Part shown: positions 1-64,000 of the stretch, piece by piece | Numbering within the stretch: the first letter of the stretch is position 1 | How the letters are laid out: the number at the start of each line of letters is the position of its first letter | Assembly: GCF_009914315.1 (NCBI RefSeq) | Contig: NZ_CP042596.1 | Span: 2,852,001-2,916,000, forward strand | Direction of reading: 5' to 3' | DNA from: Granulicella sp. WH15 | GTDB lineage: Bacteria > Acidobacteriota > Terriglobia > Terriglobales > Acidobacteriaceae | Length of the DNA stretch: 64,000 bases | Notes under the pieces: generated by a model | The model's database searches: none | The model's input: the letters and a program-made list of their open reading frames with translations, nothing else | Told to the model about the DNA's origin: nothing | Made by a program: the position numbers and the translations under genes

Positions 1-1
1 A

Positions 2-421
2 CCCATCGCCGTAAGCGGAATCGATCTACCCGCAGAGTACCGCATCCTCCTCTACGAGCAGACGATCAAGCAACTCAAGATAAAGCGCCCCGCCGACATA
101 TTCCTCCGCGTGGGCGACGCAACCGCCGGGTCTGGCTGTGTCGCAACCCTGAAGATCACTGTTACAAACTTCAAGAAGGGTAACCGCGCGGTACGGGTCT
201 CCAGCGGTCCAGTAGGACTCTTCGTGGGGACCACCTCTTTGACATTCAATGTCGACCTCGAGGATTTTCACGGCAATAATGTCTTCCATACGCAGATAAA
301 AAAGAGCAATCGCAGCGACTCAGACAGCCTGGACTTGGCGGACGGCATCGCGAAGAATACTGCAAAACGGTTTGACAAGGCGCTTGCACAATCGGCACCA
401 CAAGGCGCAGGCACGAACTAG
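2..421 (+). CDS. 3' end of an unrecognised protein (cut by window start)
   Basis: The reading frame is open from base 2 to the TAG at 419-421, so this is the last 139 codons of a gene that starts outside the window; an internal ATG at 110 is probably not the start. I do not recognise the family. The visible part is a mixed polar and beta-rich domain (Ile-Thr-Val-Thr and Thr-Ser-Leu-Thr-Phe strands), which would suit a small periplasmic or secreted protein, and it ends in a lysine- and alanine-rich helix. It runs in the same direction as the efflux operon, 21 nt upstream, so the two may be co-transcribed. That is context only; no function can be given. Confidence 0.6.
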   Translation, partial: PIAVSGIDLPAEYRILLYEQTIKQLKIKRPADIFLRVGDATAGSGCVATLKITVTNFKKGNRAVRVSSGPVGLFVGTTSLTFNVDLEDFHGNNVFHTQIKKSNRSDSDSLDLADGIAKNTAKRFDKALAQSAPQGAGTN

Positions 422-442
422 ATCCAAAAATAAAAGGAACAG

Positions 443-1735
443 GTGAAGGGTGACCCAGCACCCTTCACAACAACACTCAAGGGGATGAACGTGACAGAGA
501 GAGATAGTGATCTGGTGGCAAACAATACCGAAGACAGCCACAAGTCACCCAACGAAACGATAGCCGCACCGCCGCGTCGATCTTCCGGTTTCGGGCGATG
601 GATACTCCTTGCACTTGTGCTGCTCATCGCCGCGAGCGCCGTGCTCATCTCACGACGCAAAGCAGCAAACAGCGGTGCCAACGCGGACCAGCCCACAATC
701 CCGACTATCGAAGTCGCTTCCGCGACTCGCGGCGACATCGGCATGTACATCGACGCGCTCGGAACCGTCACTCCCCAGGCCACAATCAACCTCTACAGCC
801 AGGTCACCGGCCGAGTCGTCGGAGTTCATTACGTCGAGGGCCAGATGGTCCATCGTGGAGACCCACTTATCGACATCGACCCGCGTCCCTATCAAGCTCA
901 GCTGCAGCAGGTAGAAGGCACGCTGGAGCACGACCGCCTGCTGCTGCAACAGGCGCAGATGGATCTCAAGCGTTATCAAGAAGCATCGGGCGAGCAGGCA
1001 ATTGCACGCCAGACCTATGAAGACCAGAAGCTCCTTGTAGATCAGTACCAGGCGACGATCAAGAACGACATCGGTCAGGTGCAGTATGCGCAGGTACAGC
1101 TGGACTACTGCCATCTCACCTCTCCCATCGACGGCCGGGTAGGCCTGCGTCTGATCGACCCAGGCAACACGGTCTTTGCCGGGGGCTCCAATCCCCTCGT
1201 CGTGGTCACACAGCTTCGCCCAATTACCATAGTCTTCGATGTCGCCGAAGATCATCTCAATGAGATCGGCGATGAGGTCACGCGCCGCCAGATGCTACCC
1301 GTGGATGCCTTCGACCGCTCTCTGCAACACAAGATCGCAACCGGCAAGCTCCTGACACTCGATAACCTCGTTGACACATCAACAGGCACCGTACGCTTCA
1401 GGGCTCAGTTTCCAAACATCGACCTGAAGCTCTTCCCCAATCAGTTTGTCAACGCTCGCCTTCAAGTAAAGACCCTGCATGATGTAGTCCTCATCCCCAG
1501 CGCAGCCGTTCAGCGCAACGGCATCAAGTCGTTTGCTTATGTACTCACCGGCAACACCGTCAAGATGCACGACATCACTGAGCTGACCACCGAAGGTCCC
1601 ACCTCCGCCGTTCAAGGTATCAACACCGGCGACGTCGTCGCGATCACAGGCTTCGACAAGCTACAGGACGGACAACAGATCACCGTGCAGCGCCAACCCC
1701 AGGCTGCGAAGGCACCGGTCGAGAGCGCGCGATGA
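443..1735 (+). CDS. RND efflux periplasmic adaptor (HlyD/MdtA family)
   Basis: Membrane fusion protein that should link the two downstream inner-membrane RND pumps to the outer-membrane channel. A cytoplasmic N-terminus is followed by one membrane anchor (about residues 52-70), a lipoyl-type beta strand pair, a long alpha-hairpin rich in Gln and Leu (about 155-230), then the beta-barrel and membrane-proximal domains. The 430-aa length is normal for an MdtA-like adaptor. The GTG at 443 is preceded by AGGA at a good distance; the in-frame ATG at 485 has GGGG directly against it, which is too close for a ribosome binding site. The stop overlaps the next start by 4 nt (ATGA), so the genes are translationally coupled. 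The substrate cannot be read from sequence. Confidence 0.93.
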   Translation: MKGDPAPFTTTLKGMNVTERDSDLVANNTEDSHKSPNETIAAPPRRSSGFGRWILLALVLLIAASAVLISRRKAANSGANADQPTIPTIEVASATRGDIGMYIDALGTVTPQATINLYSQVTGRVVGVHYVEGQMVHRGDPLIDIDPRPYQAQLQQVEGTLEHDRLLLQQAQMDLKRYQEASGEQAIARQTYEDQKLLVDQYQATIKNDIGQVQYAQVQLDYCHLTSPIDGRVGLRLIDPGNTVFAGGSNPLVVVTQLRPITIVFDVAEDHLNEIGDEVTRRQMLPVDAFDRSLQHKIATGKLLTLDNLVDTSTGTVRFRAQFPNIDLKLFPNQFVNARLQVKTLHDVVLIPSAAVQRNGIKSFAYVLTGNTVKMHDITELTTEGPTSAVQGINTGDVVAITGFDKLQDGQQITVQRQPQAAKAPVESAR

Positions 1736-4700
1736 ACTTTTCGCGCATCTTCATTCTTCGTCCGGTGGCTACCGCACTTATGATGGCCGCCATTCTCGTG
1801 CTTGGACTGGCGGCCTATACCAGCCTGCCCGTGTCGGCGCTTCCGCAGGCAGACTACCCCACCATCCAGGTGCAAACGTTCTATCCGGGCGCGAGCCCCG
1901 AAGTCATGGCATCCGGCGTGACCGCGCCGCTTGAGCGCCAGTTCGGCCAGGTCCCCGGCCTTACCCAGATGACCTCCACCAGCTCGGACGGAAGCTCCAT
2001 CATCGTTCTGCAGTTTGCCTTGGACCTCAGCATAGACGTCGCCGAGCAAGAGGTGCAGGCAGGCATCAATGCCGCGCAGGGCTTCCTCCCCACCGACCTC
2101 CCTGTTCCTCCTGTGTACAGTAAGTCGAATCCAGCCGATGCCCCCGTCCTCACACTTGCTCTCACCTCCGAAGCACTGCCGCTGTCGAAGGTAGAAGACT
2201 TAGTCGACAGCCGACTTACTCCGAAGATCTCACAGCTAAGCGGCGTCGGCCTGGTAACGATCAGCGGCGGGCAGAAGCCTGCGGTCCGCATCCAGGTAAA
2301 TCCAGTAGCACTCGCTTCCTATGGTCTGAATCTCGAAGACCTTCGCTCAGCACTAGCCGCCACAACAGTGAACACGGCCAAGGGCAGCTTCGATGGTCCC
2401 GCACAGAGCTTCCAGATCAATGCCAACGATCAGCTCTTATCTAGCGCAGGCTTCCGTGATGTAGTCGTGGCCTACCGCAACGGTTCGCCGGTCATGCTGC
2501 AAGATGTAGCCAAGATCACCGACGGCATCGAAAACACAAAGCTCGCAGCCTGGGAGAACAAAACTCCAGCCGTCATCGTCAATATTCGCAGGCAACCCGG
2601 CGCAAACACCATCGCAGTAGTGAAGGAGATCGAAGACCTTCTTCCCGCGCTCAAAACATCTCTCCCCGCCTCCATAAAGCTCGACGTACTGACGGATAGG
2701 ACAACCACTATTCACGCATCAGTCCGTGATGTGGAGTACGAGCTGATGCTGACCATCGGCCTCGTCATCCTGGTGATCTTTGTCTTCCTCCGAAACTTCG
2801 CTGCGACGGCGATCCCCAGCATCGCGGTTCCTCTCTCACTTGTGGGCACCCTGGCAGTCATGTACCTGCTCGGTTACAGCCTCAACAACCTGACCCTGAT
2901 GGCCTTCACCATCTCGACCGGCTTTGTCGTGGACGACGCCATCGTGATGCTGGAAAACATCTCGCGTTACCTGGAAGAAGGTATGGAGCCGGTTGAGGCC
3001 GCCCTTAAGGGCGCCGGGCAGATTGGCTTCACCATCATCTCCCTCACCATCTCCCTGATCGCCGTACTCATCCCGCTGCTCTTCATGGGCGATATCGTAG
3101 GCCGCCTCTTTCGCGAGTTCGCCATCTCGCTCAGCATCACTATTCTGATCTCCGCATTCGTATCGCTCACATTGACGCCGATGATGAGCTCCCGCCTACT
3201 GCGCCACACGCCTGTCTCCGAACAGAACCGCTTCTATCGCTGGACCGAGACGGCCTTCGAACGCATCATTGCCGCCTATGGCCGCGCGCTACGCTGGGTG
3301 CTAAAGCATGAGACGGCAACGTTACTCGTCGCATCGGCCATGCTTGTCCTTACCATCTATCAGTTCATCGAGATACCCAAGGGCTTCTTCCCCGTACAAG
3401 ATACAGGCATCCTCCAAGGTATCTCACAAGCCCCCGAATCCATCTCGTTCACCGCGATGGTTCGCAAGCAACAGCAGCTCAGCGAGGTCATCCTCAAAGA
3501 TCCAGCCGTCGCCAGCCTGTCTTCCTTCATCGGAGCTGACGGAACGAATACTACGCTAAACAGCGGCCGCGTCCAGATCAACCTGAAGCCGGTCTCTGAA
3601 CGCCATCTCACCGCTGCCCAGGTAGCTGCCAGGTTAGAAAGCAACCTCCAAAAACAAGTTCCTGGCATCCAACTCTATCTGCAACCAGTGCAAGACCTTA
3701 CGGTAGACGATCGCGCCAGCCGCACCCAGTACCAGTACACTCTCGAAGACCCCAATATCGAAGAGCTTGGATACTGGACCGACAAGATGGTTGCCGAGCT
3801 TCGCAAGCTTCCGCAGATCGCGGACGTCGCAACAGACCAAGCCCCGAATGGAGTCAGCGCGAAGCTCTCCATCGACCGCCCCACCGCCTCCCGTTTCAAC
3901 ATCACACCCGACGCCGTCGACTCGACACTGTACGACGCATACGGCCAACGTCAGATCAGCACCCTCTACACGCAATCCAACCAGTATCACGTCATTCTCG
4001 AAGCATTGCCCGAGTTCCAGAAGAACCCCTCGCAACTCGATCAGATCTACATCCAGGGAGCCAGCAACTCCAGTGGCACCAATGCGGCACAAAGCACCTC
4101 CGGCCGCACATCCAGCGCATCAACCGGAGTGCTTTCGACGCTCTCGCCCACTTCGACAAGTGGCATCAGCTCCACCACCAACAACTCGCTTACGACAAGC
4201 AGCGGTACCGGCATATCCACTACGACACCACAGCAAACCACACTCACTTCCACCAATTCACCCAGCACTGGGCTGGCATCCACCGCTCCAGTAAGTGGCT
4301 TGGCGTCCACGACCTCCGGCTCATCGTCCAGCAACAGCCAATCCCAATCGGCATCCGTTGGCTCATCCAACAACCAAAGCTCTCCAGGCACCTCCAGCAC
4401 CCAGTCAACACCAGTGCCCCTCTCCGCAATCAGCCATTACGAGATGGTCCGATCGCCGCTCATCATTGAGCATCAGGGACAGTTCCCTGTCGTCACCATC
4501 TCGTTCAATGTCGCACCGGGATACTCACTCGGCCAGGCAATCGAAGCTGTAGATAAAACTCAGCAACAGTTACATATGCCCGCCAGCGTTCAGGCCAGCG
4601 AGCAAGGTACGGCCTCGGCATTCAAGTCCCTCGGCTCCAATGAGGCGATCCTGATTTTGGCTGCGCTTGCAGCGGTTTATATCGTGCTCGGAGTTCTGTA

Positions 4701-5184
4701 TGAAAGCTTCATCCATCCGCTTACGATCCTCTCCACGTTGCCATCGGCTGGCGTCGGTGCCCTGCTCGCCTTGCGACTCTTCCACCTCGACCTGGACATC
4801 ATCGCAGTCATCGGAATCATTCTTCTCATCGGCATTGTGAAGAAGAACGGAATCATGATCGTCGACTTCGCTCTCGAAGCAGAACGAGATCATGGCAAAA
4901 GTTCGACAGAGTCGATCTTCGAAGCATCGCAGCTACGCTTCCGCCCCATCATGATGACCACACTGTGCGCTCTCTTCGCTGGCATTCCCTTGGCCTTCGG
5001 ATCGGGGATCGGCTCGGAGCTGCGCCGTCCGCTCGGCGTCGCTATGGTCGGCGGTCTCCTCGTCAGCCAGGCGTTGACCCTCTTCACCACACCGGTCATC
5101 TATGTCTTCTTCGATCGTCTGTCCAAACGCTTCAAACATCGTGAGCCATCGCGACTCACTCTCGACACGGCGGAGAACGCATGA
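1732..5184 (+). CDS. RND multidrug efflux pump, MdtB-like, with Ser/Thr-rich insertion
   Basis: Inner-membrane proton-driven RND pump subunit of 1150 aa; family members are usually about 1030-1050. Twelve membrane segments are expected. The paired aspartates of TM4 are at residues 401-402, and the TM10 lysines (Ile-Val-Lys-Lys-Asn) are at 1037-1038, so the proton relay looks intact. The extra length is one in-frame low-complexity block, about residues 776-893, made almost only of Ser, Thr, Gly, Asn and Gln, in the second large periplasmic loop after a Tyr-Ile-Gln strand. The paralogue immediately downstream has only a short Gly-Gly-Lys-Gly turn there. It overlaps both neighbours by 4 nt. Two adjacent RND genes behind one adaptor match the MdtABC heterotrimeric arrangement. 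Confidence 0.94.
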   Translation: MNFSRIFILRPVATALMMAAILVLGLAAYTSLPVSALPQADYPTIQVQTFYPGASPEVMASGVTAPLERQFGQVPGLTQMTSTSSDGSSIIVLQFALDLSIDVAEQEVQAGINAAQGFLPTDLPVPPVYSKSNPADAPVLTLALTSEALPLSKVEDLVDSRLTPKISQLSGVGLVTISGGQKPAVRIQVNPVALASYGLNLEDLRSALAATTVNTAKGSFDGPAQSFQINANDQLLSSAGFRDVVVAYRNGSPVMLQDVAKITDGIENTKLAAWENKTPAVIVNIRRQPGANTIAVVKEIEDLLPALKTSLPASIKLDVLTDRTTTIHASVRDVEYELMLTIGLVILVIFVFLRNFAATAIPSIAVPLSLVGTLAVMYLLGYSLNNLTLMAFTISTGFVVDDAIVMLENISRYLEEGMEPVEAALKGAGQIGFTIISLTISLIAVLIPLLFMGDIVGRLFREFAISLSITILISAFVSLTLTPMMSSRLLRHTPVSEQNRFYRWTETAFERIIAAYGRALRWVLKHETATLLVASAMLVLTIYQFIEIPKGFFPVQDTGILQGISQAPESISFTAMVRKQQQLSEVILKDPAVASLSSFIGADGTNTTLNSGRVQINLKPVSERHLTAAQVAARLESNLQKQVPGIQLYLQPVQDLTVDDRASRTQYQYTLEDPNIEELGYWTDKMVAELRKLPQIADVATDQAPNGVSAKLSIDRPTASRFNITPDAVDSTLYDAYGQRQISTLYTQSNQYHVILEALPEFQKNPSQLDQIYIQGASNSSGTNAAQSTSGRTSSASTGVLSTLSPTSTSGISSTTNNSLTTSSGTGISTTTPQQTTLTSTNSPSTGLASTAPVSGLASTTSGSSSSNSQSQSASVGSSNNQSSPGTSSTQSTPVPLSAISHYEMVRSPLIIEHQGQFPVVTISFNVAPGYSLGQAIEAVDKTQQQLHMPASVQASEQGTASAFKSLGSNEAILILAALAAVYIVLGVLYESFIHPLTILSTLPSAGVGALLALRLFHLDLDIIAVIGIILLIGIVKKNGIMIVDFALEAERDHGKSSTESIFEASQLRFRPIMMTTLCALFAGIPLAFGSGIGSELRRPLGVAMVGGLLVSQALTLFTTPVIYVFFDRLSKRFKHREPSRLTLDTAENA

Positions 5185-8100
5185 ACATCTCCGCCCTCTT
5201 CATCAAACGTCCCGTAGGCACGACACTTCTCGCAATCGCGATCATCATCTCCGGCTTTCTTGCCTTCCGCGCATTACCGATCGCATCGCTGCCGCAGATG
5301 GATCTAGCCACCATCACCGTGGCCTCATCCCTGCCCGGCGCCAGCCCCGAGATTATGGCGTCGTCTATCGCCACACCGCTTGAGCGTCAGTTCGGCCACA
5401 TCGCCGGCATCAGCCAGATGACGTCCTCAAGCACACTCGGCACCTCCTCCATCACCTTGCAGTTCGACTACAGCCGCGACGTCGATGGTGCTGCACGCGA
5501 TGTAGAAGCAGCCATCAACGCCGCGCGAACTTACCTACCCGCGAACCTTCCATCCAATCCCACATACCGCAAAGTCAACACCGCACTCGCCCCGATCATG
5601 ATCCTGAATCTAACGTCGGACACCCAGGGACAAGGGGCCATGTATGACACCGCTTCTTCCGTCGTTGAACAGAAGATCGCCCAGATCAAAGGCGTAGGCC
5701 AAGTTCAAGCCGCAGGCTCCTCATTACCCGCCGTACGTATCGACATACTCCCGCAACAACTCAACAGCTACGGCATCGGCGTACAGGATGTAGCCCGGGC
5801 CATCTCCGGGCAAAACTCGAATCGTCCCAAGGGACAGTTCAGCGACGACCGGATGACGGTCGACATCATCGCGAACGATCAGATATCCAAGGCAAAAGAT
5901 TATGCACCCCTGGTCATAGCCAGCAAGAACGGTCACGTCGTTCGCCTGAGCGACGTAGCCACCGTATCGGACTCAGTGCAGAGTGTCCGCGCCGCGGGCT
6001 TCGTCAACGCCAAGCCAAGCGTATTCCTCATCGTCTCCCGCGTCTCGAACGCCAACGTGATCGACACCGTCGACCGCATCAAGAAGGCTCTGCCCGCGAT
6101 CCGCGCCTCCCTTCCCGCGGGCGACCATCTCGATATCTCCATGGACCTGACCACCACGATTCGAGCCTCAGTAAGCGATATCGAGCTAACCCTGCTCCTG
6201 TCGATTCTTCTCGTAGTCATCGTGGTCTTCGTCTTCCTGCGCAGCCCGCGTTCGACGCTTATCCCAGGCGTGGCAATGGTCGTCTCTCTCGTGGGCACCT
6301 TCGCCTTCATGTACCTGCTGGGCTTCAGCCTGAACAATCTTTCGCTGATGGCTCTGACAATCTCCACCGGCTTCGTCGTAGACGATGCCATCGTCGTCAT
6401 GGAGAACATCGCCCGCCTGCTCGAAGAAGGAATGCAGCCACACGAAGCAGCCCTGCAGGGAGCAAAGGAAGTCAGCTTCACCGTTGTCTCCATGAGCCTC
6501 TCTCTCGTCGCCGTCTTCGTTCCTCTGCTCTTCATGGGCGGCGTGGTCGGCCGACTCTTTCACGAGTTCGCCTACACCCTCACAGCTTCCATTCTTGTCT
6601 CGATGGTCGTCTCCTTGACCGTCACGCCGATGATGTGCGCCTACCTCCTCAAGCCCCACGCGAAAGGACGCCACGGAAAACTGTACCGCCTGAGCGAACG
6701 CAGCTTCGAGCTGCTGCTCTCCCTCTATCGCAGCAGCCTTGTCTGGGCGCTGCGTCATCCAGCGCTTGTGATGCTCACGCTAGTGCTGGCCCTGGTCATG
6801 AACGGTGTGCTCTTCCGTTTTGTAGATAAGGGCTTATTTCCCGTTCAGGACACCGGCGCTCTGATCGGGGGCTTTCAAGGCTCACAAGATGCTTCGTTCG
6901 AGTCCATGAAGAGTTCCCTGATGCAGATCCAGAAGACCATCCTGAGCGATCCGACAGTGCAAAGCGTCGTCGGCTTTACCGGGGCCGGAGGTCCAGCAGG
7001 AGCCAGCAACTCCGGCTTCCTGCTCGTAAGTCTTAAGCCACATGAAGAGCGCAAGATGAGCGCCTCCCAGGTGCTCGACCGGCTAAGACCGAAGCTCCAA
7101 TCACTTACCGGAGCCTCCACCTTCATGCAGCCTCTGCCCGAGCTTGGCATCGGCGCACGCCAGAGCAACGCGGCCTATCAGTACCAGCTTTCGGGAGACT
7201 CGGTCGACGACCTGATGACCTGGGGACCGGCTCTTTACGATCAGATGCGGAAGATGCCCCAGTTGAAAGACGTGACCACCGACCAGCAAAATCAAGGGCT
7301 ACAGATGCAGCTTAACTACGACCGCCGCACCGCAGCTCGACTCGGCATTACACCGCAACTGATCGACAGCTCGCTCTATTACGAGTTCGGCGAATCGCTG
7401 GTCTCAACCATCTACAGCCCGCTGAATCAGTACTACACAGTGCTCGAGGCCGCGCCGCAGTTCTATCGCTATCCATCCACACTCGACGCTACCTACATCC
7501 AGGTTGGCGGCAAAGGCTCCGTGCCTCTGGCGGCCTTTACGTCGAAGCAAGCCCTGACCTCACCTCTTGCTGTAAATCACTCCTCGTTCTTTCCCTCAGC
7601 AACGATCTCCTTCAACCTCGCTCCCGGAGTCTCCCTCGATCAGGCCATGATGCTTATCCGCAAGATGCAGGACCGCATCGGCGTACCCGCATCGGTAAGA
7701 ACACAGTTCGCGGGAACCGCCGAAGCCGCGCAAAAGGCTCTGTCCAGCGAGCCCCTGCTCATCGTGACGGCCCTGCTGGCGATCTACATCGTCCTGGGCA
7801 TCCTGTATGAAAGCCTCATCCATCCCATCACTATTCTTTCGACACTTCCTTCCGCTGGTGTCGGCGCTATCTTCGCGCTGATCGTCTTCCACAGCGAGTT
7901 CGACGTCATCTCCGTGATTGGAATCTTCCTCCTCATCGGCATCGTGAAGAAAAATGCGATCATGATGATCGACTTTGCCTTACAGGCCGAGCGGCTGGAG
8001 GGCAAGAACACTGAAGACTCCATCTTTGAAGCCTGCATCATGCGCTTCCGGCCGATCCTGATGACGACACTCGCAGCACTCTTTGCAGCCCTGCCTCTCA

Positions 8101-8294
8101 TCTTCGGCAACGGCACCGGAGCCGAGCTGCGACGCCCCCTCGGAGTCTCTATCGCTGGTGGCCTAATCTTCAGCCAGCTCATCACGCTCTACACAACGCC
8201 GGTGATCTATCTCTACTTCGATCGCATAAGCCAGTGGCTGCGCAGAAGGCGCACGAAGACCACTGGCTTTAGCCAACACTCGGAGGCAATCTAA
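5181..8294 (+). CDS. RND multidrug efflux pump, MdtC-like
   Basis: Second RND pump subunit, 1037 aa, the usual family length. It aligns throughout with the preceding gene: N-terminal membrane helix, the Pro-Gly-Ala-Ser-Pro-Glu motif of the porter domain, the TM4 aspartate pair at residues 401-402 and the C-terminal Ile-Val-Lys-Lys-Asn helix. Two paralogous pumps in tandem are typical of MdtBC, where the trimer contains both. Its ATG overlaps the previous stop (ATGA), and the outer-membrane factor follows after 9 nt. Which drugs or metabolites it exports is not visible. The predicted aminoacyl content carries no heavy-metal signature, so I favour the hydrophobe/amphiphile class over the CusA class. 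Confidence 0.94.
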   Translation: MNISALFIKRPVGTTLLAIAIIISGFLAFRALPIASLPQMDLATITVASSLPGASPEIMASSIATPLERQFGHIAGISQMTSSSTLGTSSITLQFDYSRDVDGAARDVEAAINAARTYLPANLPSNPTYRKVNTALAPIMILNLTSDTQGQGAMYDTASSVVEQKIAQIKGVGQVQAAGSSLPAVRIDILPQQLNSYGIGVQDVARAISGQNSNRPKGQFSDDRMTVDIIANDQISKAKDYAPLVIASKNGHVVRLSDVATVSDSVQSVRAAGFVNAKPSVFLIVSRVSNANVIDTVDRIKKALPAIRASLPAGDHLDISMDLTTTIRASVSDIELTLLLSILLVVIVVFVFLRSPRSTLIPGVAMVVSLVGTFAFMYLLGFSLNNLSLMALTISTGFVVDDAIVVMENIARLLEEGMQPHEAALQGAKEVSFTVVSMSLSLVAVFVPLLFMGGVVGRLFHEFAYTLTASILVSMVVSLTVTPMMCAYLLKPHAKGRHGKLYRLSERSFELLLSLYRSSLVWALRHPALVMLTLVLALVMNGVLFRFVDKGLFPVQDTGALIGGFQGSQDASFESMKSSLMQIQKTILSDPTVQSVVGFTGAGGPAGASNSGFLLVSLKPHEERKMSASQVLDRLRPKLQSLTGASTFMQPLPELGIGARQSNAAYQYQLSGDSVDDLMTWGPALYDQMRKMPQLKDVTTDQQNQGLQMQLNYDRRTAARLGITPQLIDSSLYYEFGESLVSTIYSPLNQYYTVLEAAPQFYRYPSTLDATYIQVGGKGSVPLAAFTSKQALTSPLAVNHSSFFPSATISFNLAPGVSLDQAMMLIRKMQDRIGVPASVRTQFAGTAEAAQKALSSEPLLIVTALLAIYIVLGILYESLIHPITILSTLPSAGVGAIFALIVFHSEFDVISVIGIFLLIGIVKKNAIMMIDFALQAERLEGKNTEDSIFEACIMRFRPILMTTLAALFAALPLIFGNGTGAELRRPLGVSIAGGLIFSQLITLYTTPVIYLYFDRISQWLRRRRTKTTGFSQHSEAI

Positions 8295-8303
8295 GGACAT
8301 ACG

Positions 8304-9803
8304 ATGAACCACTCACACATTTTGTCTCGCAACGCGATACTCGCCATCGCAGCAGCAACTATCGCTCTGCAAGGCTGCCAGGTCGGGCCTAAGTATATTC
8401 GTCCGACAGTACAAGCACCGCCCGCATTCAAAGAAACCGAACCACAGATAGCCTCTGATGGAACAGTCTGGAAGACAGCCTCGCCACAACTTGCCTCCTC
8501 TGGATTGAAGTGGTGGGAGATCTACCAGGAGCCCGAGCTCAACGCATTGGAAGATCGCCTCAACATCTCCAACCAGAACATCGCGCAGGCTTTTCAAAAC
8601 TTTATGGCCGCGAGAGCGCAGGTAAGGCAGGCGCGTGCGAGCTACTCCCCGACCCTAACCACAACGCCGTCCTACACACGAGCACGAGCGTCGGCCCACG
8701 ACACGACATCGGCAGTGGAACTCAGTGGAGTCAACCTCAACAGCAATGAGTTCAGCCTGCCGTTCGACGTCTCATGGGAGCCCGATGTATGGGGACGCAT
8801 CCGAAGCACCGTGCGTGAATATGCCAACGCTGCCCAGGTGAGCGCAGCAGACCTGGCTAACGAAAAACTCTCCGAACAAGCCAACCTGGCCGTCTACTAC
8901 TTCGAGATACGCGGGCAGGACGCGCAGATCGCTCTCTACCGCAAGACGATCGACGCATACCAACAGAGCCTCCGACTCACACAAGTGCTAAGCCGAACCG
9001 GAATCGATAATGAACAGTCGGTCGCGCAAGCGAAGTTAAACCTGAAGACCGCCGAAGCCTCAGCCACCAATCTACGTCTCGCACGGGCTCAATACGAGCA
9101 CGCAATCGCACTGCTGCTTGGCGAGCCAGCCTCGGCCTTCTCGATCCCGGAGAAGCCACAGACGGATGTTCCTCCATTCATCCCCGCAGGCATCCCCACG
9201 GAGCTTCTACAACGCCGTCCGGACATAGCCGCCGCCGAGCGAGCCATGTCGCAGGCCAATGCCTTGATTGGCGTGCAGACCGCTGCATTCTATCCATCCT
9301 TCAGCATCAGCGGCACAGCCGGTCTTCAAAGCGCAACCGTTGGCAGTTGGTTCACCTGGCCCAGCCGCTTCTTCTCGATAGGCCCTTCCGCGACCCAAAC
9401 CCTCTTCGACGCCGGAGCACGTCGTTCAGTGCTCGACCAGTACAAGGCCCAATACGATGGCAATGTCGCGGCCTATCGGCAGACAGTGCTCACAGCGTTC
9501 CAGCAGACGGAGGACTACCTTGCCGCGCAACGCATCCTGGCCCAGCAGGAGCAACAGCAGCAGCAGGCCGTGGTTGAAGCGCAGCGCTATCTCGATCTAG
9601 CCAACGTTCGCTATCGCACCGGCGTCGATACATTCCTCAACGTATTCACCGCCGAGACCGATCTGCTCACCAATCAACAGACCACAGTCAACCTGCGCAC
9701 ACAGCGCTTCACCAGCAGCGTACAGTTGATCGAGGCTCTGGGAGGTGGATGGGACGACACGCTCCTCCCTCAAGAATCAGCCGTTGCAAAGAAGAAGCCG
9801 TAA
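8304..9803 (+). CDS. Outer-membrane efflux lipoprotein, NodT/OprM family
   Basis: Outer-membrane channel of the efflux complex, 499 aa. The N-terminus is a lipoprotein signal peptide ending in a Leu-Gln-Gly-Cys lipobox, followed by the Gln-Val-Gly-Pro-Lys-Tyr start common in NodT-type proteins. The body shows the two-fold repeat of TolC-like proteins, with long Ala/Gln-rich coiled helices and Gln-Arg-Arg-Pro-Asp-Ile-Ala-Ala-Ala-Glu near residue 306, the usual start of the second repeat. It is the last gene of the efflux operon, 9 nt after the MdtC-like gene. A short perfect hairpin follows the stop codon. Confidence 0.94.
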   Translation: MNHSHILSRNAILAIAAATIALQGCQVGPKYIRPTVQAPPAFKETEPQIASDGTVWKTASPQLASSGLKWWEIYQEPELNALEDRLNISNQNIAQAFQNFMAARAQVRQARASYSPTLTTTPSYTRARASAHDTTSAVELSGVNLNSNEFSLPFDVSWEPDVWGRIRSTVREYANAAQVSAADLANEKLSEQANLAVYYFEIRGQDAQIALYRKTIDAYQQSLRLTQVLSRTGIDNEQSVAQAKLNLKTAEASATNLRLARAQYEHAIALLLGEPASAFSIPEKPQTDVPPFIPAGIPTELLQRRPDIAAAERAMSQANALIGVQTAAFYPSFSISGTAGLQSATVGSWFTWPSRFFSIGPSATQTLFDAGARRSVLDQYKAQYDGNVAAYRQTVLTAFQQTEDYLAAQRILAQQEQQQQQAVVEAQRYLDLANVRYRTGVDTFLNVFTAETDLLTNQQTTVNLRTQRFTSSVQLIEALGGGWDDTLLPQESAVAKKKP

Positions 9804-9807
9804 ATGA

Positions 9808-9824
9808 GTCAGCATTATGCTGAC
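9808..9824 (+). terminator. Short hairpin after the efflux operon
   Basis: A perfect 7-bp stem (GTCAGCA / TGCTGAC) with a 3-nt loop lies 5 nt after the stop of the outer-membrane lipoprotein gene. It has no clear T run, so it may be a weak terminator or an RNA-stability hairpin. Confidence 0.35.
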
Positions 9825-10179
9825 AATCCTTCACTTCTCCATTGCATATTCATGGCCGTGGTAAATGAATCGAATTTTAAACACGCCCTCCAGCAGGGCC
9901 AGATCGTTCCGCACTTGCAACCCCGGGTCGGTGTCAGGGTTCGAGATGCTGGTGTGCCGGGCACACCCGGTGCTCGGATTTGAAGTTCCGGGCACCCGCT
10001 CCAGTACGGCCTCTTCCTCGACACCGCCCGGACACGACCTTGGGGCGACGGCACAGCGGGTACCTATGTGCTCGTATGCCCCGCCAGCCAAACCCAGGTG
10101 CACGCAAGGGTCTATACCGCCCCGGCTACTCAGCCTTAGCTGGTAAGCCTCCTGAAATCCACAAATCCAGCCTCGCACT
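9825..10179. other. Non-coding stretch between efflux operon and tRNA-Asn
   Basis: About 350 bases with no convincing gene on either strand. The possible reading frames are short, arginine- and proline-rich and overlap one another. There is a GC-rich middle with a CCGGGCACACCCGG-like palindrome, but no repeat shared with the other intergenic regions and no RNA family that I can recognise. Confidence 0.4.
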
Positions 10180-10208
10180 TTGACCCATCCCCATTCATTT
10201 GTTATAAC
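10180..10208 (+). promoter_or_regulatory. Sigma70-type promoter of tRNA-Asn
   Basis: TTGACC at 10180-10185 and TATAAC at 10203-10208 are separated by exactly 17 bp. The predicted start near 10215 lies about 37 nt before the mature tRNA, which suits a tRNA precursor leader. Confidence 0.7.
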
Positions 10209-10251
10209 TGTATGAGTGCAGCGCGACGTTATCCGCGCGAATCACAGACAC

Positions 10252-10326
<75 letters not shown>

Positions 10327-10357
10327 TAAACACCATAGAAATCAGTAAGTTGCAGAG

Positions 10358-10386
10358 GCCACCCGAGAGGTGGCTTTCTTCGTTTT
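10358..10386 (+). terminator. Rho-independent terminator just inside attL
   Basis: The stem GCCACC/GGTGGC with the 5-nt loop CGAGA is followed by TTTCTTCGTTTT. It would end the tRNA-Asn transcript and insulate the island. Because it lies inside the island, it was probably brought in with it. Confidence 0.7.
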
Positions 10387-10579
10387 GCTCCGGTGGCTGT
10401 TTTGGTGGCTGTTGAGATCGACAGGATGAAATAAAGTTTGGTGCGGGGGGAGGATGCAGAGCGCATGGCGGCACATTCTTAGGCGTGACGATCAGCTTTG
10501 AGTCGCAGTGCGGGCGGTGTGGTTTATGCTTCACAAGCAGCCAACCATCTCAGACGGATAAGCAATGTGAGGTTCCCCG

Positions 10580-11524
10580 ATGCCGTTGCAATCAAATGCG
10601 GAGTCTCTCCACGACCACTTCTTCCTGGACTATTTGCAATCCGTAAAGGGAGTGAACGCTTGGTATTACAACCAGCGCTTCTTGGGACGCGGGGGAAACG
10701 GAACGGCGTTCTTGGTCACATGCTCATCTGGACCAAATGTCGGTATGCAATTTGTACTAAAGGTCTTTCACAAGATCAGCGACGAGCTCCGACGCGAAGC
10801 CTTTCTGTCCGAAATTGAGCATCTCCGCTCGTTGAATCACCCTGCAATCACGCGAATCTTTGACGAAGGAACTTTCACGGCCAGTACCGGTGCCAAATAT
10901 CCGTTCGCCGTAATCGAATACGTTCCCGTTACGGCTCGCTCGCTCATCGCAGCCAAGCAGGTTGACCGGCTGAGAGCTCTCAGAATTGCACTGAACTGTC
11001 TGTCGGCTATCGACTGTCTTCATTGTGCGACGCCGCCTCTGATTCATCGTGACATCAAACCTGAAAACATTCTCATTAGCGAGATGGGTGCGAAGTTGGC
11101 CGACTTTGGATTAGTAAAGGTCTTGGCCGATCTCGAACCAGAGAACGATATCGATGCACTTGAAGGGACTCAATGGCCAGGGATGCCGTGGAGGTATCGA
11201 ACACCAGAACTAGTTCAAAGAGCGATTGACCACAAGACAGTTATTACGCCTGCAAGTGACATCTTTCAGTTTGGGACCGTCTTCTACGAACTCTTGACGG
11301 GGGTAAATCCTCAACGTCAGCCGGGCAAGATCACAGATCCAATTGCTCTAAACCTGCGTGATATCAAGGGCGATCAAGGGCAAAAGTTGACCTACTTGGT
11401 TAAGGCGATGCTTTCGAAACCGCCCTCGCATCGTCCGAGTGCGAGTGTTTGTATCGGACGACTCAACAAGATTCATGAGGCCTACTGCCAATCTCTTTTT
11501 GACGTTACCGGCCAGTTTGTTTAG
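10580..11524 (+). CDS. Ser/Thr protein kinase (Hanks type), island gene
   Basis: A stand-alone kinase domain of 314 aa with all active-site motifs: glycine-rich loop Gly-Arg-Gly-Gly-Asn-Gly (36-41), ATP lysine K61, alpha-C glutamate (78 or 80), His-Arg-Asp-Ile-Lys-Pro-Glu-Asn (156-163), Asp-Phe-Gly (175-177) and a Thr-Pro-Glu end of the activation segment (208-210). It has no membrane segment and no sensor domain, so it should be cytoplasmic. GAGG lies about 7 nt before the ATG. The large helicase-nuclease gene follows 122 nt later on the same strand; a kinase beside a COG1112-type helicase resembles the composition of Mokosh-like defence loci. I infer that the kinase regulates, or is regulated by, the helicase. 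Confidence 0.9.
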   Translation: MPLQSNAESLHDHFFLDYLQSVKGVNAWYYNQRFLGRGGNGTAFLVTCSSGPNVGMQFVLKVFHKISDELRREAFLSEIEHLRSLNHPAITRIFDEGTFTASTGAKYPFAVIEYVPVTARSLIAAKQVDRLRALRIALNCLSAIDCLHCATPPLIHRDIKPENILISEMGAKLADFGLVKVLADLEPENDIDALEGTQWPGMPWRYRTPELVQRAIDHKTVITPASDIFQFGTVFYELLTGVNPQRQPGKITDPIALNLRDIKGDQGQKLTYLVKAMLSKPPSHRPSASVCIGRLNKIHEAYCQSLFDVTGQFV

Positions 11525-11646
11525 CTGACGACCCGCTTTGTCCAGACAATTCCATTTCATTGTGTTGCGGCCTCTCCGGAAGCCTTGAGGGTTTATCCTT
11601 GTACCACTTAACAACTTGAACTCCGCCTTGGAAGCGCAGACTCATC

Positions 11647-14600
11647 ATGGGTACAGCCGGAATACCAGTAACGGAAGATTTGCGCCCAATTCTTGAGGAG
11701 GTTCGTAAAGACCTGCTCGACTTCGGGATGCGGAACCCGCTTCTCAACTACCGCTTGCTGAAAGCACGCGGTGCTGAGAGCATGCCCACCGATGCAAGCA
11801 GCATCTTCCGGCAACTGGTTGTAGAGAGTCAGGAGTTCGAGTTCGCACCTGCCTATCGAATGCGGAAACGTGAGCAACTTCTTCTCGCGGATGGGGATGC
11901 AGACTTGAAATCCGCTGATATGTCATGGAGACAACTCTCGCCTGAGCAACAGGCGCTATGGGGAAGTGGGGATGTTCCAGACGGAACACTCGCGGCCATT
12001 CATAGTGAAAAAGACCTTGAATCTAGGCTCTTGGCGACATACTATTCAGCCCGCAGTTCTGTCGAAGAACAGGGCGTCAACACGCTTTTCGTTGCTCTCG
12101 GGATGTTGGCTTGGAGCGACCCTGCAGCACCAGATGACATTCATCGCGCACCGCTGCTCCTTGTGCCGGTTGAACTGAGTAGAGAAAGTTCCTCGGAGGG
12201 ATTTCGCCTTTGCTATTCCGGTGACGATGTATCCCCAAACGTTTGCTTGATTGAGTTTCTAAAACAGTTTGGCATCGCATTTGACTCCGGTAGTGAAACT
12301 GACGAATTCGACGCTGAGCAGTACTTCGATCGGTTTGCCGAAGCAATCTCGGCGAATCCAACATGGTCTATAGATCGCCATTCGGTCGTCCTGGGTTTCT
12401 TCTCATTTTCTAAATTTCTCATGTACAGGGATCTCGATCCGTCAACATGGCCAGAAGAAAGCGTCCTCCTTAAGCACGAGCTCTTGTCAAAACTACTCGG
12501 CCAGGGTTCGTTTGCAGGCGATGGGTCATCACTGAATGAAGAGTCCTATCTTGACGAGCACCTCAGCTCAAGTAAATGCTTCCACGTAGTCGACGCCGAC
12601 AGCTCACAAACGCTTGCTCTGCTTGATGTCGCCAGCGGTAAAAGTATGGTGATCCAGGGGCCACCCGGAACGGGCAAGTCTCAAACGATCGTCAATATGA
12701 TCGCTGAAGCACTCGCAAGCAACAAGAAAATTCTTTTCGTCTCCGAAAAACAGGCAGCGCTCGATGTAGTGAAGAAGCGTCTCGACAAGATTGGTCTAGG
12801 GAACCCATGTCTTGAGCTGCACAGCAACAAGGCAAAGAAGAAGGAGGTCATCGACGAGCTAAAACGTACTGCCGGACTTGATCTGTTGGTGTCCCGGCCT
12901 CGCTCTGCTGAGCAGGAAACTCTCGCCGCTTCTCGGGAGGAACTCAACGAATACTGCCGGGCCGTTAACGAGCCTATTGGTGCGTCACGAGAAAGACCTA
13001 TCGACCTGTTTGGTCTGATATTGCCTGCTATAGCTCGACTCTCAACGGTAGACAATCCAATCCTCGATCTGCCGGATTCTATGAAGTGGGATGAAGTCGA
13101 AACTCAACGGAGACGAAATCTTGTGAAGTCGCTGCAAGATCGACTTGACTCGACCGGCATACCGGAAAAACATCCTTATTGGGGAAGTAACATCCGAGTC
13201 GTTCTTCCTGTGACGAGAGATAGGCTTCGGCACTACTGCAGGGAAGCGGCTGAGGCTACGGTGGCATTAAGACAAGCCGGTCACTCTCTGGCCAATCTTC
13301 TTGGGGCCGCGCAGCCAACATCGCCAGCAGATATTTCAAGTCTTTGCCATGTCGCTAAGAGGCTGCTCGACCCCCCACCGTTGACGGGACTGGACATTCA
13401 AAGCGGTGTCTGGGGGAAGCATCAGGCAGTTATTTTTAAGGCCATTGAAGCAGGTCGTCGTCTATCTGATATTCGAGCAAAGTGGACAAGTCTTCTACGA
13501 GCCGATGCCTGGTCGGTTGACACCCACTCTCTCCAAAATGAGCTTCAAGCCCTCGGAGTCAAGTGGTGGCGTTTCGTGTCGCCTAAGTGGAAATCGACAG
13601 TCCAGCAAGCGAAGGCGCTCCTTGCCGTACCAGGCACACGCAACGTGCCGGAATATCTGGCAATCACAAATGCCATTCAAGAAGCATCTGTGTGCGAAAA
13701 GCTTCTTGCGGAACACACGGCAGTTCTCGATGAAGCCTACGGACACCACTGGCGGGGAGGAGCCTCAGACTGGGATTTACTCAAATCTCAGATGGAAGCA
13801 GTTCTTTCAATAAGGAGTGATACTGCATCCGGCCAACTGCCGGGGTGGTGTTCGGGATTCGTAACTGGAGCGTCAGACCATGGTGCAGTCAGAAACGACG
13901 TTTCGTCGACTGAAGTTGCACTCCATCACCTCGAAGCGACTCGCAAAGCGGTCATCGAGTTGCTTAAGTTTTCCAGCGAGGACCTTGGCATTGCCGCAAC
14001 GACCCGCCCGGGCCAATCTCTTGTCAGCATCGAGGAATCATGGCTCTCTTTGGCGGATAGTGCAAGCAGTCTTGATGCTTTAGTGGCATATCTTCTGGTT
14101 CGAGAAGATTGTGTGAGCGAAGGTCTTGAAGCGCTCACGGATTTAGCTGACAAGTGGCAATCGGCTTCGTCGCATCTTGTCGATGTTTTTGACTATGCAC
14201 GGACGTCTCAACTGCTTACACATGCCTTTGAGCGATTTCCAACCCTGGTGCATTTCGATCAGAAGACTCATTCTGATCTTGTGGAGAGGTTCCGTCGACT
14301 GGATGACAAAGCCTTGAGTTGGGCGCGCGCAGCTGTCGTGACCGCGCATCATGAGGGAATGCCCCAAAGCAGTTCGGGTAACGGTCAGCTTGGCTACCTT
14401 TACACGATGTTTGAACGGAGGACTAAGTTTCCGCCAATCCGTAAGCTGATGACCAACGCCGGCTTGGCCATCCAGGCATTGAAGCCCGTTTTTATGATGA
14501 GCCCCTTATCTGTCGCGAACTTCTTGCCGCCAACCGAAGTAACTTTCGACCTCGTTATATTCGATGAAGCGAGCCAAGTACGCCCAGCAGATGCGCTTGG

Positions 14601-16443
14601 AGCTATCGTCAGAGCCTCTCAGGCGGTTGTTGTCGGCGATAGTAAGCAGCTTCCGCCGAGCAATTTTTTTGATTCCCTAGTTGCAGCGGATGGTGACGGT
14701 GACGGAATTGCAACGACCGATATCGAAAGCATCCTTGGACTCTTTTGCTCTCGAAGCGCCCATCAGAGAATGTTGCGTTGGCACTATCGCAGCAGACATG
14801 AATCGCTCATCGAGGGTTCAAATTATCTCTTTTACAAGACGTTAGTGGTGTTCCCAAGCCCAGATCAACGAAGCGAGAATCTCGGATTGATCTACAACAA
14901 GATCACCGATGCGCCATACGAACGTTCTCGAACGCGAACAAATCCGACCGAAGCCCGCATCATTGCGGAAGCTGTGATGAAGCATGCCACAGAGCAACTC
15001 AAACGTGATCCTAAGGAACGACTGACCCTTGGTGTCGCTGCCTTCAGCGTTGCGCAAAGAGACGCGATACTGGACCAACTCGAAATAGCGAGGAGAAGAT
15101 ATCCGGGACTAGAAGAGTTTTTCGCGACGCCTCCTCACGAACCGTTCTTCGTTAAAAACTTGGAAAATATCCAAGGCGACGAACGGGATGTCATCTTCAT
15201 AAGTGTCGGCTATGGGAGAACAGCAGAGGGTTATCTCGCAATGAGTTTCGGGCCAGTAAATCGAGACGGCGGTGAAAGGCGATTGAACGTGCTCTTTACC
15301 CGCGCGCGTAGGCGCTGTGAGGTCTTTACTACTCTGAGTTCAGACGATGTTGAACTGGGTCCTACGGCTGGCGCTGGACTTCGTGCGCTTAAGCATTTTC
15401 TTCAGTACGCCGAGCACGGACGGCTTGGAGTCGCTACTCCAGCAGGGCGCCTTCCCGATTCACCCTTCGAAGAACAAGTTATTGATGCGCTGGTAGGTCT
15501 CGGATACGAAGTCCATCCGCAGGTTGGTTGCGCCGGGTTCTTCATTGATATGGCGGTTGTCGACCCGAGCAAGCCAGGGCGTTATCTAATCGGCATCGAA
15601 TGCGACGGTGCTGCGTACCATAGCGCACGGAGCGCAAGAGACCGAGATCGATTGAGGGGGGCAGTCCTGCTTGGTCTCGGATGGAACCTTCACCGCATTT
15701 GGTCTACAGCTTGGTTCAAGAGCCGAGATCGCGAAGTCGAACGGCTTCAGGCCGCTATTGAGGCGGCACAGCTGGCCCCTTCGGATGCTTCTGTATCGCG
15801 CGAGATTGAGGCAGATCCTGTCGATGTCGAACTTGTTGCCGAAGTGCCACCTGTCGCCACCGAGAGAAATCAGAAATCTTCAAGCGCCATGGTTCGGCCA
15901 TATGAGTTCTGCCAACTTGACATATCGCTTAGCTCGAACGACCTTCATCTGGTGCCGATGATCCGGCTAGTGGAATGGATTAATCAAGTTGTTGCGGTCG
16001 AAAGTCCAGTTCATTGGACCGAAGCAGGTCGAAGGATAACTGACGCTCTTGGCATTCAGCGGATGGGCAGCCGGATTCAAGAAGCACTCATTCGAGCATG
16101 TGAATCGGGTGCACGGTCGAAGAAATTTAGATACAAAGATGACTTCCTCGTGAGTATTACGCAGGAACAATATCCTGTCCGGGACCGTTCTGCGTTTTCT
16201 CCGCAAACAAAGAAACTTGAATACGTTTCGCCTGCAGAGATATGTGCGGCAGTGGAGCAAGTCGTGATGGAGGGTTTTGGGATGCCCAGTGACGATATTC
16301 CTGTAGCGGTATGCCGACTATTAGGATTCGCACGAGTGAGCGAAGACATGCGTGTAATAGTTTCTGCCTGTCGCGATTCTCTTATTTCAGCGGGACGATT
16401 GCAGCAGCGGTCAGGGATGCTCATTCACGAGATGATGAGCTAA
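11647..16443 (+). CDS. DUF4011-SF1 helicase-REase-DUF3320 large protein
   Basis: A 1598-aa multidomain ATPase. The N-terminus matches DUF4011 (Leu-Leu-Asp-Phe-Gly-Met-Arg-Asn-Pro-Leu-Leu-Asn-Tyr near residue 24). A superfamily 1 helicase of the COG1112/AAA_11-AAA_12 type follows: Walker A Gly-Pro-Pro-Gly-Thr-Gly-Lys-Ser (338-345), Asp-Glu-Ala-Ser (about 973-976), Gly-Asp-Ser-Lys-Gln-Leu-Pro-Pro (about 997-1004) and a motif VI Thr-Arg-Ala-Arg (about 1217). Next is a Vsr/MTES_1575-like nuclease domain with Phe-Ile-Asp and Glu-Cys-Asp-Gly (1318-1321) plus Tyr-His. A DUF3320-like tail starts near 1439. The several hundred residues between motifs Ia and II form a long insertion. The enzyme probably unwinds and cuts nucleic acid. 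It is paired with the upstream kinase and is likely defence-related by inference. Confidence 0.9.
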   Translation: MGTAGIPVTEDLRPILEEVRKDLLDFGMRNPLLNYRLLKARGAESMPTDASSIFRQLVVESQEFEFAPAYRMRKREQLLLADGDADLKSADMSWRQLSPEQQALWGSGDVPDGTLAAIHSEKDLESRLLATYYSARSSVEEQGVNTLFVALGMLAWSDPAAPDDIHRAPLLLVPVELSRESSSEGFRLCYSGDDVSPNVCLIEFLKQFGIAFDSGSETDEFDAEQYFDRFAEAISANPTWSIDRHSVVLGFFSFSKFLMYRDLDPSTWPEESVLLKHELLSKLLGQGSFAGDGSSLNEESYLDEHLSSSKCFHVVDADSSQTLALLDVASGKSMVIQGPPGTGKSQTIVNMIAEALASNKKILFVSEKQAALDVVKKRLDKIGLGNPCLELHSNKAKKKEVIDELKRTAGLDLLVSRPRSAEQETLAASREELNEYCRAVNEPIGASRERPIDLFGLILPAIARLSTVDNPILDLPDSMKWDEVETQRRRNLVKSLQDRLDSTGIPEKHPYWGSNIRVVLPVTRDRLRHYCREAAEATVALRQAGHSLANLLGAAQPTSPADISSLCHVAKRLLDPPPLTGLDIQSGVWGKHQAVIFKAIEAGRRLSDIRAKWTSLLRADAWSVDTHSLQNELQALGVKWWRFVSPKWKSTVQQAKALLAVPGTRNVPEYLAITNAIQEASVCEKLLAEHTAVLDEAYGHHWRGGASDWDLLKSQMEAVLSIRSDTASGQLPGWCSGFVTGASDHGAVRNDVSSTEVALHHLEATRKAVIELLKFSSEDLGIAATTRPGQSLVSIEESWLSLADSASSLDALVAYLLVREDCVSEGLEALTDLADKWQSASSHLVDVFDYARTSQLLTHAFERFPTLVHFDQKTHSDLVERFRRLDDKALSWARAAVVTAHHEGMPQSSSGNGQLGYLYTMFERRTKFPPIRKLMTNAGLAIQALKPVFMMSPLSVANFLPPTEVTFDLVIFDEASQVRPADALGAIVRASQAVVVGDSKQLPPSNFFDSLVAADGDGDGIATTDIESILGLFCSRSAHQRMLRWHYRSRHESLIEGSNYLFYKTLVVFPSPDQRSENLGLIYNKITDAPYERSRTRTNPTEARIIAEAVMKHATEQLKRDPKERLTLGVAAFSVAQRDAILDQLEIARRRYPGLEEFFATPPHEPFFVKNLENIQGDERDVIFISVGYGRTAEGYLAMSFGPVNRDGGERRLNVLFTRARRRCEVFTTLSSDDVELGPTAGAGLRALKHFLQYAEHGRLGVATPAGRLPDSPFEEQVIDALVGLGYEVHPQVGCAGFFIDMAVVDPSKPGRYLIGIECDGAAYHSARSARDRDRLRGAVLLGLGWNLHRIWSTAWFKSRDREVERLQAAIEAAQLAPSDASVSREIEADPVDVELVAEVPPVATERNQKSSSAMVRPYEFCQLDISLSSNDLHLVPMIRLVEWINQVVAVESPVHWTEAGRRITDALGIQRMGSRIQEALIRACESGARSKKFRYKDDFLVSITQEQYPVRDRSAFSPQTKKLEYVSPAEICAAVEQVVMEGFGMPSDDIPVAVCRLLGFARVSEDMRVIVSACRDSLISAGRLQQRSGMLIHEMMS

Positions 16444-16541
16444 TTTGTCAGCATGTTCAGCGATCAAACTGATGGCCGACTGCCGTCAAATTGTGGTTCG
16501 TTGCGTGGCCCCATAGAGAGTGGCTAAAGGCAATAAACCCA

Positions 16542-16605
16542 ACCTGAAAAAGTCAGGAGTTTGTTGCATTATTCTGACCTGATGGTATACTAGCAGTGGT
16601 CAGAA
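16542..16605 (+). promoter_or_regulatory. Promoter and AbiEi operator palindromes of the abiE pair
   Basis: TTGCAT (16564-16569) and TATACT (16586-16591), with a 16-bp spacer, form the promoter. The -10 box lies between perfect 8-bp inverted arms TTCTGACC (16572-16579) and GGTCAGAA (16598-16605). A second palindrome, CCTGA/TCAGG (16543-16557), sits just upstream. AbiEi antitoxins are known to bind inverted repeats at their own promoter and repress it, which this layout fits well. Confidence 0.7.
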
Positions 16606-16637
16606 AAGTGCTACATATATCTGATATGGGGCAGCCT

Positions 16638-17375
16638 ATGTCCATTCTTGCATCGAGCATTCCAGCCGCCATTCGGGATCGGATTTCCGCTCCCGCGCAG
16701 CCACGCGTCTGGACTCCCGAGGATTTCGCTGACCTTGGGCCGCGCACTGCGGTCGATCAAGCGCTCCATCGGCTGGTTGCCTCACGCGCCTTGCGGCGGA
16801 TCGCTCGCGGTTTCTACGACACACCTCAAAACAACCAACTTACGGGGAAGCCCACCTATCCTAACCCGCGCGACGTGATTGACGCGCTGGCGCGGAAGGG
16901 CAAGGTTCGGGTGGTAGTCGATGGCCTCACCGCCGCCAACGACCTTGGACTCACTGACGCCGTTCCAGCACGTATCGGCGTGCTCACCGATGGCCGCTTC
17001 CGGCCAATCACTCTCGGCAATCTGACACTCGACTTTCAGTCCGCCGCCCCTAGCCGACTGTACTGGGCGGGCCGTCCTGCTATGCGCTTTGTACAAGCGC
17101 TCCATTGGCTGCGCGATATGCTTCCGTCCGACGACGGAAGCCTTCGTAAGCGGCTCGTCTCCATCCTCAAAGACCCCGATCATGGACATGCAATTCAGGA
17201 CGACTTGCGCAGCGGCCTGTCGGCGCTGCCGGAGTGGATGCGGGTGATTGTGCGCGACCTGTTCCAGCAAGCTAGTGCTGGAGTGTCGCCGTCGGCACCG
17301 AAGGAGAAGCCCGCCAGACGCTCACCGGCCCTAGCCCGTACCATTAAGAAGAAGAGGGTTTCACTCAGCCGATGA
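16638..17375 (+). CDS. Type IV toxin-antitoxin antitoxin, AbiEi/DUF6088-like
   Basis: Antitoxin and likely autorepressor of the abiE pair, 245 aa from the chosen start. The N-terminal winged helix (about residues 1-65) carries the Ala-Leu-Arg-Arg-Ile-Ala-Arg-Gly-Phe-Tyr sequence typical of AbiEi/DUF6088 proteins. The C-terminal domain is mixed alpha/beta and ends in a very basic tail (Lys-Lys-Lys-Arg). ATG 16638 has GGGG 7 nt upstream and lies about 40 nt after the predicted transcription start. The longer GTG frame from 16596 begins before that transcription start, inside the operator, so I reject it. The stop overlaps the toxin ATG by 4 nt. AbiE systems cause growth arrest upon phage infection. 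Confidence 0.85.
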   Translation: MSILASSIPAAIRDRISAPAQPRVWTPEDFADLGPRTAVDQALHRLVASRALRRIARGFYDTPQNNQLTGKPTYPNPRDVIDALARKGKVRVVVDGLTAANDLGLTDAVPARIGVLTDGRFRPITLGNLTLDFQSAAPSRLYWAGRPAMRFVQALHWLRDMLPSDDGSLRKRLVSILKDPDHGHAIQDDLRSGLSALPEWMRVIVRDLFQQASAGVSPSAPKEKPARRSPALARTIKKKRVSLSR

Positions 17376-18427
17376 CCGAGGGATTCCAAACGATACTAGC
17401 CGCCAGTGACGAAGAGCGCCGCGACCTTTTCGTGGGCGCTGCAAACCGGCTACGCACCAACGAGCAGAACATCGAAAAGGACTTCTGGGTTTGCTGGACG
17501 CTCGACGCGCTCTTCAACGAACTTGAGATAGGTGGCCCACGCTTGCTGTTCAAAGGTGGCACCTCGCTCTCCAAAGGCTATGGTTTGATCGAGCGCTTCT
17601 CCGAAGACATCGACATCACCGTCTTCCGGGAAGACATTGGTCAGCCCGCGACCGTCGAAGAGTTAGAAGCGCTTAGCGGCAAGAAGCGCAACGCTCGCTT
17701 GGACGCCATCAAAGCCGCCTGTCAGGAGTACATTCAGGGCCCGATGCTTGACCAGTTGAGCAAGCTACTGCGACAGACACTCCAGACCGCAGGACTAAAT
17801 GCAAATCGGGCACGTGTGGAACCTGATCCCGCTGATCCCGACGGCCAGAGCCTGCTTCTGTGGTATCCCACTTCGACCGTTGAAGGCAATGCATACATCC
17901 GACGCGCTATCAAGATCGAGTCGGGCGCGAAGTCCGCGCTCGATCCTCATGCGCCGGTCGTCGTAGAGCCGTACATCGTGGACGACCTTCCGAACCTTGA
18001 TCTGGCGGTGGGCAACGTGACGACCGTTGATCCTAGCCGCACCTTTTGGGACAAGATTGTTATCCTGCACGGCTTGCGTCGGTGGTGGGATCGTCGTGGC
18101 GAGCTGAGGGGAGGAGGTCAGCGAGTCTCGCGCCACTACTACGATGTCTACCGGCTCCTGGCTTCGGAGGTAGGCCGGAAGGCAAAGGAAGATTTTAAAA
18201 TGGCCGAAGACTGTGTGCGCCATGCACGGATGTTCTTCAACCGGCCCGATCTTGATCTCGCCACAGCCGTCCCTGGCACTTTTGCTTTGACTCCTCATGA
18301 CGGGATGTTGGCCTACTTACGACGAGACTACGAAGCGATGTCCGGCATGATTTTTGGACCGATACCGAATGTGGACGAGGTTGTTACGGCCATTGCGGAG
18401 CTGGAACTTTGGCTGAATCGCTTATAG
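17372..18427 (+). CDS. Type IV toxin AbiEii, nucleotidyltransferase
   Basis: Toxin of the abiE pair, 351 aa. It is a DNA-polymerase-beta-like nucleotidyltransferase of the AbiEii/AbiGii family: Phe-Lys-Gly-Gly-Thr-Ser-Leu-Ser-Lys (60-68) followed by Asp-Ile-Asp (79-81), the GS-x10-DxD metal-binding signature. The C-terminal helical part carries Trp-Asp-Lys-Ile and His-Tyr-Tyr-Asp-Val-Tyr-Arg-Leu, which match later conserved motifs. Family members act on nucleic acid, with tRNA acceptor ends shown for some relatives. The ATG overlaps the antitoxin stop (ATGA), which keeps stoichiometry coupled. The catalytic residues look intact, so it should be active. Confidence 0.9.
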   Translation: MTEGFQTILAASDEERRDLFVGAANRLRTNEQNIEKDFWVCWTLDALFNELEIGGPRLLFKGGTSLSKGYGLIERFSEDIDITVFREDIGQPATVEELEALSGKKRNARLDAIKAACQEYIQGPMLDQLSKLLRQTLQTAGLNANRARVEPDPADPDGQSLLLWYPTSTVEGNAYIRRAIKIESGAKSALDPHAPVVVEPYIVDDLPNLDLAVGNVTTVDPSRTFWDKIVILHGLRRWWDRRGELRGGGQRVSRHYYDVYRLLASEVGRKAKEDFKMAEDCVRHARMFFNRPDLDLATAVPGTFALTPHDGMLAYLRRDYEAMSGMIFGPIPNVDEVVTAIAELELWLNRL

Positions 18428-18454
18428 GTAAAGGCAAAGTTGATGAGGAACATA

Positions 18455-18783
18455 ATGGTGGATAAAAAACGAACGCCGGAACTTATGCTCACGGTGCTTG
18501 CGGCAATGTTCCTGATCGTAGCTGCGACCGGCAGACATCCCTACGCCTTTTACATGCTGCTCAGGCTCCTATGACGGTCGGTGCTGTCTATTGGGCCTGG
18601 AGTGTCTACGAGATGGGATTGCGTGGTTGGGTCTGGATATTTGCGGCTGTCGCTCTCCTAATGAATCCGTTCGTGCCGATTCGGATGCATCGCACAGACT
18701 GGCAGCCCATTGATCTGTGTCTCGGTGTGCTCCTGTTGTCTTGGTCAGTCTTTTGGTATTTCCGCAGACCGCATAAAACATGA
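18455..18783 (+). pseudogene. Small membrane protein split in two frames (DUF6804-like)
   Basis: Two short frames overlap by 4 nt: 18455-18574 (39 aa, AGGAA in front of the ATG) and 18571-18783 (70 aa). Joined, they read as one small membrane protein. The first has a hydrophobic helix followed by His-Pro-Tyr-Ala-Phe-Tyr-Met-Leu-Leu-Arg. The second has two more helices around Met-Asn-Pro-Phe-Val-Pro-Ile and Asp-Trp-Gln-Pro-Ile-Asp. That order matches the DUF6804 family of about 110 aa as I remember it. A single-base shift near 18565-18571 would explain the break. The alternative is two coupled genes through the ATGA overlap. It lies 27 nt after the AbiE toxin and may have nothing to do with it. 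Confidence 0.5.
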
Positions 18784-18799
18784 GGCCGTATTTTTCTAT

Positions 18800-19399
18800 T
18801 CAAATCGCTCGCCCATAAACGATCCGAACACGTTTCGACTTCTTGAAGTAGAGGAACCATATCAAAGCGAAAACGAGCATTCTTAGGCCACTCGGGTCGG
18901 ACGCGGCCTTACCTGGAGATGAATCGCTGGTGGAGCTGATTAGCTCACCGATGAAGAGCAGCGTTCCAAGACAGAACTGGATTACCAGAAGGATCTTCGT
19001 AAGACGCAGCGCCCGGGGCTTGGCTTTCCAGAGGCTAACTCCGGTGAAGACAGAAAAAGCAGCAAGGCATACATCTATCAGCGAATAGCCCGATGGGTGC
19101 GAGAGTGTGGAAACCAGAACCATTGCCGGTGAAATGATCGTGGTGACAATACAAAACCAGAGAAGCCAGCCGCCCACGCCAACTAAATTAGGGTACTCAT
19201 TGCGAATGGTATCCACCGCCGCTCCAGGTTGGAGTTCAGGCGATTGGCTGGACACCGCTGGATAAATGGGAGTCCCGCCTGCGACGACAGTGGACTGTTG
19301 AACCGCGACAGCAGCGGGCGATACGACTAGCTCTTTGCCGCAGTTGAAGCAAAACACGCCAGCATCGGGATTTTGAGCGCTACATCCCACGCAATACAT
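18800..19399 (-). CDS. Zinc-ribbon plus DUF2569-like membrane protein
   Basis: A 199-aa protein, last gene of the chaperone-kinase operon. It begins with a zinc ribbon, Cys-Val-Gly-Cys (residues 3-6) and Cys-Phe-Asn-Cys (17-20), followed by a flexible Ser/Pro-rich linker. A membrane part of about four helices starts at Gly-Val-Gly-Gly-Trp-Leu-Leu-Trp, the hallmark of DUF2569-type proteins. It ends in a basic stretch (Lys-Lys-Ser-Lys-Arg-Val-Arg). The start is only 2 nt from the FHA gene stop, so the two are co-transcribed. It could be the membrane anchor or output of the module; this is inferred from position only. Confidence 0.75.
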   Translation of the reverse strand: MYCVGCSAQNPDAGVFCFNCGKELVVSPAAVAVQQSTVVAGGTPIYPAVSSQSPELQPGAAVDTIRNEYPNLVGVGGWLLWFCIVTTIISPAMVLVSTLSHPSGYSLIDVCLAAFSVFTGVSLWKAKPRALRLTKILLVIQFCLGTLLFIGELISSTSDSSPGKAASDPSGLRMLVFALIWFLYFKKSKRVRIVYGRAI

Positions 19400-19401
19400 C
19401 G

Positions 19402-19947
19402 CTAACCTCTCAAATCGGCAAAGAGAAATGTATTGATCTTTGATGGCCCGAGTGAGATGACATCACCATGAGCCAACGGTCGACTGGCACGAATCAATTC
19501 TTGCTCCGCGTCGGATGACGGCTGATCCAGCCGCTCTCCGTTCAAAAATGTGCCGCATGAACTCCCTTTGTCGATGAGCCAGTAATCATCGCTTTCCCCT
19601 CCCTCACGTCTATAGACGGCACAATGAACCCGTGAAACCTCGCGCGGCAGCAGTCCCACGGCATCGTTCACAAAGACATCGACTGCCTTATCCAGAATCG
19701 GCTCCAATGGCGTTGCCAGACGACCCATGACGATTTCGTCGCATCGCAGCGGGACGATAGCCTGAGAATATGGACCTGCTCCTAAAAGGTAGACGCCGAC
19801 ATCGAGGGTGGAAAGGACCTGCCTGATCTTCGCTGCACGGTCGGAACGTCCCTCTACCGTGAACAAAGCGAGGTCCTGCAGGCGACCTGTAACCGCTAGG
19901 TCGTCAAGCGTACGGGCGAGTTGCTTTTGTTTGTTCACATCTGCCAA
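19402..19947 (-). CDS. FHA-domain phosphothreonine-binding protein
   Basis: A 181-aa cytoplasmic protein. An N-terminal helical region (about 1-45) precedes a forkhead-associated domain with Met-Gly-Arg (the GR of the domain), Val-Ser-Arg-Val-His-Cys (the SxxH motif) and Ser-Cys-Gly-Thr-Phe-Leu-Asn-Gly (the N-G loop). These are the residues that contact phosphothreonine, so binding should be functional. In this operon the partner that makes phosphothreonine is presumably the Ser/Thr kinase encoded at the other end. It lies 12 nt after the Hsp70 stop and 2 nt before the zinc-ribbon gene. I infer that it reads kinase phosphorylation of the Hsp70 or of the membrane protein. Confidence 0.88.
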   Translation of the reverse strand: MADVNKQKQLARTLDDLAVTGRLQDLALFTVEGRSDRAAKIRQVLSTLDVGVYLLGAGPYSQAIVPLRCDEIVMGRLATPLEPILDKAVDVFVNDAVGLLPREVSRVHCAVYRREGGESDDYWLIDKGSSCGTFLNGERLDQPSSDAEQELIRASRPLAHGDVISLGPSKINTFLFADLRG

Positions 19948-19959
19948 TGGTCGTAGTCC

Positions 19960-22452
19960 CTATCTTGCTCGGAGGGTACTGCCGCCGTAGCCAACAGTCT
20001 GTACATCACGCGGCAATAATGCGTTTAGTTGGCGGCAAGCAACCTTGAGAGCTTCGGTATCGCCGCTTGCGATTGCACGATCAGCATGGACTAACCAACG
20101 ATCTGCCTGCGTCTCATCTGTCATTTTCGCTTTTTCGCCTGCTAGATACTCGCGGTATCCCAGCCAGTATTCAGGTGTCCGCAGCCACAGTTCAATTCTT
20201 TGCGTTGCTAACGCATCTATCGCCTTCCGCAAAATCTCTGGATCGGCTGTAAGCGCAAGTTCGGTGTTTCGCTTCAGATCAATAAACTTTGCCCGATTTT
20301 CATCGGTGCCGACCTCCTCCAAAAGCGCCTGAGTCCACCGCAGCTCATCTTGGGCCTCCTGTTGCATCTTGGGTGCTGTCAGAATCACTTCGATACGTCG
20401 CCTGGCGCGACGAAGGGCAACTAGCTGTTCCTCACAACTTTTCAGATCGGCGTCCGTTCCTCCGTGTTGCAACAAATTCTGAATTCCCTGAACTACCTCT
20501 TGACGTTTCATCGACTCAAGCTCAATCAATGCCGGTTTGCTCTTGACCGCTTCTGCGAGTTCCTGACTCTCATTGAGAGCATTCCGTTCTGTTCTAAACT
20601 CCTGCTCTATCTCTCCGATTGGAAGTGCTGGCTTGATGAGTCCATTTATGCTGACTTCTTTTTCTAGGTCAAGAATAGGTATATACACACTCGCCTTGAT
20701 TGTCCTTGAATCATCGATGGCTAATCGTATTTCCACCCCGGAACCGGAAGGAAGATCACGATCAATCATCGAACCAGTGAGGACGAACTCACCAATCTTG
20801 CGATTTTCGTCCGCAGCATCTGTCGCTTCTCCCTCGATGAGAGGAACCCGCAGCGCATCGTCCCGATTGCCGCGTCTAATAAGGCCTATCGTCACATGCT
20901 TCGCAGTGGCTTTCGCGGGCAATGGCGTCCCTTTAGCGAATAGAACATGAACTCGATTGCCAGCCTCGGCGATGCCGATGTTGTGTGTCAACGGTGGTTT
21001 AGTAATCGTCAAGCCGACGGTATAAGTGAACACGGACGGAGTAACTGAGCAGGCCCTTCCGCTCTGATCAAAAAGTTCGACGTGGTATTCATTTGCACTC
21101 CCCGACTGAGCCAACAGGAAACCACTGAACGTCCCTGCATCATCTAGAGGAATCTTCCCACTGTCCCAGGGGGGCATACCGCCAGGATTATTGAAACGAA
21201 TCGTGTACCCGCTGAGGGACTTCCCAGATGGAGCCAAAACAGTTCCGCCCACGAGCGGTTCAAGATCGCTTCCTATGGGATCGTATGTCAAGGCGACCGT
21301 AAATGTTCCGGCGGCAGTGGGAGTGGGACGCCTTGCAGGTAGTCGTCTGCTACCTGCAAAAATCGCAGCCCCTTGAGCTACAACGGTCAGGGGATCGGCC
21401 GAAAAATCGACCGGAATGCCTAACCCTTCCTTCGGGTCAGCGAGAATCTCTCGAAGGAAGGGCGTATACGTTGGACCTCCGACCAGGATCGTTCGTTCGA
21501 TATGACCTGCCGATAGTTTTGCTTCTCCCAGTACCCGCCTGCACATATCAATTGAGCGATACACAAGAGGACGGAGAACTGACTCAACTTCCGACCTTGT
21601 AAGCAGGTAGTCCAGTTCCACGGGCCTCCCGTTGTCATCGTTGCATACGAAGTCTTTCTGGATTGACTCTGCTTTCTCTTTCGATACGGCAATCTTGGCA
21701 TCCTCCGCCCACTCCTTCAACTTTGCGAACGCCGAAATCCACTTCTCATTACCACGACGAAAATCCGTGAGGGCATATTCGCTCGTCAGATGTGGGACTA
21801 GAAAGTTGTCAACCAAAGCCCAATCAAGATCACCGCCGCCGAGGTAGTTATCGCCGCCATGATTGACTACTTGTATCTCTCCGTCGCGCACATGAATGAC
21901 TGCGGCGTCGAAAGTTCCCCCGCCAAAGTCATAGACGAGCCAAAACGCATTCTTCTGAGTTTCCTGAAATCCATATGCTAGAGCAGCAGCGATTGGCTCC
22001 TGTAGCAATGGACTCGATACAAATCCTGCAAGTGATGCCGCGCGCTTCGTTGCTTCAGAAGCTGGAAGATCGAAAGAAGCCGGCACCGTAATTACGGTGG
22101 CTTCCAAATCTTCGCCCTTCTGCTTTTTAACTTCATCACGAAGCGCCTTTAGGACTTCAGCAGACAACTGTTCTGCATTCATGCGGATTCCGCTACGAAC
22201 GAATTCCTTGTGCTGGGTCGTTCCCATCCACCGTTTGAATCCTCCAACTGCGTCGCTGGGATGGGAAACGAGACGATCTTTAGCCCTCTTCCCTGTACGG
22301 ATACTGCCATCCTTGTCAACGTAAACTGCCGAAGGCGTATAGGGCCATCCCTCGTTGTTGCGAATAATAACGGCCCCAGTGCTTTCGAGCACAGAAATGC
22401 AGCTATTGGTAGTGCCCAAGTCTATTCCGTAATCAATCGTCATCCGTTCCAT
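19960..22452 (-). CDS. Enlarged Hsp70/DnaK-like chaperone, island type
   Basis: An 830-aa Hsp70; canonical DnaK is about 640. The ATPase domain is complete: Gly-Ile-Asp-Leu-Gly-Thr-Thr-Asn-Ser (9-17), Lys73 in Phe-Lys-Arg-Trp-Met-Gly, Asp-Phe-Gly-Gly-Gly-Thr-Phe-Asp (175-182), Glu-Pro-Ile-Ala-Ala-Ala (152-157) and the adenosine motif Val-Gly-Gly-Pro (324-327). About 100 extra residues (roughly 383-482) with an immunoglobulin- or carboxypeptidase-regulatory-like beta pattern come next. They precede a recognisable start of the substrate-binding domain (Phe-Ala-Lys-Gly-Thr-Pro-Leu-Pro, about 505-512). The C-terminal 240 residues are helical and charged, longer than a normal lid. MTIDYG, three codons in, is an alternative start. 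It lies 7 nt after the GrpE-like gene. Confidence 0.93.
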   Translation of the reverse strand: MERMTIDYGIDLGTTNSCISVLESTGAVIIRNNEGWPYTPSAVYVDKDGSIRTGKRAKDRLVSHPSDAVGGFKRWMGTTQHKEFVRSGIRMNAEQLSAEVLKALRDEVKKQKGEDLEATVITVPASFDLPASEATKRAASLAGFVSSPLLQEPIAAALAYGFQETQKNAFWLVYDFGGGTFDAAVIHVRDGEIQVVNHGGDNYLGGGDLDWALVDNFLVPHLTSEYALTDFRRGNEKWISAFAKLKEWAEDAKIAVSKEKAESIQKDFVCNDDNGRPVELDYLLTRSEVESVLRPLVYRSIDMCRRVLGEAKLSAGHIERTILVGGPTYTPFLREILADPKEGLGIPVDFSADPLTVVAQGAAIFAGSRRLPARRPTPTAAGTFTVALTYDPIGSDLEPLVGGTVLAPSGKSLSGYTIRFNNPGGMPPWDSGKIPLDDAGTFSGFLLAQSGSANEYHVELFDQSGRACSVTPSVFTYTVGLTITKPPLTHNIGIAEAGNRVHVLFAKGTPLPAKATAKHVTIGLIRRGNRDDALRVPLIEGEATDAADENRKIGEFVLTGSMIDRDLPSGSGVEIRLAIDDSRTIKASVYIPILDLEKEVSINGLIKPALPIGEIEQEFRTERNALNESQELAEAVKSKPALIELESMKRQEVVQGIQNLLQHGGTDADLKSCEEQLVALRRARRRIEVILTAPKMQQEAQDELRWTQALLEEVGTDENRAKFIDLKRNTELALTADPEILRKAIDALATQRIELWLRTPEYWLGYREYLAGEKAKMTDETQADRWLVHADRAIASGDTEALKVACRQLNALLPRDVQTVGYGGSTLRAR

Positions 22453-22459
22453 TTAATCG

Positions 22460-22894
22460 CTACCTCGGGAGAATCTGCGGAGTTGCCACAATTACTTGAC
22501 CAATCTGTATACGTTGACCCTGGAGATACACCGTGGGTCTGATGGTTTCAGCCACAGTCTCTCGTTCTACGCCGGGAGTCGGCTGGAATGCGAGGACTTC
22601 AAGCGATTGCCCAGAGTCAAATGGCTGGTTGTAGTGATCTTGGATATTGAGTCCAACTCGCTCTAAAGAGTCCCAGAGGCGTTCCACATGGCGAGCCATC
22701 TTGGCCAAGTGGGGCTTTGGCTCTCCCGAGACGGAGTCAACACAACCTTTCCGCATATCCCATGCGGAGTTTGCAAGGTCAAGGAAAAAGTCCCCTGGCA
22801 CACTCAATGGACGGGGACCGGCCACACCTTCGGCGCCTAACATCGAAGGGGACTGGATTCCTCTAAATTCATTGGCAGATCGAAAATCTTTCAT
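22460..22894 (-). CDS. GrpE-head-like protein (predicted nucleotide exchange factor)
   Basis: A 144-aa protein. The C-terminal 60 residues (about 80-138) follow the GrpE beta-head pattern: a Gly-Leu-Asn-Ile start, Gln-Pro-Phe-Asp, a Glu-Val strand, Thr-Pro-Gly-Val, then Val-Tyr-Leu-Gln-Gly-Gln-Arg-Ile and Ile-Val-Ala-Thr-Pro. The N-terminus is short and lacks the long paired helices of canonical GrpE; one helix (about 64-82) leads into the head. It sits directly before the Hsp70 gene and overlaps the receiver-domain gene stop by 4 nt. I infer that it releases ADP from the neighbouring Hsp70. Sequence similarity is modest, so structure prediction would be the test. Confidence 0.65.
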   Translation of the reverse strand: MKDFRSANEFRGIQSPSMLGAEGVAGPRPLSVPGDFFLDLANSAWDMRKGCVDSVSGEPKPHLAKMARHVERLWDSLERVGLNIQDHYNQPFDSGQSLEVLAFQPTPGVERETVAETIRPTVYLQGQRIQIGQVIVATPQILPR

Positions 22895-25161
22895 TGGGCG
22901 TTCACCATCTTGTTGAGATTATCAATTTTGGTATTCGTCTCGCCTAGCAAATCCTCGTATTCACTATGAAGGCTGTGACCACGAGAAATGTCCGCATTGA
23001 AGTCCCTTACGTTCCGATTGTGCCTACTCCTCACGCGTTCATATTCATCTTGATCGATCTGAACTCCTGCGCCATTGTCGCTCTCCATGTGCTCCAAGGT
23101 GGCCTTGTCAGCATCAATCTTGCTTTTGTAATCATCCATCTCAGAGTTGAGGCTCTGAAGTTCTCCCTCAAGGCTCGCTAGTCGAGCTTTCGATTGTGCA
23201 ATTTCCTCTCGCAAACTCGTGATGCTTGCCTGATTCGAGCCCGCAGTTGAACCTTTATCAGTGGAGGAGTCTGGAATCGAGATAGGTGCGACCGGTGGAT
23301 TCGTGTTAAGCGTGGTTCCCGACGCAGGAGAGCTGTCACTTGTATTGTTCGTTTCGCCACCGCTCGAAAGAACTAGAATCACGATCACGAGAATGGCGAC
23401 CACCATACCGACTGCCATCTTGCCAAGCTTTGGTAGCTTGCGCCATACTTGTCCGAGTGCATATCCCCGTCGAACTGCTTTGGAGGTGCCTTGAGCTGCG
23501 CTCGAGGCCTGTCTAGTGTCACCACGCGAAGAAGACTGGCTCCGAGTCCCAGCGGATGCCCCAGGACGCCCCTGTCCAGAAGCAGCCAATTTCCGCTCTA
23601 CTACCCCAATCTCCTCTGCCAGTCTCGCTCGAAGTTCTTCGCTGTGAGCAAGTGCCATGCAGTCTTCAAAGAGTGGAAGGGCCACAGCCCACCCATCAGT
23701 TTTGTTCACATAGTCTATGAGGCATCCTCGAATCGTACGTGCGACTTGATCGTGAGCATCATTGCGGCGCTGATCGTTGACTCCGACGAGGCAGTTCAGC
23801 GTCTTTAGAATGGGTGTCTTCGCAGTTCGTAGACTTTCCACTACCGTCGCTCCTTGTTCGGGAGCAGCGTCCACCTTTGATGTCGCCTGTTGGCAGATGA
23901 GCGTCAGATATTCCAGAAGAGGAGTGAGCGCACGGTAAAGGGCTTTATCAGCGTGTTCCGTTCCGAGGCCGGATGAATACATTAGCTGCCGTTGCCGCGC
24001 GGCCTCGGCGTATTCACTCTTTTCTCCGGCCTTCACGGCATTCTGAGCGTTGATGTAAAGCAGCGCCTCCGGTAGCGTTCTCCACATACTTCGCGCAAGC
24101 TCTGGAGTTATACGCGGATCATTCATTTCCTTAATGCGTTGAATATAGTGATCCCAGAAACGACTATTGGTTGCGACAGTCTGCCAATGACGGAAAGCGT
24201 CCCCCCATAGCGTAGTAGCCGAAATGGTTTGGCCAGAGATGCCAGAAGTTTCACCCTCCAATGCCCTCAAGTGACTAAACACGGCTAAATTATGGGTAGC
24301 GATACCTCGGGGATCATCTCCAATAGACCGCCGTCCCCACTCGGCTAAAGCCAGAGCCGAATCATTCGCTGCAAGTGAAGCAAATGCGCTATCCTCCGCA
24401 CCATCCGGCCAGAACCAAAAGAAATCCTGTAGAAGCCTTTTCTCCGGATCGCTTATCAAAGCAAATGCGGCTTCCAGATCGTCGTCATCTGGCTCGACGG
24501 CACTCGAAATCAAGCACTTTGGCTTCCACGCACGATTCAAGCTCTTGCTCATCCCAAACTCTTGGTAGGCACGCTTGATTTCGCGTGAAGTTGCGCTCAC
24601 CTGAAGTCCCGTGAGACGAAAGGCGTTCGACTGATACACCTTTGCGTTGGCGACTGCGAACAATGGCGTGTAGGGAGACGCCTGAATCTGACCCGTAGGC
24701 GCTACGTCATTCGCCCCCTCTGACCTGTCTGGAGGCCGTTCGGGAGATTGAGTAGAAGATGAGGTTGTGAGGGGTTCAGCCGGAGATCCGACGCCGATTG
24801 CAGCTTGAATATATGCAACGAGATCAGCGTTAGGTCTATTCGTAGCAAATGCAGCGCAATCGATTCCATCGCGCACCAGACCATCAACGAGAGCTTGAAA
24901 GTCTTCGTCTCCGGCAAGATCAGTTAGGAAGAGAACTTTGCAGCCCGTCGCTGCAAAGATGTGATTCGCAGCTTCAAGGCCTGATAGGCCTGGCATGACC
25001 GGATCAATGATAAGCAGCGCAGGATCGTTCTTTGCAACTCGAATCGCATCGTCCGAATTGCAGGCGAGTGACACGTCGTATCCGCTGCGCCTTAAAAAAG
25101 ACGAGAGTTCGTTGGAGACCCGCTGATCGTGATTGGCAATAAGGATTCTACGATTCGTCAT
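22891..25161 (-). CDS. Receiver domain-J-like-TM-coiled-coil hybrid protein
   Basis: A 756-aa fusion. Residues 1-122 are a CheY-like receiver with the acid pocket at Asp12, phospho-acceptor Asp53 (Ile-Ile-Asp-Pro-Val-Met-Pro-Gly) and Thr80; the usual switch lysine is replaced by Asn. After a Ser/Pro linker comes a J-domain-like segment (about 178-252): Asn-Ala-Phe-Arg-Leu-Thr-Gly-Leu, Arg-Glu-Ile-Lys-Arg-Ala-Tyr, then Ala-Phe-Ala-Leu-Ile-Ser-Asp-Pro-Glu-Lys-Arg. It lacks the His-Pro-Asp motif that stimulates Hsp70. A helical region of about 270 residues, one membrane helix (about 578-598) and a C-terminal coiled coil (about 643-756) follow. It is the J-type candidate partner of the Hsp70 encoded 439 nt downstream. 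Confidence 0.75.
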   Translation of the reverse strand: MTNRRILIANHDQRVSNELSSFLRRSGYDVSLACNSDDAIRVAKNDPALLIIDPVMPGLSGLEAANHIFAATGCKVLFLTDLAGDEDFQALVDGLVRDGIDCAAFATNRPNADLVAYIQAAIGVGSPAEPLTTSSSTQSPERPPDRSEGANDVAPTGQIQASPYTPLFAVANAKVYQSNAFRLTGLQVSATSREIKRAYQEFGMSKSLNRAWKPKCLISSAVEPDDDDLEAAFALISDPEKRLLQDFFWFWPDGAEDSAFASLAANDSALALAEWGRRSIGDDPRGIATHNLAVFSHLRALEGETSGISGQTISATTLWGDAFRHWQTVATNSRFWDHYIQRIKEMNDPRITPELARSMWRTLPEALLYINAQNAVKAGEKSEYAEAARQRQLMYSSGLGTEHADKALYRALTPLLEYLTLICQQATSKVDAAPEQGATVVESLRTAKTPILKTLNCLVGVNDQRRNDAHDQVARTIRGCLIDYVNKTDGWAVALPLFEDCMALAHSEELRARLAEEIGVVERKLAASGQGRPGASAGTRSQSSSRGDTRQASSAAQGTSKAVRRGYALGQVWRKLPKLGKMAVGMVVAILVIVILVLSSGGETNNTSDSSPASGTTLNTNPPVAPISIPDSSTDKGSTAGSNQASITSLREEIAQSKARLASLEGELQSLNSEMDDYKSKIDADKATLEHMESDNGAGVQIDQDEYERVRSRHNRNVRDFNADISRGHSLHSEYEDLLGETNTKIDNLNKMVNAQ

Positions 25162-25172
25162 CTACATCTGCC

Positions 25173-26282
25173 TCACATCGAAATACCACGACGCCACAAC
25201 CTCAGTCTTGCTTCATATTCTCGATTCAGTTCCGGCGATTCGTTGAGCGCCTTTTCCATCAGGCGCACGGCTTCGCTGAGTCTTGCTGGGTCCTGTGCGA
25301 TTGCTATCGACCGCAAAGCCAGTTGCCGCCCTAAGTGCTCCCTCGCTTGAGGGGTGGTTCCCAGTACTCCCTTTGAGGTATTCCCAGGGCTGCCGGAACC
25401 ACTCTTAGCTCTGTCGGTTCGCTTTGTGTCAGGTCGCCATGCCTCAAGCGCAGTCAGGAACTCCATGGCCGATCCATAACGCTCCTTCGGATCAACTTTT
25501 AAGCCTTTGAGGACGACCTGATCCAACTCAGAATCGCAGAGAGCGTTCCATCGGCTAGGCGGTGGAGGCGGGTTGCTGAATGTGTCGGCAGTTCCATGCG
25601 ACAGCCCGTCTTCGATTTCATATGGCAAGCGATCAGTGAGCAACAGATAAAGAGTGGTTCCGAGAGCCCAAACGTCCCCACTCAAGGAGTCGCCTTGAAT
25701 GTCCTGAAGCGCTTCCGGTGCTTTAAAAGAAACGGTACCGCGTGACGTGGCCATGAGCGTCAGTGGATTGACATTCTTCGCTAGTCCGAAGTCTGAAACC
25801 CGCGCCCGAATGCCGTTGGTTTCGTGACCGATCAAGATGTTCTGGGGTTTGATGTCTCGGTGGATAATGGGTGGATTGTGTGAGTGTGCAACCGCAATCC
25901 CTTTGCATACCTGCCGCATCACTTCAACGACATCCTTTACCGGCATGAACTGCGCTCCGAAAGAACGCCAGTATTGGGAGAGACTGCCCCCGGCGATGTA
26001 TTCCATTGTGAAGAAGCCAAAGGTGTCCCCCATCAGACTTGCCGTATTGGCGTCATATACCCGAACGATATTGGGATGGTTGATCTTGGACAGCAAGACG
26101 GCTTCTCCGAGCATCGCGGAAACCTCGTCCGGCGACCAGCCAGGTGCTTTGAAAAACTTCATCGCCTGCCGTCCGAGAAACCTGTGTTTGACCCGATACA
26201 CTTCGGCGAATGCTCCCTCACCGAGAAAGGCCTCGACCTCATAGGTTTCGTTGATGCAAAGTCCGTCTGCTAAAAGGGCCAT
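25173..26282 (-). CDS. Ser/Thr protein kinase, first gene of the chaperone operon
   Basis: A 369-aa kinase with complete motifs: Leu-Gly-Glu-Gly-Ala-Phe-Ala-Glu-Val (20-28), Lys42, Glu60, His-Arg-Asp-Ile-Lys-Pro-Gln-Asn (141-148), Asp-Phe-Gly (164-166) and an Ala-Pro-Glu activation-segment end. The catalytic domain ends near residue 280. A Lys/Ser/Gly-rich linker follows, then a helical tail of about 80 residues that reads like a short TPR-type repeat (Ala-Val-Arg-Leu-Met-Glu-Lys-Ala-Leu). There is no membrane helix. It lies 11 nt upstream of the receiver-hybrid gene and starts a six-gene operon. The FHA protein at the far end is the natural reader of its phosphorylation, which is an inference from the pairing. 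Confidence 0.92.
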   Translation of the reverse strand: MALLADGLCINETYEVEAFLGEGAFAEVYRVKHRFLGRQAMKFFKAPGWSPDEVSAMLGEAVLLSKINHPNIVRVYDANTASLMGDTFGFFTMEYIAGGSLSQYWRSFGAQFMPVKDVVEVMRQVCKGIAVAHSHNPPIIHRDIKPQNILIGHETNGIRARVSDFGLAKNVNPLTLMATSRGTVSFKAPEALQDIQGDSLSGDVWALGTTLYLLLTDRLPYEIEDGLSHGTADTFSNPPPPPSRWNALCDSELDQVVLKGLKVDPKERYGSAMEFLTALEAWRPDTKRTDRAKSGSGSPGNTSKGVLGTTPQAREHLGRQLALRSIAIAQDPARLSEAVRLMEKALNESPELNREYEARLRLWRRGISM

Positions 26283-26858
26283 ATCGGTACGAGGGAACTC
26301 CGGTCAGAAGTGATCCTGATTTTTGTATACGACTGTGAGGGTGTTGTGGGCTTTTTTGTGTCGAGTCGAGTGCTGACAGTATATCGTTCCGCGCCAAGCA
26401 CTTGCCGTCTTGCCGATACAACATTGCGTCGTAGTCCCGTTACACAGGCCTACCGCACCTATTCCTCTTGCTCGACGAGATAACGTAAAGACTTTTTGCT
26501 TCGTTTGGGAGGAAGTCTCCTCCCGTCTGCGGCTGCTTTGCATCCTCCGCCCCCACCTCTGCGGGGCGGTCCGCCCTCCCCGCAACGCCCCTCCGAGAAG
26601 GAACAACAGCAACCGCCAAAACCTCTAAGGGGAGGTATCCCCTCGCACCCGCAAGCCACTCCCCAATCTTCCGCGCTTCGCTTGTGCAGACCTCCGCTGC
26701 GCTCCGCCCTTTCCACTTCCGCTGCGCTCTCGTTGCAAGGGTGGGGATACCCCTCGGCTTGCAGTTGCTACCCCCCACCTTCGCCAGGAGGCGTTCGGCA
26801 TGTACATGCCGCGTTTCAACGCGGAAATGCAAAGGCCAACGCCAAGGAGGAAGCACCC
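26283..26858. other. Long structured leader between kinase operon and ardC-like gene
   Basis: 576 bases between divergent genes. The left part is AT-richer and should hold the promoter of the minus-strand kinase operon. The right part (about 26500-26850) is GC-rich and full of short self-complementary elements: GGGAGGA/TCCTCCC at 26507-26524, and two loose GGGG-ATAC-CCCC types near 26625-26645 and 26738-26755. A frame stays open through it in phase with the antirestriction gene, but it is arginine-, proline- and serine-rich with a poor start, so I treat it as untranslated. No RNA family is recognised. Confidence 0.4.
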
Positions 26859-27785
26859 ATGAACACACAAGCCACCACCGCCACCGTCACCCCGTTTACC
26901 CAGAACCTTAAACAGCAGCAGCAAAAGCAACAGACCGCGAGAGAGGTAATCGCGGCCAACGTGCAAGCCCTCATAGAGCAGTTGGAGCAGGGACACAGCG
27001 AAGGACTCACAGCCTATCTTTTGGCGATGGGGAAATTTCACAACTATAGCTTCGGGAACATTATGGAGATTGCGCGGCAGAGACCGGACGCAACCCGCGT
27101 AGCCGGAATGTATGCGTGGAACCAGCTTGGCCGGAGAGTCAAGAAGGGCGAGAAAGGCATTCGCATTCTCGTGCCGATGATTGGGATTCGGCGGAAGAAA
27201 GATGCGGAAGTCGAGAAGGACATCCGCACCCAGAACCAGCCGGTACTGGTGGGATTTCGTTCGGCCTACGTCTTCGATGTCAGCCAGACCGACGGCGCAG
27301 AACTCCCCGAACTGTCCGAGCGCGTGAAGGGTAATGTCGGAGAACACCGCGAACGTTTGATTGATCTTGTCATTGCTCAGGGGATCGAGCTTGATTGGAA
27401 GGAGAGCATTTCCCCCGCGTTGGGTGTCAGCTATGGCGGGAAGATTGTTCTCTTTCCCGGTCAGGAAACCGCCGAGGAGTTTTCGACCCTCGTTCACGAA
27501 CTCGCGCACGAGATGTTGCACAAGGCGGAACGTCGCACCGCCACCACCAAGACCGTTCGCGAGACTGAAGCCGAAGCAATCGCCTTTGTTGTCGGCAAGA
27601 CCATCGGCCTCGACAGCGGACGGGCATCCGCCGATTATATCCACCTGTACCACGGCAACGCCGCACTTTTGACCGAGAGCTTGGAAGTGATTCAGAAGAC
27701 CGCCGCCGTCATTCTTTCTGCTCTGGAAACTACCGGAGGGGAACGCTCGACCGGAGCCAAAACAGAAGCCAGGAACACAGCATAG
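26859..27785 (+). CDS. ArdC-like antirestriction protein with HExxH peptidase domain
   Basis: A 308-aa protein. The N-terminal half matches the ArdC single-stranded-DNA-binding domain (DUF1738): a Phe-His-Asn-Tyr-Ser-Phe-Gly-Asn segment, Gly-Arg-Arg-Val-Lys-Lys-Gly-Glu-Lys-Gly-Ile-Arg and a Phe-Arg-Ser-Ala-Tyr-Val-Phe-Asp strand. The C-terminal half is an ImmA/IrrE-type metallopeptidase with His-Glu-Leu-Ala-His-Glu (HExxH) and a downstream glutamate in Glu-Thr-Glu-Ala-Glu. AGGAGG lies 8 nt before the ATG at 26859, which fixes the start. ArdC proteins protect incoming plasmid DNA from host restriction. This suits its place at the head of the mobilisation module. Confidence 0.88.
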   Translation: MNTQATTATVTPFTQNLKQQQQKQQTAREVIAANVQALIEQLEQGHSEGLTAYLLAMGKFHNYSFGNIMEIARQRPDATRVAGMYAWNQLGRRVKKGEKGIRILVPMIGIRRKKDAEVEKDIRTQNQPVLVGFRSAYVFDVSQTDGAELPELSERVKGNVGEHRERLIDLVIAQGIELDWKESISPALGVSYGGKIVLFPGQETAEEFSTLVHELAHEMLHKAERRTATTKTVRETEAEAIAFVVGKTIGLDSGRASADYIHLYHGNAALLTESLEVIQKTAAVILSALETTGGERSTGAKTEARNTA

Positions 27786-27845
27786 CGTCATCTCCCAGCG
27801 AGGCGGCGAACCTGCCGTCTCGTTTCTTTCACACCTAGAAATTGC

Positions 27846-27876
27846 GCAGGGAGAAACCTCTTTGGTTTCTCCCTGC
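27846..27876 (+). terminator. Perfect 13-bp hairpin after the ardC-like gene
   Basis: GCAGGGAGAAACC (27846-27858) and its exact complement (27864-27876) enclose a 5-nt loop. There is no T run after it on either strand, so it may be a factor-dependent terminator, an RNA-stability element or a protein site. The rest of 27786-28141 shows no gene and no other signal. Confidence 0.45.
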
Positions 27877-28141
27877 ACCCTCATCCAGCTACCAGCCCCC
27901 GCTCGCCGGCAGCGCGGCAGGAAGACGTTCCCCCTTCCTGCATCTTCCCCCTTTTTGAGCCCGTCTTCCCACCCTGGGCATTGCTCATGCATGGCAGAAG
28001 CGACTATTCCCGCCGACCCGCCGGGCAAAAACCACCCGAACATCTGGGCCGAACAAACGGCTCGCAAAGACGGACAGTCGGGCCTGAGGGTGTTTTCTAT
28101 ATCTGCTAATGTCCATTACTAGATGTACTAAGGGAGCACGG

Positions 28142-28744
28142 ATGGACATCGAATCTGGCGGCGAGACTTCGCATTATCTCCAGTCGACACTGCGCGAGCG
28201 GATTGTCGAGCATGTGTTCGTAGGCGACGCCTTGCGGTGGTTGTGGGTGCATGGTGTCACAAATGTTGAGGTGCTTCGTTCCGAGTTCGACGCCGGAGGA
28301 TACGACCTGGTAATGAGCCACGGCAGGATCGTCAGGCACATTCAATTTAAAACCTCAATGGTGGGTGGCAAGGCGGCCAGTATTACGGCCAGCCTAAAGC
28401 TTATGGACAAGCCGAGCGGCTGCATAATCTGGATCATTGTCACTCCAAAATTGGAACTTATTTCCTACCGCTGGTTGGGGGGAGCTCCGGGCCAACCGCT
28501 GCCAGACATCCGGAATATGAGAGTGGCCAAACATACCAAGGCAAATGCCAAAGGCACAAAAGCCGAACGGCCAGACCAACGCATCATCGCACGTAGCCGG
28601 TTCGATCCACTTACCTCGCTCGAAGAAGTGTTGGAGCGACTATTCGGACCGCTGACAGGAGCCAATTTACTTGGACCGGGACCGGCCCTCTTTCCGGTCG
28701 ATGGTCGCCACGCTGGCGTAGTGCGTTCTGTTCTGCCATCTTAG
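28142..28744 (+). CDS. Unrecognised protein with PD-(D/E)xK-like core
   Basis: A 200-aa protein with no family that I can name. Near the middle it shows Ala-Gly-Gly-Tyr-Asp-Leu-Val (Asp55) followed by Ile-Gln-Phe-Lys-Thr-Ser (Gln68, Lys70), the spacing of an Asp...(Gln/Glu)-x-Lys nuclease core. An N-terminal helix and a C-terminal helical region surround it. GGGAGC precedes the ATG at 28142; the frame extends 33 nt upstream without a better start. It sits between the antirestriction gene and the mobilisation genes. It may be a small nuclease of the island's defence or maintenance set. The call rests on the core motif alone. Confidence 0.6.
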   Translation: MDIESGGETSHYLQSTLRERIVEHVFVGDALRWLWVHGVTNVEVLRSEFDAGGYDLVMSHGRIVRHIQFKTSMVGGKAASITASLKLMDKPSGCIIWIIVTPKLELISYRWLGGAPGQPLPDIRNMRVAKHTKANAKGTKAERPDQRIIARSRFDPLTSLEEVLERLFGPLTGANLLGPGPALFPVDGRHAGVVRSVLPS

Positions 28745-29012
28745 AAGACGCTGTGATGTCCCACGGATTAAACTTGCGCTGCTTCGCAGCGGGTATAAGC
28801 TGACACGTCATCCCCAAATGTGAACTGTGGAGCTACCCAAAATTCACGATTGATAACATGTTTGCTTTCAATAGCTTGTGATTTTGCGTTTCCGACTGTA
28901 AACGCCGTTGAAATGGATAACATTCGTATAAGCGGCGGCGGTTTTCAGGAACCGATAACGCCTTCGAAGCATCCAAGCGTTTCAAGGGACACCTGTTCCA
29001 GTAGGCATATCG

Positions 29013-29438
29013 ATGGCCTCCGATAACGACAAGCCGCGAGAAACTTCTTTGCCGTCGGCGTCTACCGTCTCGGGAAATGAGACTTCCCGCGCAAGATCCA
29101 TTGCAACGCGCCTTACCGACGCCGAGTTCGGTGAGGTTGAGGCAGCAGTCGCGAACGCCGGTAAGAAGGTTGCGGAATGGCTACGCGAGGCTGCGCTCGC
29201 CCACGCCCGAGCCAGCGCTGGCTCAGAGGAGCAAACCGATCCGATCTTGCTGGCGGAGATCATGGGAATGCGTTCGCTCATGCTGAATCTGTTCGCGAGA
29301 GCGTCGGAAGGCCCATTGACGACCGAAGACTTACGCAAGATGTCAGCCTATTCGGACTCCATTAAGGAGCAGAGAGCGCAAGATTACATGGCGCAGAGGC
29401 GTCGCCGGACCAGTCCCAAAACTACGGACAAGCCGTAA
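29013..29438 (+). CDS. MobC-like relaxosome accessory protein (predicted)
   Basis: A 141-aa basic, helical protein. After a disordered start it has Ala-Thr-Arg-Leu-Thr-Asp-Ala-Glu-Phe-Gly-Glu-Val, a ribbon-helix-helix-like strand and helix, then Val-Ala-Glu-Trp-Leu-Arg-Glu-Ala-Ala-Leu. These are typical of MobC/plasmid mobilisation proteins that bind oriT beside the relaxase. A Lys/Arg-rich tail ends it. Its stop shares one base with the start of the next gene (TAATG), so they are coupled, and the MobF relaxase follows in the same direction. The short intergenic region before it (28745-29012) contains a small CGCTGC-TTC-GCAGCG hairpin and no gene. Confidence 0.68.
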   Translation: MASDNDKPRETSLPSASTVSGNETSRARSIATRLTDAEFGEVEAAVANAGKKVAEWLREAALAHARASAGSEEQTDPILLAEIMGMRSLMLNLFARASEGPLTTEDLRKMSAYSDSIKEQRAQDYMAQRRRRTSPKTTDKP

Positions 29439-30343
29439 TGAAACTCTCCCGTATTCGGTTTGTATTTCCCTGGCGGATCGCGTTGATCCTGGTCCTCCTT
29501 CCGTGCCTGCCATTACTCGGCTTCTGGGCATGGTTGCGGTGGGAAGTCCCGCCACTACAGCGGTATTATCTGATCGCATATTGGCACAGTTCCGAACATG
29601 CAAATCAACCTGCTGCCAGGACTCAAATCCGATGGCTCATGGAGACGGCTCCCGGGCGCAAGAGACAGTGGCTGTTCGCCCCCGATGTCACCGAGAGAAG
29701 GCAGAACGACCTCTCTTTGAACCTCTCGTCTTTTGCCATTGAACAAGGATGGACAGGCATAGAAAGAACCGCCGTTGAAGGCATGGATTCCACCGAGCTC
29801 GAAAAGCTCCTGCGGGAAGATTTTTATGACGGCGTAAGTTTCCGCCGACTTGTCAATGAACCGCTGCTTTATGGTGTCGCGGCCTGGATGATCGTCGCGT
29901 ATTTGGCATTCATGATGAGACAGGACATCGGGTACGAATGGAGACAACTTCGACGAGAGGTTACGGAGTCGCAATGGTCAACGAATTACGGACGAGATTG
30001 GCCCGAGAATCGAGACGGGATTGTCGCTCGAATTCGGTTGCGAATTGCCCACGGGATTAGTGGGCAGAAGATACAGCTTGGATGGACGAAGTTCGGGCCT
30101 GCAATCAGTCACAGATTCGGTCTCAAGAAGTTGCCAAATCCAGAAACGCTTCGTGGGAGTGACCGACCGGCATCGACTCAAGTTCGCCGGGAAGTGCCTA
30201 CTGCACGGCAACTCGCTACTCCACCCCCTTGGCACTCCCCAAAACCACCGTCTCAGCGACGTATTATCTTCCCCGGATCGTCTCCATCGGATGCTACACA
30301 TTTGCACTCAGAACCGTGGGACGAATCGAAGTGGATTGATTGA
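29438..30343 (+). CDS. Membrane protein of the mobilisation module (possible coupling-protein remnant)
   Basis: A 301-aa protein. One N-terminal membrane helix (about 12-33) and a second near 145-160 flank a periplasmic-size domain of about 110 residues; the rest is a cytoplasmic Pro/Ser-rich tail. Position and topology, between a MobC-like gene and a MobF relaxase, match the N-terminal membrane part of a VirD4/TraD coupling protein. No Walker A or B motif is present, so it could not drive DNA transport by itself. It may be a truncated coupling protein or an unrelated accessory. 470 bases without a gene follow, where a lost C-terminus could have been. Confidence 0.6.
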   Translation: MKLSRIRFVFPWRIALILVLLPCLPLLGFWAWLRWEVPPLQRYYLIAYWHSSEHANQPAARTQIRWLMETAPGRKRQWLFAPDVTERRQNDLSLNLSSFAIEQGWTGIERTAVEGMDSTELEKLLREDFYDGVSFRRLVNEPLLYGVAAWMIVAYLAFMMRQDIGYEWRQLRREVTESQWSTNYGRDWPENRDGIVARIRLRIAHGISGQKIQLGWTKFGPAISHRFGLKKLPNPETLRGSDRPASTQVRREVPTARQLATPPPWHSPKPPSQRRIIFPGSSPSDATHLHSEPWDESKWID

Positions 30344-30813
30344 CGGAGCGACCTCTGATGTCTCAGAGTATTCGAGGTCAGATCACCCACCAAATTCGCA
30401 TCTCTTTGCTCAACTTCGAGCAGCATCGATAGCCCTCACGTTAATCTGCCTTCAACTCATCTCAAAGGGCTGCTTGACGAGAGCTATTTGAGAGGCTGAG
30501 TGTCCCGGTCTTGAGCATGGAATACACCAGTTGGAACTCACGAGGAAGGTGTTGTTTGAGACTGTTCTCAAGCAGCGTATCGAGCCTCCATTGAGTCAGC
30601 TACAGCTCTTGCGTAGTTCGAGTAATTGCTACTCAAATCACTGGTCAATTACTCCGCTAATAGCTTTGCTTAAGATAGAAATAACCAATAGCCATAGGTG
30701 TTTTGTCGATTATGAGCCTGAAAATAATTAGGCAATAACGACCCACTTATCCACAAATCTCGGCTACGATGTGAACCAAGACAGTAACTATCTGCTGTCT
30801 CACGTGCCAAGAT
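30344..30813. other. Gene-free AT-rich stretch before the relaxase; possible oriT
   Basis: No believable gene is present. The last 150 bases are AT-rich and hold two small inverted repeats: GCCT/AGGC at about 30718-30735 and GACAG/CTGTC at about 30781-30802. The origin of transfer of a MobF element often lies close to its relaxase gene, so this is the best place to look, but I see no sequence that I can match to a known nic site. Confidence 0.3.
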
Positions 30814-33573
30814 ATGTTGACTATCTCTAAATCGCTGTCTGCTGGACAAGCACGGACGTATCACGCGCGTGAGTTCACCTCTGAACGACAGAACTACTGG
30901 AGCCGCGATCAGCAAGGGCATAGCGAGTGGCAAGGGAGCCTCGCAAAGGAGTGGGGCTTGCGTGGCAACGTAGGGGCTGACGAGTTTGCTCGTTTGAGCG
31001 AAGGACGGCACCCAGCGAACGATGCGCAACTCGTCAAGCACCAGCCCGCCAGAACCTACGAGAATCAGTACGGCAAGCAGATCACCAGTTCAGAACACCG
31101 TGCAGGGTGGGATGCGACGTTCTCTGCGCCCAAGTCTGTTTCGCTAACAGCCCTTGTGGGTGACGATGATCGTGTGCGCGAAGCACATCGCGAGAGCGTT
31201 CGCGTGGCGTTGCAGGAGTTGGAGCGGTATACGCAGGCACGGATCGGTAACGTCCATGCGCCGGAGACAACGGCCAAGTTCGTCGCCGCTACCTTCGAGC
31301 ATGACACCGCTCGTCCAGTGGATGGCTATGCTGCGCCGCAGCTTCATACTCACGCGGTCGTTTTCAATGTGACCGAGCGGGACAATGGGCAGACGCGCGC
31401 ATTGCAAGAGCGCAGCCTTTTCCAGTCGCAACAGTACGCGACCACGGTATACCGATCCGAGCTTGCCTTGAAGCTGCAAGCTCTCGGATATGAGATTGAA
31501 CGCGGCAAGCATGGCCAGCCGGAGATCAAAGGATATTCGCAGGAGTATTTGGAAGCATCGAGTCCGCGTCGTGTGCAGATCAAAGAACACCTACAGGAGA
31601 TTGGAAGAGAGGGCGCGGGCGCAGCACAAGTAGCTGCTCATCGCACACGCGACAGCAAGGAGATCCATTCGCCTGAAGAGGTATTGAAGCAGCACCGCGA
31701 CCTGGCTGCTCGATTCGGACATCAAGCAGATCGTGTCGTCGCAAAGGCACAGGGACAGCACCATGAAGTGCAGCCGGAGAAGACGGCGCAACAGTCAGTG
31801 ACATATTCGCGCAATCACGTCTTTGAACGCTCTGCTGTTCAGGACGAACGCGCAATTCTGCAAGCAGCCATAGATCGCAGTATGGGGCAGGCTTCCTACA
31901 GTCAGGTGCGACAGGAGTTTGAACAGCGGATAGCGCGTGGGGAGTTTCGGGCGATTGAGCGGACGGATGGCCGAGCGGCTCCACTTTATACGACCTCTGA
32001 AATGATCCGCATGGAACGGGAGATCGTCGGGCACATGCAGCGCGGCAATCAGCGCGGCTATGACGATCCGATGTTGGTTTCTCCGCAATTGCGCATCTGG
32101 ACCGAGGATCGTCACCGTGAGCTGAATCGTTCGCAACGACAAGCGGTCGATGAGATATTCCTGAGTCGCGAGAAGATCGTTGGCCTGGATGGTGTCGCCG
32201 GGGCAGGTAAGACGACGACCCTCGCCGTAGTTCGTGAAGGTGCCGAAGCTCAGGGGTACAAGGTCGAAGGATTCGCGCCGACATCTCGCGCGGCACACAA
32301 GTTGGCTGAGGCCGGTATGGAGACCTCAACTCTCCAGCGTCACCTTGCGAAAGGGACGCAGTCCGACACTGGAGAGAAGCGCTTGTATGTGCTCGATGAG
32401 TCTTCGCTTGCCTCCACGCGCCAGATGCACGATTTCATCGAACGTCTCCATCGGAATGATCGTGTGTTGTTGGTAGGAGACAGCCGCCAACATGAGGCCG
32501 TTGAAGCAGGCCGTCCGTTCGCGCAGCTGCAAGAGGCAGGGATGCGGACGGCCACGTTGAATGACATTGTTCGGCAGCGCGATCCAGAGTTGAAGCAGGT
32601 CGTCGAACAGTTGGCACGCGGACAAGTAGGAGCCGCCGTCGAGAGTCTTGATCAGCAGGGCCGAGTACATCAGGTGAAAGGACACGATGAGCGTATTGCC
32701 GCCATCGCGCGGGAGTACGCCAAGTCTCCCGGCGGTACCCTTGTCGTTTCGCCCGACAATCGTTCCCGCAGCGAGATCAATCTGCGGATACATGATGAGT
32801 TGCAATCGCGCGGACTGGTGAACAGGCAGGACCATTCCGTGCGGACGCTTGTTCCGCGCCAGGAGATGACCGGAGCGGATCGAGGTTGGGCACAGCAGTA
32901 TCAGGTAGATGACATCTTGCGGTACTCGCGCACATCGAAGGAGACCAGCATCGAGAAAGGTGAATACTCCCGTGTCTTATCTGTGAACTCTCAAGCGAAC
33001 ACTTTGACGGTGGTGCGAGGGAACGGGGAGCGGACCACATATGACCCACGTCGCCAGGTTGGAGTCTCCGTCTACCGAGAGGACGAGAAGAGGTTCTCCG
33101 TGGGAGATCGAATCCAGTTCACCGCGCCCAGCCAGGAACTGAAGATTGCCAATCGTGACTTAGGAACTGTAGAGAGCATAGGGCGGGACGGAACAATGCG
33201 GTTGCGCTTAGACGATGAGCGCAAAGTCGAATTCAATCCGCAACAGCATCCGCATGTCGATCACGGGTATGCCGTCACCAGTTATTCAAGCCAAGGGCAG
33301 ACGGCGGAGCGTGTGTTGGTCAACGTAGATACGGGGCTTGCCGCAAGAGATCTGCTCAACAGCCGTATGGCCTATGTCTCGATCTCGCGCGGCCAATTCG
33401 ACGCGCAGATTTTTACCGACAGTCTGGAGAAGTTGCCAAAGGCATTAGGGCATGATGTTTCGCACCAAAGCGCCTATAAGCCGGAGCAGAGTATTCCGAA
33501 GATACCGGCAAAGAGTGTGCCGGCTCAGCATCAAGAGCCCGAGATCAGCATGGGGTTTGGATTAGGCCTGTGA
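30814..33573 (+). CDS. MobF relaxase-helicase (TrwC/TraI family)
   Basis: A 919-aa bifunctional conjugative relaxase. The N-terminal TrwC domain has Thr-Tyr-His and Asn-Tyr-Trp tyrosines near residues 15-29, the Gly-Trp-Asp-Ala-Thr-Phe-Ser-Ala-Pro-Lys-Ser-Val hallmark (about 97-108) and the metal-binding His-Thr-His at 178-180. The C-terminal SF1 helicase has Gly-Ala-Gly-Lys-Thr-Thr (463-468), Asp-Glu-Ser-Ser, Gly-Asp-Ser-Arg-Gln, Tyr-Ser-Ser-Gln-Gly-Gln-Thr and Ser-Ile-Ser-Arg-Gly. Both enzymatic halves look intact, so the island should be mobilisable if a type IV secretion system is supplied elsewhere. The gene is somewhat shorter than F-plasmid TraI and lacks its C-terminal extension. Confidence 0.93.
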   Translation: MLTISKSLSAGQARTYHAREFTSERQNYWSRDQQGHSEWQGSLAKEWGLRGNVGADEFARLSEGRHPANDAQLVKHQPARTYENQYGKQITSSEHRAGWDATFSAPKSVSLTALVGDDDRVREAHRESVRVALQELERYTQARIGNVHAPETTAKFVAATFEHDTARPVDGYAAPQLHTHAVVFNVTERDNGQTRALQERSLFQSQQYATTVYRSELALKLQALGYEIERGKHGQPEIKGYSQEYLEASSPRRVQIKEHLQEIGREGAGAAQVAAHRTRDSKEIHSPEEVLKQHRDLAARFGHQADRVVAKAQGQHHEVQPEKTAQQSVTYSRNHVFERSAVQDERAILQAAIDRSMGQASYSQVRQEFEQRIARGEFRAIERTDGRAAPLYTTSEMIRMEREIVGHMQRGNQRGYDDPMLVSPQLRIWTEDRHRELNRSQRQAVDEIFLSREKIVGLDGVAGAGKTTTLAVVREGAEAQGYKVEGFAPTSRAAHKLAEAGMETSTLQRHLAKGTQSDTGEKRLYVLDESSLASTRQMHDFIERLHRNDRVLLVGDSRQHEAVEAGRPFAQLQEAGMRTATLNDIVRQRDPELKQVVEQLARGQVGAAVESLDQQGRVHQVKGHDERIAAIAREYAKSPGGTLVVSPDNRSRSEINLRIHDELQSRGLVNRQDHSVRTLVPRQEMTGADRGWAQQYQVDDILRYSRTSKETSIEKGEYSRVLSVNSQANTLTVVRGNGERTTYDPRRQVGVSVYREDEKRFSVGDRIQFTAPSQELKIANRDLGTVESIGRDGTMRLRLDDERKVEFNPQQHPHVDHGYAVTSYSSQGQTAERVLVNVDTGLAARDLLNSRMAYVSISRGQFDAQIFTDSLEKLPKALGHDVSHQSAYKPEQSIPKIPAKSVPAQHQEPEISMGFGLGL

Positions 33574-33655
33574 AGTGCCAGACGACGGATGAATGCGGTC
33601 GAACGCGGGCCGGGTCAGTAGTGAGCAGTTAGAAAAATCAAAGGGGAAACGGGCC

Positions 33656-33964
33656 ATGGCAGGAAAGAATGTTGTTGAATTCACCAGAGGTAGATTGCAA
33701 TCGTCCACACAGGAATCGGATGGGCTTGTCTTCGAACCAGGCCGTAGAAAGCCACCCCAGCGGGTGACCATCGCGCCCGAGGACAAGATATTGGTGAGCC
33801 GTGAAGAGGCCGCGCAACTTCTATCCATCAGTCAGCGTGGACTTGACTACCTTGTGGCCTCCAAACGCTTGCCGACCAGGAGAATCGGCGGACGTGTCCT
33901 GATCCTCGTCGCAGAACTGCGCAAATATGCCCGTTGCGATCATCCTGAACGGATTGTGAGCTGA
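33656..33964 (+). CDS. Excisionase-like helix-turn-helix protein
   Basis: A 102-aa basic protein with a MerR/excisionase-type HTH in the second half: Val-Ser-Arg-Glu-Glu-Ala-Ala-Gln-Leu-Leu-Ser-Ile-Ser followed by a helix ending in Arg-Leu-Pro-Thr-Arg-Arg-Ile-Gly-Gly-Arg-Val-Leu-Ile. AAGGGG upstream of ATG 33656 supports this start over an earlier in-frame one at 33593. Proteins of this type direct integrase toward excision or act as small regulators. In this island no integrase gene accompanies it, which is unusual. It lies 82 nt after the relaxase gene. Confidence 0.8.
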   Translation: MAGKNVVEFTRGRLQSSTQESDGLVFEPGRRKPPQRVTIAPEDKILVSREEAAQLLSISQRGLDYLVASKRLPTRRIGGRVLILVAELRKYARCDHPERIVS

Positions 33965-34146
33965 CGTATAGCCTCGCCTCCCGGTGCCCTTTCCTTGATC
34001 GGAACCGGTACTGCGACTAATAGTCGCCCATCTGTCCCCGCATTTTCTAGGGCGACGACTCTAGACCGATCTGGTTTGTCGATCAAATCCCGCAATGAAT
34101 GCAAGAGCCCAAAAAGGATGCGTAGCGGAGGTGCGGTCACGCGCAG

Positions 34147-34926
34147 TTACGGCAACTGCACACCGTGAGCCCGGAAGTGCTGGTCGATCATGTCATAGAT
34201 AGCCATTAATTCGATTGCTCCCGTCGACGCCAGCAGTGGAATGACCTCATCCAGCGAACCTTTTGTTGTGCTCGCAGCGATCGATAGGGCAGTTCTGTGC
34301 ATGATTTTCGAGCACACCTTGAACATTGGGCTGAATTCCTCGTTCTGGGAGATCAGTTTAGCGATTTCGCCGGATCGCATGGGCTTCGACTTCGGACTGA
34401 TTCCGAATTCACCCATCAGTTTCCGGTATGCTTCCGTCTCTTCATCGGTCTCCTGAGTCTGCGGACCGCGCTCGATCTCACGTTGCAGTGCGGCCTCCAA
34501 TGCGCGCCGGTCATCGCCTTGAAACTCTTGCATGCCAGCCTGCCACGCCGCAATGAGCTTTGGATGTGTCGCCCTGTGTCTGTTACTGATGGCCTCGTAA
34601 AACTCCTTCGCATCGACGACGAAATCATTCTTGAAGGTTCTGGCATTGTCTGCTGACGCAAGCACGTAGATGGCGATAACTTTCAGCTCAAGTAAATTGC
34701 GACAGCTCCACGCCGCCAGATATGGAGAGCGCTGCTTTTTGCCAATTTGAAGATAGCGGAAGTCGAGCAAGGCCGAGTTGAGAATACCTAACAGAAGATT
34801 GCGGAACCAGACATCCTCCTCGCCAGCGGATGTATCCCGAATACTCAGAGCGAGCTCCTCGACCCTTTCAGCCGACTTCTGGATGGCTTGCTCGATTTCC
34901 TCGTCTGGGGATGTTTCGCCAGTCAT
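34147..34926 (-). CDS. Unrecognised helical protein (DUF5677/HEPN-like impression)
   Basis: A 259-aa soluble, mainly helical protein. Features are Ala-Trp-Ser-Cys-Arg-Asn-Leu-Leu-Glu-Leu in the first half and Val-Cys-Ser-Lys-Ile-Met-His-Arg-Thr-Ala near the end, a layout reminiscent of DUF5677-type proteins, which have a conserved early Arg...Glu and a late His. I cannot confirm the family. A possible ribosome site AGGAGG lies 7 nt before the ATG. It is monocistronic, divergent from the excisionase gene, in the island's right-hand cargo. Abortive-infection proteins often look like this, but no function can be assigned. Confidence 0.7.
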   Translation of the reverse strand: MTGETSPDEEIEQAIQKSAERVEELALSIRDTSAGEEDVWFRNLLLGILNSALLDFRYLQIGKKQRSPYLAAWSCRNLLELKVIAIYVLASADNARTFKNDFVVDAKEFYEAISNRHRATHPKLIAAWQAGMQEFQGDDRRALEAALQREIERGPQTQETDEETEAYRKLMGEFGISPKSKPMRSGEIAKLISQNEEFSPMFKVCSKIMHRTALSIAASTTKGSLDEVIPLLASTGAIELMAIYDMIDQHFRAHGVQLP

Positions 34927-35030
34927 GAATGCCTCCTATCAACCCTCTAGGTTTGTTTCTCGAAGTAAGCATCAACTTATGTGATCACGTTCATAACGCC
35001 CAAAAAGTCTCTAACGTTCGTGAGCCGGCT

Positions 35031-35747
35031 TTAGCCGTTGGCAACGTCTGAGTCGACCTTCCTTCCATGGTTCGCAACAAACCGCAGGAATCTCTCTCCG
35101 AATGGCGACAGCTGGAATGTGCGCCAAGTTCCGAACTTTAGCAAAGAGGTGAGCTTCTGCTCCTCGCTCGCGTTTGGATCTGGACGCAGAAACTTCTCTA
35201 TCACCAGACCCGAGCTCGCCAAACGCGAGAGACTTCCAAGCACATCCGGGCCGTAGTCAAAGCGCTTAGTGAGCGGTGTCCAATTTCTTAAATTCTCGTG
35301 ATCAAGATTTTTTAGGTCGCTGGGGCTTAGGGCTCGAAGAGCTCGAAGCATAAGCTCTTTATCGTCCTTCTGAAACTCCTCTGTGCCACTGTTCGCGAGC
35401 GCGGTGGCGAGTATCCGCAGCTTTTCTTTATCGTGTGTCGTCCAGAGTTGCTCCTGAGCGAGAGCCAATAGCGTCTGGAATTCTTCCGAGCCGTAAAAAG
35501 AATCATCTGGGATAGAACCCCGAACGGCTTCAATCTGCTCTCGGAGTTCCAGGAACAGTTCAATCCATCGATGCTCCATATTCGCTTTTGCCTTGCCGTC
35601 GATCAAACTCTGTATGGCTGACCCGATGCCCGGCATCAACGATAGAGTGCCGGCGACTGTAGCGTATGCCAAGTTTTTCGAAATGTCGAACTCCATGTCT
35701 TCTTTGACTCGCTGGAGACGTACTTCGATCGGATCGTCAATGCTCAT
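35031..35747 (-). CDS. Unrecognised protein with short hydrophobic segment and winged-helix-like end
   Basis: A 238-aa protein, second of a two-gene unit; its start overlaps the upstream gene by 4 nt. A hydrophobic glycine-containing stretch near residues 27-48 (Leu-Met-Pro-Gly-Ile-Gly-Ser) could insert in or touch a membrane. The middle is charged and helical. The C-terminal 70 residues have the pattern of a winged helix (Leu-Ala-Ser-Ser-Gly-Leu-Val, then a strand pair and Leu-Ser-Pro-Phe-Gly-Glu-Arg-Phe-Leu). No family is recognised. Translational coupling to the HEPN-motif protein suggests that the two act together. Confidence 0.7.
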   Translation of the reverse strand: MSIDDPIEVRLQRVKEDMEFDISKNLAYATVAGTLSLMPGIGSAIQSLIDGKAKANMEHRWIELFLELREQIEAVRGSIPDDSFYGSEEFQTLLALAQEQLWTTHDKEKLRILATALANSGTEEFQKDDKELMLRALRALSPSDLKNLDHENLRNWTPLTKRFDYGPDVLGSLSRLASSGLVIEKFLRPDPNASEEQKLTSLLKFGTWRTFQLSPFGERFLRFVANHGRKVDSDVANG

Positions 35748-37060
35748 GGCTCTCCCTCCAAAGAAATGTTTTCAAAACCAACGGTCTTGAATAGTTTTGG
35801 GTTCCGACCATTGAAGCCAAACTGAGCGATGGAGGTTCGATCAACAACCCAATTCACGTCGTTGCGCTGCATGGCTGATTTGTTGAAAGGGTTGTAGGTG
35901 CCTTCGTATCCGATTACCCGAAAACACACTCGAATCGCGACGTCAATCAGGTGCCGGGTACAGCAAACGACATCGTCCATTAACACGTCGCTCGAATAGT
36001 CAAGAAAACCACGATGAATGACTCCGCCACGATACTTGTTGAGCGCTTGATTCCATGTGAGCCCATCGAGGCGAGGCTCGGCACTATAAAACTCTTCGAT
36101 AGCTTCTTGATCTTGAAGGCTAAAGTGTTTTAGGAGGCGTGTGATCGAGAGGCCAAACGAATCTTCGATTGCGTCGGCATGTTCGGCGCGGCTCGCTATG
36201 CGATTTAACAGAGTCGCATCTACGCTTCCCGACTTGCCGACACCTCGTTTCGCCAGCTTCTGGATCGAACGTTTGGCATGGTGCAAGATAGCCCTCACCT
36301 CCGTTGCCTCTTGAACGGAAAGGCTATCCGACAGGTTGGTCCGGGTGAGTTGGAGTGAATTTGCGAGCCCGTCTAGACCTCGCACAATGAATGCGAAGGC
36401 GTGTTCGGGAGTTCGGAGAGACGATTGTGACGTCTCGATTGCATCGATCAGCCTGCGAACGACCTGGAGGCTATCCCCCGCGAGAGCTAATATCGAGGTG
36501 ATAAGAGGCCCAACCCCTGAAGTTCGATAGTCACTGTGGATGACGTCAGAAATCGCCATATGTCCATGTTTGTACGGACTATTGATGAAATTGATGTGGA
36601 ATCGTTGACAAAGACTTCCCTCGCTGGCACGAAGCTCAACGAAGCCAAGGCTGACTTCGGTGCCTGTTGCGAGAGTTAACGCAATAATGGCATCCGTGGG
36701 AAACCAAATCCTCACACCGCCGACGCTTAGGTCTGCTCCCTCCGGGATTTCGCCAGCGATCAGGGAAGTAGCCAACATTGGCTCTTCCCCATCTCTCAGC
36801 TTTTGCTTCGCTTCGTCGTACGTCGGAATATGCTCGATGAAGGCTGATCTACTGGCAAAGGGAAAAGATACCAAGTAGCGGCGAGCTGGGCCAAGCGATT
36901 CAGTTTCCGTGTCTATAGAAGCGCCCCGTATCCCTTGAATGAACCGTGAAACCTGCAGGGGATGAAACTCCTCCTCTAAACCAGGACGGAGATCCATAAC
37001 GAAGTTGAGGACGGGAGCATCCCAAAAAACGGCCCTCTCAGATGTGAACGGAGAAAACAC
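35744..37060 (-). CDS. Unrecognised protein with C-terminal HEPN-like RxxxxH motif
   Basis: A 438-aa protein encoded 41 nt inside attR. The N-terminal half is beta-rich and resembles a sensor-type domain. The C-terminal half is helical and contains Lys-Tyr-Arg-Gly-Gly-Val-Ile-His (Arg344, His349), which fits the R-x4-H signature of HEPN ribonucleases. A conserved-looking Asp-Val-Val-Cys-Cys-Thr-Arg-His helix follows. HEPN proteins with an N-terminal sensor are frequent in abortive infection (for example ApeA-like proteins), but I cannot place this one in a named family. It forms a coupled pair with the next gene (4-nt overlap). One motif does not prove a HEPN fold. Confidence 0.68.
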   Translation of the reverse strand: MFSPFTSERAVFWDAPVLNFVMDLRPGLEEEFHPLQVSRFIQGIRGASIDTETESLGPARRYLVSFPFASRSAFIEHIPTYDEAKQKLRDGEEPMLATSLIAGEIPEGADLSVGGVRIWFPTDAIIALTLATGTEVSLGFVELRASEGSLCQRFHINFINSPYKHGHMAISDVIHSDYRTSGVGPLITSILALAGDSLQVVRRLIDAIETSQSSLRTPEHAFAFIVRGLDGLANSLQLTRTNLSDSLSVQEATEVRAILHHAKRSIQKLAKRGVGKSGSVDATLLNRIASRAEHADAIEDSFGLSITRLLKHFSLQDQEAIEEFYSAEPRLDGLTWNQALNKYRGGVIHRGFLDYSSDVLMDDVVCCTRHLIDVAIRVCFRVIGYEGTYNPFNKSAMQRNDVNWVVDRTSIAQFGFNGRNPKLFKTVGFENISLEGEP

Positions 37061-37100
37061 AGCTTCGAGCGTGACAAAACTGAGACTCGAACCGTTGCCA

Positions 37101-37145
<45 letters not shown>

Positions 37146-37332
37146 GATTCTAAAGGGTTACGGTTTCCCTTCAAAAATACCCTCCACACACAACAGAATC
37201 CTAAGCACAAAGAGCCTTTTGGGCAGGATCATCTGCGCCATCTTGAAGCTCGCTTCCTGCTTCGACTTGGCACCTCGCCTCACACTATACTTCGTCCAAT
37301 ACCTTGGATGAAGCTGTGGCCGGAGGCGCACC

Positions 37333-37674
37333 ATGCTTCTCGAACTCGGCAAAGTAGTATCGTTCGTCCTTTGCATTTTATCGCTCTACTCCGCCCTCAT
37401 GAGCGGCTTCTTCGAGCCCAACACCACCTGGCAGCAACGCGTCACCCTGGGACTTTCCCGGCTTGCTCTTTCTGCCTACGTCAGCTTCGCCAGCGGTCTC
37501 TTTTTCTGTTTCCCCGCCAAGACAAACCCCGACAGCGGTATTTCGCTATGGAAGACACTTCCTGTTCGCGTCTTCCTATGGGCGGCCGTCGCCTTGACTG
37601 TGCTCTTCTGCCTTACCTGGTATCTGCGCTGCGGCGGCGTCAACAGCTTTGGCTTCAAGCTCGATTGCTTCTAG
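37333..37674 (+). CDS. Small hypothetical membrane protein
   Basis: A 113-aa protein with three hydrophobic helices (about 8-24, 43-62 and 78-97). Its family is not recognised. It is the first host gene after the island and probably lay next to tRNA-Asn before integration. The start ATG 37333 gives a helix directly at the N-terminus; a longer frame in another phase is arginine-rich and less credible. A degraded intergenic repeat follows the stop (about 37700-37790). Confidence 0.65.
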   Translation: MLLELGKVVSFVLCILSLYSALMSGFFEPNTTWQQRVTLGLSRLALSAYVSFASGLFFCFPAKTNPDSGISLWKTLPVRVFLWAAVALTVLFCLTWYLRCGGVNSFGFKLDCF

Positions 37675-37786
37675 CGACTTGACCGTGCTGACCTGCGAAT
37701 CTGCGTGTACGAGAACGAAGCAGCCAAGGCGGACCTCAAAACTCATCACAGATGCAGCCTTTAGCCCCGAGAACAGCACGAAGTGC

Positions 37787-38554
37787 CTAGCGGTACAGCA
37801 TCACCGCAACCGCATACCCACTAAACGGCGTGGCCTGACTCAACTCACAAGCCCCCACCACCGCCTCATGGTACTTCCCCGAAGCCATCCTCGTCCGCAG
37901 TTGCTCCGGCAGCCGCGACAGGTCCGAAGTGCTATAGCGCATCACAAACAGCGGCTTCCTCACCCCGTCATAGCCCGAGCTCAAAGCACAAGCCTTGCGC
38001 GCCTCATCCGTCGTGGCCGAAACCGTAATCCCAGCCCCTTCGATCAGCTGCGCAACCGCGCTCTCCTGCTGCTCCAGCGTCAAGCTCCGCACCGTACGAG
38101 CGAAGTCCTCGACAGCGTAAAACTGCCCATCCCGCGCCACCACCGCAATCCCCACCGAATCCACCTGCGGGTCCAGCAGATTGGCCCGATGCCCAGCCGA
38201 ATGCATCCACAGCTCATGGATATTGCTGGGATCTGCCGACTCAGCCACATTCTCGGTAACCAGCGAAAAGTGCGTTCCCGCACTCGAAGCTCGCTCCGCC
38301 AGCTCAGCCTCCCCGGGAAACTGATGAGAGATCGCCCCATGGGCCGCCATCTGCCGTGCGTGCAGCGCCGCAGCCCTCACCAGCCTTCCATCCACACGCA
38401 CCGGAGCCAGCCCATGCGCAACCCGGTCGGCATTCGCCGCCGAAAGCAAAAACTGCTCCGCCACACTCTGGACCGGCGGCGTATCTTCCTGTCCCAAGGC
38501 CCCAGCAAACGGCATCAGCAGCAGGAACGCACCGGCTATCCCGAATCTCTTCAT
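37787..38554 (-). CDS. Secreted CAP/SCP-domain protein
   Basis: A 255-aa protein with a signal peptide (Met-Lys-Arg-Phe, hydrophobic core, cleavage after about residue 21). The CAP domain shows Ala-Asn-Ala-Asp-Arg-Val-Ala-His-Gly-Leu, His-Ala-Arg-Gln-Met-Ala-Ala-His-Gly, Glu-Asn-Val-Ala-Glu and Trp-Met-His-Ser-Ala-Gly-His-Arg-Ala-Asn-Leu-Leu, the conserved His/Glu cavity of bacterial YkwD-like proteins. Its C-terminal 90 residues are an unassigned extracytoplasmic domain. I start it at the Met before Lys-Arg-Phe because the longer frame puts charged and hydrophobic residues before a normal signal peptide. Its biochemical role is unknown for most bacterial CAP proteins. Confidence 0.85.
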   Translation of the reverse strand: MKRFGIAGAFLLLMPFAGALGQEDTPPVQSVAEQFLLSAANADRVAHGLAPVRVDGRLVRAAALHARQMAAHGAISHQFPGEAELAERASSAGTHFSLVTENVAESADPSNIHELWMHSAGHRANLLDPQVDSVGIAVVARDGQFYAVEDFARTVRSLTLEQQESAVAQLIEGAGITVSATTDEARKACALSSGYDGVRKPLFVMRYSTSDLSRLPEQLRTRMASGKYHEAVVGACELSQATPFSGYAVAVMLYR

Positions 38555-38596
38555 AACCAAGACGAACCCCTGCCCAGCCAAAAAATACGTGAAGAA

Positions 38597-39568
38597 TTAA
38601 AGCTGATCCTTCACCGCATCCCAGGTCAGGCCGATTCCCTCTTCCAACTCCACCGTGTGGCCCCACCCCAGCGCATGCAGCTTGCTCACATCCATCAGCT
38701 TGCGCGGCGTGCCATCGGGCTTGGTCGTGTCGAACGCAAGGCCGCCCTCGAACCCAATCACCTTCGCTACGATCTCCGCCAGCTCCCGGATCGTCACATC
38801 CTCCCCTGTCCCGATGTTGATGAGCGGCGGCACATCCTGCGTCAGCAGCGAGCCGTAACGCTCCTCATCGAGCGACAGTAAAAAGATGCATGCATCCGCC
38901 AGGTCATCCGAGTAAAGCAGCTCACGCCGCGGCGTCCCCGTTCCCCACACAGAGATCTCTCCGGCTCCCGCCCGTTTCGCCTCGGCTGTCTTGCGGATCA
39001 ACGCCGGCAGCACATGCGAGTTCTTCAGGTCGAAGTTGTCGTTCGGCCCATAGAGGTTCGTCGGCATCGCGGCTAGGTAGCGCGTGCCATACTGCCGGTT
39101 GTAGCTCCAGCACATCTCGATCCCGGCGATCTTCGCCAGCGCATAAGCCCGGTTCGTAGGCTCCAGCGGCCCGGTCAGCAGGCACGACTCCGGCATCGGC
39201 TGCGGAGCCATCTTCGGGTAGATACACGAAGACCCCAGAAACAGCAGCCGCGTCACACCGTTATGGTAAGCCGCATCGATAACGTTGGTCTGAATCTCCA
39301 GGTTGTCGCGGATGAAGTCCGCCGGGTACGTATCGTTGGCCAGAATTCCGCCCACCTTAGCCGCCGCCAGAAAGACAAACTCCGGCTTCTCCTGCTCAAA
39401 GAACGACCGCACGGCAGCCGGGTCCAGCAGGTCCAGCTCGGCACGCGTCTTCGTCAGGAGATTGGTATATCCCTTGCGCTCAAGCCCGCGATGAATTGCC
39501 GAGCCAACCAGCCCGCGATGACCGGCGATAAAGATACGTGCATCCTGCGGCATAAAGCTCGACGACAT
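38597..39568 (-). CDS. fcl: GDP-L-fucose synthase
   Basis: Converts GDP-4-keto-6-deoxy-D-mannose to GDP-L-fucose with NADPH. A 323-aa extended short-chain dehydrogenase: Gly-His-Arg-Gly-Leu-Val-Gly (16-22) binds the cofactor, and Ser113/Ser114, Tyr142 and Lys146 form the catalytic set. The C-terminus keeps the substrate-binding pattern of the family, including Thr-Gly-Thr-Pro-Arg-Arg-Glu. It follows gmd in the same direction, so the two form the GDP-fucose pathway, and a WcaI-like glycosyltransferase lies upstream. It is also called wcaG. Confidence 0.95.
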
Positions 39569-39641
39569 AGATCACCCTTACTCAAAGTTGGAAACAATGG
39601 GAGTAGGCCGGGGACTCACTCCCCCGGCCCGCGCCTGCACT

Positions 39642-40727
39642 CTAGGTCTCACGCACGTTGTACGCATTGAAGCCGTGCTTCCGCACCAGCGCATCCCGCT
39701 TGGCCGACTGCAGATCTGCCTCTACCATCTCACGCACCAGCTCATCGAAGCTCGTCCGCGGCGTCCAGCCCAGCTCGCGCTTGGCCTTGGAAGGATCGCC
39801 CAGCAGCGTCTCGACCTCGGTCGGCCGGAAGTAGCGCGGATCGACCGCCACCACCACCTTGCCATCTGGTCCAACGGCCTTCTCCTCGACGCCCGAGCCG
39901 CTCCACGTCAGGTCCAGCTCCAGCAACTCCGCGCAGCGCTTCACAAACTCGCGCACGCTGTACTGCACCCCGGTCGCGATCACGAAGTCCTGCGCCTTCT
40001 CCTGCTGCAACATCATCCACTGCATCTCGATGTAGTCGCGCGCATGGCCCCAGTCCCGCTTGGCGTCCAGATTGCCCAGGTACAGCGACTCCTGCAGCCC
40101 CACCTTGATCCGCGCCAGCCCGCGCGTGATCTTGCGCGTCACAAACGTCTCACCCCGCAGCGGCGACTCGTGGTTGAACAGGATGCCGTTGCACGCATAC
40201 ATCCCATACGCCTCGCGGTAGTTCACCACGATCCAGTAGCCGTACATCTTGGCCACGGCATAGGGAGAGCGCGGATAGAAGGGCGTCGTCTCCTTCTGCG
40301 GAATCTCCTGCACCAGCCCGTAAAGCTCCGACGTGCTCGCCTGGTAGAAGCGCGTCTTCTTCTCGAGCCCCAGGATGCGGATCGCCTCCAGCAGCCGCAG
40401 CACGCCGATCGCATCCGAGTTCGCGGTATACTCCGGCTCCTCGAACGACACCTGCACGTGCGACTGCGCGGCCAGGTTGTACACCTCGTCCGGCTGCACC
40501 TTCTGCATAATGTGGATCAGCGACGTGCTGTCCGTCATATCGCCGTAGTGCAGCACCAGCTTCGGGTTCGGGTTGTGCGGATCCTCGTAGATATGGTCGA
40601 TACGAGCCGTGTTGAAGAGCGACGAGCGCCGCTTGATGCCATGAACCTCATAGCCTTTAGCCAGCAGAAACTCCGCGAGATACGCTCCATCCTGCCCGGT
40701 GACTCCCGTGATCAAAGCTTTCTTCAA
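39642..40727 (-). CDS. gmd: GDP-mannose 4,6-dehydratase (TTG start)
   Basis: First enzyme of GDP-fucose synthesis, 361 aa. It has Gly-Val-Thr-Gly-Gln-Asp-Gly near the N-terminus, Ser-Thr-Ser-Glu-Leu-Tyr-Gly, and Tyr-Ala-Val-Ala-Lys as the catalytic Tyr and Lys. TTG 40727 is chosen because AGGGGAG lies 8-9 nt upstream and the protein then begins Lys-Lys-Ala-Leu-Ile-Thr-Gly, as in relatives. An in-frame ATG at 40766 has no ribosome site and would add 13 unusual residues. The gene is followed by fcl after 73 nt. Confidence 0.93.
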
Positions 40728-40803
40728 ACCGACACTCTCCCCTAAAACAGTTTTGCTCGATTCCATTATTTTACTTGAGCCAGTGTTACACCAAAGTACT
40801 AAG

Positions 40804-42051
40804 TCAAATCGCCTGAGCCAGATCCCGCTCGAACTGCAGCAGCACCTGCTCCCGGCCCAGATGCTCGACCGCATACTCCCGTGCATTAGCGCCGAACTCC
40901 GCGCGCAGCCCGGGGTTCATAATCAACTCCACCACCGCGGCATGCAGAGCCTCGGCGTCTTCGGCCGGAACGACCAGCCCGCACGGCCTGGCCTCATCGC
41001 CTACCACATGCGCCACCTGGGTCCCCGCATCCGACGTCGCAATCACCGGCCGCCCGCTCGACAGCATCCCGGTCAGCTTCGACGGCATCACCAGGTCGGC
41101 CGCGCCCGCGCGCTGCGGCAGCAGATGAATATCCGCCGCATTCAACAACTCGTTCAGCCTGGAAAACGGCTGCAACGGCAGCAGAGTCACATTGGGCAGG
41201 CCGCCCACCATGGCCTCCAGCTTAGGCCTGAATGTACCATCTCCGCAGAACAGAAAGTGTACCCGCTCATCGGCGTGCGAAGCACCCGGAGCGAACGACT
41301 GTGCGATCGGCCCCAGTACCTCCAGCCCTTGTTTATTGCCCATATTGCCCGAGTACAGCAGCACAATTTTATCCTCGAGCCCCAACTCCCGCCGGAAGCC
41401 GTTCGGCCCCTCCAGCGGCTGAATCGCCTCCACATCCACCCAGTTCGGAAACAGCACCGCCTGCTCCGCCGGCACGCCCTTCGCCACCGATCGCTCGACC
41501 ATCTTGGTTGAGATGCTCGAAACCCGCGTGAAAGCGTTGGTAAAAAAAACCTCCAGGGTCAATGCCAGGCTATGGATCGGCCCCTTCGCGGGCAGCAGTC
41601 CAAGCTCGAACGCAGCATCCACCTCGAAGTCCTGCACATGCAGCCACGACGCCGCGCCCGCAGTCTGCGCGACAAACAGGGCCAGAGGCGCGCCAAAGAA
41701 CGTAGGCTCCACCGTAAAGACGATCTCCGGCTGCCAGAAGACCTGCCGCAGCATCACCGGCAGGCTGCCCACCATAAAGGAAAACAGATGCAGAATCCGG
41801 CGCATCCCGCTCGGCTTCTCCGGCACGTAGAGCGGCGTCCTGAAGACGACCGGCTGCCCCGGCACACGCTCCGTCCTGTAGAGGCTCGAGCGATACTCAT
41901 CCCAGATACGCCACGCCGGGTAGTAAGGCGGCGCGGCCACCACACGCACCTCGTGCCCCCGCTTCGCAAGCCACGAGGCCATCTCGCCCGTGTACTTGCC
42001 GATGCCGGTCAACTCCGGGGCATAGTTCAAGCCATAGATCAGGATTCTCAG
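40804..42051 (-). CDS. WcaI-type glycosyltransferase, probable CTG start
   Basis: Family 4-like glycosyltransferase of the colanic acid WcaI type, 415 aa. It opens with [13 protein letters not shown] and ends with a Rossmann half containing Leu-Leu-Tyr-Ser-Gly-Asn-Met-Gly and Leu-Pro-Gln-Arg-Ala. Relatives have an Arg-Ile-Leu-Ile-Tyr-Gly strand before this, which is present here but lies upstream of the first ordinary start codon (TTG 42030). No ATG, GTG or TTG exists between the upstream stop at 42084 and 42030. CTG 42051 has GAAAGG 7 nt in front. With gmd and fcl next to it, this is part of a fucose-containing exopolysaccharide pathway. Confidence 0.85.
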
Positions 42052-42268
42052 AAGAAAGCCTTTCGGATGAGGTCGTCCACCTCATCATAGCAATGGTCAT
42101 ACCCGATTACGGCATCAGTCTTACCTTATTACGGACTTCGCTATACCGTCTTTCGGCATTCACCATACCGTCACTTGGCAGCAGCTTGCTGCCATCAACA
42201 AGCGTCTCACTCAGCCACGCATGTTCGTACTCCATAACGATGCGTGCCAACTCTGAGAAGATAGTTCC

Positions 42269-43126
42269 ATGAAGAGCGGCGGCAACAATCTCATCGCAAC
42301 GGCACGGCATCAGCCGCTCGCGGCGATCGGCATCCTGCTCGTTCTGCTGTTCCTCTTCGCCGCCATCTTCGCGCCGCTGCTCGCTCCCAGCGATCCCGCC
42401 CAGCTCAACCTCGACGCCCGCATGCTCACTCCTTCCGCCGCCCACTGGTTCGGCACCGATGAGCTTGGCCGCGACGTTCTCTCCCGCACCCTCTACGGAG
42501 CGCGCATCTCGCTCATCGTCGCCGTCAGCGTCGTGGCCATCTCGCTCGCCATCGGCCTCATCGCGGGCAGCCTCGCGGGCTTCTACGGCGGCCTGGCCGA
42601 CACGCTCGTCAACGTCTACCTCTCGAACGCCTTCCTGGCATTACCCGGCATCCTGCTCGCCATAGCCTTCGTCGCCTTCCTCGGCCCCGGCCTGCTCAAC
42701 CTCATCCTGGCCCTTTCGATCTCCGGCTGGGTCGGCTACGCTCGCCTCGTACGAGCCCAGGTCATGACCGTCAAAGAACGCGAGTTCGTCGAAGCCGCAC
42801 GCGCCCTCGGAGCGTCAGACGTACGCGTCCTGGTCCGTCACATCCTGCCCAACATCGTTCAGCCGCTCATCGTCCAGGCCGCCATCGGCATGGCCGGAGC
42901 CGTGCTCGCCGAAGCCACCCTCAGCTTCCTCGGCCTCGGCATCCCCGCGCCCGCGGCCAGTTGGGGCTCCATGCTCAACGACGCCCGCTCCCACCTCTTC
43001 GACTCGCCCCACATGGTCTTCTTCCCCGCCCTGGCCGTCATGCTCTGCGTCCTCTCGTTCAACTTCATCGGCGACGCCCTCCGCGACTACCTCGACCCGC
43101 GCACCCGCCTCACAACCGGCATTTAA
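42269..43126 (+). CDS. ABC transporter permease, DppC/OppC family
   Basis: A 285-aa inner-membrane permease of the dipeptide/oligopeptide/nickel group: an N-terminal membrane helix, the Gly-Thr-Asp-Glu-Leu-Gly-Arg-Asp motif near residue 65, and the cytoplasmic Glu-Ala-Ala-Arg-Ala-Leu-Gly-Ala loop. The partner permease (DppB type) is found 1.4 kb downstream on the opposite strand. No ATPase or binding-protein gene is in the window, so the rest of the transporter must be elsewhere. The phosphodiesterase gene follows after 6 nt. Confidence 0.92.
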   Translation: MKSGGNNLIATARHQPLAAIGILLVLLFLFAAIFAPLLAPSDPAQLNLDARMLTPSAAHWFGTDELGRDVLSRTLYGARISLIVAVSVVAISLAIGLIAGSLAGFYGGLADTLVNVYLSNAFLALPGILLAIAFVAFLGPGLLNLILALSISGWVGYARLVRAQVMTVKEREFVEAARALGASDVRVLVRHILPNIVQPLIVQAAIGMAGAVLAEATLSFLGLGIPAPAASWGSMLNDARSHLFDSPHMVFFPALAVMLCVLSFNFIGDALRDYLDPRTRLTTGI

Positions 43127-43132
43127 ACTCCC

Positions 43133-43600
43133 ATGACCTTCAAGATCGGCGTCATCTCCGACACGCACGGCCTCCTCCGCCCCGAGGCCATCGCAGCCCT
43201 GCAAGGCGTCGACCACATCCTTCACGCCGGAGACATCGGCAACGCCGACTTCCTTGCCACCCTGGCGCAGATCGCCCCGATAACGGCCATCCGCGGCAAC
43301 ATCGACATCTACGGCCCCTGCGCCGAACTGCCCGCCACCGAGGCCGTCGAGCTGGCGGGCAAGCTCTTCTACCTCGTCCACTCGATCCACGATCTCGACA
43401 TCAACCCACACGCCGCCGGAGTAGCAGCAGTCATCAGCGGCCACTCCCACCAGCCCTCCATCGAACACCGCTCCGGAGTCCTCTACCTGAACCCCGGCAG
43501 CCCCGGCCCGCGCCGATTCCGCCTGCCCGTCACCGTGGCCCTGGTCACGATAGAAAACGGCCAACTCCACCCCGAGATCATCGACCTGCACCTGGGCTGA
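43133..43600 (+). CDS. YfcE/MJ0936-type metallophosphoesterase
   Basis: A 155-aa protein with the five metallophosphoesterase motifs: Asp-Thr-His (10-12), Gly-Asp-Ile (34-36), Gly-Asn-Ile-Asp, Val-His, and Gly-His-Ser-His. Two metal ions bind these residues. Relatives hydrolyse phosphodiesters such as bis-pNPP; the natural substrate is usually unknown. It is co-directional with the permease, with a 6-nt gap, but no functional link is evident. A 288-bp element with inverted ends starts 5 nt after its stop. Confidence 0.9.
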   Translation: MTFKIGVISDTHGLLRPEAIAALQGVDHILHAGDIGNADFLATLAQIAPITAIRGNIDIYGPCAELPATEAVELAGKLFYLVHSIHDLDINPHAAGVAAVISGHSHQPSIEHRSGVLYLNPGSPGPRRFRLPVTVALVTIENGQLHPEIIDLHLG

Positions 43601-43605
43601 CGCCC

Positions 43606-43893
43606 TCACGCGAAGCGTCCAAAACAGCACGAAGTGCCGCCCGCCCGGCGCAAGAGCGCCGTTGCCGTTGCTTGTTCTCTTGGTTGTCATTCAGGAGCGA
43701 AGCGGAGGAATCTGCTTTTGCTTTTGCCGTTGCTTCTAGGGGAGGTCCGGGCTTTAGCCCGGACCTCAAAACCACCACAGAAGCGGGCTTTAGCCCCCGA
43801 GGTATGCTTCCTCACTCAGCCACACAAACAAAAGCAAAAACGCCCTAACGCCGGGCGGGCAGCATTTCGTGCGGTCTTAGACGCTTCGCGTGA
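43606..43893. repeat. MITE-like 288-bp element with inverted ends and internal hairpin
   Basis: The left end (43606-43650, starting TCACGCGAAGCGTC) and the right end (43849-43893) are imperfect inverted repeats of about 45 bp. The centre holds a perfect 12-bp-arm palindrome at 43742-43767 (GAGGTCCGGGCT-TT and its complement). It carries no protein gene. Related pieces occur at 50970-51065 and 62790-62885, and a degraded one near 37700-37790, all between genes. It looks like a non-autonomous element or composite repeat that fills the gap between two gene ends. Confidence 0.65.
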
Positions 43894-43894
43894 A

Positions 43895-44539
43895 CTACTT
43901 CAACTTCACCGCCCCCACCACTCCCTGCAACCTCTCCCGCAGCTTCTCCATCTCGTTCTCGGTCAGATCCCGAGCCCCGCTAGGCTCCGCACAAAACGTC
44001 GTAATCACCAGATCAAGCCGCACACAACTTCCCTTCCGCAGAGCCGTCAGCACCTCATCCCGCGACTCGACGCAGATCTTCCCATGCTCATCATGACCAT
44101 GAGCAAACGCCACGCTATCCACCGTCGTCGCCGTAGCAGCTTTATTCGGCTTCCCCGTAGCCTGCGCCGCACAAGCCTCCGCCGTACTACGCGGAGTAGC
44201 ACTAAGATAGAAGTACTCCCCACTAAACGTAGACCACGGATAAGGATTGAACCCCAGCGCCGCCACCGCCCTTAGCCGAGTCTGCGGCACCGCCGAGCGC
44301 GCATCGAGCCGAAACGTACTCAACTCCCCATCCCTGCGGCTCAAATTCCACCCAGCAGGCAGATGCATCTTCACCCCCGTCACCGCATCGACAAAATCCC
44401 GCGCCGGAGGAGAGGTCGGCTCAGCCGGGGCAGGCCGCACGTTGGGCAACGGAGGCACCGGCACAACCTTGGGAACCTGCGGCGTCTGCCCATAAGCCAC
44501 AGCCCCAACAAAAAGCCACATCATGCAAATCATTCTCAA
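43895..44539 (-). CDS. Hypothetical exported protein, proline-rich start
   Basis: A 214-aa protein with a signal peptide (about 1-17) and then a Pro/Val-rich stretch to about residue 45. The mature domain starts with Val-Lys-Met-His-Leu-Pro-Ala-Gly-Trp and has three cysteines that could form disulfides. Family unknown. It is the last gene of a three-gene minus-strand run: its start overlaps the DppB-type permease stop by 4 nt. Function cannot be inferred. Confidence 0.72.
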   Translation of the reverse strand: MRMICMMWLFVGAVAYGQTPQVPKVVPVPPLPNVRPAPAEPTSPPARDFVDAVTGVKMHLPAGWNLSRRDGELSTFRLDARSAVPQTRLRAVAALGFNPYPWSTFSGEYFYLSATPRSTAEACAAQATGKPNKAATATTVDSVAFAHGHDEHGKICVESRDEVLTALRKGSCVRLDLVITTFCAEPSGARDLTENEMEKLRERLQGVVGAVKLK

Positions 44540-45459
44540 GATCCCTGCACCCTCATCCTCGGATTAGCCACGGTATAAGCAATATCGGTCAGCAGATTCA
44601 CCCCGACATAAGTAAGCCCAATCGCCAGAATGCACCCCTGCACCAGCGCATAGTCGCGGTTCGAGATCGCCGACAGCGTCAGCCGCCCGATCCCCGGCAG
44701 GCTGAAGATCGTCTCCGTCACAATCGCCCCCGCCAGCAGCGACCCAAACTGCAACCCCACCACCGTCAAGATCGGAATCATCGCATTGGGCAGCGCGTGC
44801 CGATACACCACCTGCCGCTCGCTCAGCCCCTTGGCCCGCGCCGTCCGCACATAGTCCTGCCCCAGCTCTTCGAGCATCGCCGTCCGCACCATGCGCGTCA
44901 GGATCGCCGCCATCCCCAGCCCCAGCGTAATCGCGGGCAGAACCATATGCGCCACCGACCCAGCCCCCGACACCGGCAACCACCCCAGACGAATCGAAAA
45001 CACCAAAATCAAGATCGGCCCCAAGGCAAAGTTCGGAAACGAGAGCCCCACCAGCGACACCACCCCCAGCACCCGATCCTGCCATCCCCCACGGTGCAGC
45101 GCCGACCCGATCCCCGCCGGAACCGCCAGCAGAATCCCCAGCGCCATCGCGCAGAACGCCAGCGCCACCGTGTACGGATACCGCGACGCCACCAGGTGCA
45201 TCACGCTGTCGTGCAGCCGCAGCGACTGCCCCAGATCCGCATGAGCCACCCCATACAAAAACCGCCCATACTGCGCCGACAGCGGAGCATCCAGCCCATA
45301 CGCATGGCGCAGCGCCGAGACATCCGAGGCCGTAGCCCCCTCACCCAGCATCTGCACTACCGGATCGCCCGGCACCAGGTGAATCAGCAGAAACACCACC
45401 GTCACCACCAGCCAGAGCACCGGCAGCGTCACCGCCAGCCGCTTCGCAGCTCGTATCAA
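44536..45459 (-). CDS. ABC transporter permease, DppB/OppB family
   Basis: A 307-aa permease with about six membrane helices. Family features are Phe-Leu-Leu-Ile-His-Leu-Val-Pro-Gly-Asp-Pro at the N-terminus and the cytoplasmic loop Arg-Thr-Ala-Arg-Ala-Lys-Gly-Leu-Ser followed by His-Ala-Leu-Pro-Asn-Ala. It overlaps both neighbours by 4 nt (CBS-domain gene upstream, exported protein downstream). The DppC-type partner is encoded on the other strand at 42269-43126. Substrate is peptide-like or nickel; it cannot be told from the permease. Confidence 0.92.
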   Translation of the reverse strand: MIRAAKRLAVTLPVLWLVVTVVFLLIHLVPGDPVVQMLGEGATASDVSALRHAYGLDAPLSAQYGRFLYGVAHADLGQSLRLHDSVMHLVASRYPYTVALAFCAMALGILLAVPAGIGSALHRGGWQDRVLGVVSLVGLSFPNFALGPILILVFSIRLGWLPVSGAGSVAHMVLPAITLGLGMAAILTRMVRTAMLEELGQDYVRTARAKGLSERQVVYRHALPNAMIPILTVVGLQFGSLLAGAIVTETIFSLPGIGRLTLSAISNRDYALVQGCILAIGLTYVGVNLLTDIAYTVANPRMRVQGS

Positions 45460-46883
45460 GCCGAGACCTCCAGCCCATCGTCCTCAGTAGCCGCCGCCCG
45501 CAGGTCCGTCTTGACGTCCGTCCCGACCGCCTCCAGATCCACCCTCACCTTGCTGATCCGCCGCTTGACCAACTCCGCCACCGTATATCGCCGCCCCGCG
45601 TGGACCACGCTCTCCCCCACCGTCGGCAGGTGCCCCAGCTCCGACAGCACAAACCCCGCCAGCGTCTCCACACCCGGCTGCCGCGGAAACGCCCAGTGCA
45701 ACTGGTTGCTCAGGTCGCGCAGCGTAATCCCCGCATCCAGCACCACCGTTCCCGTCGCGTTAAACGGCGTCGCCCGCGAGGCCACATCGAACTCATCCTC
45801 CAGCTCGCCGACGATCTGCTCCAAGGCATCCTCAGCCGTCACCATGCCCACAGTCGAGCCGAACTCATCCACCACAATCGCAATCTGCCTGCGCCGATCC
45901 TGGAACTCCTGCAATAGCTCCACCGCCAGCTTCGTCTCCGGCACGAAGATCACCTCGCGCATCACCTGCCGCAGCGTCAGCCCCATCTTGCCCGTGCCGC
46001 CCAGCGCCAGCGTCGTCGAGCGGAAGTGCATCAGCCGCGAGATATCCTTCGAGTAAACGATCCCGACGATATGATCCGGCCCCACCTTCGGGTCGAAGAC
46101 CGGCACCCGCGAGTGCTGCTCATCCACGATCCGCGCGCTCGCCTGCTCCACCGGCAGGTCCACCGGCAGCGAGAAGATCTTTCCTCGCGGAGTCATAATC
46201 TCGCGCACCGAGACATGGTTCAGCTCAATCGCCCGGTGAATGATCTCCTCCTGAAAGACCGGCAGCAGCCCCATCCTGCGCGTCGCCGTTGCAATCAGCT
46301 TCAGCTCCTCGGGCGAGTGGACCGCGCCGCCCTCCCCATGCAGCGGCGCGCGAAATACCCGCAACACCATGCTCGCCGACGAGTTCATCAACCGGATAGC
46401 AGGCCGCGTAATGCGGATAAACACATCCATCGGCCCCGCCACCGCCATCGCGATCCGCTCGGCCCGCTGCAAGGCCAGAGACTTCGGCACCAGTTCCCCC
46501 AGCAGCACCTCAAAGTACGTAATCGCCCCAAACGCAATCGTAGTAGCCGCTGCATGAACGTACAGCATCACATGCGGCGGCGTATGCGGCGACACCCGCT
46601 CCACCGCCACCAGCAGCGTCTCCGCCACCGCGGGTTCGCCCACCCAGCCCAGCGCCAGCGCCGCCAGCGTCACGCCAAACTGCACCGCGGGCAGAAAGTC
46701 ATCCATCGCGTGCTTCAACTGCAGCAGCGTCCGCGCACCGGGCCGCCCCAGAGCGATCAACTGCTCCACCCGCGTCTCCCGAATGCTGACCAGCGCGAAC
46801 TCCGCGGCAACGAAGAAGCTGTTGGCCAGAATGAAAAAGGCCACCATGATCCCGCGGATAAGAACCCACTCCACCATGTGCAA
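45456..46883 (-). CDS. HlyC/CorC-type (CNNM) membrane protein with CBS domains
   Basis: A 475-aa protein. The N-terminal DUF21/CNNM membrane domain of four helices covers about residues 1-190 (Phe-Val-Ala-Ala-Glu-Phe-Ala-Leu-Val). A CBS pair follows, with Val-Arg-Glu-Ile-Met-Thr-Pro-Arg at about 225. A CorC_HlyC transporter-associated domain ends it. Family members affect magnesium or other cation efflux. The stop overlaps the permease start by 4 nt. It is called hemolysin-like in many genomes, but there is no toxin signature here. Confidence 0.9.
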   Translation of the reverse strand: MHMVEWVLIRGIMVAFFILANSFFVAAEFALVSIRETRVEQLIALGRPGARTLLQLKHAMDDFLPAVQFGVTLAALALGWVGEPAVAETLLVAVERVSPHTPPHVMLYVHAAATTIAFGAITYFEVLLGELVPKSLALQRAERIAMAVAGPMDVFIRITRPAIRLMNSSASMVLRVFRAPLHGEGGAVHSPEELKLIATATRRMGLLPVFQEEIIHRAIELNHVSVREIMTPRGKIFSLPVDLPVEQASARIVDEQHSRVPVFDPKVGPDHIVGIVYSKDISRLMHFRSTTLALGGTGKMGLTLRQVMREVIFVPETKLAVELLQEFQDRRRQIAIVVDEFGSTVGMVTAEDALEQIVGELEDEFDVASRATPFNATGTVVLDAGITLRDLSNQLHWAFPRQPGVETLAGFVLSELGHLPTVGESVVHAGRRYTVAELVKRRISKVRVDLEAVGTDVKTDLRAAATEDDGLEVSA

Positions 46884-46918
46884 ATGCTAGCAGTTCATGG
46901 CCGCGCCTGAACGCAGAA

Positions 46919-46945
46919 ACGCCCGGAGCCGAAGCCGCCGGGCGT
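46919..46945 (-). terminator. Terminator-like hairpin after trxA
   Basis: The stem ACGCCCGG/CCGGGCGT (46919-46945) lies 25 nt after the thioredoxin stop. Read on the minus strand, it is followed by a TTTC-rich stretch. Confidence 0.5.
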
Positions 46946-46970
46946 CTGTTACCAGAGAAAAACCTGAATC

Positions 46971-47318
46971 TTACGCAGTTACCTTCGCGCCAATCACCTT
47001 CGTGATCGACTGCGCGATCGTGTCCTTGGGAACCAGGCCGACGATCTGATCGGCAACCTTGCCGTCCTTGAACAGGAGCAGCGCGGGAATACCACGGATA
47101 CCGAAGCGCGAGGGCGTCGCGCTGTTCTTATCGACATCCATCTTCATCACCTTGATCTTGCCCTGGTACTCGGTCGCAACCTCATCGACCGCCGGAGCAA
47201 GCGCGCGACACGGACCGCACCATGCGGCCCAGAAGTCTACAAGTACGGGCTGGTCCGACTTCAGGACGTCCTGTTCAAAGTTGCTGTCATTCACTTCCGA
47301 TACGAACTGTCCTGCCAT
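46971..47318 (-). CDS. trxA: Thioredoxin
   Basis: A 115-aa thioredoxin with the Trp-Cys-Gly-Pro-Cys active site (Cys34, Cys37) and the cis-proline in Gly-Ile-Pro-Ala-Leu. It reduces disulfides in the cytoplasm. The frame extends upstream to 47399, but ATG 47318 is the better start. GGGAGG lies 9 nt before it and only 0 nt before ATG 47327, and the added residues are not thioredoxin-like. Confidence 0.94.
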   Translation of the reverse strand: MAGQFVSEVNDSNFEQDVLKSDQPVLVDFWAAWCGPCRALAPAVDEVATEYQGKIKVMKMDVDKNSATPSRFGIRGIPALLLFKDGKVADQIVGLVPKDTIAQSITKVIGAKVTA

Positions 47319-47648
47319 CTTGTCCATCCTCCCGCCGCGTCTTCGGTCGTGCCTTGACGCTGGCGCTATTTGCTGCACCATTTCAAGTGCTGCACTCATA
47401 ATAGATGCGAAATGGGTGTGGAAGTTTCAACATCGGTACAGAACGGCCGATAAAGCCCCCAAGGAGCGATATCTAAACGAGATAGCCCACGTGCAAATAC
47501 GGGTGACTTAAAAGTTTAACGCCCGGACCTCGCGAACGAGGTCAACGGGCGGCGCAGCAGCCCTCCCCAGAACTGCCCACCCTGTTACCTTAAGAGAGGG
47601 GACGAAATAAGTAAAGTTATTTTGTAAAAACTTAGGTAACCACCGCAA
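47319..47648. other. Non-coding stretch between thrB and trxA
   Basis: 330 bases without a gene. It holds the trxA promoter region on the minus strand and one strong imperfect hairpin at 47521-47550 (GCCCG and GACCTCG arms, loop CGAA, AA bulge). No riboswitch fold is recognised. Confidence 0.4.
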
Positions 47649-48572
47649 CTATTCCGATAACACCAGCGTCTTTACGCCTGCCGAAATCTTTGTCGAGATA
47701 ATTTCCAGCCCCGGGTCTCCAGCCGCCAGTCGAATCCTATCCTCAATCTGTTCTTGAGGATACGCCGGATCACAGACCAGCAGTACCGACGGACCAGCCC
47801 CGCTCAACGCCACCCCATACACCCCAGGCGTCCCGCTCAGCGGTAGCAGGCTGCCCAGCAGCGGACAAGCCGCCAGCCGATACGGCTGGTGAATCCTATC
47901 CCGCATTGCTACATGCAGCAGCTCCGGCCGATCCAGCGCGAATCCCGCCACCAGCAGCGCGGTCGCCTGCACGTTAGCCACGGCGTCGGCCCGCGAGTAG
48001 CCCTCCGGCAACAACGCCCGCGCCTTCTCGGTCGCCAGAGAAGCCGTCGGCAGCGCCAGCAGCAGCTTCCAGCCCAGAACCTCGCCGCAGGTCGTGGCAA
48101 TCACCTTTCCGCCGCTCCCGTTCTCTTGGATAACGGACGAGACGGTCATCCCCCCGTAAAAACAGGCCGCCACGTTGTCCGGATGCCCCTCCCTGTGACA
48201 AGCCTCCTCGAGCACCTGCTGCGGCGTCCACCCCAGCCCGCCAAAGTGGTTCGCCAGATGTACTCCAGCCAGCAGAGCCGCCGCGCTCGACCCGCAGCCC
48301 ATCCCCAAAGGAATCTCATTGTCGAGCGTCAGGTGCAGCGGTGGAGCCGACGGCGCGACGCCCCGGTAGGTATCGAGGATCAAATTGCGCTCGAGCGAGC
48401 TGCACAGCTCGGGGTTCCGGCCAGTAGCATCCACGCGGAACTCCGGCGCCGTCCGGTCCCCAGCCACTCGGGCCTCAATCGTCAGGTAGAGCGCCATCCC
48501 CAGGCCAAGGGCATCAAAGCCCGGTCCCAGGTTGGCGGAGGTCGCCGGCAGTCGAATCTTCAGTGAGTTCAT
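47649..48572 (-). CDS. thrB: Homoserine kinase
   Basis: GHMP-family kinase, 307 aa, that phosphorylates homoserine in threonine synthesis. It has the N-terminal Pro-Ala-Thr-Ser-Ala-Asn-Leu-Gly-Pro-Gly-Phe-Asp motif and the phosphate loop Pro-Leu-Gly-Met-Gly-Cys-Gly-Ser-Ser-Ala-Ala-Ala (88-99). thrC, the next step, is encoded just upstream on the same strand, 162 nt away. A long hairpin at 48670-48718 separates them, so they may be transcribed separately. Confidence 0.95.
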   Translation of the reverse strand: MNSLKIRLPATSANLGPGFDALGLGMALYLTIEARVAGDRTAPEFRVDATGRNPELCSSLERNLILDTYRGVAPSAPPLHLTLDNEIPLGMGCGSSAAALLAGVHLANHFGGLGWTPQQVLEEACHREGHPDNVAACFYGGMTVSSVIQENGSGGKVIATTCGEVLGWKLLLALPTASLATEKARALLPEGYSRADAVANVQATALLVAGFALDRPELLHVAMRDRIHQPYRLAACPLLGSLLPLSGTPGVYGVALSGAGPSVLLVCDPAYPQEQIEDRIRLAAGDPGLEIISTKISAGVKTLVLSE

Positions 48573-48669
48573 CTTCGTCCTAGTATCCGTAAAACTTTGT
48601 CCTGCCGGACAGGCTCGCTACGCGTGGAGCGGGCGGGCGTTCATACGCCTTTTTAGAGCTTCGCGTGGT

Positions 48670-48718
48670 CCTCCCGGTGGTCGGAAACAAAATATGCTCG
48701 CTGCCGACCAGCGGGAGG
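48670..48718. repeat. Long inverted repeat between thrC and thrB
   Basis: 15-bp arms, CCTCCCGGTGGTCGG (48670-48684) and its complement with one mismatch (48704-48718), lie around a 19-base loop. It has no T run. It may be an attenuator, a REP-type repeat or a protein site. Confidence 0.45.
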
Positions 48719-48734
48719 CCCACACCTAATACGC

Positions 48735-50135
48735 TCAGGCAGGTTGCAGCGTGGTTTGACGCATATGCGCATCCAGCGTCCGCAGCACCGTATCGCGATC
48801 CGCATCGAGCACAATCGGGGGCTTCTGCAACGACTTTGCCAGATCCCGCTCAGCCGCCGAGGCACCCGCAAGCTCCGCCTCCGTCAGCAGTTCGCCCCGA
48901 TGGAAGTTGATCGTATAGTCCGAGTCCTTCAGCGTGTGGCCGGTCAGAATCAGCACCACCCGCTCCTCGCGCAGAACCTTGCCCTGCGCCACCAGCTTCT
49001 TCAGCCCGGCCAGCGTCACCGCCGACGCAGGCTCGCAGCCCACGCCCTCAGCTCCGATCTGCGCCTTTGCCAACGCAATCTCGGCCTCGGAGGCCTGCTC
49101 GCACCATCCGCCGGTCGACTGCAACGCCCGCACGGCCTTGGTAAAGGAGGCCGGATGACCGATCCTGATCGCACTCGCCCGCGTCTCAGCCGTCACGGGA
49201 ATCAACTTCGTCCCACCGTTCTCCTTCAGCGACCGGAAGAGCGGGTTCGCGCCCTCGGCCTGAATAATACTGATCTTCGGCACCTTCGAGATCAGCCCCA
49301 ATTGCTGCATCTCCAGAAAGCCCTTCGCCAGCGCCGACGCATTGGCCAGGTTGCCTCCCGGCACGATCACATGCTCCGGCACCTGCCAGTCCAACTGCTC
49401 CACCATCTCGAACGCCGGGGTCTTCTGGCCCTCGAGCCGATAAGGATTCACCGAATTCAGCAGATAGATCGGCTGAGCCTGCACCAGCTCGTTCACCAGC
49501 CTGACGCAGCCGTCGAAGTCTGTCTTCAACTGCACCGTCAGCGCACCGTAGTCCATCGACTGCGCGAGCTTGCCCCAGGCGATCTTACCCTCGGGAATAA
49601 ACACGATCGACCGCAACCCCGCGCGCGCCGCATAGGCCGCCATCGCCGCCGAGGTATTGCCGGTGCTGGCACAGGCTACCCACTCGAACCCGCGCTCGGC
49701 CGCAACCGAGAGCGCCGCCGTCATGCCCGTGTCCTTGAAGGAACCGGTCGGGTTCATACCCTGATGCTTGGCCAGCAGCCAGTCGATCCCCGCCGATGCC
49801 GCGCAGCGCGGCAGGTCATACAGCGGCGTGTTGCCCTCGCGCAGCGTCACCACCTTGTCGAAGTCCTTCACGATAGGAAAGAGGTCTCGGAACCGCCAAA
49901 CGCCGGACTGATCCACCGGCATAGTCGAGGTCCTGCGCTCCTGCCACAGCCAGCGCAGCGCGCTGGGGTTGGGCAGACGGGCCTCGGCACGGGCAATCTC
50001 GTCAGCCTTCAGGCTCCACGGATAAACTACCTCGTACAACCCCTGGCAGTTTGTGCAGCGAAAGTTGCTGCTTACCGCCTCTCCGGCGATCTGCGCGCCG
50101 CACTCCGTGCATCGTAACTGGTGTGTTCCACTCAT
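48735..50135 (-). CDS. thrC: Threonine synthase with N-terminal zinc ribbon
   Basis: A 466-aa PLP enzyme converting O-phosphohomoserine to threonine. An N-terminal zinc ribbon with Cys9, Cys12, Cys27 and Cys30 precedes the catalytic domain. The PLP lysine is Lys134 in Pro-Thr-Gly-Ser-Phe-Lys-Asp-Thr-Gly. The glycine-rich phosphate loop, Pro-Gly-Gly-Asn-Leu-Ala-Asn, follows near residue 270. This is the short class of the enzyme seen in many bacteria and archaea. The start is set at the Met before Ser-Gly-Thr-His; the upstream extension overlaps the modA region antisense and is not conserved-looking. Confidence 0.95.
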   Translation of the reverse strand: MSGTHQLRCTECGAQIAGEAVSSNFRCTNCQGLYEVVYPWSLKADEIARAEARLPNPSALRWLWQERRTSTMPVDQSGVWRFRDLFPIVKDFDKVVTLREGNTPLYDLPRCAASAGIDWLLAKHQGMNPTGSFKDTGMTAALSVAAERGFEWVACASTGNTSAAMAAYAARAGLRSIVFIPEGKIAWGKLAQSMDYGALTVQLKTDFDGCVRLVNELVQAQPIYLLNSVNPYRLEGQKTPAFEMVEQLDWQVPEHVIVPGGNLANASALAKGFLEMQQLGLISKVPKISIIQAEGANPLFRSLKENGGTKLIPVTAETRASAIRIGHPASFTKAVRALQSTGGWCEQASEAEIALAKAQIGAEGVGCEPASAVTLAGLKKLVAQGKVLREERVVLILTGHTLKDSDYTINFHRGELLTEAELAGASAAERDLAKSLQKPPIVLDADRDTVLRTLDAHMRQTTLQPA

Positions 50136-50183
50136 AATCAGCCTTAAGCATAGCAGTTTGAACGTATAGAAAAGGTCACCGCC

Positions 50184-50957
50184 ATGAGCCGTTCGAGAAT
50201 CTTTCCCGCCTTCCTGTTCCTGCTTGCCCTGCTGTTCCCATTTGGACCACTTGCTGCCCAGACACGCGAGTTGCATATCGCCGCTGCCTCTGACCTCCAG
50301 CCCGTGTTGCCCGTCCTTGCCCGGGACTTCGAGCAGGAGACCGGCATCCACCTGGAGCTCTCGTTCGGCTCCTCGGCCACGCTTGCGACCCAGATCCTGA
50401 ACGGCGCACCGATGGATGTCTTCCTCTCGGCGGACTTTCTTTTCCCCGAGAAGATCGTTGCAGCCGAACTCGCCGAGGAGAAAGCGCCGGAGCCATACGC
50501 AAAGGGCACGCTAGTGCTCTGGGCCCGCAAAGACTCGCCGATCAAGCCCCTGACCCTCGACAAGCTGGCCGATCCACAGGTCACCCGCATCGCCGTAGCC
50601 GACGAGCTTCATGCTCCCTACGGACGAGCGGCCTATGCGGCCATGCGCTCCATGAAGACCCTCGACGCCCTGAAGCCGAAGCTGGTCGTAGCAGAAAACA
50701 TCGCGCAGACCGGGCAGTTTATCGACTCGGGCAACGCCCAGATGGGCTTCATCTCCCTGACCATGGCGAGCCAGCAGCACTACAAAGAGATCGGCGATTA
50801 CGTACTGGTGCCGAAGGTCTACCCGGAGATCCAGCAGTGCGGTGTAGTGATGAAAGGCTCGAAGAACCTGGCGGACGCGAAGACGTTCATGGCGTGGATG
50901 CGCTCCCCCAAGGTGCAGAACCGCCTGAAGGACTTCGGCCTGGCACCGGCGTTGTAA
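50184..50957 (+). CDS. modA: Molybdate ABC transporter substrate-binding protein
   Basis: A 257-aa periplasmic protein with a clear signal peptide (about 1-26, ending Ala-Ala-Gln). The mature start reads Leu-His-Ile-Ala-Ala-Ala-Ser-Asp-Leu, where the Ser binds the oxyanion, and a second ligand region, Gly-Ser-Ser-Ala-Thr-Leu, follows. It transports molybdate or tungstate. The ModC and ModB genes lie downstream but point toward it on the other strand, so the usual modABC operon is split into two convergent units. Confidence 0.9.
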   Translation: MSRSRIFPAFLFLLALLFPFGPLAAQTRELHIAAASDLQPVLPVLARDFEQETGIHLELSFGSSATLATQILNGAPMDVFLSADFLFPEKIVAAELAEEKAPEPYAKGTLVLWARKDSPIKPLTLDKLADPQVTRIAVADELHAPYGRAAYAAMRSMKTLDALKPKLVVAENIAQTGQFIDSGNAQMGFISLTMASQQHYKEIGDYVLVPKVYPEIQQCGVVMKGSKNLADAKTFMAWMRSPKVQNRLKDFGLAPAL

Positions 50958-50993
50958 CGGCACAAACCGTTGCTTTTGCTGTTGTTTCTGGGG

Positions 50994-51019
50994 CATGTCC
51001 GGGCTTTAGCCCGGGCATG
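50994..51019. repeat. REP-like hairpin (GGGCTTTAGCCC core) between modA and modC
   Basis: CATGTCCGGGCT (50994-51005) and AGCCCGGGCATG (51008-51019) pair with one mismatch around a 2-nt loop. The same core and the downstream motif CGAGGTATGC occur at 43742-43810. It sits between two convergent gene ends and could act as a bidirectional terminator. Confidence 0.55.
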
Positions 51020-51082
51020 AAAACCCACCACCAAAGCGGGCTTTCGCCTCCGAGGTATGCTTTCTTTCCCAGCCAGATGCAC

Positions 51083-51796
51083 TTACCCCAACAGCGAAAG
51101 CACCCTTCGCCGCTCCTCCCTCAACACAATCTCCGCAGCCCCCTGATCGAGAACCCTCCCCCCACCGATCCGCACCACCTCGGCCTTCAGCAAAAAAGCC
51201 TCACTGACACTGTGCGTCACACTCAGCACCGGGGTTCCACCGAGCCACCCACGCAAATCCTCAATCAACTCATCTCGAATCCCCACATCCAGCCCGGTAA
51301 AGGGCTCATCGAGCAGCAGCAGTTTCTCTCTGGCCCCAATCGCAGCCCGGGCAACCGCGACTCGCTGACGCTCCCCACCAGACAGCTCTCCCGGCATCTT
51401 CTTCGCCAGCGCCGCAAGATGAAACTGCCGCACCGCCTCCTGCACGATGCCCGCCGTCCTCTGCCTCCGGGCATCGCCCAGCAGCGCAAACGCAAGGTTC
51501 TCCTCAACCGACATCTTCGGAAACAAGACAGCCCCCTGCCCCGCCCAGCGAACTGTCCTGCGATAGGGCGGCACCCAAAGCGAGCCAGCCGTATCGACCA
51601 CCACCTGCCCACGCAGAGCGATCCTTCCCTCATCCGGTCGCAGCATCCCTGCGATGGCGCGCAGGATGGTGCTCTTGCCGCTGCCGGATGGGCCAAAGAG
51701 CAAGGTCCACGGTGCGGCCGCCGTAAAGGCCACATCGAGCGCCAGCGTGCCCGCGCGGTGCCGAAGGACGACTTCGAGGTAAGGGCTAGAGGACAT
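51083..51796 (-). CDS. modC: Molybdate ABC transporter ATPase (short form)
   Basis: A 237-aa ABC ATPase: Walker A Gly-Pro-Ser-Gly-Ser-Gly-Lys-Ser-Thr (35-43), signature Leu-Ser-Gly-Gly-Glu-Arg-Gln-Arg-Val, and Walker B Leu-Leu-Leu-Leu-Asp-Glu-Pro. E. coli ModC is about 350 aa; here the C-terminal molybdate-binding (MOP) domain is missing, so the family call rests on the neighbouring ModB. It overlaps the modB stop by 11 nt and is convergent with modA. Confidence 0.87.
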   Translation of the reverse strand: MSSSPYLEVVLRHRAGTLALDVAFTAAAPWTLLFGPSGSGKSTILRAIAGMLRPDEGRIALRGQVVVDTAGSLWVPPYRRTVRWAGQGAVLFPKMSVEENLAFALLGDARRQRTAGIVQEAVRQFHLAALAKKMPGELSGGERQRVAVARAAIGAREKLLLLDEPFTGLDVGIRDELIEDLRGWLGGTPVLSVTHSVSEAFLLKAEVVRIGGGRVLDQGAAEIVLREERRRVLSLLG

Positions 51797-52475
51797 CGTT
51801 GCCCCGCAGCGACCGCGGAATCATGCCGCTATAAACCAGCAGAAGCGCAGCCACAGCAATTACAACGAGGACAAGCGCCGTATGATTCGCGGCGGCGTAC
51901 TGCGCATCCTGCACCTGGTCGAAAAGCGAGATGGAGAGCGTGCGCGTAGCTCCGGGGATATTGCCGCCGAGCATCAGCACCACGCCGAACTCTCCCACCG
52001 TATGGGTAAAGGTGAGAACTGCCGCGGCCACGACCGCTCCCTGCGACATGGGCAGAATGACCTGCCGAAAAGTAACGGCTGGCTCGACTCCAAGCCCCGC
52101 AGCAGCCTCGAGATACTCGCGCCCGACGCCCTGAAAGCCCGCCACCAGTGGCTGCACCGCAAAGGGCAGCGAGTAGATCATCGAGCCGATCACCAGCCCG
52201 CTGAAGCTGAAGGCAAGCGGATGCCCGATGAGCCGAGTCAGCAACCTTCCCGGAGCCGTAAGCGGGCCTAGCATCACCAGCAGATAGAAGCCCAGCACAG
52301 TCGGGGGCAGCACCAGAGGAAGCGCGACGACGGTCTGCGTCAGGGCGCGAGCCAGCCCCTTGCCCTGCGCGATCCACCAGGCCAGCGGCACTGCAAGGAT
52401 CAGCAGCAGCAGCGTCGTCGTACCGGCCAGGCGAAACGTGAGCCAGAGCGCCTGTATGTCCATTCCGGAGGCCAT
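51786..52475 (-). CDS. modB: Molybdate ABC transporter permease
   Basis: A 229-aa inner-membrane permease with about five helices. ModB features are Leu-Pro-Pro-Thr-Val-Leu-Gly-Phe-Tyr-Leu-Leu near residue 57 and the cytoplasmic coupling loop Glu-Ala-Ala-Ala-Gly-Leu-Gly, then Thr-His-Thr-Val-Gly-Glu-Phe-Gly-Val-Val-Leu-Met. Start codon choice is uncertain: Met1 or Met5. It is co-transcribed with the short ModC ATPase. Confidence 0.92.
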   Translation of the reverse strand: MASGMDIQALWLTFRLAGTTTLLLLILAVPLAWWIAQGKGLARALTQTVVALPLVLPPTVLGFYLLVMLGPLTAPGRLLTRLIGHPLAFSFSGLVIGSMIYSLPFAVQPLVAGFQGVGREYLEAAAGLGVEPAVTFRQVILPMSQGAVVAAAVLTFTHTVGEFGVVLMLGGNIPGATRTLSISLFDQVQDAQYAAANHTALVLVVIAVAALLLVYSGMIPRSLRGNDVL

Positions 52476-52505
52476 GAGAGGAAGTCTATCTCCTATGCCT
52501 GAAAC

Positions 52506-53531
52506 CTATGCCAGATAGACCGGCTCCTGCTCGAGCCGAATCCCAAACCGCCCCTGCACCTCGGCGACGATGGCATCGCGCAGCCGAAGAATATCGACAC
52601 AGGTCGCCCTCCCCGTCCGGTTGATGAGCGCCAGAGTATGCCGCGAGGAGATACCTACCTCTCCCAACGCAAAGCCCTTATGAAAACCAGCCTGATCGAG
52701 CAGCCAAGCGGCAGGTAGCTTGGCATTCTCCACGCCACTGGGCCAGTTAGGCACCGAAGCAACCCCAGCAGCCTTGGCGATACCTTCAAGCTGCCCCACC
52801 GGGATCACCGGATTCTTGAAGAAGCTCCCGGCGCTACGGGAGTCCGGATCGTCCTCGACCAGCAGCATCCCCTTGGAGCGGCGAATCCCCCGTACAGCCT
52901 CGTAGACCTCGAGCGGCGCAGGCCGGGCATCGCCGAAGTGCTGCTTCAGATCGGCATAGGTCAAATTGGGCCGCCCCTCCGGGCTAAGTCGAAACCGAAC
53001 CGCCGTGACGATATAGCGATTGCGGTGCGTGCTATTGAAGAGGCTCTGGCGGTAGGCAAATCGACATTCGGAGTTGGCAAAGGAAACCGTCGCAAGCGTC
53101 TCGAGATCCAAAGCGGTCACCCGGGCGATCGTCTGGGCGACCTCCTGCCCATAAGCCCCGACGTTCTGCACCGGCGTCCCCCCGGCCAGCCCGGGAATCC
53201 CCGCGAGGCACTCGACGCCGCTATATCCCAGTTCGCAGGCCCCACGCACAAAGGAGTCCCACTCGGTTCCGGCGGCGACCTCATGCAACTCCCCGTCCAC
53301 CACCGTATCGCCAGCAAGGCCAAGGTGAATCACCAGGCCGGGATACCCCTCATCCGCGACCAGCAGATTGGAGCCGCCGCCAAGCAAAAAGCTGGGTAGC
53401 CCCTCGGCGCGAGCAAAGCCGAGGGCTTCGATTAACTCCGCATAAGTTGTGACGCGCGTGTAAAAACGGGCCGGGCCGCCGATGCGAAGCGTGGTGTAGG
53501 GAGCAAGGGAGACGTTGCGTTCAAGGTGCAC
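52506..53531 (-). CDS. murB: UDP-N-acetylenolpyruvoylglucosamine reductase
   Basis: A 341-aa FAD enzyme of peptidoglycan precursor synthesis. Motifs are Leu-Arg-Ile-Gly-Gly-Pro-Ala, Leu-Gly-Gly-Gly-Ser-Asn-Leu-Leu (FAD binding), Gly-Ile-Pro-Gly-Leu-Ala-Gly-Gly and Ala-Gly-Ser-Phe-Phe-Lys-Asn-Pro, where Ser is the proton donor. The Tyr and C-terminal Glu are also in place. It belongs to the long (type I) class. It lies 30 nt downstream of modB's start and is divergent from tolB. Confidence 0.95.
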   Translation of the reverse strand: MHLERNVSLAPYTTLRIGGPARFYTRVTTYAELIEALGFARAEGLPSFLLGGGSNLLVADEGYPGLVIHLGLAGDTVVDGELHEVAAGTEWDSFVRGACELGYSGVECLAGIPGLAGGTPVQNVGAYGQEVAQTIARVTALDLETLATVSFANSECRFAYRQSLFNSTHRNRYIVTAVRFRLSPEGRPNLTYADLKQHFGDARPAPLEVYEAVRGIRRSKGMLLVEDDPDSRSAGSFFKNPVIPVGQLEGIAKAAGVASVPNWPSGVENAKLPAAWLLDQAGFHKGFALGEVGISSRHTLALINRTGRATCVDILRLRDAIVAEVQGRFGIRLEQEPVYLA

Positions 53532-53662
53532 GGCTCAAGAGTACGGCAGCGACGGCCCAAAGTGATACCCACCTGCACCACAATGAAACAGTACTCGAAA
53601 GAGTACCGCCAGGACGAAGCCACTTCACCATCCCGGCCCTTTTCCGTCTACCATAGGGGAGA

Positions 53663-55015
53663 ATGTCAAGCATGGCTCACTTCCTCCCCGCCCGCTACCT
53701 TCGCAGAACGATTCTGCTTGCGCTCGTGTGCACCTTCGTCCTGCACTCCCCGCTGTCGGCGCAGGACGGCTTCAAGACCGAGACCCAGAGCGGCAACGCC
53801 GAGCGCATACGGGTTGCGGTCGCCAACTTCAAGCCCGGCTCTGCCGACCCGGCCAATGGGTCACTGAAGCAGACCTTCGACACCACGCTCTTCGCCGACC
53901 TGACCAACGCGGGCATCTTCGATATCGTCTCGAAGTCCCTGGCCCCGAATGTGACGCCGGGTTCGCCGAACGAGATGAGCCTGGGCCAGTGGGGCGCGCC
54001 GCCCTCGGCCGCGGCCATGGTGGCCTTCGGCGCTCTGGGCGTCAACGGCGGCAGGCTGGCAGTCAACGGCTACCTCTTCGACGTGAAGAACACGCAGTTC
54101 CCGCAGGTGCTGGCCAAGCAGTACGCCGAGGATGCTACCGAGGACAACGCCCGCCAGATCGCCCATCGCTTCGCCGACGAGATCATCTTCCGGCTGGGCG
54201 GCGGCGTCCCCGGCATCGCCGAGACGAAGATCTACTATGTCCACGGAGCGGTCGGCGACAAAGAGATCTGGGAGATGGACTACGACGGAGCGAACCAGCA
54301 CGCCATCACTCACCTGGGCACCATCTCCATCTCGCCCCGCGTCTCTCCGGACAACTCCCGCCTGGCCTTCTCTTCCCTCTCTAAGTACGGCTTCCAGATC
54401 AAGATGTACTCGCTGCTGCTGGGTCGCATGGTCAACTTTCCCTCGGCGGACGGCACCAACGTCTCTCCGGCCTGGGCTCCGAACGGTAAGGAGCTGGCCT
54501 TCTCCTCCTCGCGCACGGGAGACCCGGAGATTTGGATCTCGGACGTAAACGGCGCGCTGGGACGGCGAGTGACCAGTTTCAAAGGTCCGGATGCCTCCCC
54601 GGTCTACAACCCGCGCACCGGCTCGCAGATCGCCTGGATCAGTGGTCGAACGGGCCTGCCTCAGCTTTACGTGATGGATACGGACGGCTCGGCCATCCAG
54701 CGCATGACCGACGGCGGATACGTATCGTCGCCCTCCTGGTCGCCCAACGGCCAGTTCCTCGCCTTCGCCTGGAATCGGAAGTACGGCCCGGGCGCACCGG
54801 GCGGGCAGGATATCTACGTCATGGAGATCGCCACCAAGCGCTGGATTCAGTTGACGCACGACAGCGGCGAGTGCGATTTCCCGTCGTGGTCGCCGGATGG
54901 ACGGCACATCGTTTTCTCAAACGACCATAAGATCTGGACTATGCTGGCCGATGGGACAGAGCGGCACGCACTAACGGGCCCCGGGGCGGACATGCCAAAC
55001 TGGAGTTGGAAGTAG
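53663..55015 (+). CDS. tolB: TolB periplasmic protein
   Basis: A 450-aa component of the Tol-Pal system, which keeps the outer membrane attached during division. A signal peptide (about 1-32, ending Leu-Ser-Ala-Gln) precedes an N-terminal domain with Arg-Val-Ala-Val-Ala-Asn-Phe. A six-bladed beta-propeller follows, with repeating Ser-Pro-x-Trp-Ser-Pro-Asn-Gly patterns. AGGGGAG upstream of ATG 53663 is closely spaced (2 nt); ATG 53672 is a nearby alternative. pal and cpoB follow, but tolQ, tolR and tolA are not in this window. Confidence 0.94.
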   Translation: MSSMAHFLPARYLRRTILLALVCTFVLHSPLSAQDGFKTETQSGNAERIRVAVANFKPGSADPANGSLKQTFDTTLFADLTNAGIFDIVSKSLAPNVTPGSPNEMSLGQWGAPPSAAAMVAFGALGVNGGRLAVNGYLFDVKNTQFPQVLAKQYAEDATEDNARQIAHRFADEIIFRLGGGVPGIAETKIYYVHGAVGDKEIWEMDYDGANQHAITHLGTISISPRVSPDNSRLAFSSLSKYGFQIKMYSLLLGRMVNFPSADGTNVSPAWAPNGKELAFSSSRTGDPEIWISDVNGALGRRVTSFKGPDASPVYNPRTGSQIAWISGRTGLPQLYVMDTDGSAIQRMTDGGYVSSPSWSPNGQFLAFAWNRKYGPGAPGGQDIYVMEIATKRWIQLTHDSGECDFPSWSPDGRHIVFSNDHKIWTMLADGTERHALTGPGADMPNWSWK

Positions 55016-55120
55016 CTGTAAGCAAAACAAGCATCCTATAACTGACACCCTGCGATCGGCGCAACGGTTCGCAGTGACCTGAACAATTTTGAGGCGCGAC
55101 TTTCGCGCAGGAGTACAACG

Positions 55121-55891
55121 ATGAATATGACGCATCCCAGCCTTCGCAAGGCATTTCTTCTCGCCACCACAGCCGCTGCCCTAACGCTCGCGACCGGCTG
55201 CCACAAGAAGGCCAGCGGCATCGACCCGAACAGCCTGGGACCGGCTCCCGCAGCCTCCGCGCCCGCGCCGACCGCTACCCTGACCGCCGATCCCTCAGCC
55301 ATCGACCTCGGCGGCTCCGTGGTGCTGAACTGGCGGACCACCAATGCCAGCGCCGTGACCATTGAGGGCATCGGCCCGGTGAACGTGAACGGCACCCAGA
55401 CCGTCTCGCCGTCGAACTCGACCAACTTCCACCTGATCGCCAAGGGCGACGGCGGCACCACCGAGGCCAACGTCCGCGTGACCGTGCGGGTTCCCGTAGC
55501 GCCGGTGGCTTCGACCACTGCTGGAGCCGGTGACATGGGTTCGGATGCCGCCTTCCACGCCGCCGTGCAGGACGTCTTCTTCGACTACGACAGCTACGAT
55601 CTGCGTCCGGATGCCCAGACCAACGCCGCCCAGGCCTCGGCCTACCTGGTGGCTCATCCGAACATCAAGATCATCATCGGCGGCTACTGCGACTCGCGCG
55701 GCTCGGCCGAGTACAACCTGGCCCTCGGCGAGAACCGCGCCAACGCGGCCAAGACCGCCCTGGTCAACGCAGGCGTGGCTCCGGGCCGCATCCGCGTGGT
55801 CAGCTACGGCAAAGAGAAGCAGTTCTGCACCGAAGAGAACGAGAGCTGCTGGCAGGAGAATCGTCGGGCTCAGTTCTCGCTCGACCGCTAA
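55121..55891 (+). CDS. pal: Peptidoglycan-associated lipoprotein with Ig-like domain
   Basis: A 256-aa outer-membrane lipoprotein. The signal peptide ends in a Leu-Ala-Thr-Gly-Cys lipobox. An Ig-like domain (about 45-125) is inserted before the OmpA-type domain, which has Val-Phe-Phe-Asp-Tyr-Asp-Ser-Tyr-Asp-Leu-Arg, Gly-Tyr-Cys-Asp-Ser-Arg-Gly and Asn-Arg-Arg-Ala. The Asp and Arg that bind meso-diaminopimelate are present. The middle domain and the extra length distinguish it from E. coli Pal. A GC-rich hairpin follows. Confidence 0.93.
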   Translation: MNMTHPSLRKAFLLATTAAALTLATGCHKKASGIDPNSLGPAPAASAPAPTATLTADPSAIDLGGSVVLNWRTTNASAVTIEGIGPVNVNGTQTVSPSNSTNFHLIAKGDGGTTEANVRVTVRVPVAPVASTTAGAGDMGSDAAFHAAVQDVFFDYDSYDLRPDAQTNAAQASAYLVAHPNIKIIIGGYCDSRGSAEYNLALGENRANAAKTALVNAGVAPGRIRVVSYGKEKQFCTEENESCWQENRRAQFSLDR

Positions 55892-55909
55892 TCAACTCGT
55901 TCACTGGAC

Positions 55910-55939
55910 AGGCGCGGCGGCTTCATTCCCGCCGCGCCT
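55910..55939 (+). terminator. Hairpin between pal and cpoB
   Basis: Perfect 11-bp arms AGGCGCGGCGG and CCGCCGCGCCT lie around an 8-nt loop. There is no T run, so it may reduce rather than end transcription into cpoB. Confidence 0.5.
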
Positions 55940-56018
55940 ATCCGCTTAGCAATGCATTTGATGGAGCAACCTGGGATTGTCCGTTTACCTCCCCAGTGCG
56001 CCCCGGAAAGCAGATCGC

Positions 56019-56960
56019 ATGAATCGCGCACTTCGTCTCTCCTCAGCCCTCGTGCTTACCTCGGCCCTGATTCTGGCGCCGAAGCCGGCCTTCGCGGTCA
56101 ACAAGGATATGATCCAGCTACAGACTCAGGTGCAGCAGCTACAGGATGCCGTGGCTCGCCTGCAACAGTCGAACGACGAGCGCATGGGCGTGCTGAAGGA
56201 CCTGGTGCAGCAGTCCGCCGACTCGGTCAACCGCATGGGCCTCTCGGTAGACACGTTGCAGAAGCAACTGGCAGCCCGGGAGGGCGCGGACGGCACCAAG
56301 ATCGACCAGGTCTCCGGACAGATCCAGTCGCTCAACGACTCGCTCGATGAGCTGAAGGCCCGGATGGTCCGGCTTGAGAAGATCATGCAGGATGTGCAGA
56401 GCCAGCAGCAGTCGATGAACGCCCCTCAGCCCATCGGCGGCGGCCCCGCTGCGGCTCCGGCTTCGGCACCTCCAGCGGCCATCGACGCTCCCGCGCCTGA
56501 CGCCACGCGCACCCCTGCCCCCGTGGTCCGCGCGCTCCCCCCTTCGGCCCCCACCAGCGATGCGCCACCGGTAGAGGATCTCTACAAGGCTGCTCTGGGG
56601 GACTACATGTCGGCGAAGTACGCCCTCGCCACGTCGGAGTTCGGGGACCTCATCAAGGCCTACCCAGACAACACGCTGTCGGGAAACGCGTGGTACTACC
56701 TGGGCGAGATGGAGTATCGCGCGGGGCGGTACGCGGTCGCGGCAAAAAACTACGACCACGTCATTGAGCAGTTCCCCGATAACAACAAGGTTCCGGCGGC
56801 TCACCTGCACAAGAGCTCGGCGCTGATGCAGTTGAAGCAGAACGACGCGGGCATCCGGGAGATGCGGACGCTGATCCAGCGCTTCCCCAACTCGCCCGAG
56901 GCCATGCAGGCCCGTTCCCGCCTGAACGGCATGGGTGTCCCCATCCGCCCCCGAGCATGA
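56019..56960 (+). CDS. cpoB: CpoB/YbgF-type cell division coordinator
   Basis: A 313-aa periplasmic protein of the Tol-Pal cluster. A signal peptide (about 1-26, ending Ala-Phe-Ala) precedes a coiled coil of about 100 residues rich in Gln, Leu and Asp, a Pro/Ala linker (about 135-180) and three TPR-type repeats (Ala-Trp-Tyr-Tyr-Leu-Gly-Glu, Lys-Ser-Ser-Ala-Leu). Coordinates outer-membrane constriction with peptidoglycan synthesis in E. coli. The ATG at 56019 directly precedes the signal peptide; an upstream start at 55977 would add unlikely residues. Confidence 0.88.
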   Translation: MNRALRLSSALVLTSALILAPKPAFAVNKDMIQLQTQVQQLQDAVARLQQSNDERMGVLKDLVQQSADSVNRMGLSVDTLQKQLAAREGADGTKIDQVSGQIQSLNDSLDELKARMVRLEKIMQDVQSQQQSMNAPQPIGGGPAAAPASAPPAAIDAPAPDATRTPAPVVRALPPSAPTSDAPPVEDLYKAALGDYMSAKYALATSEFGDLIKAYPDNTLSGNAWYYLGEMEYRAGRYAVAAKNYDHVIEQFPDNNKVPAAHLHKSSALMQLKQNDAGIREMRTLIQRFPNSPEAMQARSRLNGMGVPIRPRA

Positions 56961-56985
56961 TCCCGTCTTAGACGCCGCATCATCC

Positions 56986-57025
56986 GAACGCCCCATTCAT
57001 CGCGATGAATGGGGCGTTCTCTTTT
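56986..57025 (+). terminator. Strong terminator after cpoB
   Basis: A perfect 34-bp palindrome with 17-bp arms (56986-57002 and 57003-57019) is followed by TCTTTT. It ends the tolB-pal-cpoB unit and lies between convergent genes, so it may serve both strands. Confidence 0.85.
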
Positions 57026-57056
57026 CACGAAGACCGAAAAACCAACGTCAGAAATC

Positions 57057-58088
57057 CTAGTTGTGCAGAGCCGCCATAAGCTGCTCGATCCGCGTCCGCT
57101 CACTCCCCGTCGGCCCAAGCAGCGGCAGGCGCGGCAACCCGCCGAAGTAGGCGTTCAGATCGCAGCCAAACTTGATCGCCGCAATACCTTCCGTCCCCTC
57201 CATCACGGCAGCCACGGCGCGGAGTCGCTCCTGCTTCTCCGCCGAGAGCGGCAGATCGTCGTCCTTCCACGCCTGAAAGACCTCGTAGCAAGCCTGTGGA
57301 GCGCAGGCTCCGAAGCGCGGCACAGCCCCCACTGCTCCGCTCGTAAGCGCATCCAGCATCCCCGCCGTCGAGCCGCCGAGAATCTGGAAGCCAACCCGCT
57401 TGGTACGGGTCTTCAGCGCCGGAGCGGCTGGAGCAGCCACCACAGCCGTCCCTCCGCCAAGGCTTTCAGCCGAGACGAAGCTGCCGCCCGTCGTCTGCGG
57501 CTTCAACATGCGCCCGGTAGCGGCGGCAAATACCGTGGTGACCGTAACCTCGCGGCTGACCTCACGGGTAGCCTCAACCATCGCGGCCAGCCGATCCCCC
57601 ACGGCAGCATGGTCGATGACACCGAGAATCGCGGGATGACCAGCCAGTTCGGCGATCATCTCGACAGTGAGTTCCCTGCCTGCCTCGCTCAGCATCACGA
57701 CCGGCAACAGCGAGCGATCCGCAACCGCCTGAAAGTAAGTGAGGGTTTCGAGTCGGCTCAATGAAAGCGCCGGAGCCGCGACGGCGACCGCATCGTACTC
57801 CACCTCAGCCGCCACAGCAGCCAGCTCGAGCGTCGCCGATACACTATTGCGGCCCACGTTCGCCAGCATCACCTTGTGGCTGGCAGCCGCGCCAATAGCG
57901 GCCGTAAGCACACTACCCGCCTCCGCATCGGTCAGGCTGGAACCTTCGCCGCTCGTACCCAGCACCAGCAGTCCCGCGACCGGCGTCCGGGAGTAACGCT
58001 CCACATTCTGTTCGAGCTTGCGCAGATTCAGGCGGCCGTCGGGATAGAACGGCGTGGTGATAGGCAGATGGATTCCTTCAAGCAGCAT
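57057..58088 (-). CDS. DapA-fold protein lacking the Schiff-base lysine
   Basis: A 343-aa protein of the dihydrodipicolinate synthase family by overall pattern: Pro-Ile-Thr-Thr-Pro-Phe at the start, Gly-Thr-Ser-Gly-Glu-Gly-Ser-Ser-Leu-Thr (44-53) as the substrate loop, and Asn-Val-Gly-Arg-Asn-Ser. But the catalytic positions are changed. The usual Tyr-Asn pair is Leu133-Ser134, and the Gly-Val-Lys-Asp lysine is Ile158 (Gly-Val-Ile-Asp). An extra segment of about 30 residues (around 185-220) follows. It is therefore unlikely to be an active class I aldolase or synthase. I start it at ATG 58088; a TTG 30 nt upstream is possible. Confidence 0.8.
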   Translation of the reverse strand: MLLEGIHLPITTPFYPDGRLNLRKLEQNVERYSRTPVAGLLVLGTSGEGSSLTDAEAGSVLTAAIGAAASHKVMLANVGRNSVSATLELAAVAAEVEYDAVAVAAPALSLSRLETLTYFQAVADRSLLPVVMLSEAGRELTVEMIAELAGHPAILGVIDHAAVGDRLAAMVEATREVSREVTVTTVFAAATGRMLKPQTTGGSFVSAESLGGGTAVVAAPAAPALKTRTKRVGFQILGGSTAGMLDALTSGAVGAVPRFGACAPQACYEVFQAWKDDDLPLSAEKQERLRAVAAVMEGTEGIAAIKFGCDLNAYFGGLPRLPLLGPTGSERTRIEQLMAALHN

Positions 58089-58137
58089 GGCTTCTATTCT
58101 AAAAGGCCCGGCGGTCAATCAGTCGAACCCCGTCGAA

Positions 58138-58668
58138 TCAGTCAGGAACCTTCCAGCCGACGCCGGTCAGGGCCAGTGCCTTCTTGGCGGTGGCGTTGCC
58201 GCTTAGAGCCTCGGCCAACTTGGGATAGACGGCCTGCACCGCGGTCCCCTTGGCCCAGATGGGGGCCTCCTGCATCTCGTACCGATAGACCACCTGCGTC
58301 TCGGTGAACCCATCGACCTGCGTGGGCGGCGTCGAGCTGACGATGGCGGTAGCCAGGCGGTGCCCATAACAGAGATGCGCCCCCACGCGCTGGCCGGTAT
58401 CGGTCATGGTGTAGCGGGTCACATGGATGATCGGCTCCCGGGCCGCCGTAAGGATCTGCGCCCCCACCAGCGCATCGAGCTGCCTGATCTGGAGCGGGTC
58501 GCCGGTCTCATAAGGGAACCTGATCGAAGAGTCGAGGAGACAGTCGGGATGATCCGCAAGATAAGCGTTCAGCGCCGCCAAAAAATTCTCCGAGGAGGGC
58601 TTCTGCTTGGTGCTGCAGGCAGTGAGGAGGAGTGCGGCGGAGGCAAGAACGATCGGGGTTTTACGCAT
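58138..58668 (-). CDS. Hypothetical lipoprotein
   Basis: A 176-aa protein with a lipoprotein signal peptide ending in Leu-Thr-Ala-Cys (lipobox, Cys18). The mature part is mixed alpha/beta with one possible disulfide (Cys in Pro-Asp-Cys-Leu and in Leu-Cys-Tyr-Gly). Family unknown, although the pattern of a short outer-membrane-anchored lipoprotein is clear. It lies 49 nt upstream of the DapA-fold gene's start on the same strand. Confidence 0.75.
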   Translation of the reverse strand: MRKTPIVLASAALLLTACSTKQKPSSENFLAALNAYLADHPDCLLDSSIRFPYETGDPLQIRQLDALVGAQILTAAREPIIHVTRYTMTDTGQRVGAHLCYGHRLATAIVSSTPPTQVDGFTETQVVYRYEMQEAPIWAKGTAVQAVYPKLAEALSGNATAKKALALTGVGWKVPD

Positions 58669-58709
58669 ATCTTTCCTGATAGATGCCCAAACTCATCCCG
58701 GAGGCAACC

Positions 58710-59666
58710 TCAGCCGCGCATAAGTTGATAAACGCGGTGCCCGTTCTCCCAAACGAGCGTGCGGAATAGCTCCGGCGTTGTATTGGCCTTCAGAGTAGTG
58801 AGCGTCTCGCGGGCGACGCACTTACCCGCAAGCCGGGCAGCAGCCGGATTCCCAGCCTGGGAGATACCGGCTCCGTGGCCGTCCGCACAGGAGCAGTCGC
58901 TGCCGAAGAAGAGCTTGGTGCGATGCCGAGAGAGGAACCCGGCGGTAAAGGATGGATCACGCGTGAGGGCATTGTTGCCGGAGTTGGCGGAGAGGTCGGC
59001 GAAGAGGTTGGGGTAGTCGGAGAGCCAGCGATCGGTGATGCCGCCACGGACGATGGGCTTGCGCGGATATGCCTCCTCGTTGCGGTAGTCGGCGCTGACA
59101 TTGGCCCAGAAAGCGTCGCAGTGGCCCACAAAGGTGGTCTTGGGATAAGCCTTCAAGATCTTGTCGAAGCGCTTGAAGCCGGTGTTGAAGAGGCCCTCGG
59201 TAGGGGTATGGGGGACCTCCTGGAAGTGGATGGTGATGGGGACGCCAAGCTCGGCCGCGGCGGCGTAGAGGCGGCGCATCTCGGGGCCGTCGGCCTCGAC
59301 GTGGTACTTCACCTCTCCAAAACCGTGGGCTCCAGCCTGGACGGCGGCGGTGAGCAGCTTGACGGCATCGGGAGCGCTGACGTCGGTGCTGACAGAGTAG
59401 CCGTGGAAGCGCGCAGGCTCCTGCGCCATGAAACGGCGGGCGTCGTCCGCGCTCTGGAGCCGCGTGAGCAGATAGGCGGCCTGGCAGCCGGAGCCGTTCA
59501 GATGGGCGAGGTTCGCCGCGAGGGTGGGACGGGGGTGGAAGTGGCAGTCGATGACCGGCGAACCCCACTCCGGGCTCCGTTCATGGCTGGGTGTTTGAGC
59601 CCGCAGCAGCCGCATGGCCGCCACCGAGACCATCGAGCCAACGAACGCCCTTCGATTGAATCGCAT
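58710..59666 (-). CDS. Tat-exported amidohydrolase-family metal hydrolase
   Basis: A 318-aa TIM-barrel hydrolase. The N-terminus has a twin-arginine signal (Asn-Arg-Arg-Ala-Phe-Val-Gly), indicating export of a folded metalloenzyme. The metal-site pattern is Asp-Cys-His-Phe-His (His42, His44), a Val-Gly-His-Cys-Asp segment in the middle and Phe-Phe-Gly-Ser-Asp at the barrel end, as in amidohydrolase_2 proteins. The substrate is unknown; decarboxylases and lactonases share this fold. The ATG at 59666 has a GGCGGGA site; the frame runs 37 codons further without a good start. Confidence 0.83.
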   Translation of the reverse strand: MRFNRRAFVGSMVSVAAMRLLRAQTPSHERSPEWGSPVIDCHFHPRPTLAANLAHLNGSGCQAAYLLTRLQSADDARRFMAQEPARFHGYSVSTDVSAPDAVKLLTAAVQAGAHGFGEVKYHVEADGPEMRRLYAAAAELGVPITIHFQEVPHTPTEGLFNTGFKRFDKILKAYPKTTFVGHCDAFWANVSADYRNEEAYPRKPIVRGGITDRWLSDYPNLFADLSANSGNNALTRDPSFTAGFLSRHRTKLFFGSDCSCADGHGAGISQAGNPAAARLAGKCVARETLTTLKANTTPELFRTLVWENGHRVYQLMRG

Positions 59667-59852
59667 CGTTCCCGCCTTTGCCTTGCGGCGTTTAAATCGC
59701 GCGGAAACTGTACCACTCCATCTGCAGGATGGGGAATCCGGGGAAAGCCGTGTCTTTAAGTTCACATCCCTCCGCATGACGCCTCCCCCCTCATTGGCCT
59801 AAACTAGCCACTGGAACTAGCAACTGGGCACCCGCCCGCAGAAGGTCTCTTC

Positions 59853-60632
59853 ATGTCGTCCGCCTCCCCCCTCGCTCAAGACCCCACCGGCTACAACGCC
59901 GCCGTCTTCGCCGAAAGCGCCCTTAGCTCCCCCGCCGCGCTCGCTGCGGTCCTCGACCACACCCTCCTCAAGCCCGACGCCACCCGCGACCAGGTACTGG
60001 CCCTCTGCGCCGAGGCCGCCGAGCACCGCTTCGCCTGCGCCATGGTCAATCCGACATGGGTGTCGACAGCGGTCCACGCCCTCGAAGGCACCGGCGTTCC
60101 CGTCGGCGTCGTCATCGGCTTCCCCCTCGGAGCCACCCTCTCCAGCTCCAAGCGCGACGAGGCCGTCCGCGTCCTCAAGCTGGGCGCGCACGACGTGGAT
60201 ATGGTCCTCAACATCGGCCTGCTCAAGTCCGGAGAAGTCGCGGACTACGAGGCCGTCAAGCAGGATATCCGCGGTGTCGTCGAGCTGGCCCACGCCCAGG
60301 GAGCCATCGTCAAGGTCATCCTCGAGACCTGCCTGCTGACCTTCGAGGAGAAGCTCCGCGCCGCCGAGCTGGCCCTCTCCGCCGGGGCCGACTTCCTCAA
60401 GACCTCCACCGGCTTCTCCACCGGCGGGGCCACCGTGGACGATATCCAGCTTCTTCGCGGAGCAGCCGGCATCCGCGCCGGGGTCAAGGCTTCGGGCGGC
60501 ATCCGCTCGCTGGCCGACGCCCGCGCCATGCTCTTCGCCGGAGCCACCCGTATCGGGGCCAGCGCCAGCGTCAAGATCATCGGCGAGCTATCCGGCAACT
60601 CGCCCGCCGCTCCAACCTCCAACGGCTACTAA
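59853..60632 (+). CDS. deoC: Deoxyribose-phosphate aldolase
   Basis: A 259-aa class I aldolase that cleaves 2-deoxyribose-5-phosphate to acetaldehyde and glyceraldehyde-3-phosphate. The Schiff-base lysine is Lys183 in Asp-Phe-Leu-Lys-Thr-Ser-Thr-Gly-Phe. The proton-relay Asp (His-Asp-Val-Asp, 113-116) and a second lysine in Lys-Ala-Ser-Gly-Gly-Ile-Arg are present. Asp-His-Thr-Leu-Leu-Lys-Pro-Asp opens the domain. A perfect hairpin follows its stop. Confidence 0.95.
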
Positions 60633-60635
60633 ACC

Positions 60636-60671
60636 GGAGTCATATCTCTTGAAAATAAGAGATATGACTCC
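60636..60671. terminator. Perfect 15-bp hairpin after deoC
   Basis: GGAGTCATATCTCTT (60636-60650) and its exact complement (60657-60671) enclose a 6-nt loop, starting 4 nt after the deoC stop. It lacks a T tract; it is a terminator-like or bidirectional stability element. Confidence 0.6.
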
Positions 60672-60818
60672 TCCAAAGCGCACCTCCCCCTCTGCAAAAC
60701 CAGGGTCAGCCGCCCTGCGCTCGGGTGACTCTTCCAATACCTCTAGCCTCAAGCCCAGCTTTCTATACCGCACCTCCCTCTCCTTCGTTACTCTGGAAGA
60801 AGCGACATCCCCTTACTC

Positions 60819-62780
60819 ATGGCGACAACTCTAAAACCCGGCAAAAAGCAGCCGCCCGAGTCCGCACCGGAGCTGACACCGGAGCACGCCTACGAGGGCG
60901 ACTACCCTCCTACGGAGAAGAAACCGGCCCTCTTCCACCCCCACGCCGCCGATCCCCACATCCGGCTCGAGCCTCTACAGCTCGACTTCCTCTTCCGCCT
61001 CGCCGACGCCCTCAACACCACGCTCGACCTCAACACCCTGATGCACCGCGTGGCCGACCTCGTCCGCGCCGTCATCGACTTCCGCATCTTCGCCATCCTG
61101 CTCATCAACGACCGCACCCACGAGCTATGGATGCGCTTCCAGACCGGCCACAGCCCTGAGGTCGAGCGCACCCGCGTCCGACTGGGCCGCGGCATCGTCG
61201 GCCAGGCCGCCGTCCAACGCCACTCCATCCTCGTCCCCGACGTCACCCTGGTCGAGAACTACATCCCGGCCAATCCCCTCGTCCGCTCCGAGCTGGCCGT
61301 CCCCCTCATCGTCAAGAACAAGGTCATCGGCGTGCTCGATATCGAGTCCGAGGAGGTCGGCTACTTCACCGTCGAGCACCAGCGCCTGCTGGAGCTGACC
61401 GCCTCCCGCATGGCCATCGCGGTTGAGAACGCCCGCCTCTACACCCGCGTCTCGCGCCAGGCCCAGACGCTGACGGTGCTACAGGAGATCTCCCGCGACA
61501 TCACCAGCATCCTCGACCCCGACGACCTGCTCGAGCGCATCGGCTCGCTGATGAAGCGCGTCATCGACTTCCATATGTTCACCATCCTGCTCTGGAACCC
61601 GCGCACCGAGCAGTACGAGCACCGCTTCAGCACCCGTTACGGCGAGCGCGTCACCCGCCAGCGCACCATTCTGCCCGGCGAAGGCATCATCGGCACTGCC
61701 GCGCTCGAGCGCACGCCCATCCTCTCGCCCGACGTGCGCAAGGACCCGCGCTACCGCAACGAGAATCCCGAGACCCGCTCCGAGCTGGCCGCGCCGCTGC
61801 TCTACAAGGGCAACGTCATCGGCGTCATCGACCTTGAGCACACGCGCGTCAACTACTACAACGAGGACCACCAGCGCACCCTCACCACGCTGGCCGCGCA
61901 GGTTGCCATCTCCATCGCCAACGCGCGGCTCTACCAGCGGCTGGCCGAAGAAGAGCACCGCATGGAGCGCGACCTCGACATGGCCCGCGAGGTCCAGCTT
62001 CGTCTGCTCCCCAGCGCCCCGCCGCGCCCCGCCCACGCCGAGATCGCCGCCAGCTTCCAGCCCGCTCGCTCCATCGGCGGCGACCTCTACGACTTCCTCG
62101 ACTACGGCCCCGCTACCAGCCTCGACGCCGACTCGCAGAGCCTGGCCAACCCCATTCTGCTTCCGGCTGATGCTCCGGCTCCCATGCGCACCACGCTAGC
62201 CATCGGCGACGTCTCCGGCAAAGCCGCACCCGCCGCTCTTTACGCCGCGCTGGTCAGCGGCATCCTGCGCTCACTGACGCCCCAGCGCCTGCTGCCCTCC
62301 GCCCTGCTCAAGGCACTGAACGACGCATTGCAGGAGCGCAAGCTCGACTCCCAGTACGTCACCATGCTCATCGCGCTGTGGAACGACGCCGACCGCACCC
62401 TCCGCGTAGCCAACGCCGGATCGGTGCAACCGCTCCACGTCACCCGCGGCAACTCCGCCACAGACGCGCTCGAGATCCGCACCATCTGCGCCGAGGGATT
62501 TCCGCTGGGACTCTTCCCTGGAGCTACCTACGACGAGCTGACGATCCAGACCCAGCCCGGCGACCTGCTGGTCTTCTTCTCGGACGGCATCGTCGACGCC
62601 ACCAACGGCCACGGCGAGATGTTCTCGAGCGAGCGCTTGGCCACGCTGCTGGCGCACCACCCCACCGCACACCAGAGTGCCCAGCAGGCCGTCGACGCCA
62701 TATTGGAAGCAGTCCACACTTTCCGCGCAGGCACCGAGCACTTCGACGACGAGACCATCGTGGTCCTCAAGGTCACCTAG
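60819..62780 (+). CDS. GAF-GAF-PP2C (SpoIIE-type) phosphatase
   Basis: A 653-aa signalling protein. An acidic, proline-rich N-terminus is followed by two GAF domains (about 55-205 and 215-375), each starting with a Leu-Asp-Leu-Asn-Thr-Leu- or Leu-Asp-Pro-Asp-Asp-Leu-type helix. A PP2C/SpoIIE domain with Ser-Ile-Gly-Gly-Asp-Leu-Tyr-Asp, Ile-Gly-Asp-Val-Ser-Gly-Lys-Gly-like and Phe-Ser-Asp-Gly-Ile metal sites covers about 400-650. It probably dephosphorylates anti-sigma-factor antagonists or similar proteins in response to small molecules bound by the GAF domains. No partner gene is nearby. Confidence 0.92.
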   Translation: MATTLKPGKKQPPESAPELTPEHAYEGDYPPTEKKPALFHPHAADPHIRLEPLQLDFLFRLADALNTTLDLNTLMHRVADLVRAVIDFRIFAILLINDRTHELWMRFQTGHSPEVERTRVRLGRGIVGQAAVQRHSILVPDVTLVENYIPANPLVRSELAVPLIVKNKVIGVLDIESEEVGYFTVEHQRLLELTASRMAIAVENARLYTRVSRQAQTLTVLQEISRDITSILDPDDLLERIGSLMKRVIDFHMFTILLWNPRTEQYEHRFSTRYGERVTRQRTILPGEGIIGTAALERTPILSPDVRKDPRYRNENPETRSELAAPLLYKGNVIGVIDLEHTRVNYYNEDHQRTLTTLAAQVAISIANARLYQRLAEEEHRMERDLDMAREVQLRLLPSAPPRPAHAEIAASFQPARSIGGDLYDFLDYGPATSLDADSQSLANPILLPADAPAPMRTTLAIGDVSGKAAPAALYAALVSGILRSLTPQRLLPSALLKALNDALQERKLDSQYVTMLIALWNDADRTLRVANAGSVQPLHVTRGNSATDALEIRTICAEGFPLGLFPGATYDELTIQTQPGDLLVFFSDGIVDATNGHGEMFSSERLATLLAHHPTAHQSAQQAVDAILEAVHTFRAGTEHFDDETIVVLKVT

Positions 62781-62789
62781 CCACACGCG

Positions 62790-62885
62790 TAGCGTCCAAG
62801 ACCGCACGAAGTGCCGCCCGCCCGGCGCAAGAGCTCACTTGCTACTGCATATTTGTCGTCATTCAGGAGCGAAGAGGAGGAATGA
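62790..62885. repeat. Partial copy of the intergenic repeat element
   Basis: Shares the end sequence (GCACGAAGTGCCGCCCGCCCGG region) and the TCATTCAGGAGCGAAG block with the 288-bp element at 43606-43893, but lacks its other inverted end. It lies just after the PP2C gene. Confidence 0.6.
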
Positions 62886-62968
62886 CGAACAAAAACAGGC
62901 AACAGTAAATGCGCAGTGTCTCGAGGTATGTCTTGACGGCAAAATACCAAGGTTTCTTGAGTAGTGCC

Positions 62969-63208
62969 TCAGTTTGAAATTGCAGTCCAAACAATCGCGC
63001 AGTTGGGGTCTAGCAACCGCTTTGCGGTTTGATCTGCGATCTGCTGAGCTTTTTCAACTGTTGGCCAGATACCAGCCCCATTGAACCCTCTATCCCCAGC
63101 GCCCGTATCCCGCACCATAAGGCCAATTCCGTCGTTCCAATTTCCCACCTTGAAATCGAACGCACCCAATGATGTTTCGGCGTGACCAGTCATCAGCACT
63201 TTATGCAT
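62969..63208 (-). CDS. Small hypothetical protein
   Basis: A 79-aa soluble protein with a Lys-Val-Gly-Asn-Trp-Asn-Asp-Gly-Ile-Gly-Leu-Met-Val strand pattern and a C-terminal helix (Val-Glu-Lys-Ala-Gln-Gln-Ile-Ala-Asp). No family is recognised. Codon use looks normal for the flank and there is no competing gene, so it is plausible but unproven. Confidence 0.5.
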   Translation of the reverse strand: MHKVLMTGHAETSLGAFDFKVGNWNDGIGLMVRDTGAGDRGFNGAGIWPTVEKAQQIADQTAKRLLDPNCAIVWTAISN

Positions 63209-63345
63209 GGCATTAGTTTGCCAGAACCTCTATTCCCGCGTAACTCAAGTCGTTGATCTGATGATGCTGGTTGCCGTTATCTCGTTCTGCATTGCCCAAT
63301 TCAAAGCAGAGGAGCTGGGGATTTTTGCTTCCCCAACCCACCCCA

Positions 63346-64000
<655 letters not shown>

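Follow-up and report, generated by a model that had tools for sequence, protein, structure and literature searches.

The minus strand of the window, the 64,000-nucleotide stretch of Granulicella sp. WH15 DNA analysed here, carries a compact operon of six genes between positions 26282 and 18800. All six open reading frames are in place, and their Pfam and profile identities agree with the set proposed in the initial annotation. In gene order they encode a Ser/Thr kinase (STK; 25173..26282; 369 aa; Pfam Pkinase, 1.2e-44) with readable catalytic Lys, HRD and DFG; a membrane protein pairing a receiver with a region that is J-like by family profile (22891..25161; 756 aa; Pfam Response_reg, 4.9e-9); a GrpE-head-like protein, recognized by family profile against canonical GrpE (22460..22894; 144 aa); an Hsp70 (19960..22452; 830 aa; Pfam HSP70, 9.4e-75); an FHA-domain protein with a TTG start (19402..19947; 181 aa; Pfam FHA, 6.2e-11); and a DUF2569-like membrane protein with a zinc ribbon and multiple transmembrane (TM) segments (18800..19399; Pfam DUF2569, 9.2e-7). 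In that order, the first two genes are 11 nt apart, the next pair overlaps by 4 nt, and the remaining gaps measure 7, 12 and 2 nt. As the initial annotation had it, the operon lies inside an island: on the plus strand, a tRNA-Asn (10252..10326; ARAGORN) marks the left end and an exact 45-bp copy of its 3' end (10282-10326), at 37101..37145, marks the right (blastn-short, E=9e-21), with AbiEi/AbiEii, a DUF4011 helicase-nuclease, a TrwC relaxase, ArdC and another kinase between them. Because canonical grpE and dnaJ and two DnaKs are encoded elsewhere in the host genome, the operon's Hsp70 set is an extra one.

The Hsp70 comprises an NBD (residues 9-367, the best stretch of the Pfam match), an insert (~367-485), an SBD-beta (from ~486) and a helical C-terminus. 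Four residues that we take to be catalytic, K73, E152, D175 and T180, are invariant across 26 aligned Hsp70s, and the C-terminal family profile matches the DnaK SBD (1dky; E=1.4e-11), so that SBD-beta is retained. The equivalent of DnaK R167 was found in none of the 28 Hsp70s of the set, nor was the interdomain linker motif (DLLLLDV/DVLLLD), and in 28 of 28 the NBD and SBD are separated by 112-122 residues; the two host DnaKs, the only canonical controls in this comparison, have both the Arg and the linker, with spacings of 15 and 20. These 28 are what remains once fragmentary or too divergent sequences (L029, L030, L034, L047, L050 and the first Hsp70 of L032) are set aside. By eye only, the ~115-residue insert looks beta-rich and Ig-like.

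The 756-residue protein is laid out as a receiver (~1-120), a J-like and helical region (~166-560), a TM helix (575-605) and a coiled coil. Its receiver looks degenerate by eye, with NHD as the acid pair and Asn in place of the conserved Lys (Lys in Edaphobacter modestus). The J-like assignment, weak when drawn from the letters of one genome, was upheld at the profile level: in profile-profile comparison the family matched DnaJ (P=81.5%, E=1.2e-5), and a PDB profile search returned a J-domain as best match (4j7z, E=0.0016), while single-sequence Pfam DnaJ matched none of four J-like proteins tested. None of the 23 J-like sequences spanning the relevant site has an HPD motif (22 distinct ones without L037), a count that leaves out the second E. 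modestus J fragment, which does not reach the site, and the TPR-J proteins of L006, L021 and L023, where HPD was likewise not found. Hydropathy places a TM segment in the window's J-like protein, in those of 8 of 11 relatives and in eight of the nine TPR proteins checked; it finds none in the J-like proteins of L039, L040 and L049, and one relative's protein has an OmpA-like match below cut-off.

The GrpE assignment, also weak at first, is borne out in the same way. The family profile aligns with the head of canonical GrpE (P=93.3%, E=2.8e-7), and for both the GrpE-like and the J-like comparison the controls, 60 column-shuffled ones together with unrelated families, all stayed at or below 1%. 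GrpE (4ani) was the top match in a PDB profile search, weakly (E=0.018); the window protein scored 0.092 against Pfam GrpE as a single sequence, below a cut-off that none of four GrpE-like proteins tested reached (best L051, 0.0046). The alignment begins at column 139 of the 233 in the GrpE profile and leaves 56 N-terminal residues unaligned, so a protein of 144 residues probably has no room for the long paired N-terminal helices of the dimer. These comparisons support a beta-rich head, predicted from sequence to contact the Hsp70 NBD.

As in canonical DnaK-DnaJ-GrpE, then, an NBD with its catalytic residues and an SBD-beta are encoded together with J- and GrpE-homologous partners. Unlike that system, the J-like protein has no HPD, the Hsp70 has neither the R167 equivalent nor the DVLLLD linker and carries the long insert, GrpE is reduced to approximately its head, and a kinase and an FHA protein have joined. 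Parts of PMC7289447 describe the roles of HPD, R167 and the interdomain linker in the canonical J switch; since the first two are gone and the insert occupies the position of the third, that switch is absent here. The apparently complete Hsp70 cycle of the initial annotation accordingly fails as a canonical cycle.

The kinase and FHA motifs read directly from the sequence are confirmed by the Pfam matches. Kinase cores in the matching blocks of L025 and L024 are 58% and 63% identical, and hydropathy finds no TM segment in the kinase. GR, SRVH and the Asn of GTFLNG, presumably phosphothreonine-site residues, are visible in the FHA protein, whose gene occurs also in E. modestus (L031) and in L038. 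The last protein has hydrophobic stretches at 71-101, 105-124 and 130-156 by hydropathy and matches zinc-ribbon Pfam families weakly, below cut-off; among the scanned loci it is limited to the window and E. modestus, and a TPR-TM protein fills its place in most others.

The core of the operon recurs in several bacterial phyla. A search of other genomes for the gene order, as the initial annotation had proposed, found all six genes in E. modestus, in a block of 81.9% DNA identity over 7435 bp whose limits fall 40 and 121 bp away from those of the operon; for the five pairs of genes that are intact in the two genomes, dN/dS of 0.07-0.135 indicates purifying selection. Among 21 distinct close loci (window counted), 17 have the order J-GrpE-Hsp70 and 11 have it preceded by the kinase, and the gene order recurs in the distant loci L004, L005, L007, L020 and L022. 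The HMMs behind this table were built from the family's own members, so presence in it is not an independent test, whereas order is. With GrpE alone as the query, matches came from 3 of 299 class genomes, one of them the window's, and each match lies within a J-GrpE-Hsp70 block; across the phylum, occurrence is patchy (12 of 395 genomes). Contigs L024, L025 and L026 were counted as the same as L051, L035 and L044, whose lengths they share, and L037 was dropped, having the gene coordinates of L036 but a bin in another phylum. In the Hsp70 tree the window and E. modestus group together (100/100) and separately from the other three Acidobacteriota rows (100/100), and Frankia (100/100) and Verrucomicrobiota (87/92) form groups of their own; since the tree contains a wrong ORF in one DnaK row, as well as several long rows, nothing is read from its root or deep branching order.

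The recurrence has its irregularities. No kinase was found in the sequence examined around L039, L040, L041, L045, L046 and L049, and kinase control is therefore not universal. The J-like gene of E. modestus is split into two ORFs, the GrpE-like match of L033 spans two frames and the Hsp70 of L047 is broken, signs of decay or poor assembly in some copies. Behind Hsp70, some relatives encode an AAA+ protein, either Clp-type or FtsH-like: a Clp-type gene lies downstream in L035, L044, L047 and L051, and nearby on the opposite strand in L037. This recalls DnaK-ClpB, the bi-chaperone disaggregase; the window operon has no AAA+ gene.

Consistent with the initial annotation, no named system with this gene set appeared among the records listed by open-access literature searches or among the PADLOC 2.0.0 matches. 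Partial likenesses exist. Myxococcus xanthus encodes MXAN_6671 and MXAN_6672, which we assume to be SglK and GrpS. The former, MxDnaK2, is likewise a second Hsp70 sharing one operon with its own GrpE/NEF, the latter (PMC11019930, in part), but its linker is nearly identical to that of MxDnaK1, and the paper's main text does not contain the words 'kinase' or 'FHA'. The HSP70 theme of the GAP1-N2 GTPase systems shares with our loci an HSP70, GrpE, a DnaJ- or TPR-fused protein, a membrane link and several phyla; these systems are built around a GTPase and GAP1 and include FNIII-repeat proteins, and kinase and HSP70 are non-overlapping themes among them (Kaur et al. 2020, PMC7159879, in part). Pfam found no GTPase or GAP1 in the operon, the island or the scanned flanking proteins, and no FNIII-repeat proteins were seen in the operon or those flanks; membership was rejected. 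CoCoNuT Hsp70-like proteins also have an NBD and SBD and occur in predicted defence loci, some with the STK of a TerY-P triad, but are either fusions with McrB/McrC homologues or encoded alongside them, and have a degenerate Walker-A-like motif (PMC11090510, in part); the operon Hsp70 keeps its catalytic positions and Pfam finds no McrBC, so CoCoNuT membership was rejected too. So was the TerY-P triad itself (vWA, PP2C phosphatase and STK-zinc ribbon), as by Pfam the operon has no vWA or PP2C and its kinase no zinc ribbon.

We consider it somewhat probable that the six genes specify an additional, dedicated Hsp70 machine for remodelling, which sits at the inner membrane, takes its control from Ser/Thr phosphorylation and has had its J switch replaced. 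From gene order, conservation, profile homologies, motifs lost and kept, and predicted membrane segments we infer its steps of action, signal, client and output as follows. The kinase would answer a signal that may be stress on the envelope or on proteins; the J-like protein, anchored in the membrane, would bring in Hsp70, which would hold a client through its retained SBD, using its retained ATPase site, and be reset by the GrpE-head protein; and the FHA protein would read a phosphothreonine made by the kinase, coupling the machine to the zinc-ribbon membrane protein. With HPD, Arg167 and the DVLLLD linker gone from both partners, hydrolysis must be triggered differently, most likely by the insert, by kinase-controlled assembly or by both. 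In some relatives, clients may pass on to the Clp-type or FtsH-like AAA+ proteins.

The initial annotation guessed at defence, and a defence role is possible. An anti-phage or conflict system, in which Hsp70 would sense phage protein or misfolding past a threshold, the kinase and FHA protein would relay the signal, and the zinc-ribbon protein would be a membrane-damaging effector that stops the cell, is nonetheless in our judgement unlikely. What stands of the guess is the company the genes keep: the window copy sits in a relaxase-bearing tRNA island with AbiE, the helicase-nuclease, ArdC and another kinase; the distant L007 adjoins BREX and SIR2; and when ten candidate flank defence proteins were scanned, three matched, one as BrxL (L023) and two as pieces of a helicase-nuclease (L005), apparently split by a transposase-like ORF. 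Patchy occurrence fits as well, and chaperone thresholding has been proposed for other conflict systems (PMC7159879, in part). Against this, Pfam recognizes no nuclease, NADase or toxin among the operon proteins, and the candidate effector is the very protein confined, among the loci scanned, to the window and E. modestus. PADLOC 2.0.0 returned no system for the operon: the matches listed were kinase models (best 25 of 34 families) and, with low scores (E at least 3e-4), LmuB on the J-like protein's coiled-coil end, and membership of a named PADLOC anti-phage system was rejected.

Pfam results for the flanks of the relatives also speak against defence. Of 20 flanking proteins scanned, a sigma factor, a pair of Clp-type AAA+ proteins and an ORF in the wrong frame were set aside; the other 16 comprise six housekeeping proteins, eight without a match and just two, an integrase and a DNA methylase, of mobile or defence-like character. 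PADLOC was run on 119 flanking ORFs from 25 loci (the window, L006, L007, L021, L029, L034, L037, L047 and L050 not among them) and on 119 control ORFs, a random sample from 175 (13 stretches, seven genomes), all from naive ORF calls; among the best 25 of 33 families for flanks and 25 of 78 for controls, the latter were filled by generic kinases, and the comparison weighs neither for nor against defence. One flank ORF in both the Pfam and PADLOC scans, L043:3406-4278, overlaps a real kinase in another frame.

Pattern-based IMG/VR scans with GrpE and with the Hsp70 C-terminus, which would catch close relatives only, found no relative. The whole Hsp70 matched 37 GenBank phage records, none covering more than 80% of it, and the 15 matches listed cover at most 50%, reaching no further than residue 424; a phage-borne origin was rejected on these grounds. 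E. coli genomes gave no match to a DNA query, and plasmids none to GrpE and two records to the Hsp70 C-terminus.

Could the operon instead be purely a signalling scaffold, its Hsp70 having stopped cycling as a chaperone to serve as an ATP-dependent clamp or assembly platform gating the kinase? The loss of HPD, the R167 equivalent and the linker motif would suit such a role, as would the frequent association with kinase or TPR genes, but we hold it to be improbable: the invariant catalytic residues, the retained SBD-beta and GrpE-like protein and the recurrent AAA+ neighbours are signs of a working chaperone. Least credible, and very improbable, is that both weak assignments, J-like and GrpE-like, are false, leaving unrelated small helical and beta proteins beside an orphan Hsp70 in a kinase operon. 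Single-sequence Pfam does miss both and the PDB profile matches are weak, but the PDB searches rank DnaJ and GrpE first, the profile probabilities far exceed those of the shuffled and unrelated controls, and the J-GrpE-Hsp70 order is conserved.

The membrane-attached remodelling machine remains our preferred reading. More tentatively, and with less confidence, we suggest that its relatives form a widespread class of HPD-independent Hsp70s, switched by a Ser/Thr kinase through the new interdomain insert, which would have given up HPD, the arginine that receives it and the classical linker while keeping the ATPase residues, the SBD and GrpE-like and J-homologous partners. The way HPD stimulates Hsp70, acting via a single NBD arginine and the interdomain linker, is held to be the heart of the chaperone's cycle; a conserved operon family with all the components but none of these three contact elements offers a natural test of rewired Hsp70 allostery. 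It would also link chaperone action in bacteria with eukaryote-like kinase signalling, and would give a testable role to unnamed accessory genes of Acidobacteriota, Verrucomicrobiota, Frankia and others.

The six tightly packed, same-strand genes described in the initial annotation are present at 26282-18800 on the minus strand, separated in ORF coordinates by 11 nt, a 4-nt overlap, 7, 12 and 2 nt. Pfam confirmed the kinase, receiver, Hsp70 nucleotide-binding (NBD) and FHA domains and matched the last gene to DUF2569; it found no DnaJ match in the operon proteins and, from the single sequence, a GrpE match of only E=0.092. At the level of family profiles, HHalign matched the GrpE-like family to canonical GrpE over the head (P=93.3, E=2.8e-7) and the J-like family to DnaJ (P=81.5, E=1.2e-5), against 0.1-0.8% in control comparisons with unrelated families and at most 0.6% (GrpE) and 1.0% (DnaJ) across 30 column-shuffled versions per target. 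Profile searches of the PDB placed GrpE 4ani (weakly, E=0.018) and DnaJ 4j7z (E=0.0016) first, so that the two calls originally considered the weaker ones gain support, and we infer GrpE and J folds from homology.

The portrayal of the operon as an apparently complete Hsp70 cycle fared less well. An HPD motif occurs in none of the 23 J-like sequences covering the region (22 distinct if L037, one of the relatives' loci, is dropped), the family's own conserved residues including P74, R77, F83 and W84, invariant in 19. None of the 28 Hsp70s has Arg where DnaK has R167 (Pro in 17, Ser and Val in 3 each, Glu in 2, Leu, Ala and Gln in 1 each); both canonical host DnaKs, our controls, carry Arg. Likewise, 112-122 residues separate the NBD from the substrate-binding domain (SBD) in family Hsp70s, versus 15 and 20 in the host DnaKs, and the DLLLLDV linker motif of both host proteins is absent from the family. 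In the canonical machine, a network centred on R167 and including the linker and SBD is perturbed by the HPD aspartate, and ATPase activation needs linker docking (PMC7289447); the matching switch elements have thus been lost from both partners. Lys, Glu, Asp and Thr at the catalytic positions do not vary across the 26 aligned Hsp70s, and the SBD is clear (DnaK 1dky, E=1.4e-11, PDB profile search). The Hsp70 insert, which found no match among the best 60 of 96 PDB hits, gives the impression of an Ig-like domain. The two DnaKs lie elsewhere in the host genome, as do a canonical grpE-dnaJ pair and another strong dnaJ match.

The six-gene order, whose recurrence the initial annotation proposed as a check, is found in Edaphobacter modestus, and its core in further genomes. 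A six-frame profile scan of the Hsp70 strand, counting the window and dropping L037, recovered kinase-J-GrpE-Hsp70 in 11 of 21 distinct close loci and J-GrpE-Hsp70 in 17. Within the phylum, a profile of the Hsp70 C-terminus matched 12 of 395 genomes, among them that of the window, and 21 loci came from a scan across named genomes; the loci's taxa comprise Acidobacteriota, Verrucomicrobiota, a Phycisphaerales MAG, Chloroflexi and Actinomycetes MAGs, Frankia, Omnitrophota and two proteobacterial MAGs, although the labels of MAGs may be mistaken (L036 and L037 appear to be one sequence placed in two bins). Two of the four close loci lacking J-GrpE-Hsp70, L034 and L050, reach contig ends; in L047 the Hsp70 is broken and neither GrpE nor J gave a profile match, and in L051 the J-like match is downstream instead. 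Among distant relatives, J-GrpE-Hsp70 is kept and followed by an AAA+ protein in L004, L005 and L020, and by an AAA+-kinase fusion and then TerB in L007; L006, L021, L022 and L023 have TPR proteins. Profile scans found Hsp70 and no GrpE match in L027, L028 and L030, and only a weak GrpE match, at a contig end, in L029. Pattern-based scans of IMG/VR, which reach close relatives only, found no relative. Queried with GrpE alone, the 299 genomes of the class gave three matches, in the window and two further genomes, each within a J-GrpE-Hsp70 block.

Several loci vary this arrangement. L032 (4456-9419) carries GrpE then two tandem Hsp70 genes, the first on a long branch and with a match to the family profile limited to residues 1-477. 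In L035 (2321-4765) and L044 (2258-3058), the kinase is preceded by a sigma-70 region 2 protein (Pfam and profile match, respectively) and by a further small gene, an arrangement that suggests dedicated transcriptional control. The Pseudomonas hygromyciniae conjugative plasmid pSDM007 (L006, 8226-13260) carries a TPR-J-like, GrpE-head and Hsp70 trio of which its annotation names the Hsp70 alone.

Window positions 18921-26322 align to Edaphobacter modestus at 81.9% DNA identity, and the rest of the window has no alignment to the 17 kb stretch of that locus; the operon has therefore either moved or persisted as a single block amid different surroundings. For the five genes that are intact at both loci, dN/dS is 0.07-0.135, the REC/J gene, split into two ORFs in E. 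modestus, having been left out. By eye, the window's receiver domain, in the gene at 22891-25161, keeps its acceptor Asp and looks partly degenerate; because its acid pair is NHD and Asn takes the place of the conserved Lys, which E. modestus retains, it may be phosphorylation-independent.

The setting proposed initially, a tRNA-borne island with AbiE and a helicase-nuclease next to the operon, is borne out: tRNA-Asn lies on one side of the operon and an exact 45-bp copy of the tRNA's 3' end (37101-37145, sequence match) on the other, and between the two there are also ArdC, a TrwC relaxase, AbiEi/AbiEii and a DUF4011 helicase-nuclease that has a kinase of its own close by. Given the TrwC-type relaxase/helicase (30814-33573) and ArdC-like antirestriction protein (26874-27785; both Pfam), the island resembles an integrative mobilizable element; Pfam found no integrase among nine island proteins. 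The DUF4011-helicase-MTES_1575 nuclease (PADLOC PDC-S37, 1753 bits) directly follows this second Ser/Thr kinase gene, which shares its strand (10580-16443); the two may form a kinase-linked helicase-nuclease defence unit.

That the operon is itself a defence system we consider unlikely: defence neighbours occur at the window's island, L005, L007 and L023, but 16 flanking proteins comprised, by Pfam, six housekeeping proteins, eight without a match, one integrase (L036) and one DNA methylase (L038). On the Haliscomenobacter hydrossis plasmid pHALHY02 (L007, 251-23497), a block of J-like protein, TM-coiled-coil-GrpE fusion, Hsp70, kinase-AAA+ fusion and TerB has a SIR2 gene on one side and BrxL/PglZ BREX genes on the other; in L005 (12893-18089), a helicase-nuclease, apparently split by a transposase-like ORF, adjoins the J-GrpE-Hsp70-AAA block.

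No named system with the six-gene set appeared among the open-access literature matches listed, in keeping with the initial annotation. The nearest published architecture found is that of the GAP1-N2 GTPase systems, for which Kaur et al. 2020 (PMC7159879) describe HSP70, GrpE and DnaJ- or TPR-fused proteins; those systems have a GTPase and GAP1, whereas Pfam scans of the operon, island and flanking proteins found neither. CoCoNuT Hsp70-like domains (PMC11090510) and the M. xanthus DnaK2 operon (PMC11019930) also differ from this set.

We propose that the operon would encode an Hsp70 remodelling machine attached to the membrane, with phosphorylation setting its assembly, on the grounds of predicted TM helices and of the functional motifs kept, by eye, in its FHA and kinase. 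Hydropathy indicates a single TM helix for the J-like protein of the window, several in the last gene product, and a helix in 8 of 11 relatives' J-like proteins and 8 of 9 relatives' TPR proteins checked, one TPR protein also having a sub-threshold OmpA match (Pfam). Clp-type AAA+ genes lie downstream in L035, L044, L047 and L051 (profile scan; Pfam for L035) and on the other strand in L037 (Pfam); together with the AAA+ proteins of distant relatives (Pfam-confirmed in L005), they suggest that, in relatives encoding one, clients would be handed over to an AAA+ unfoldase.
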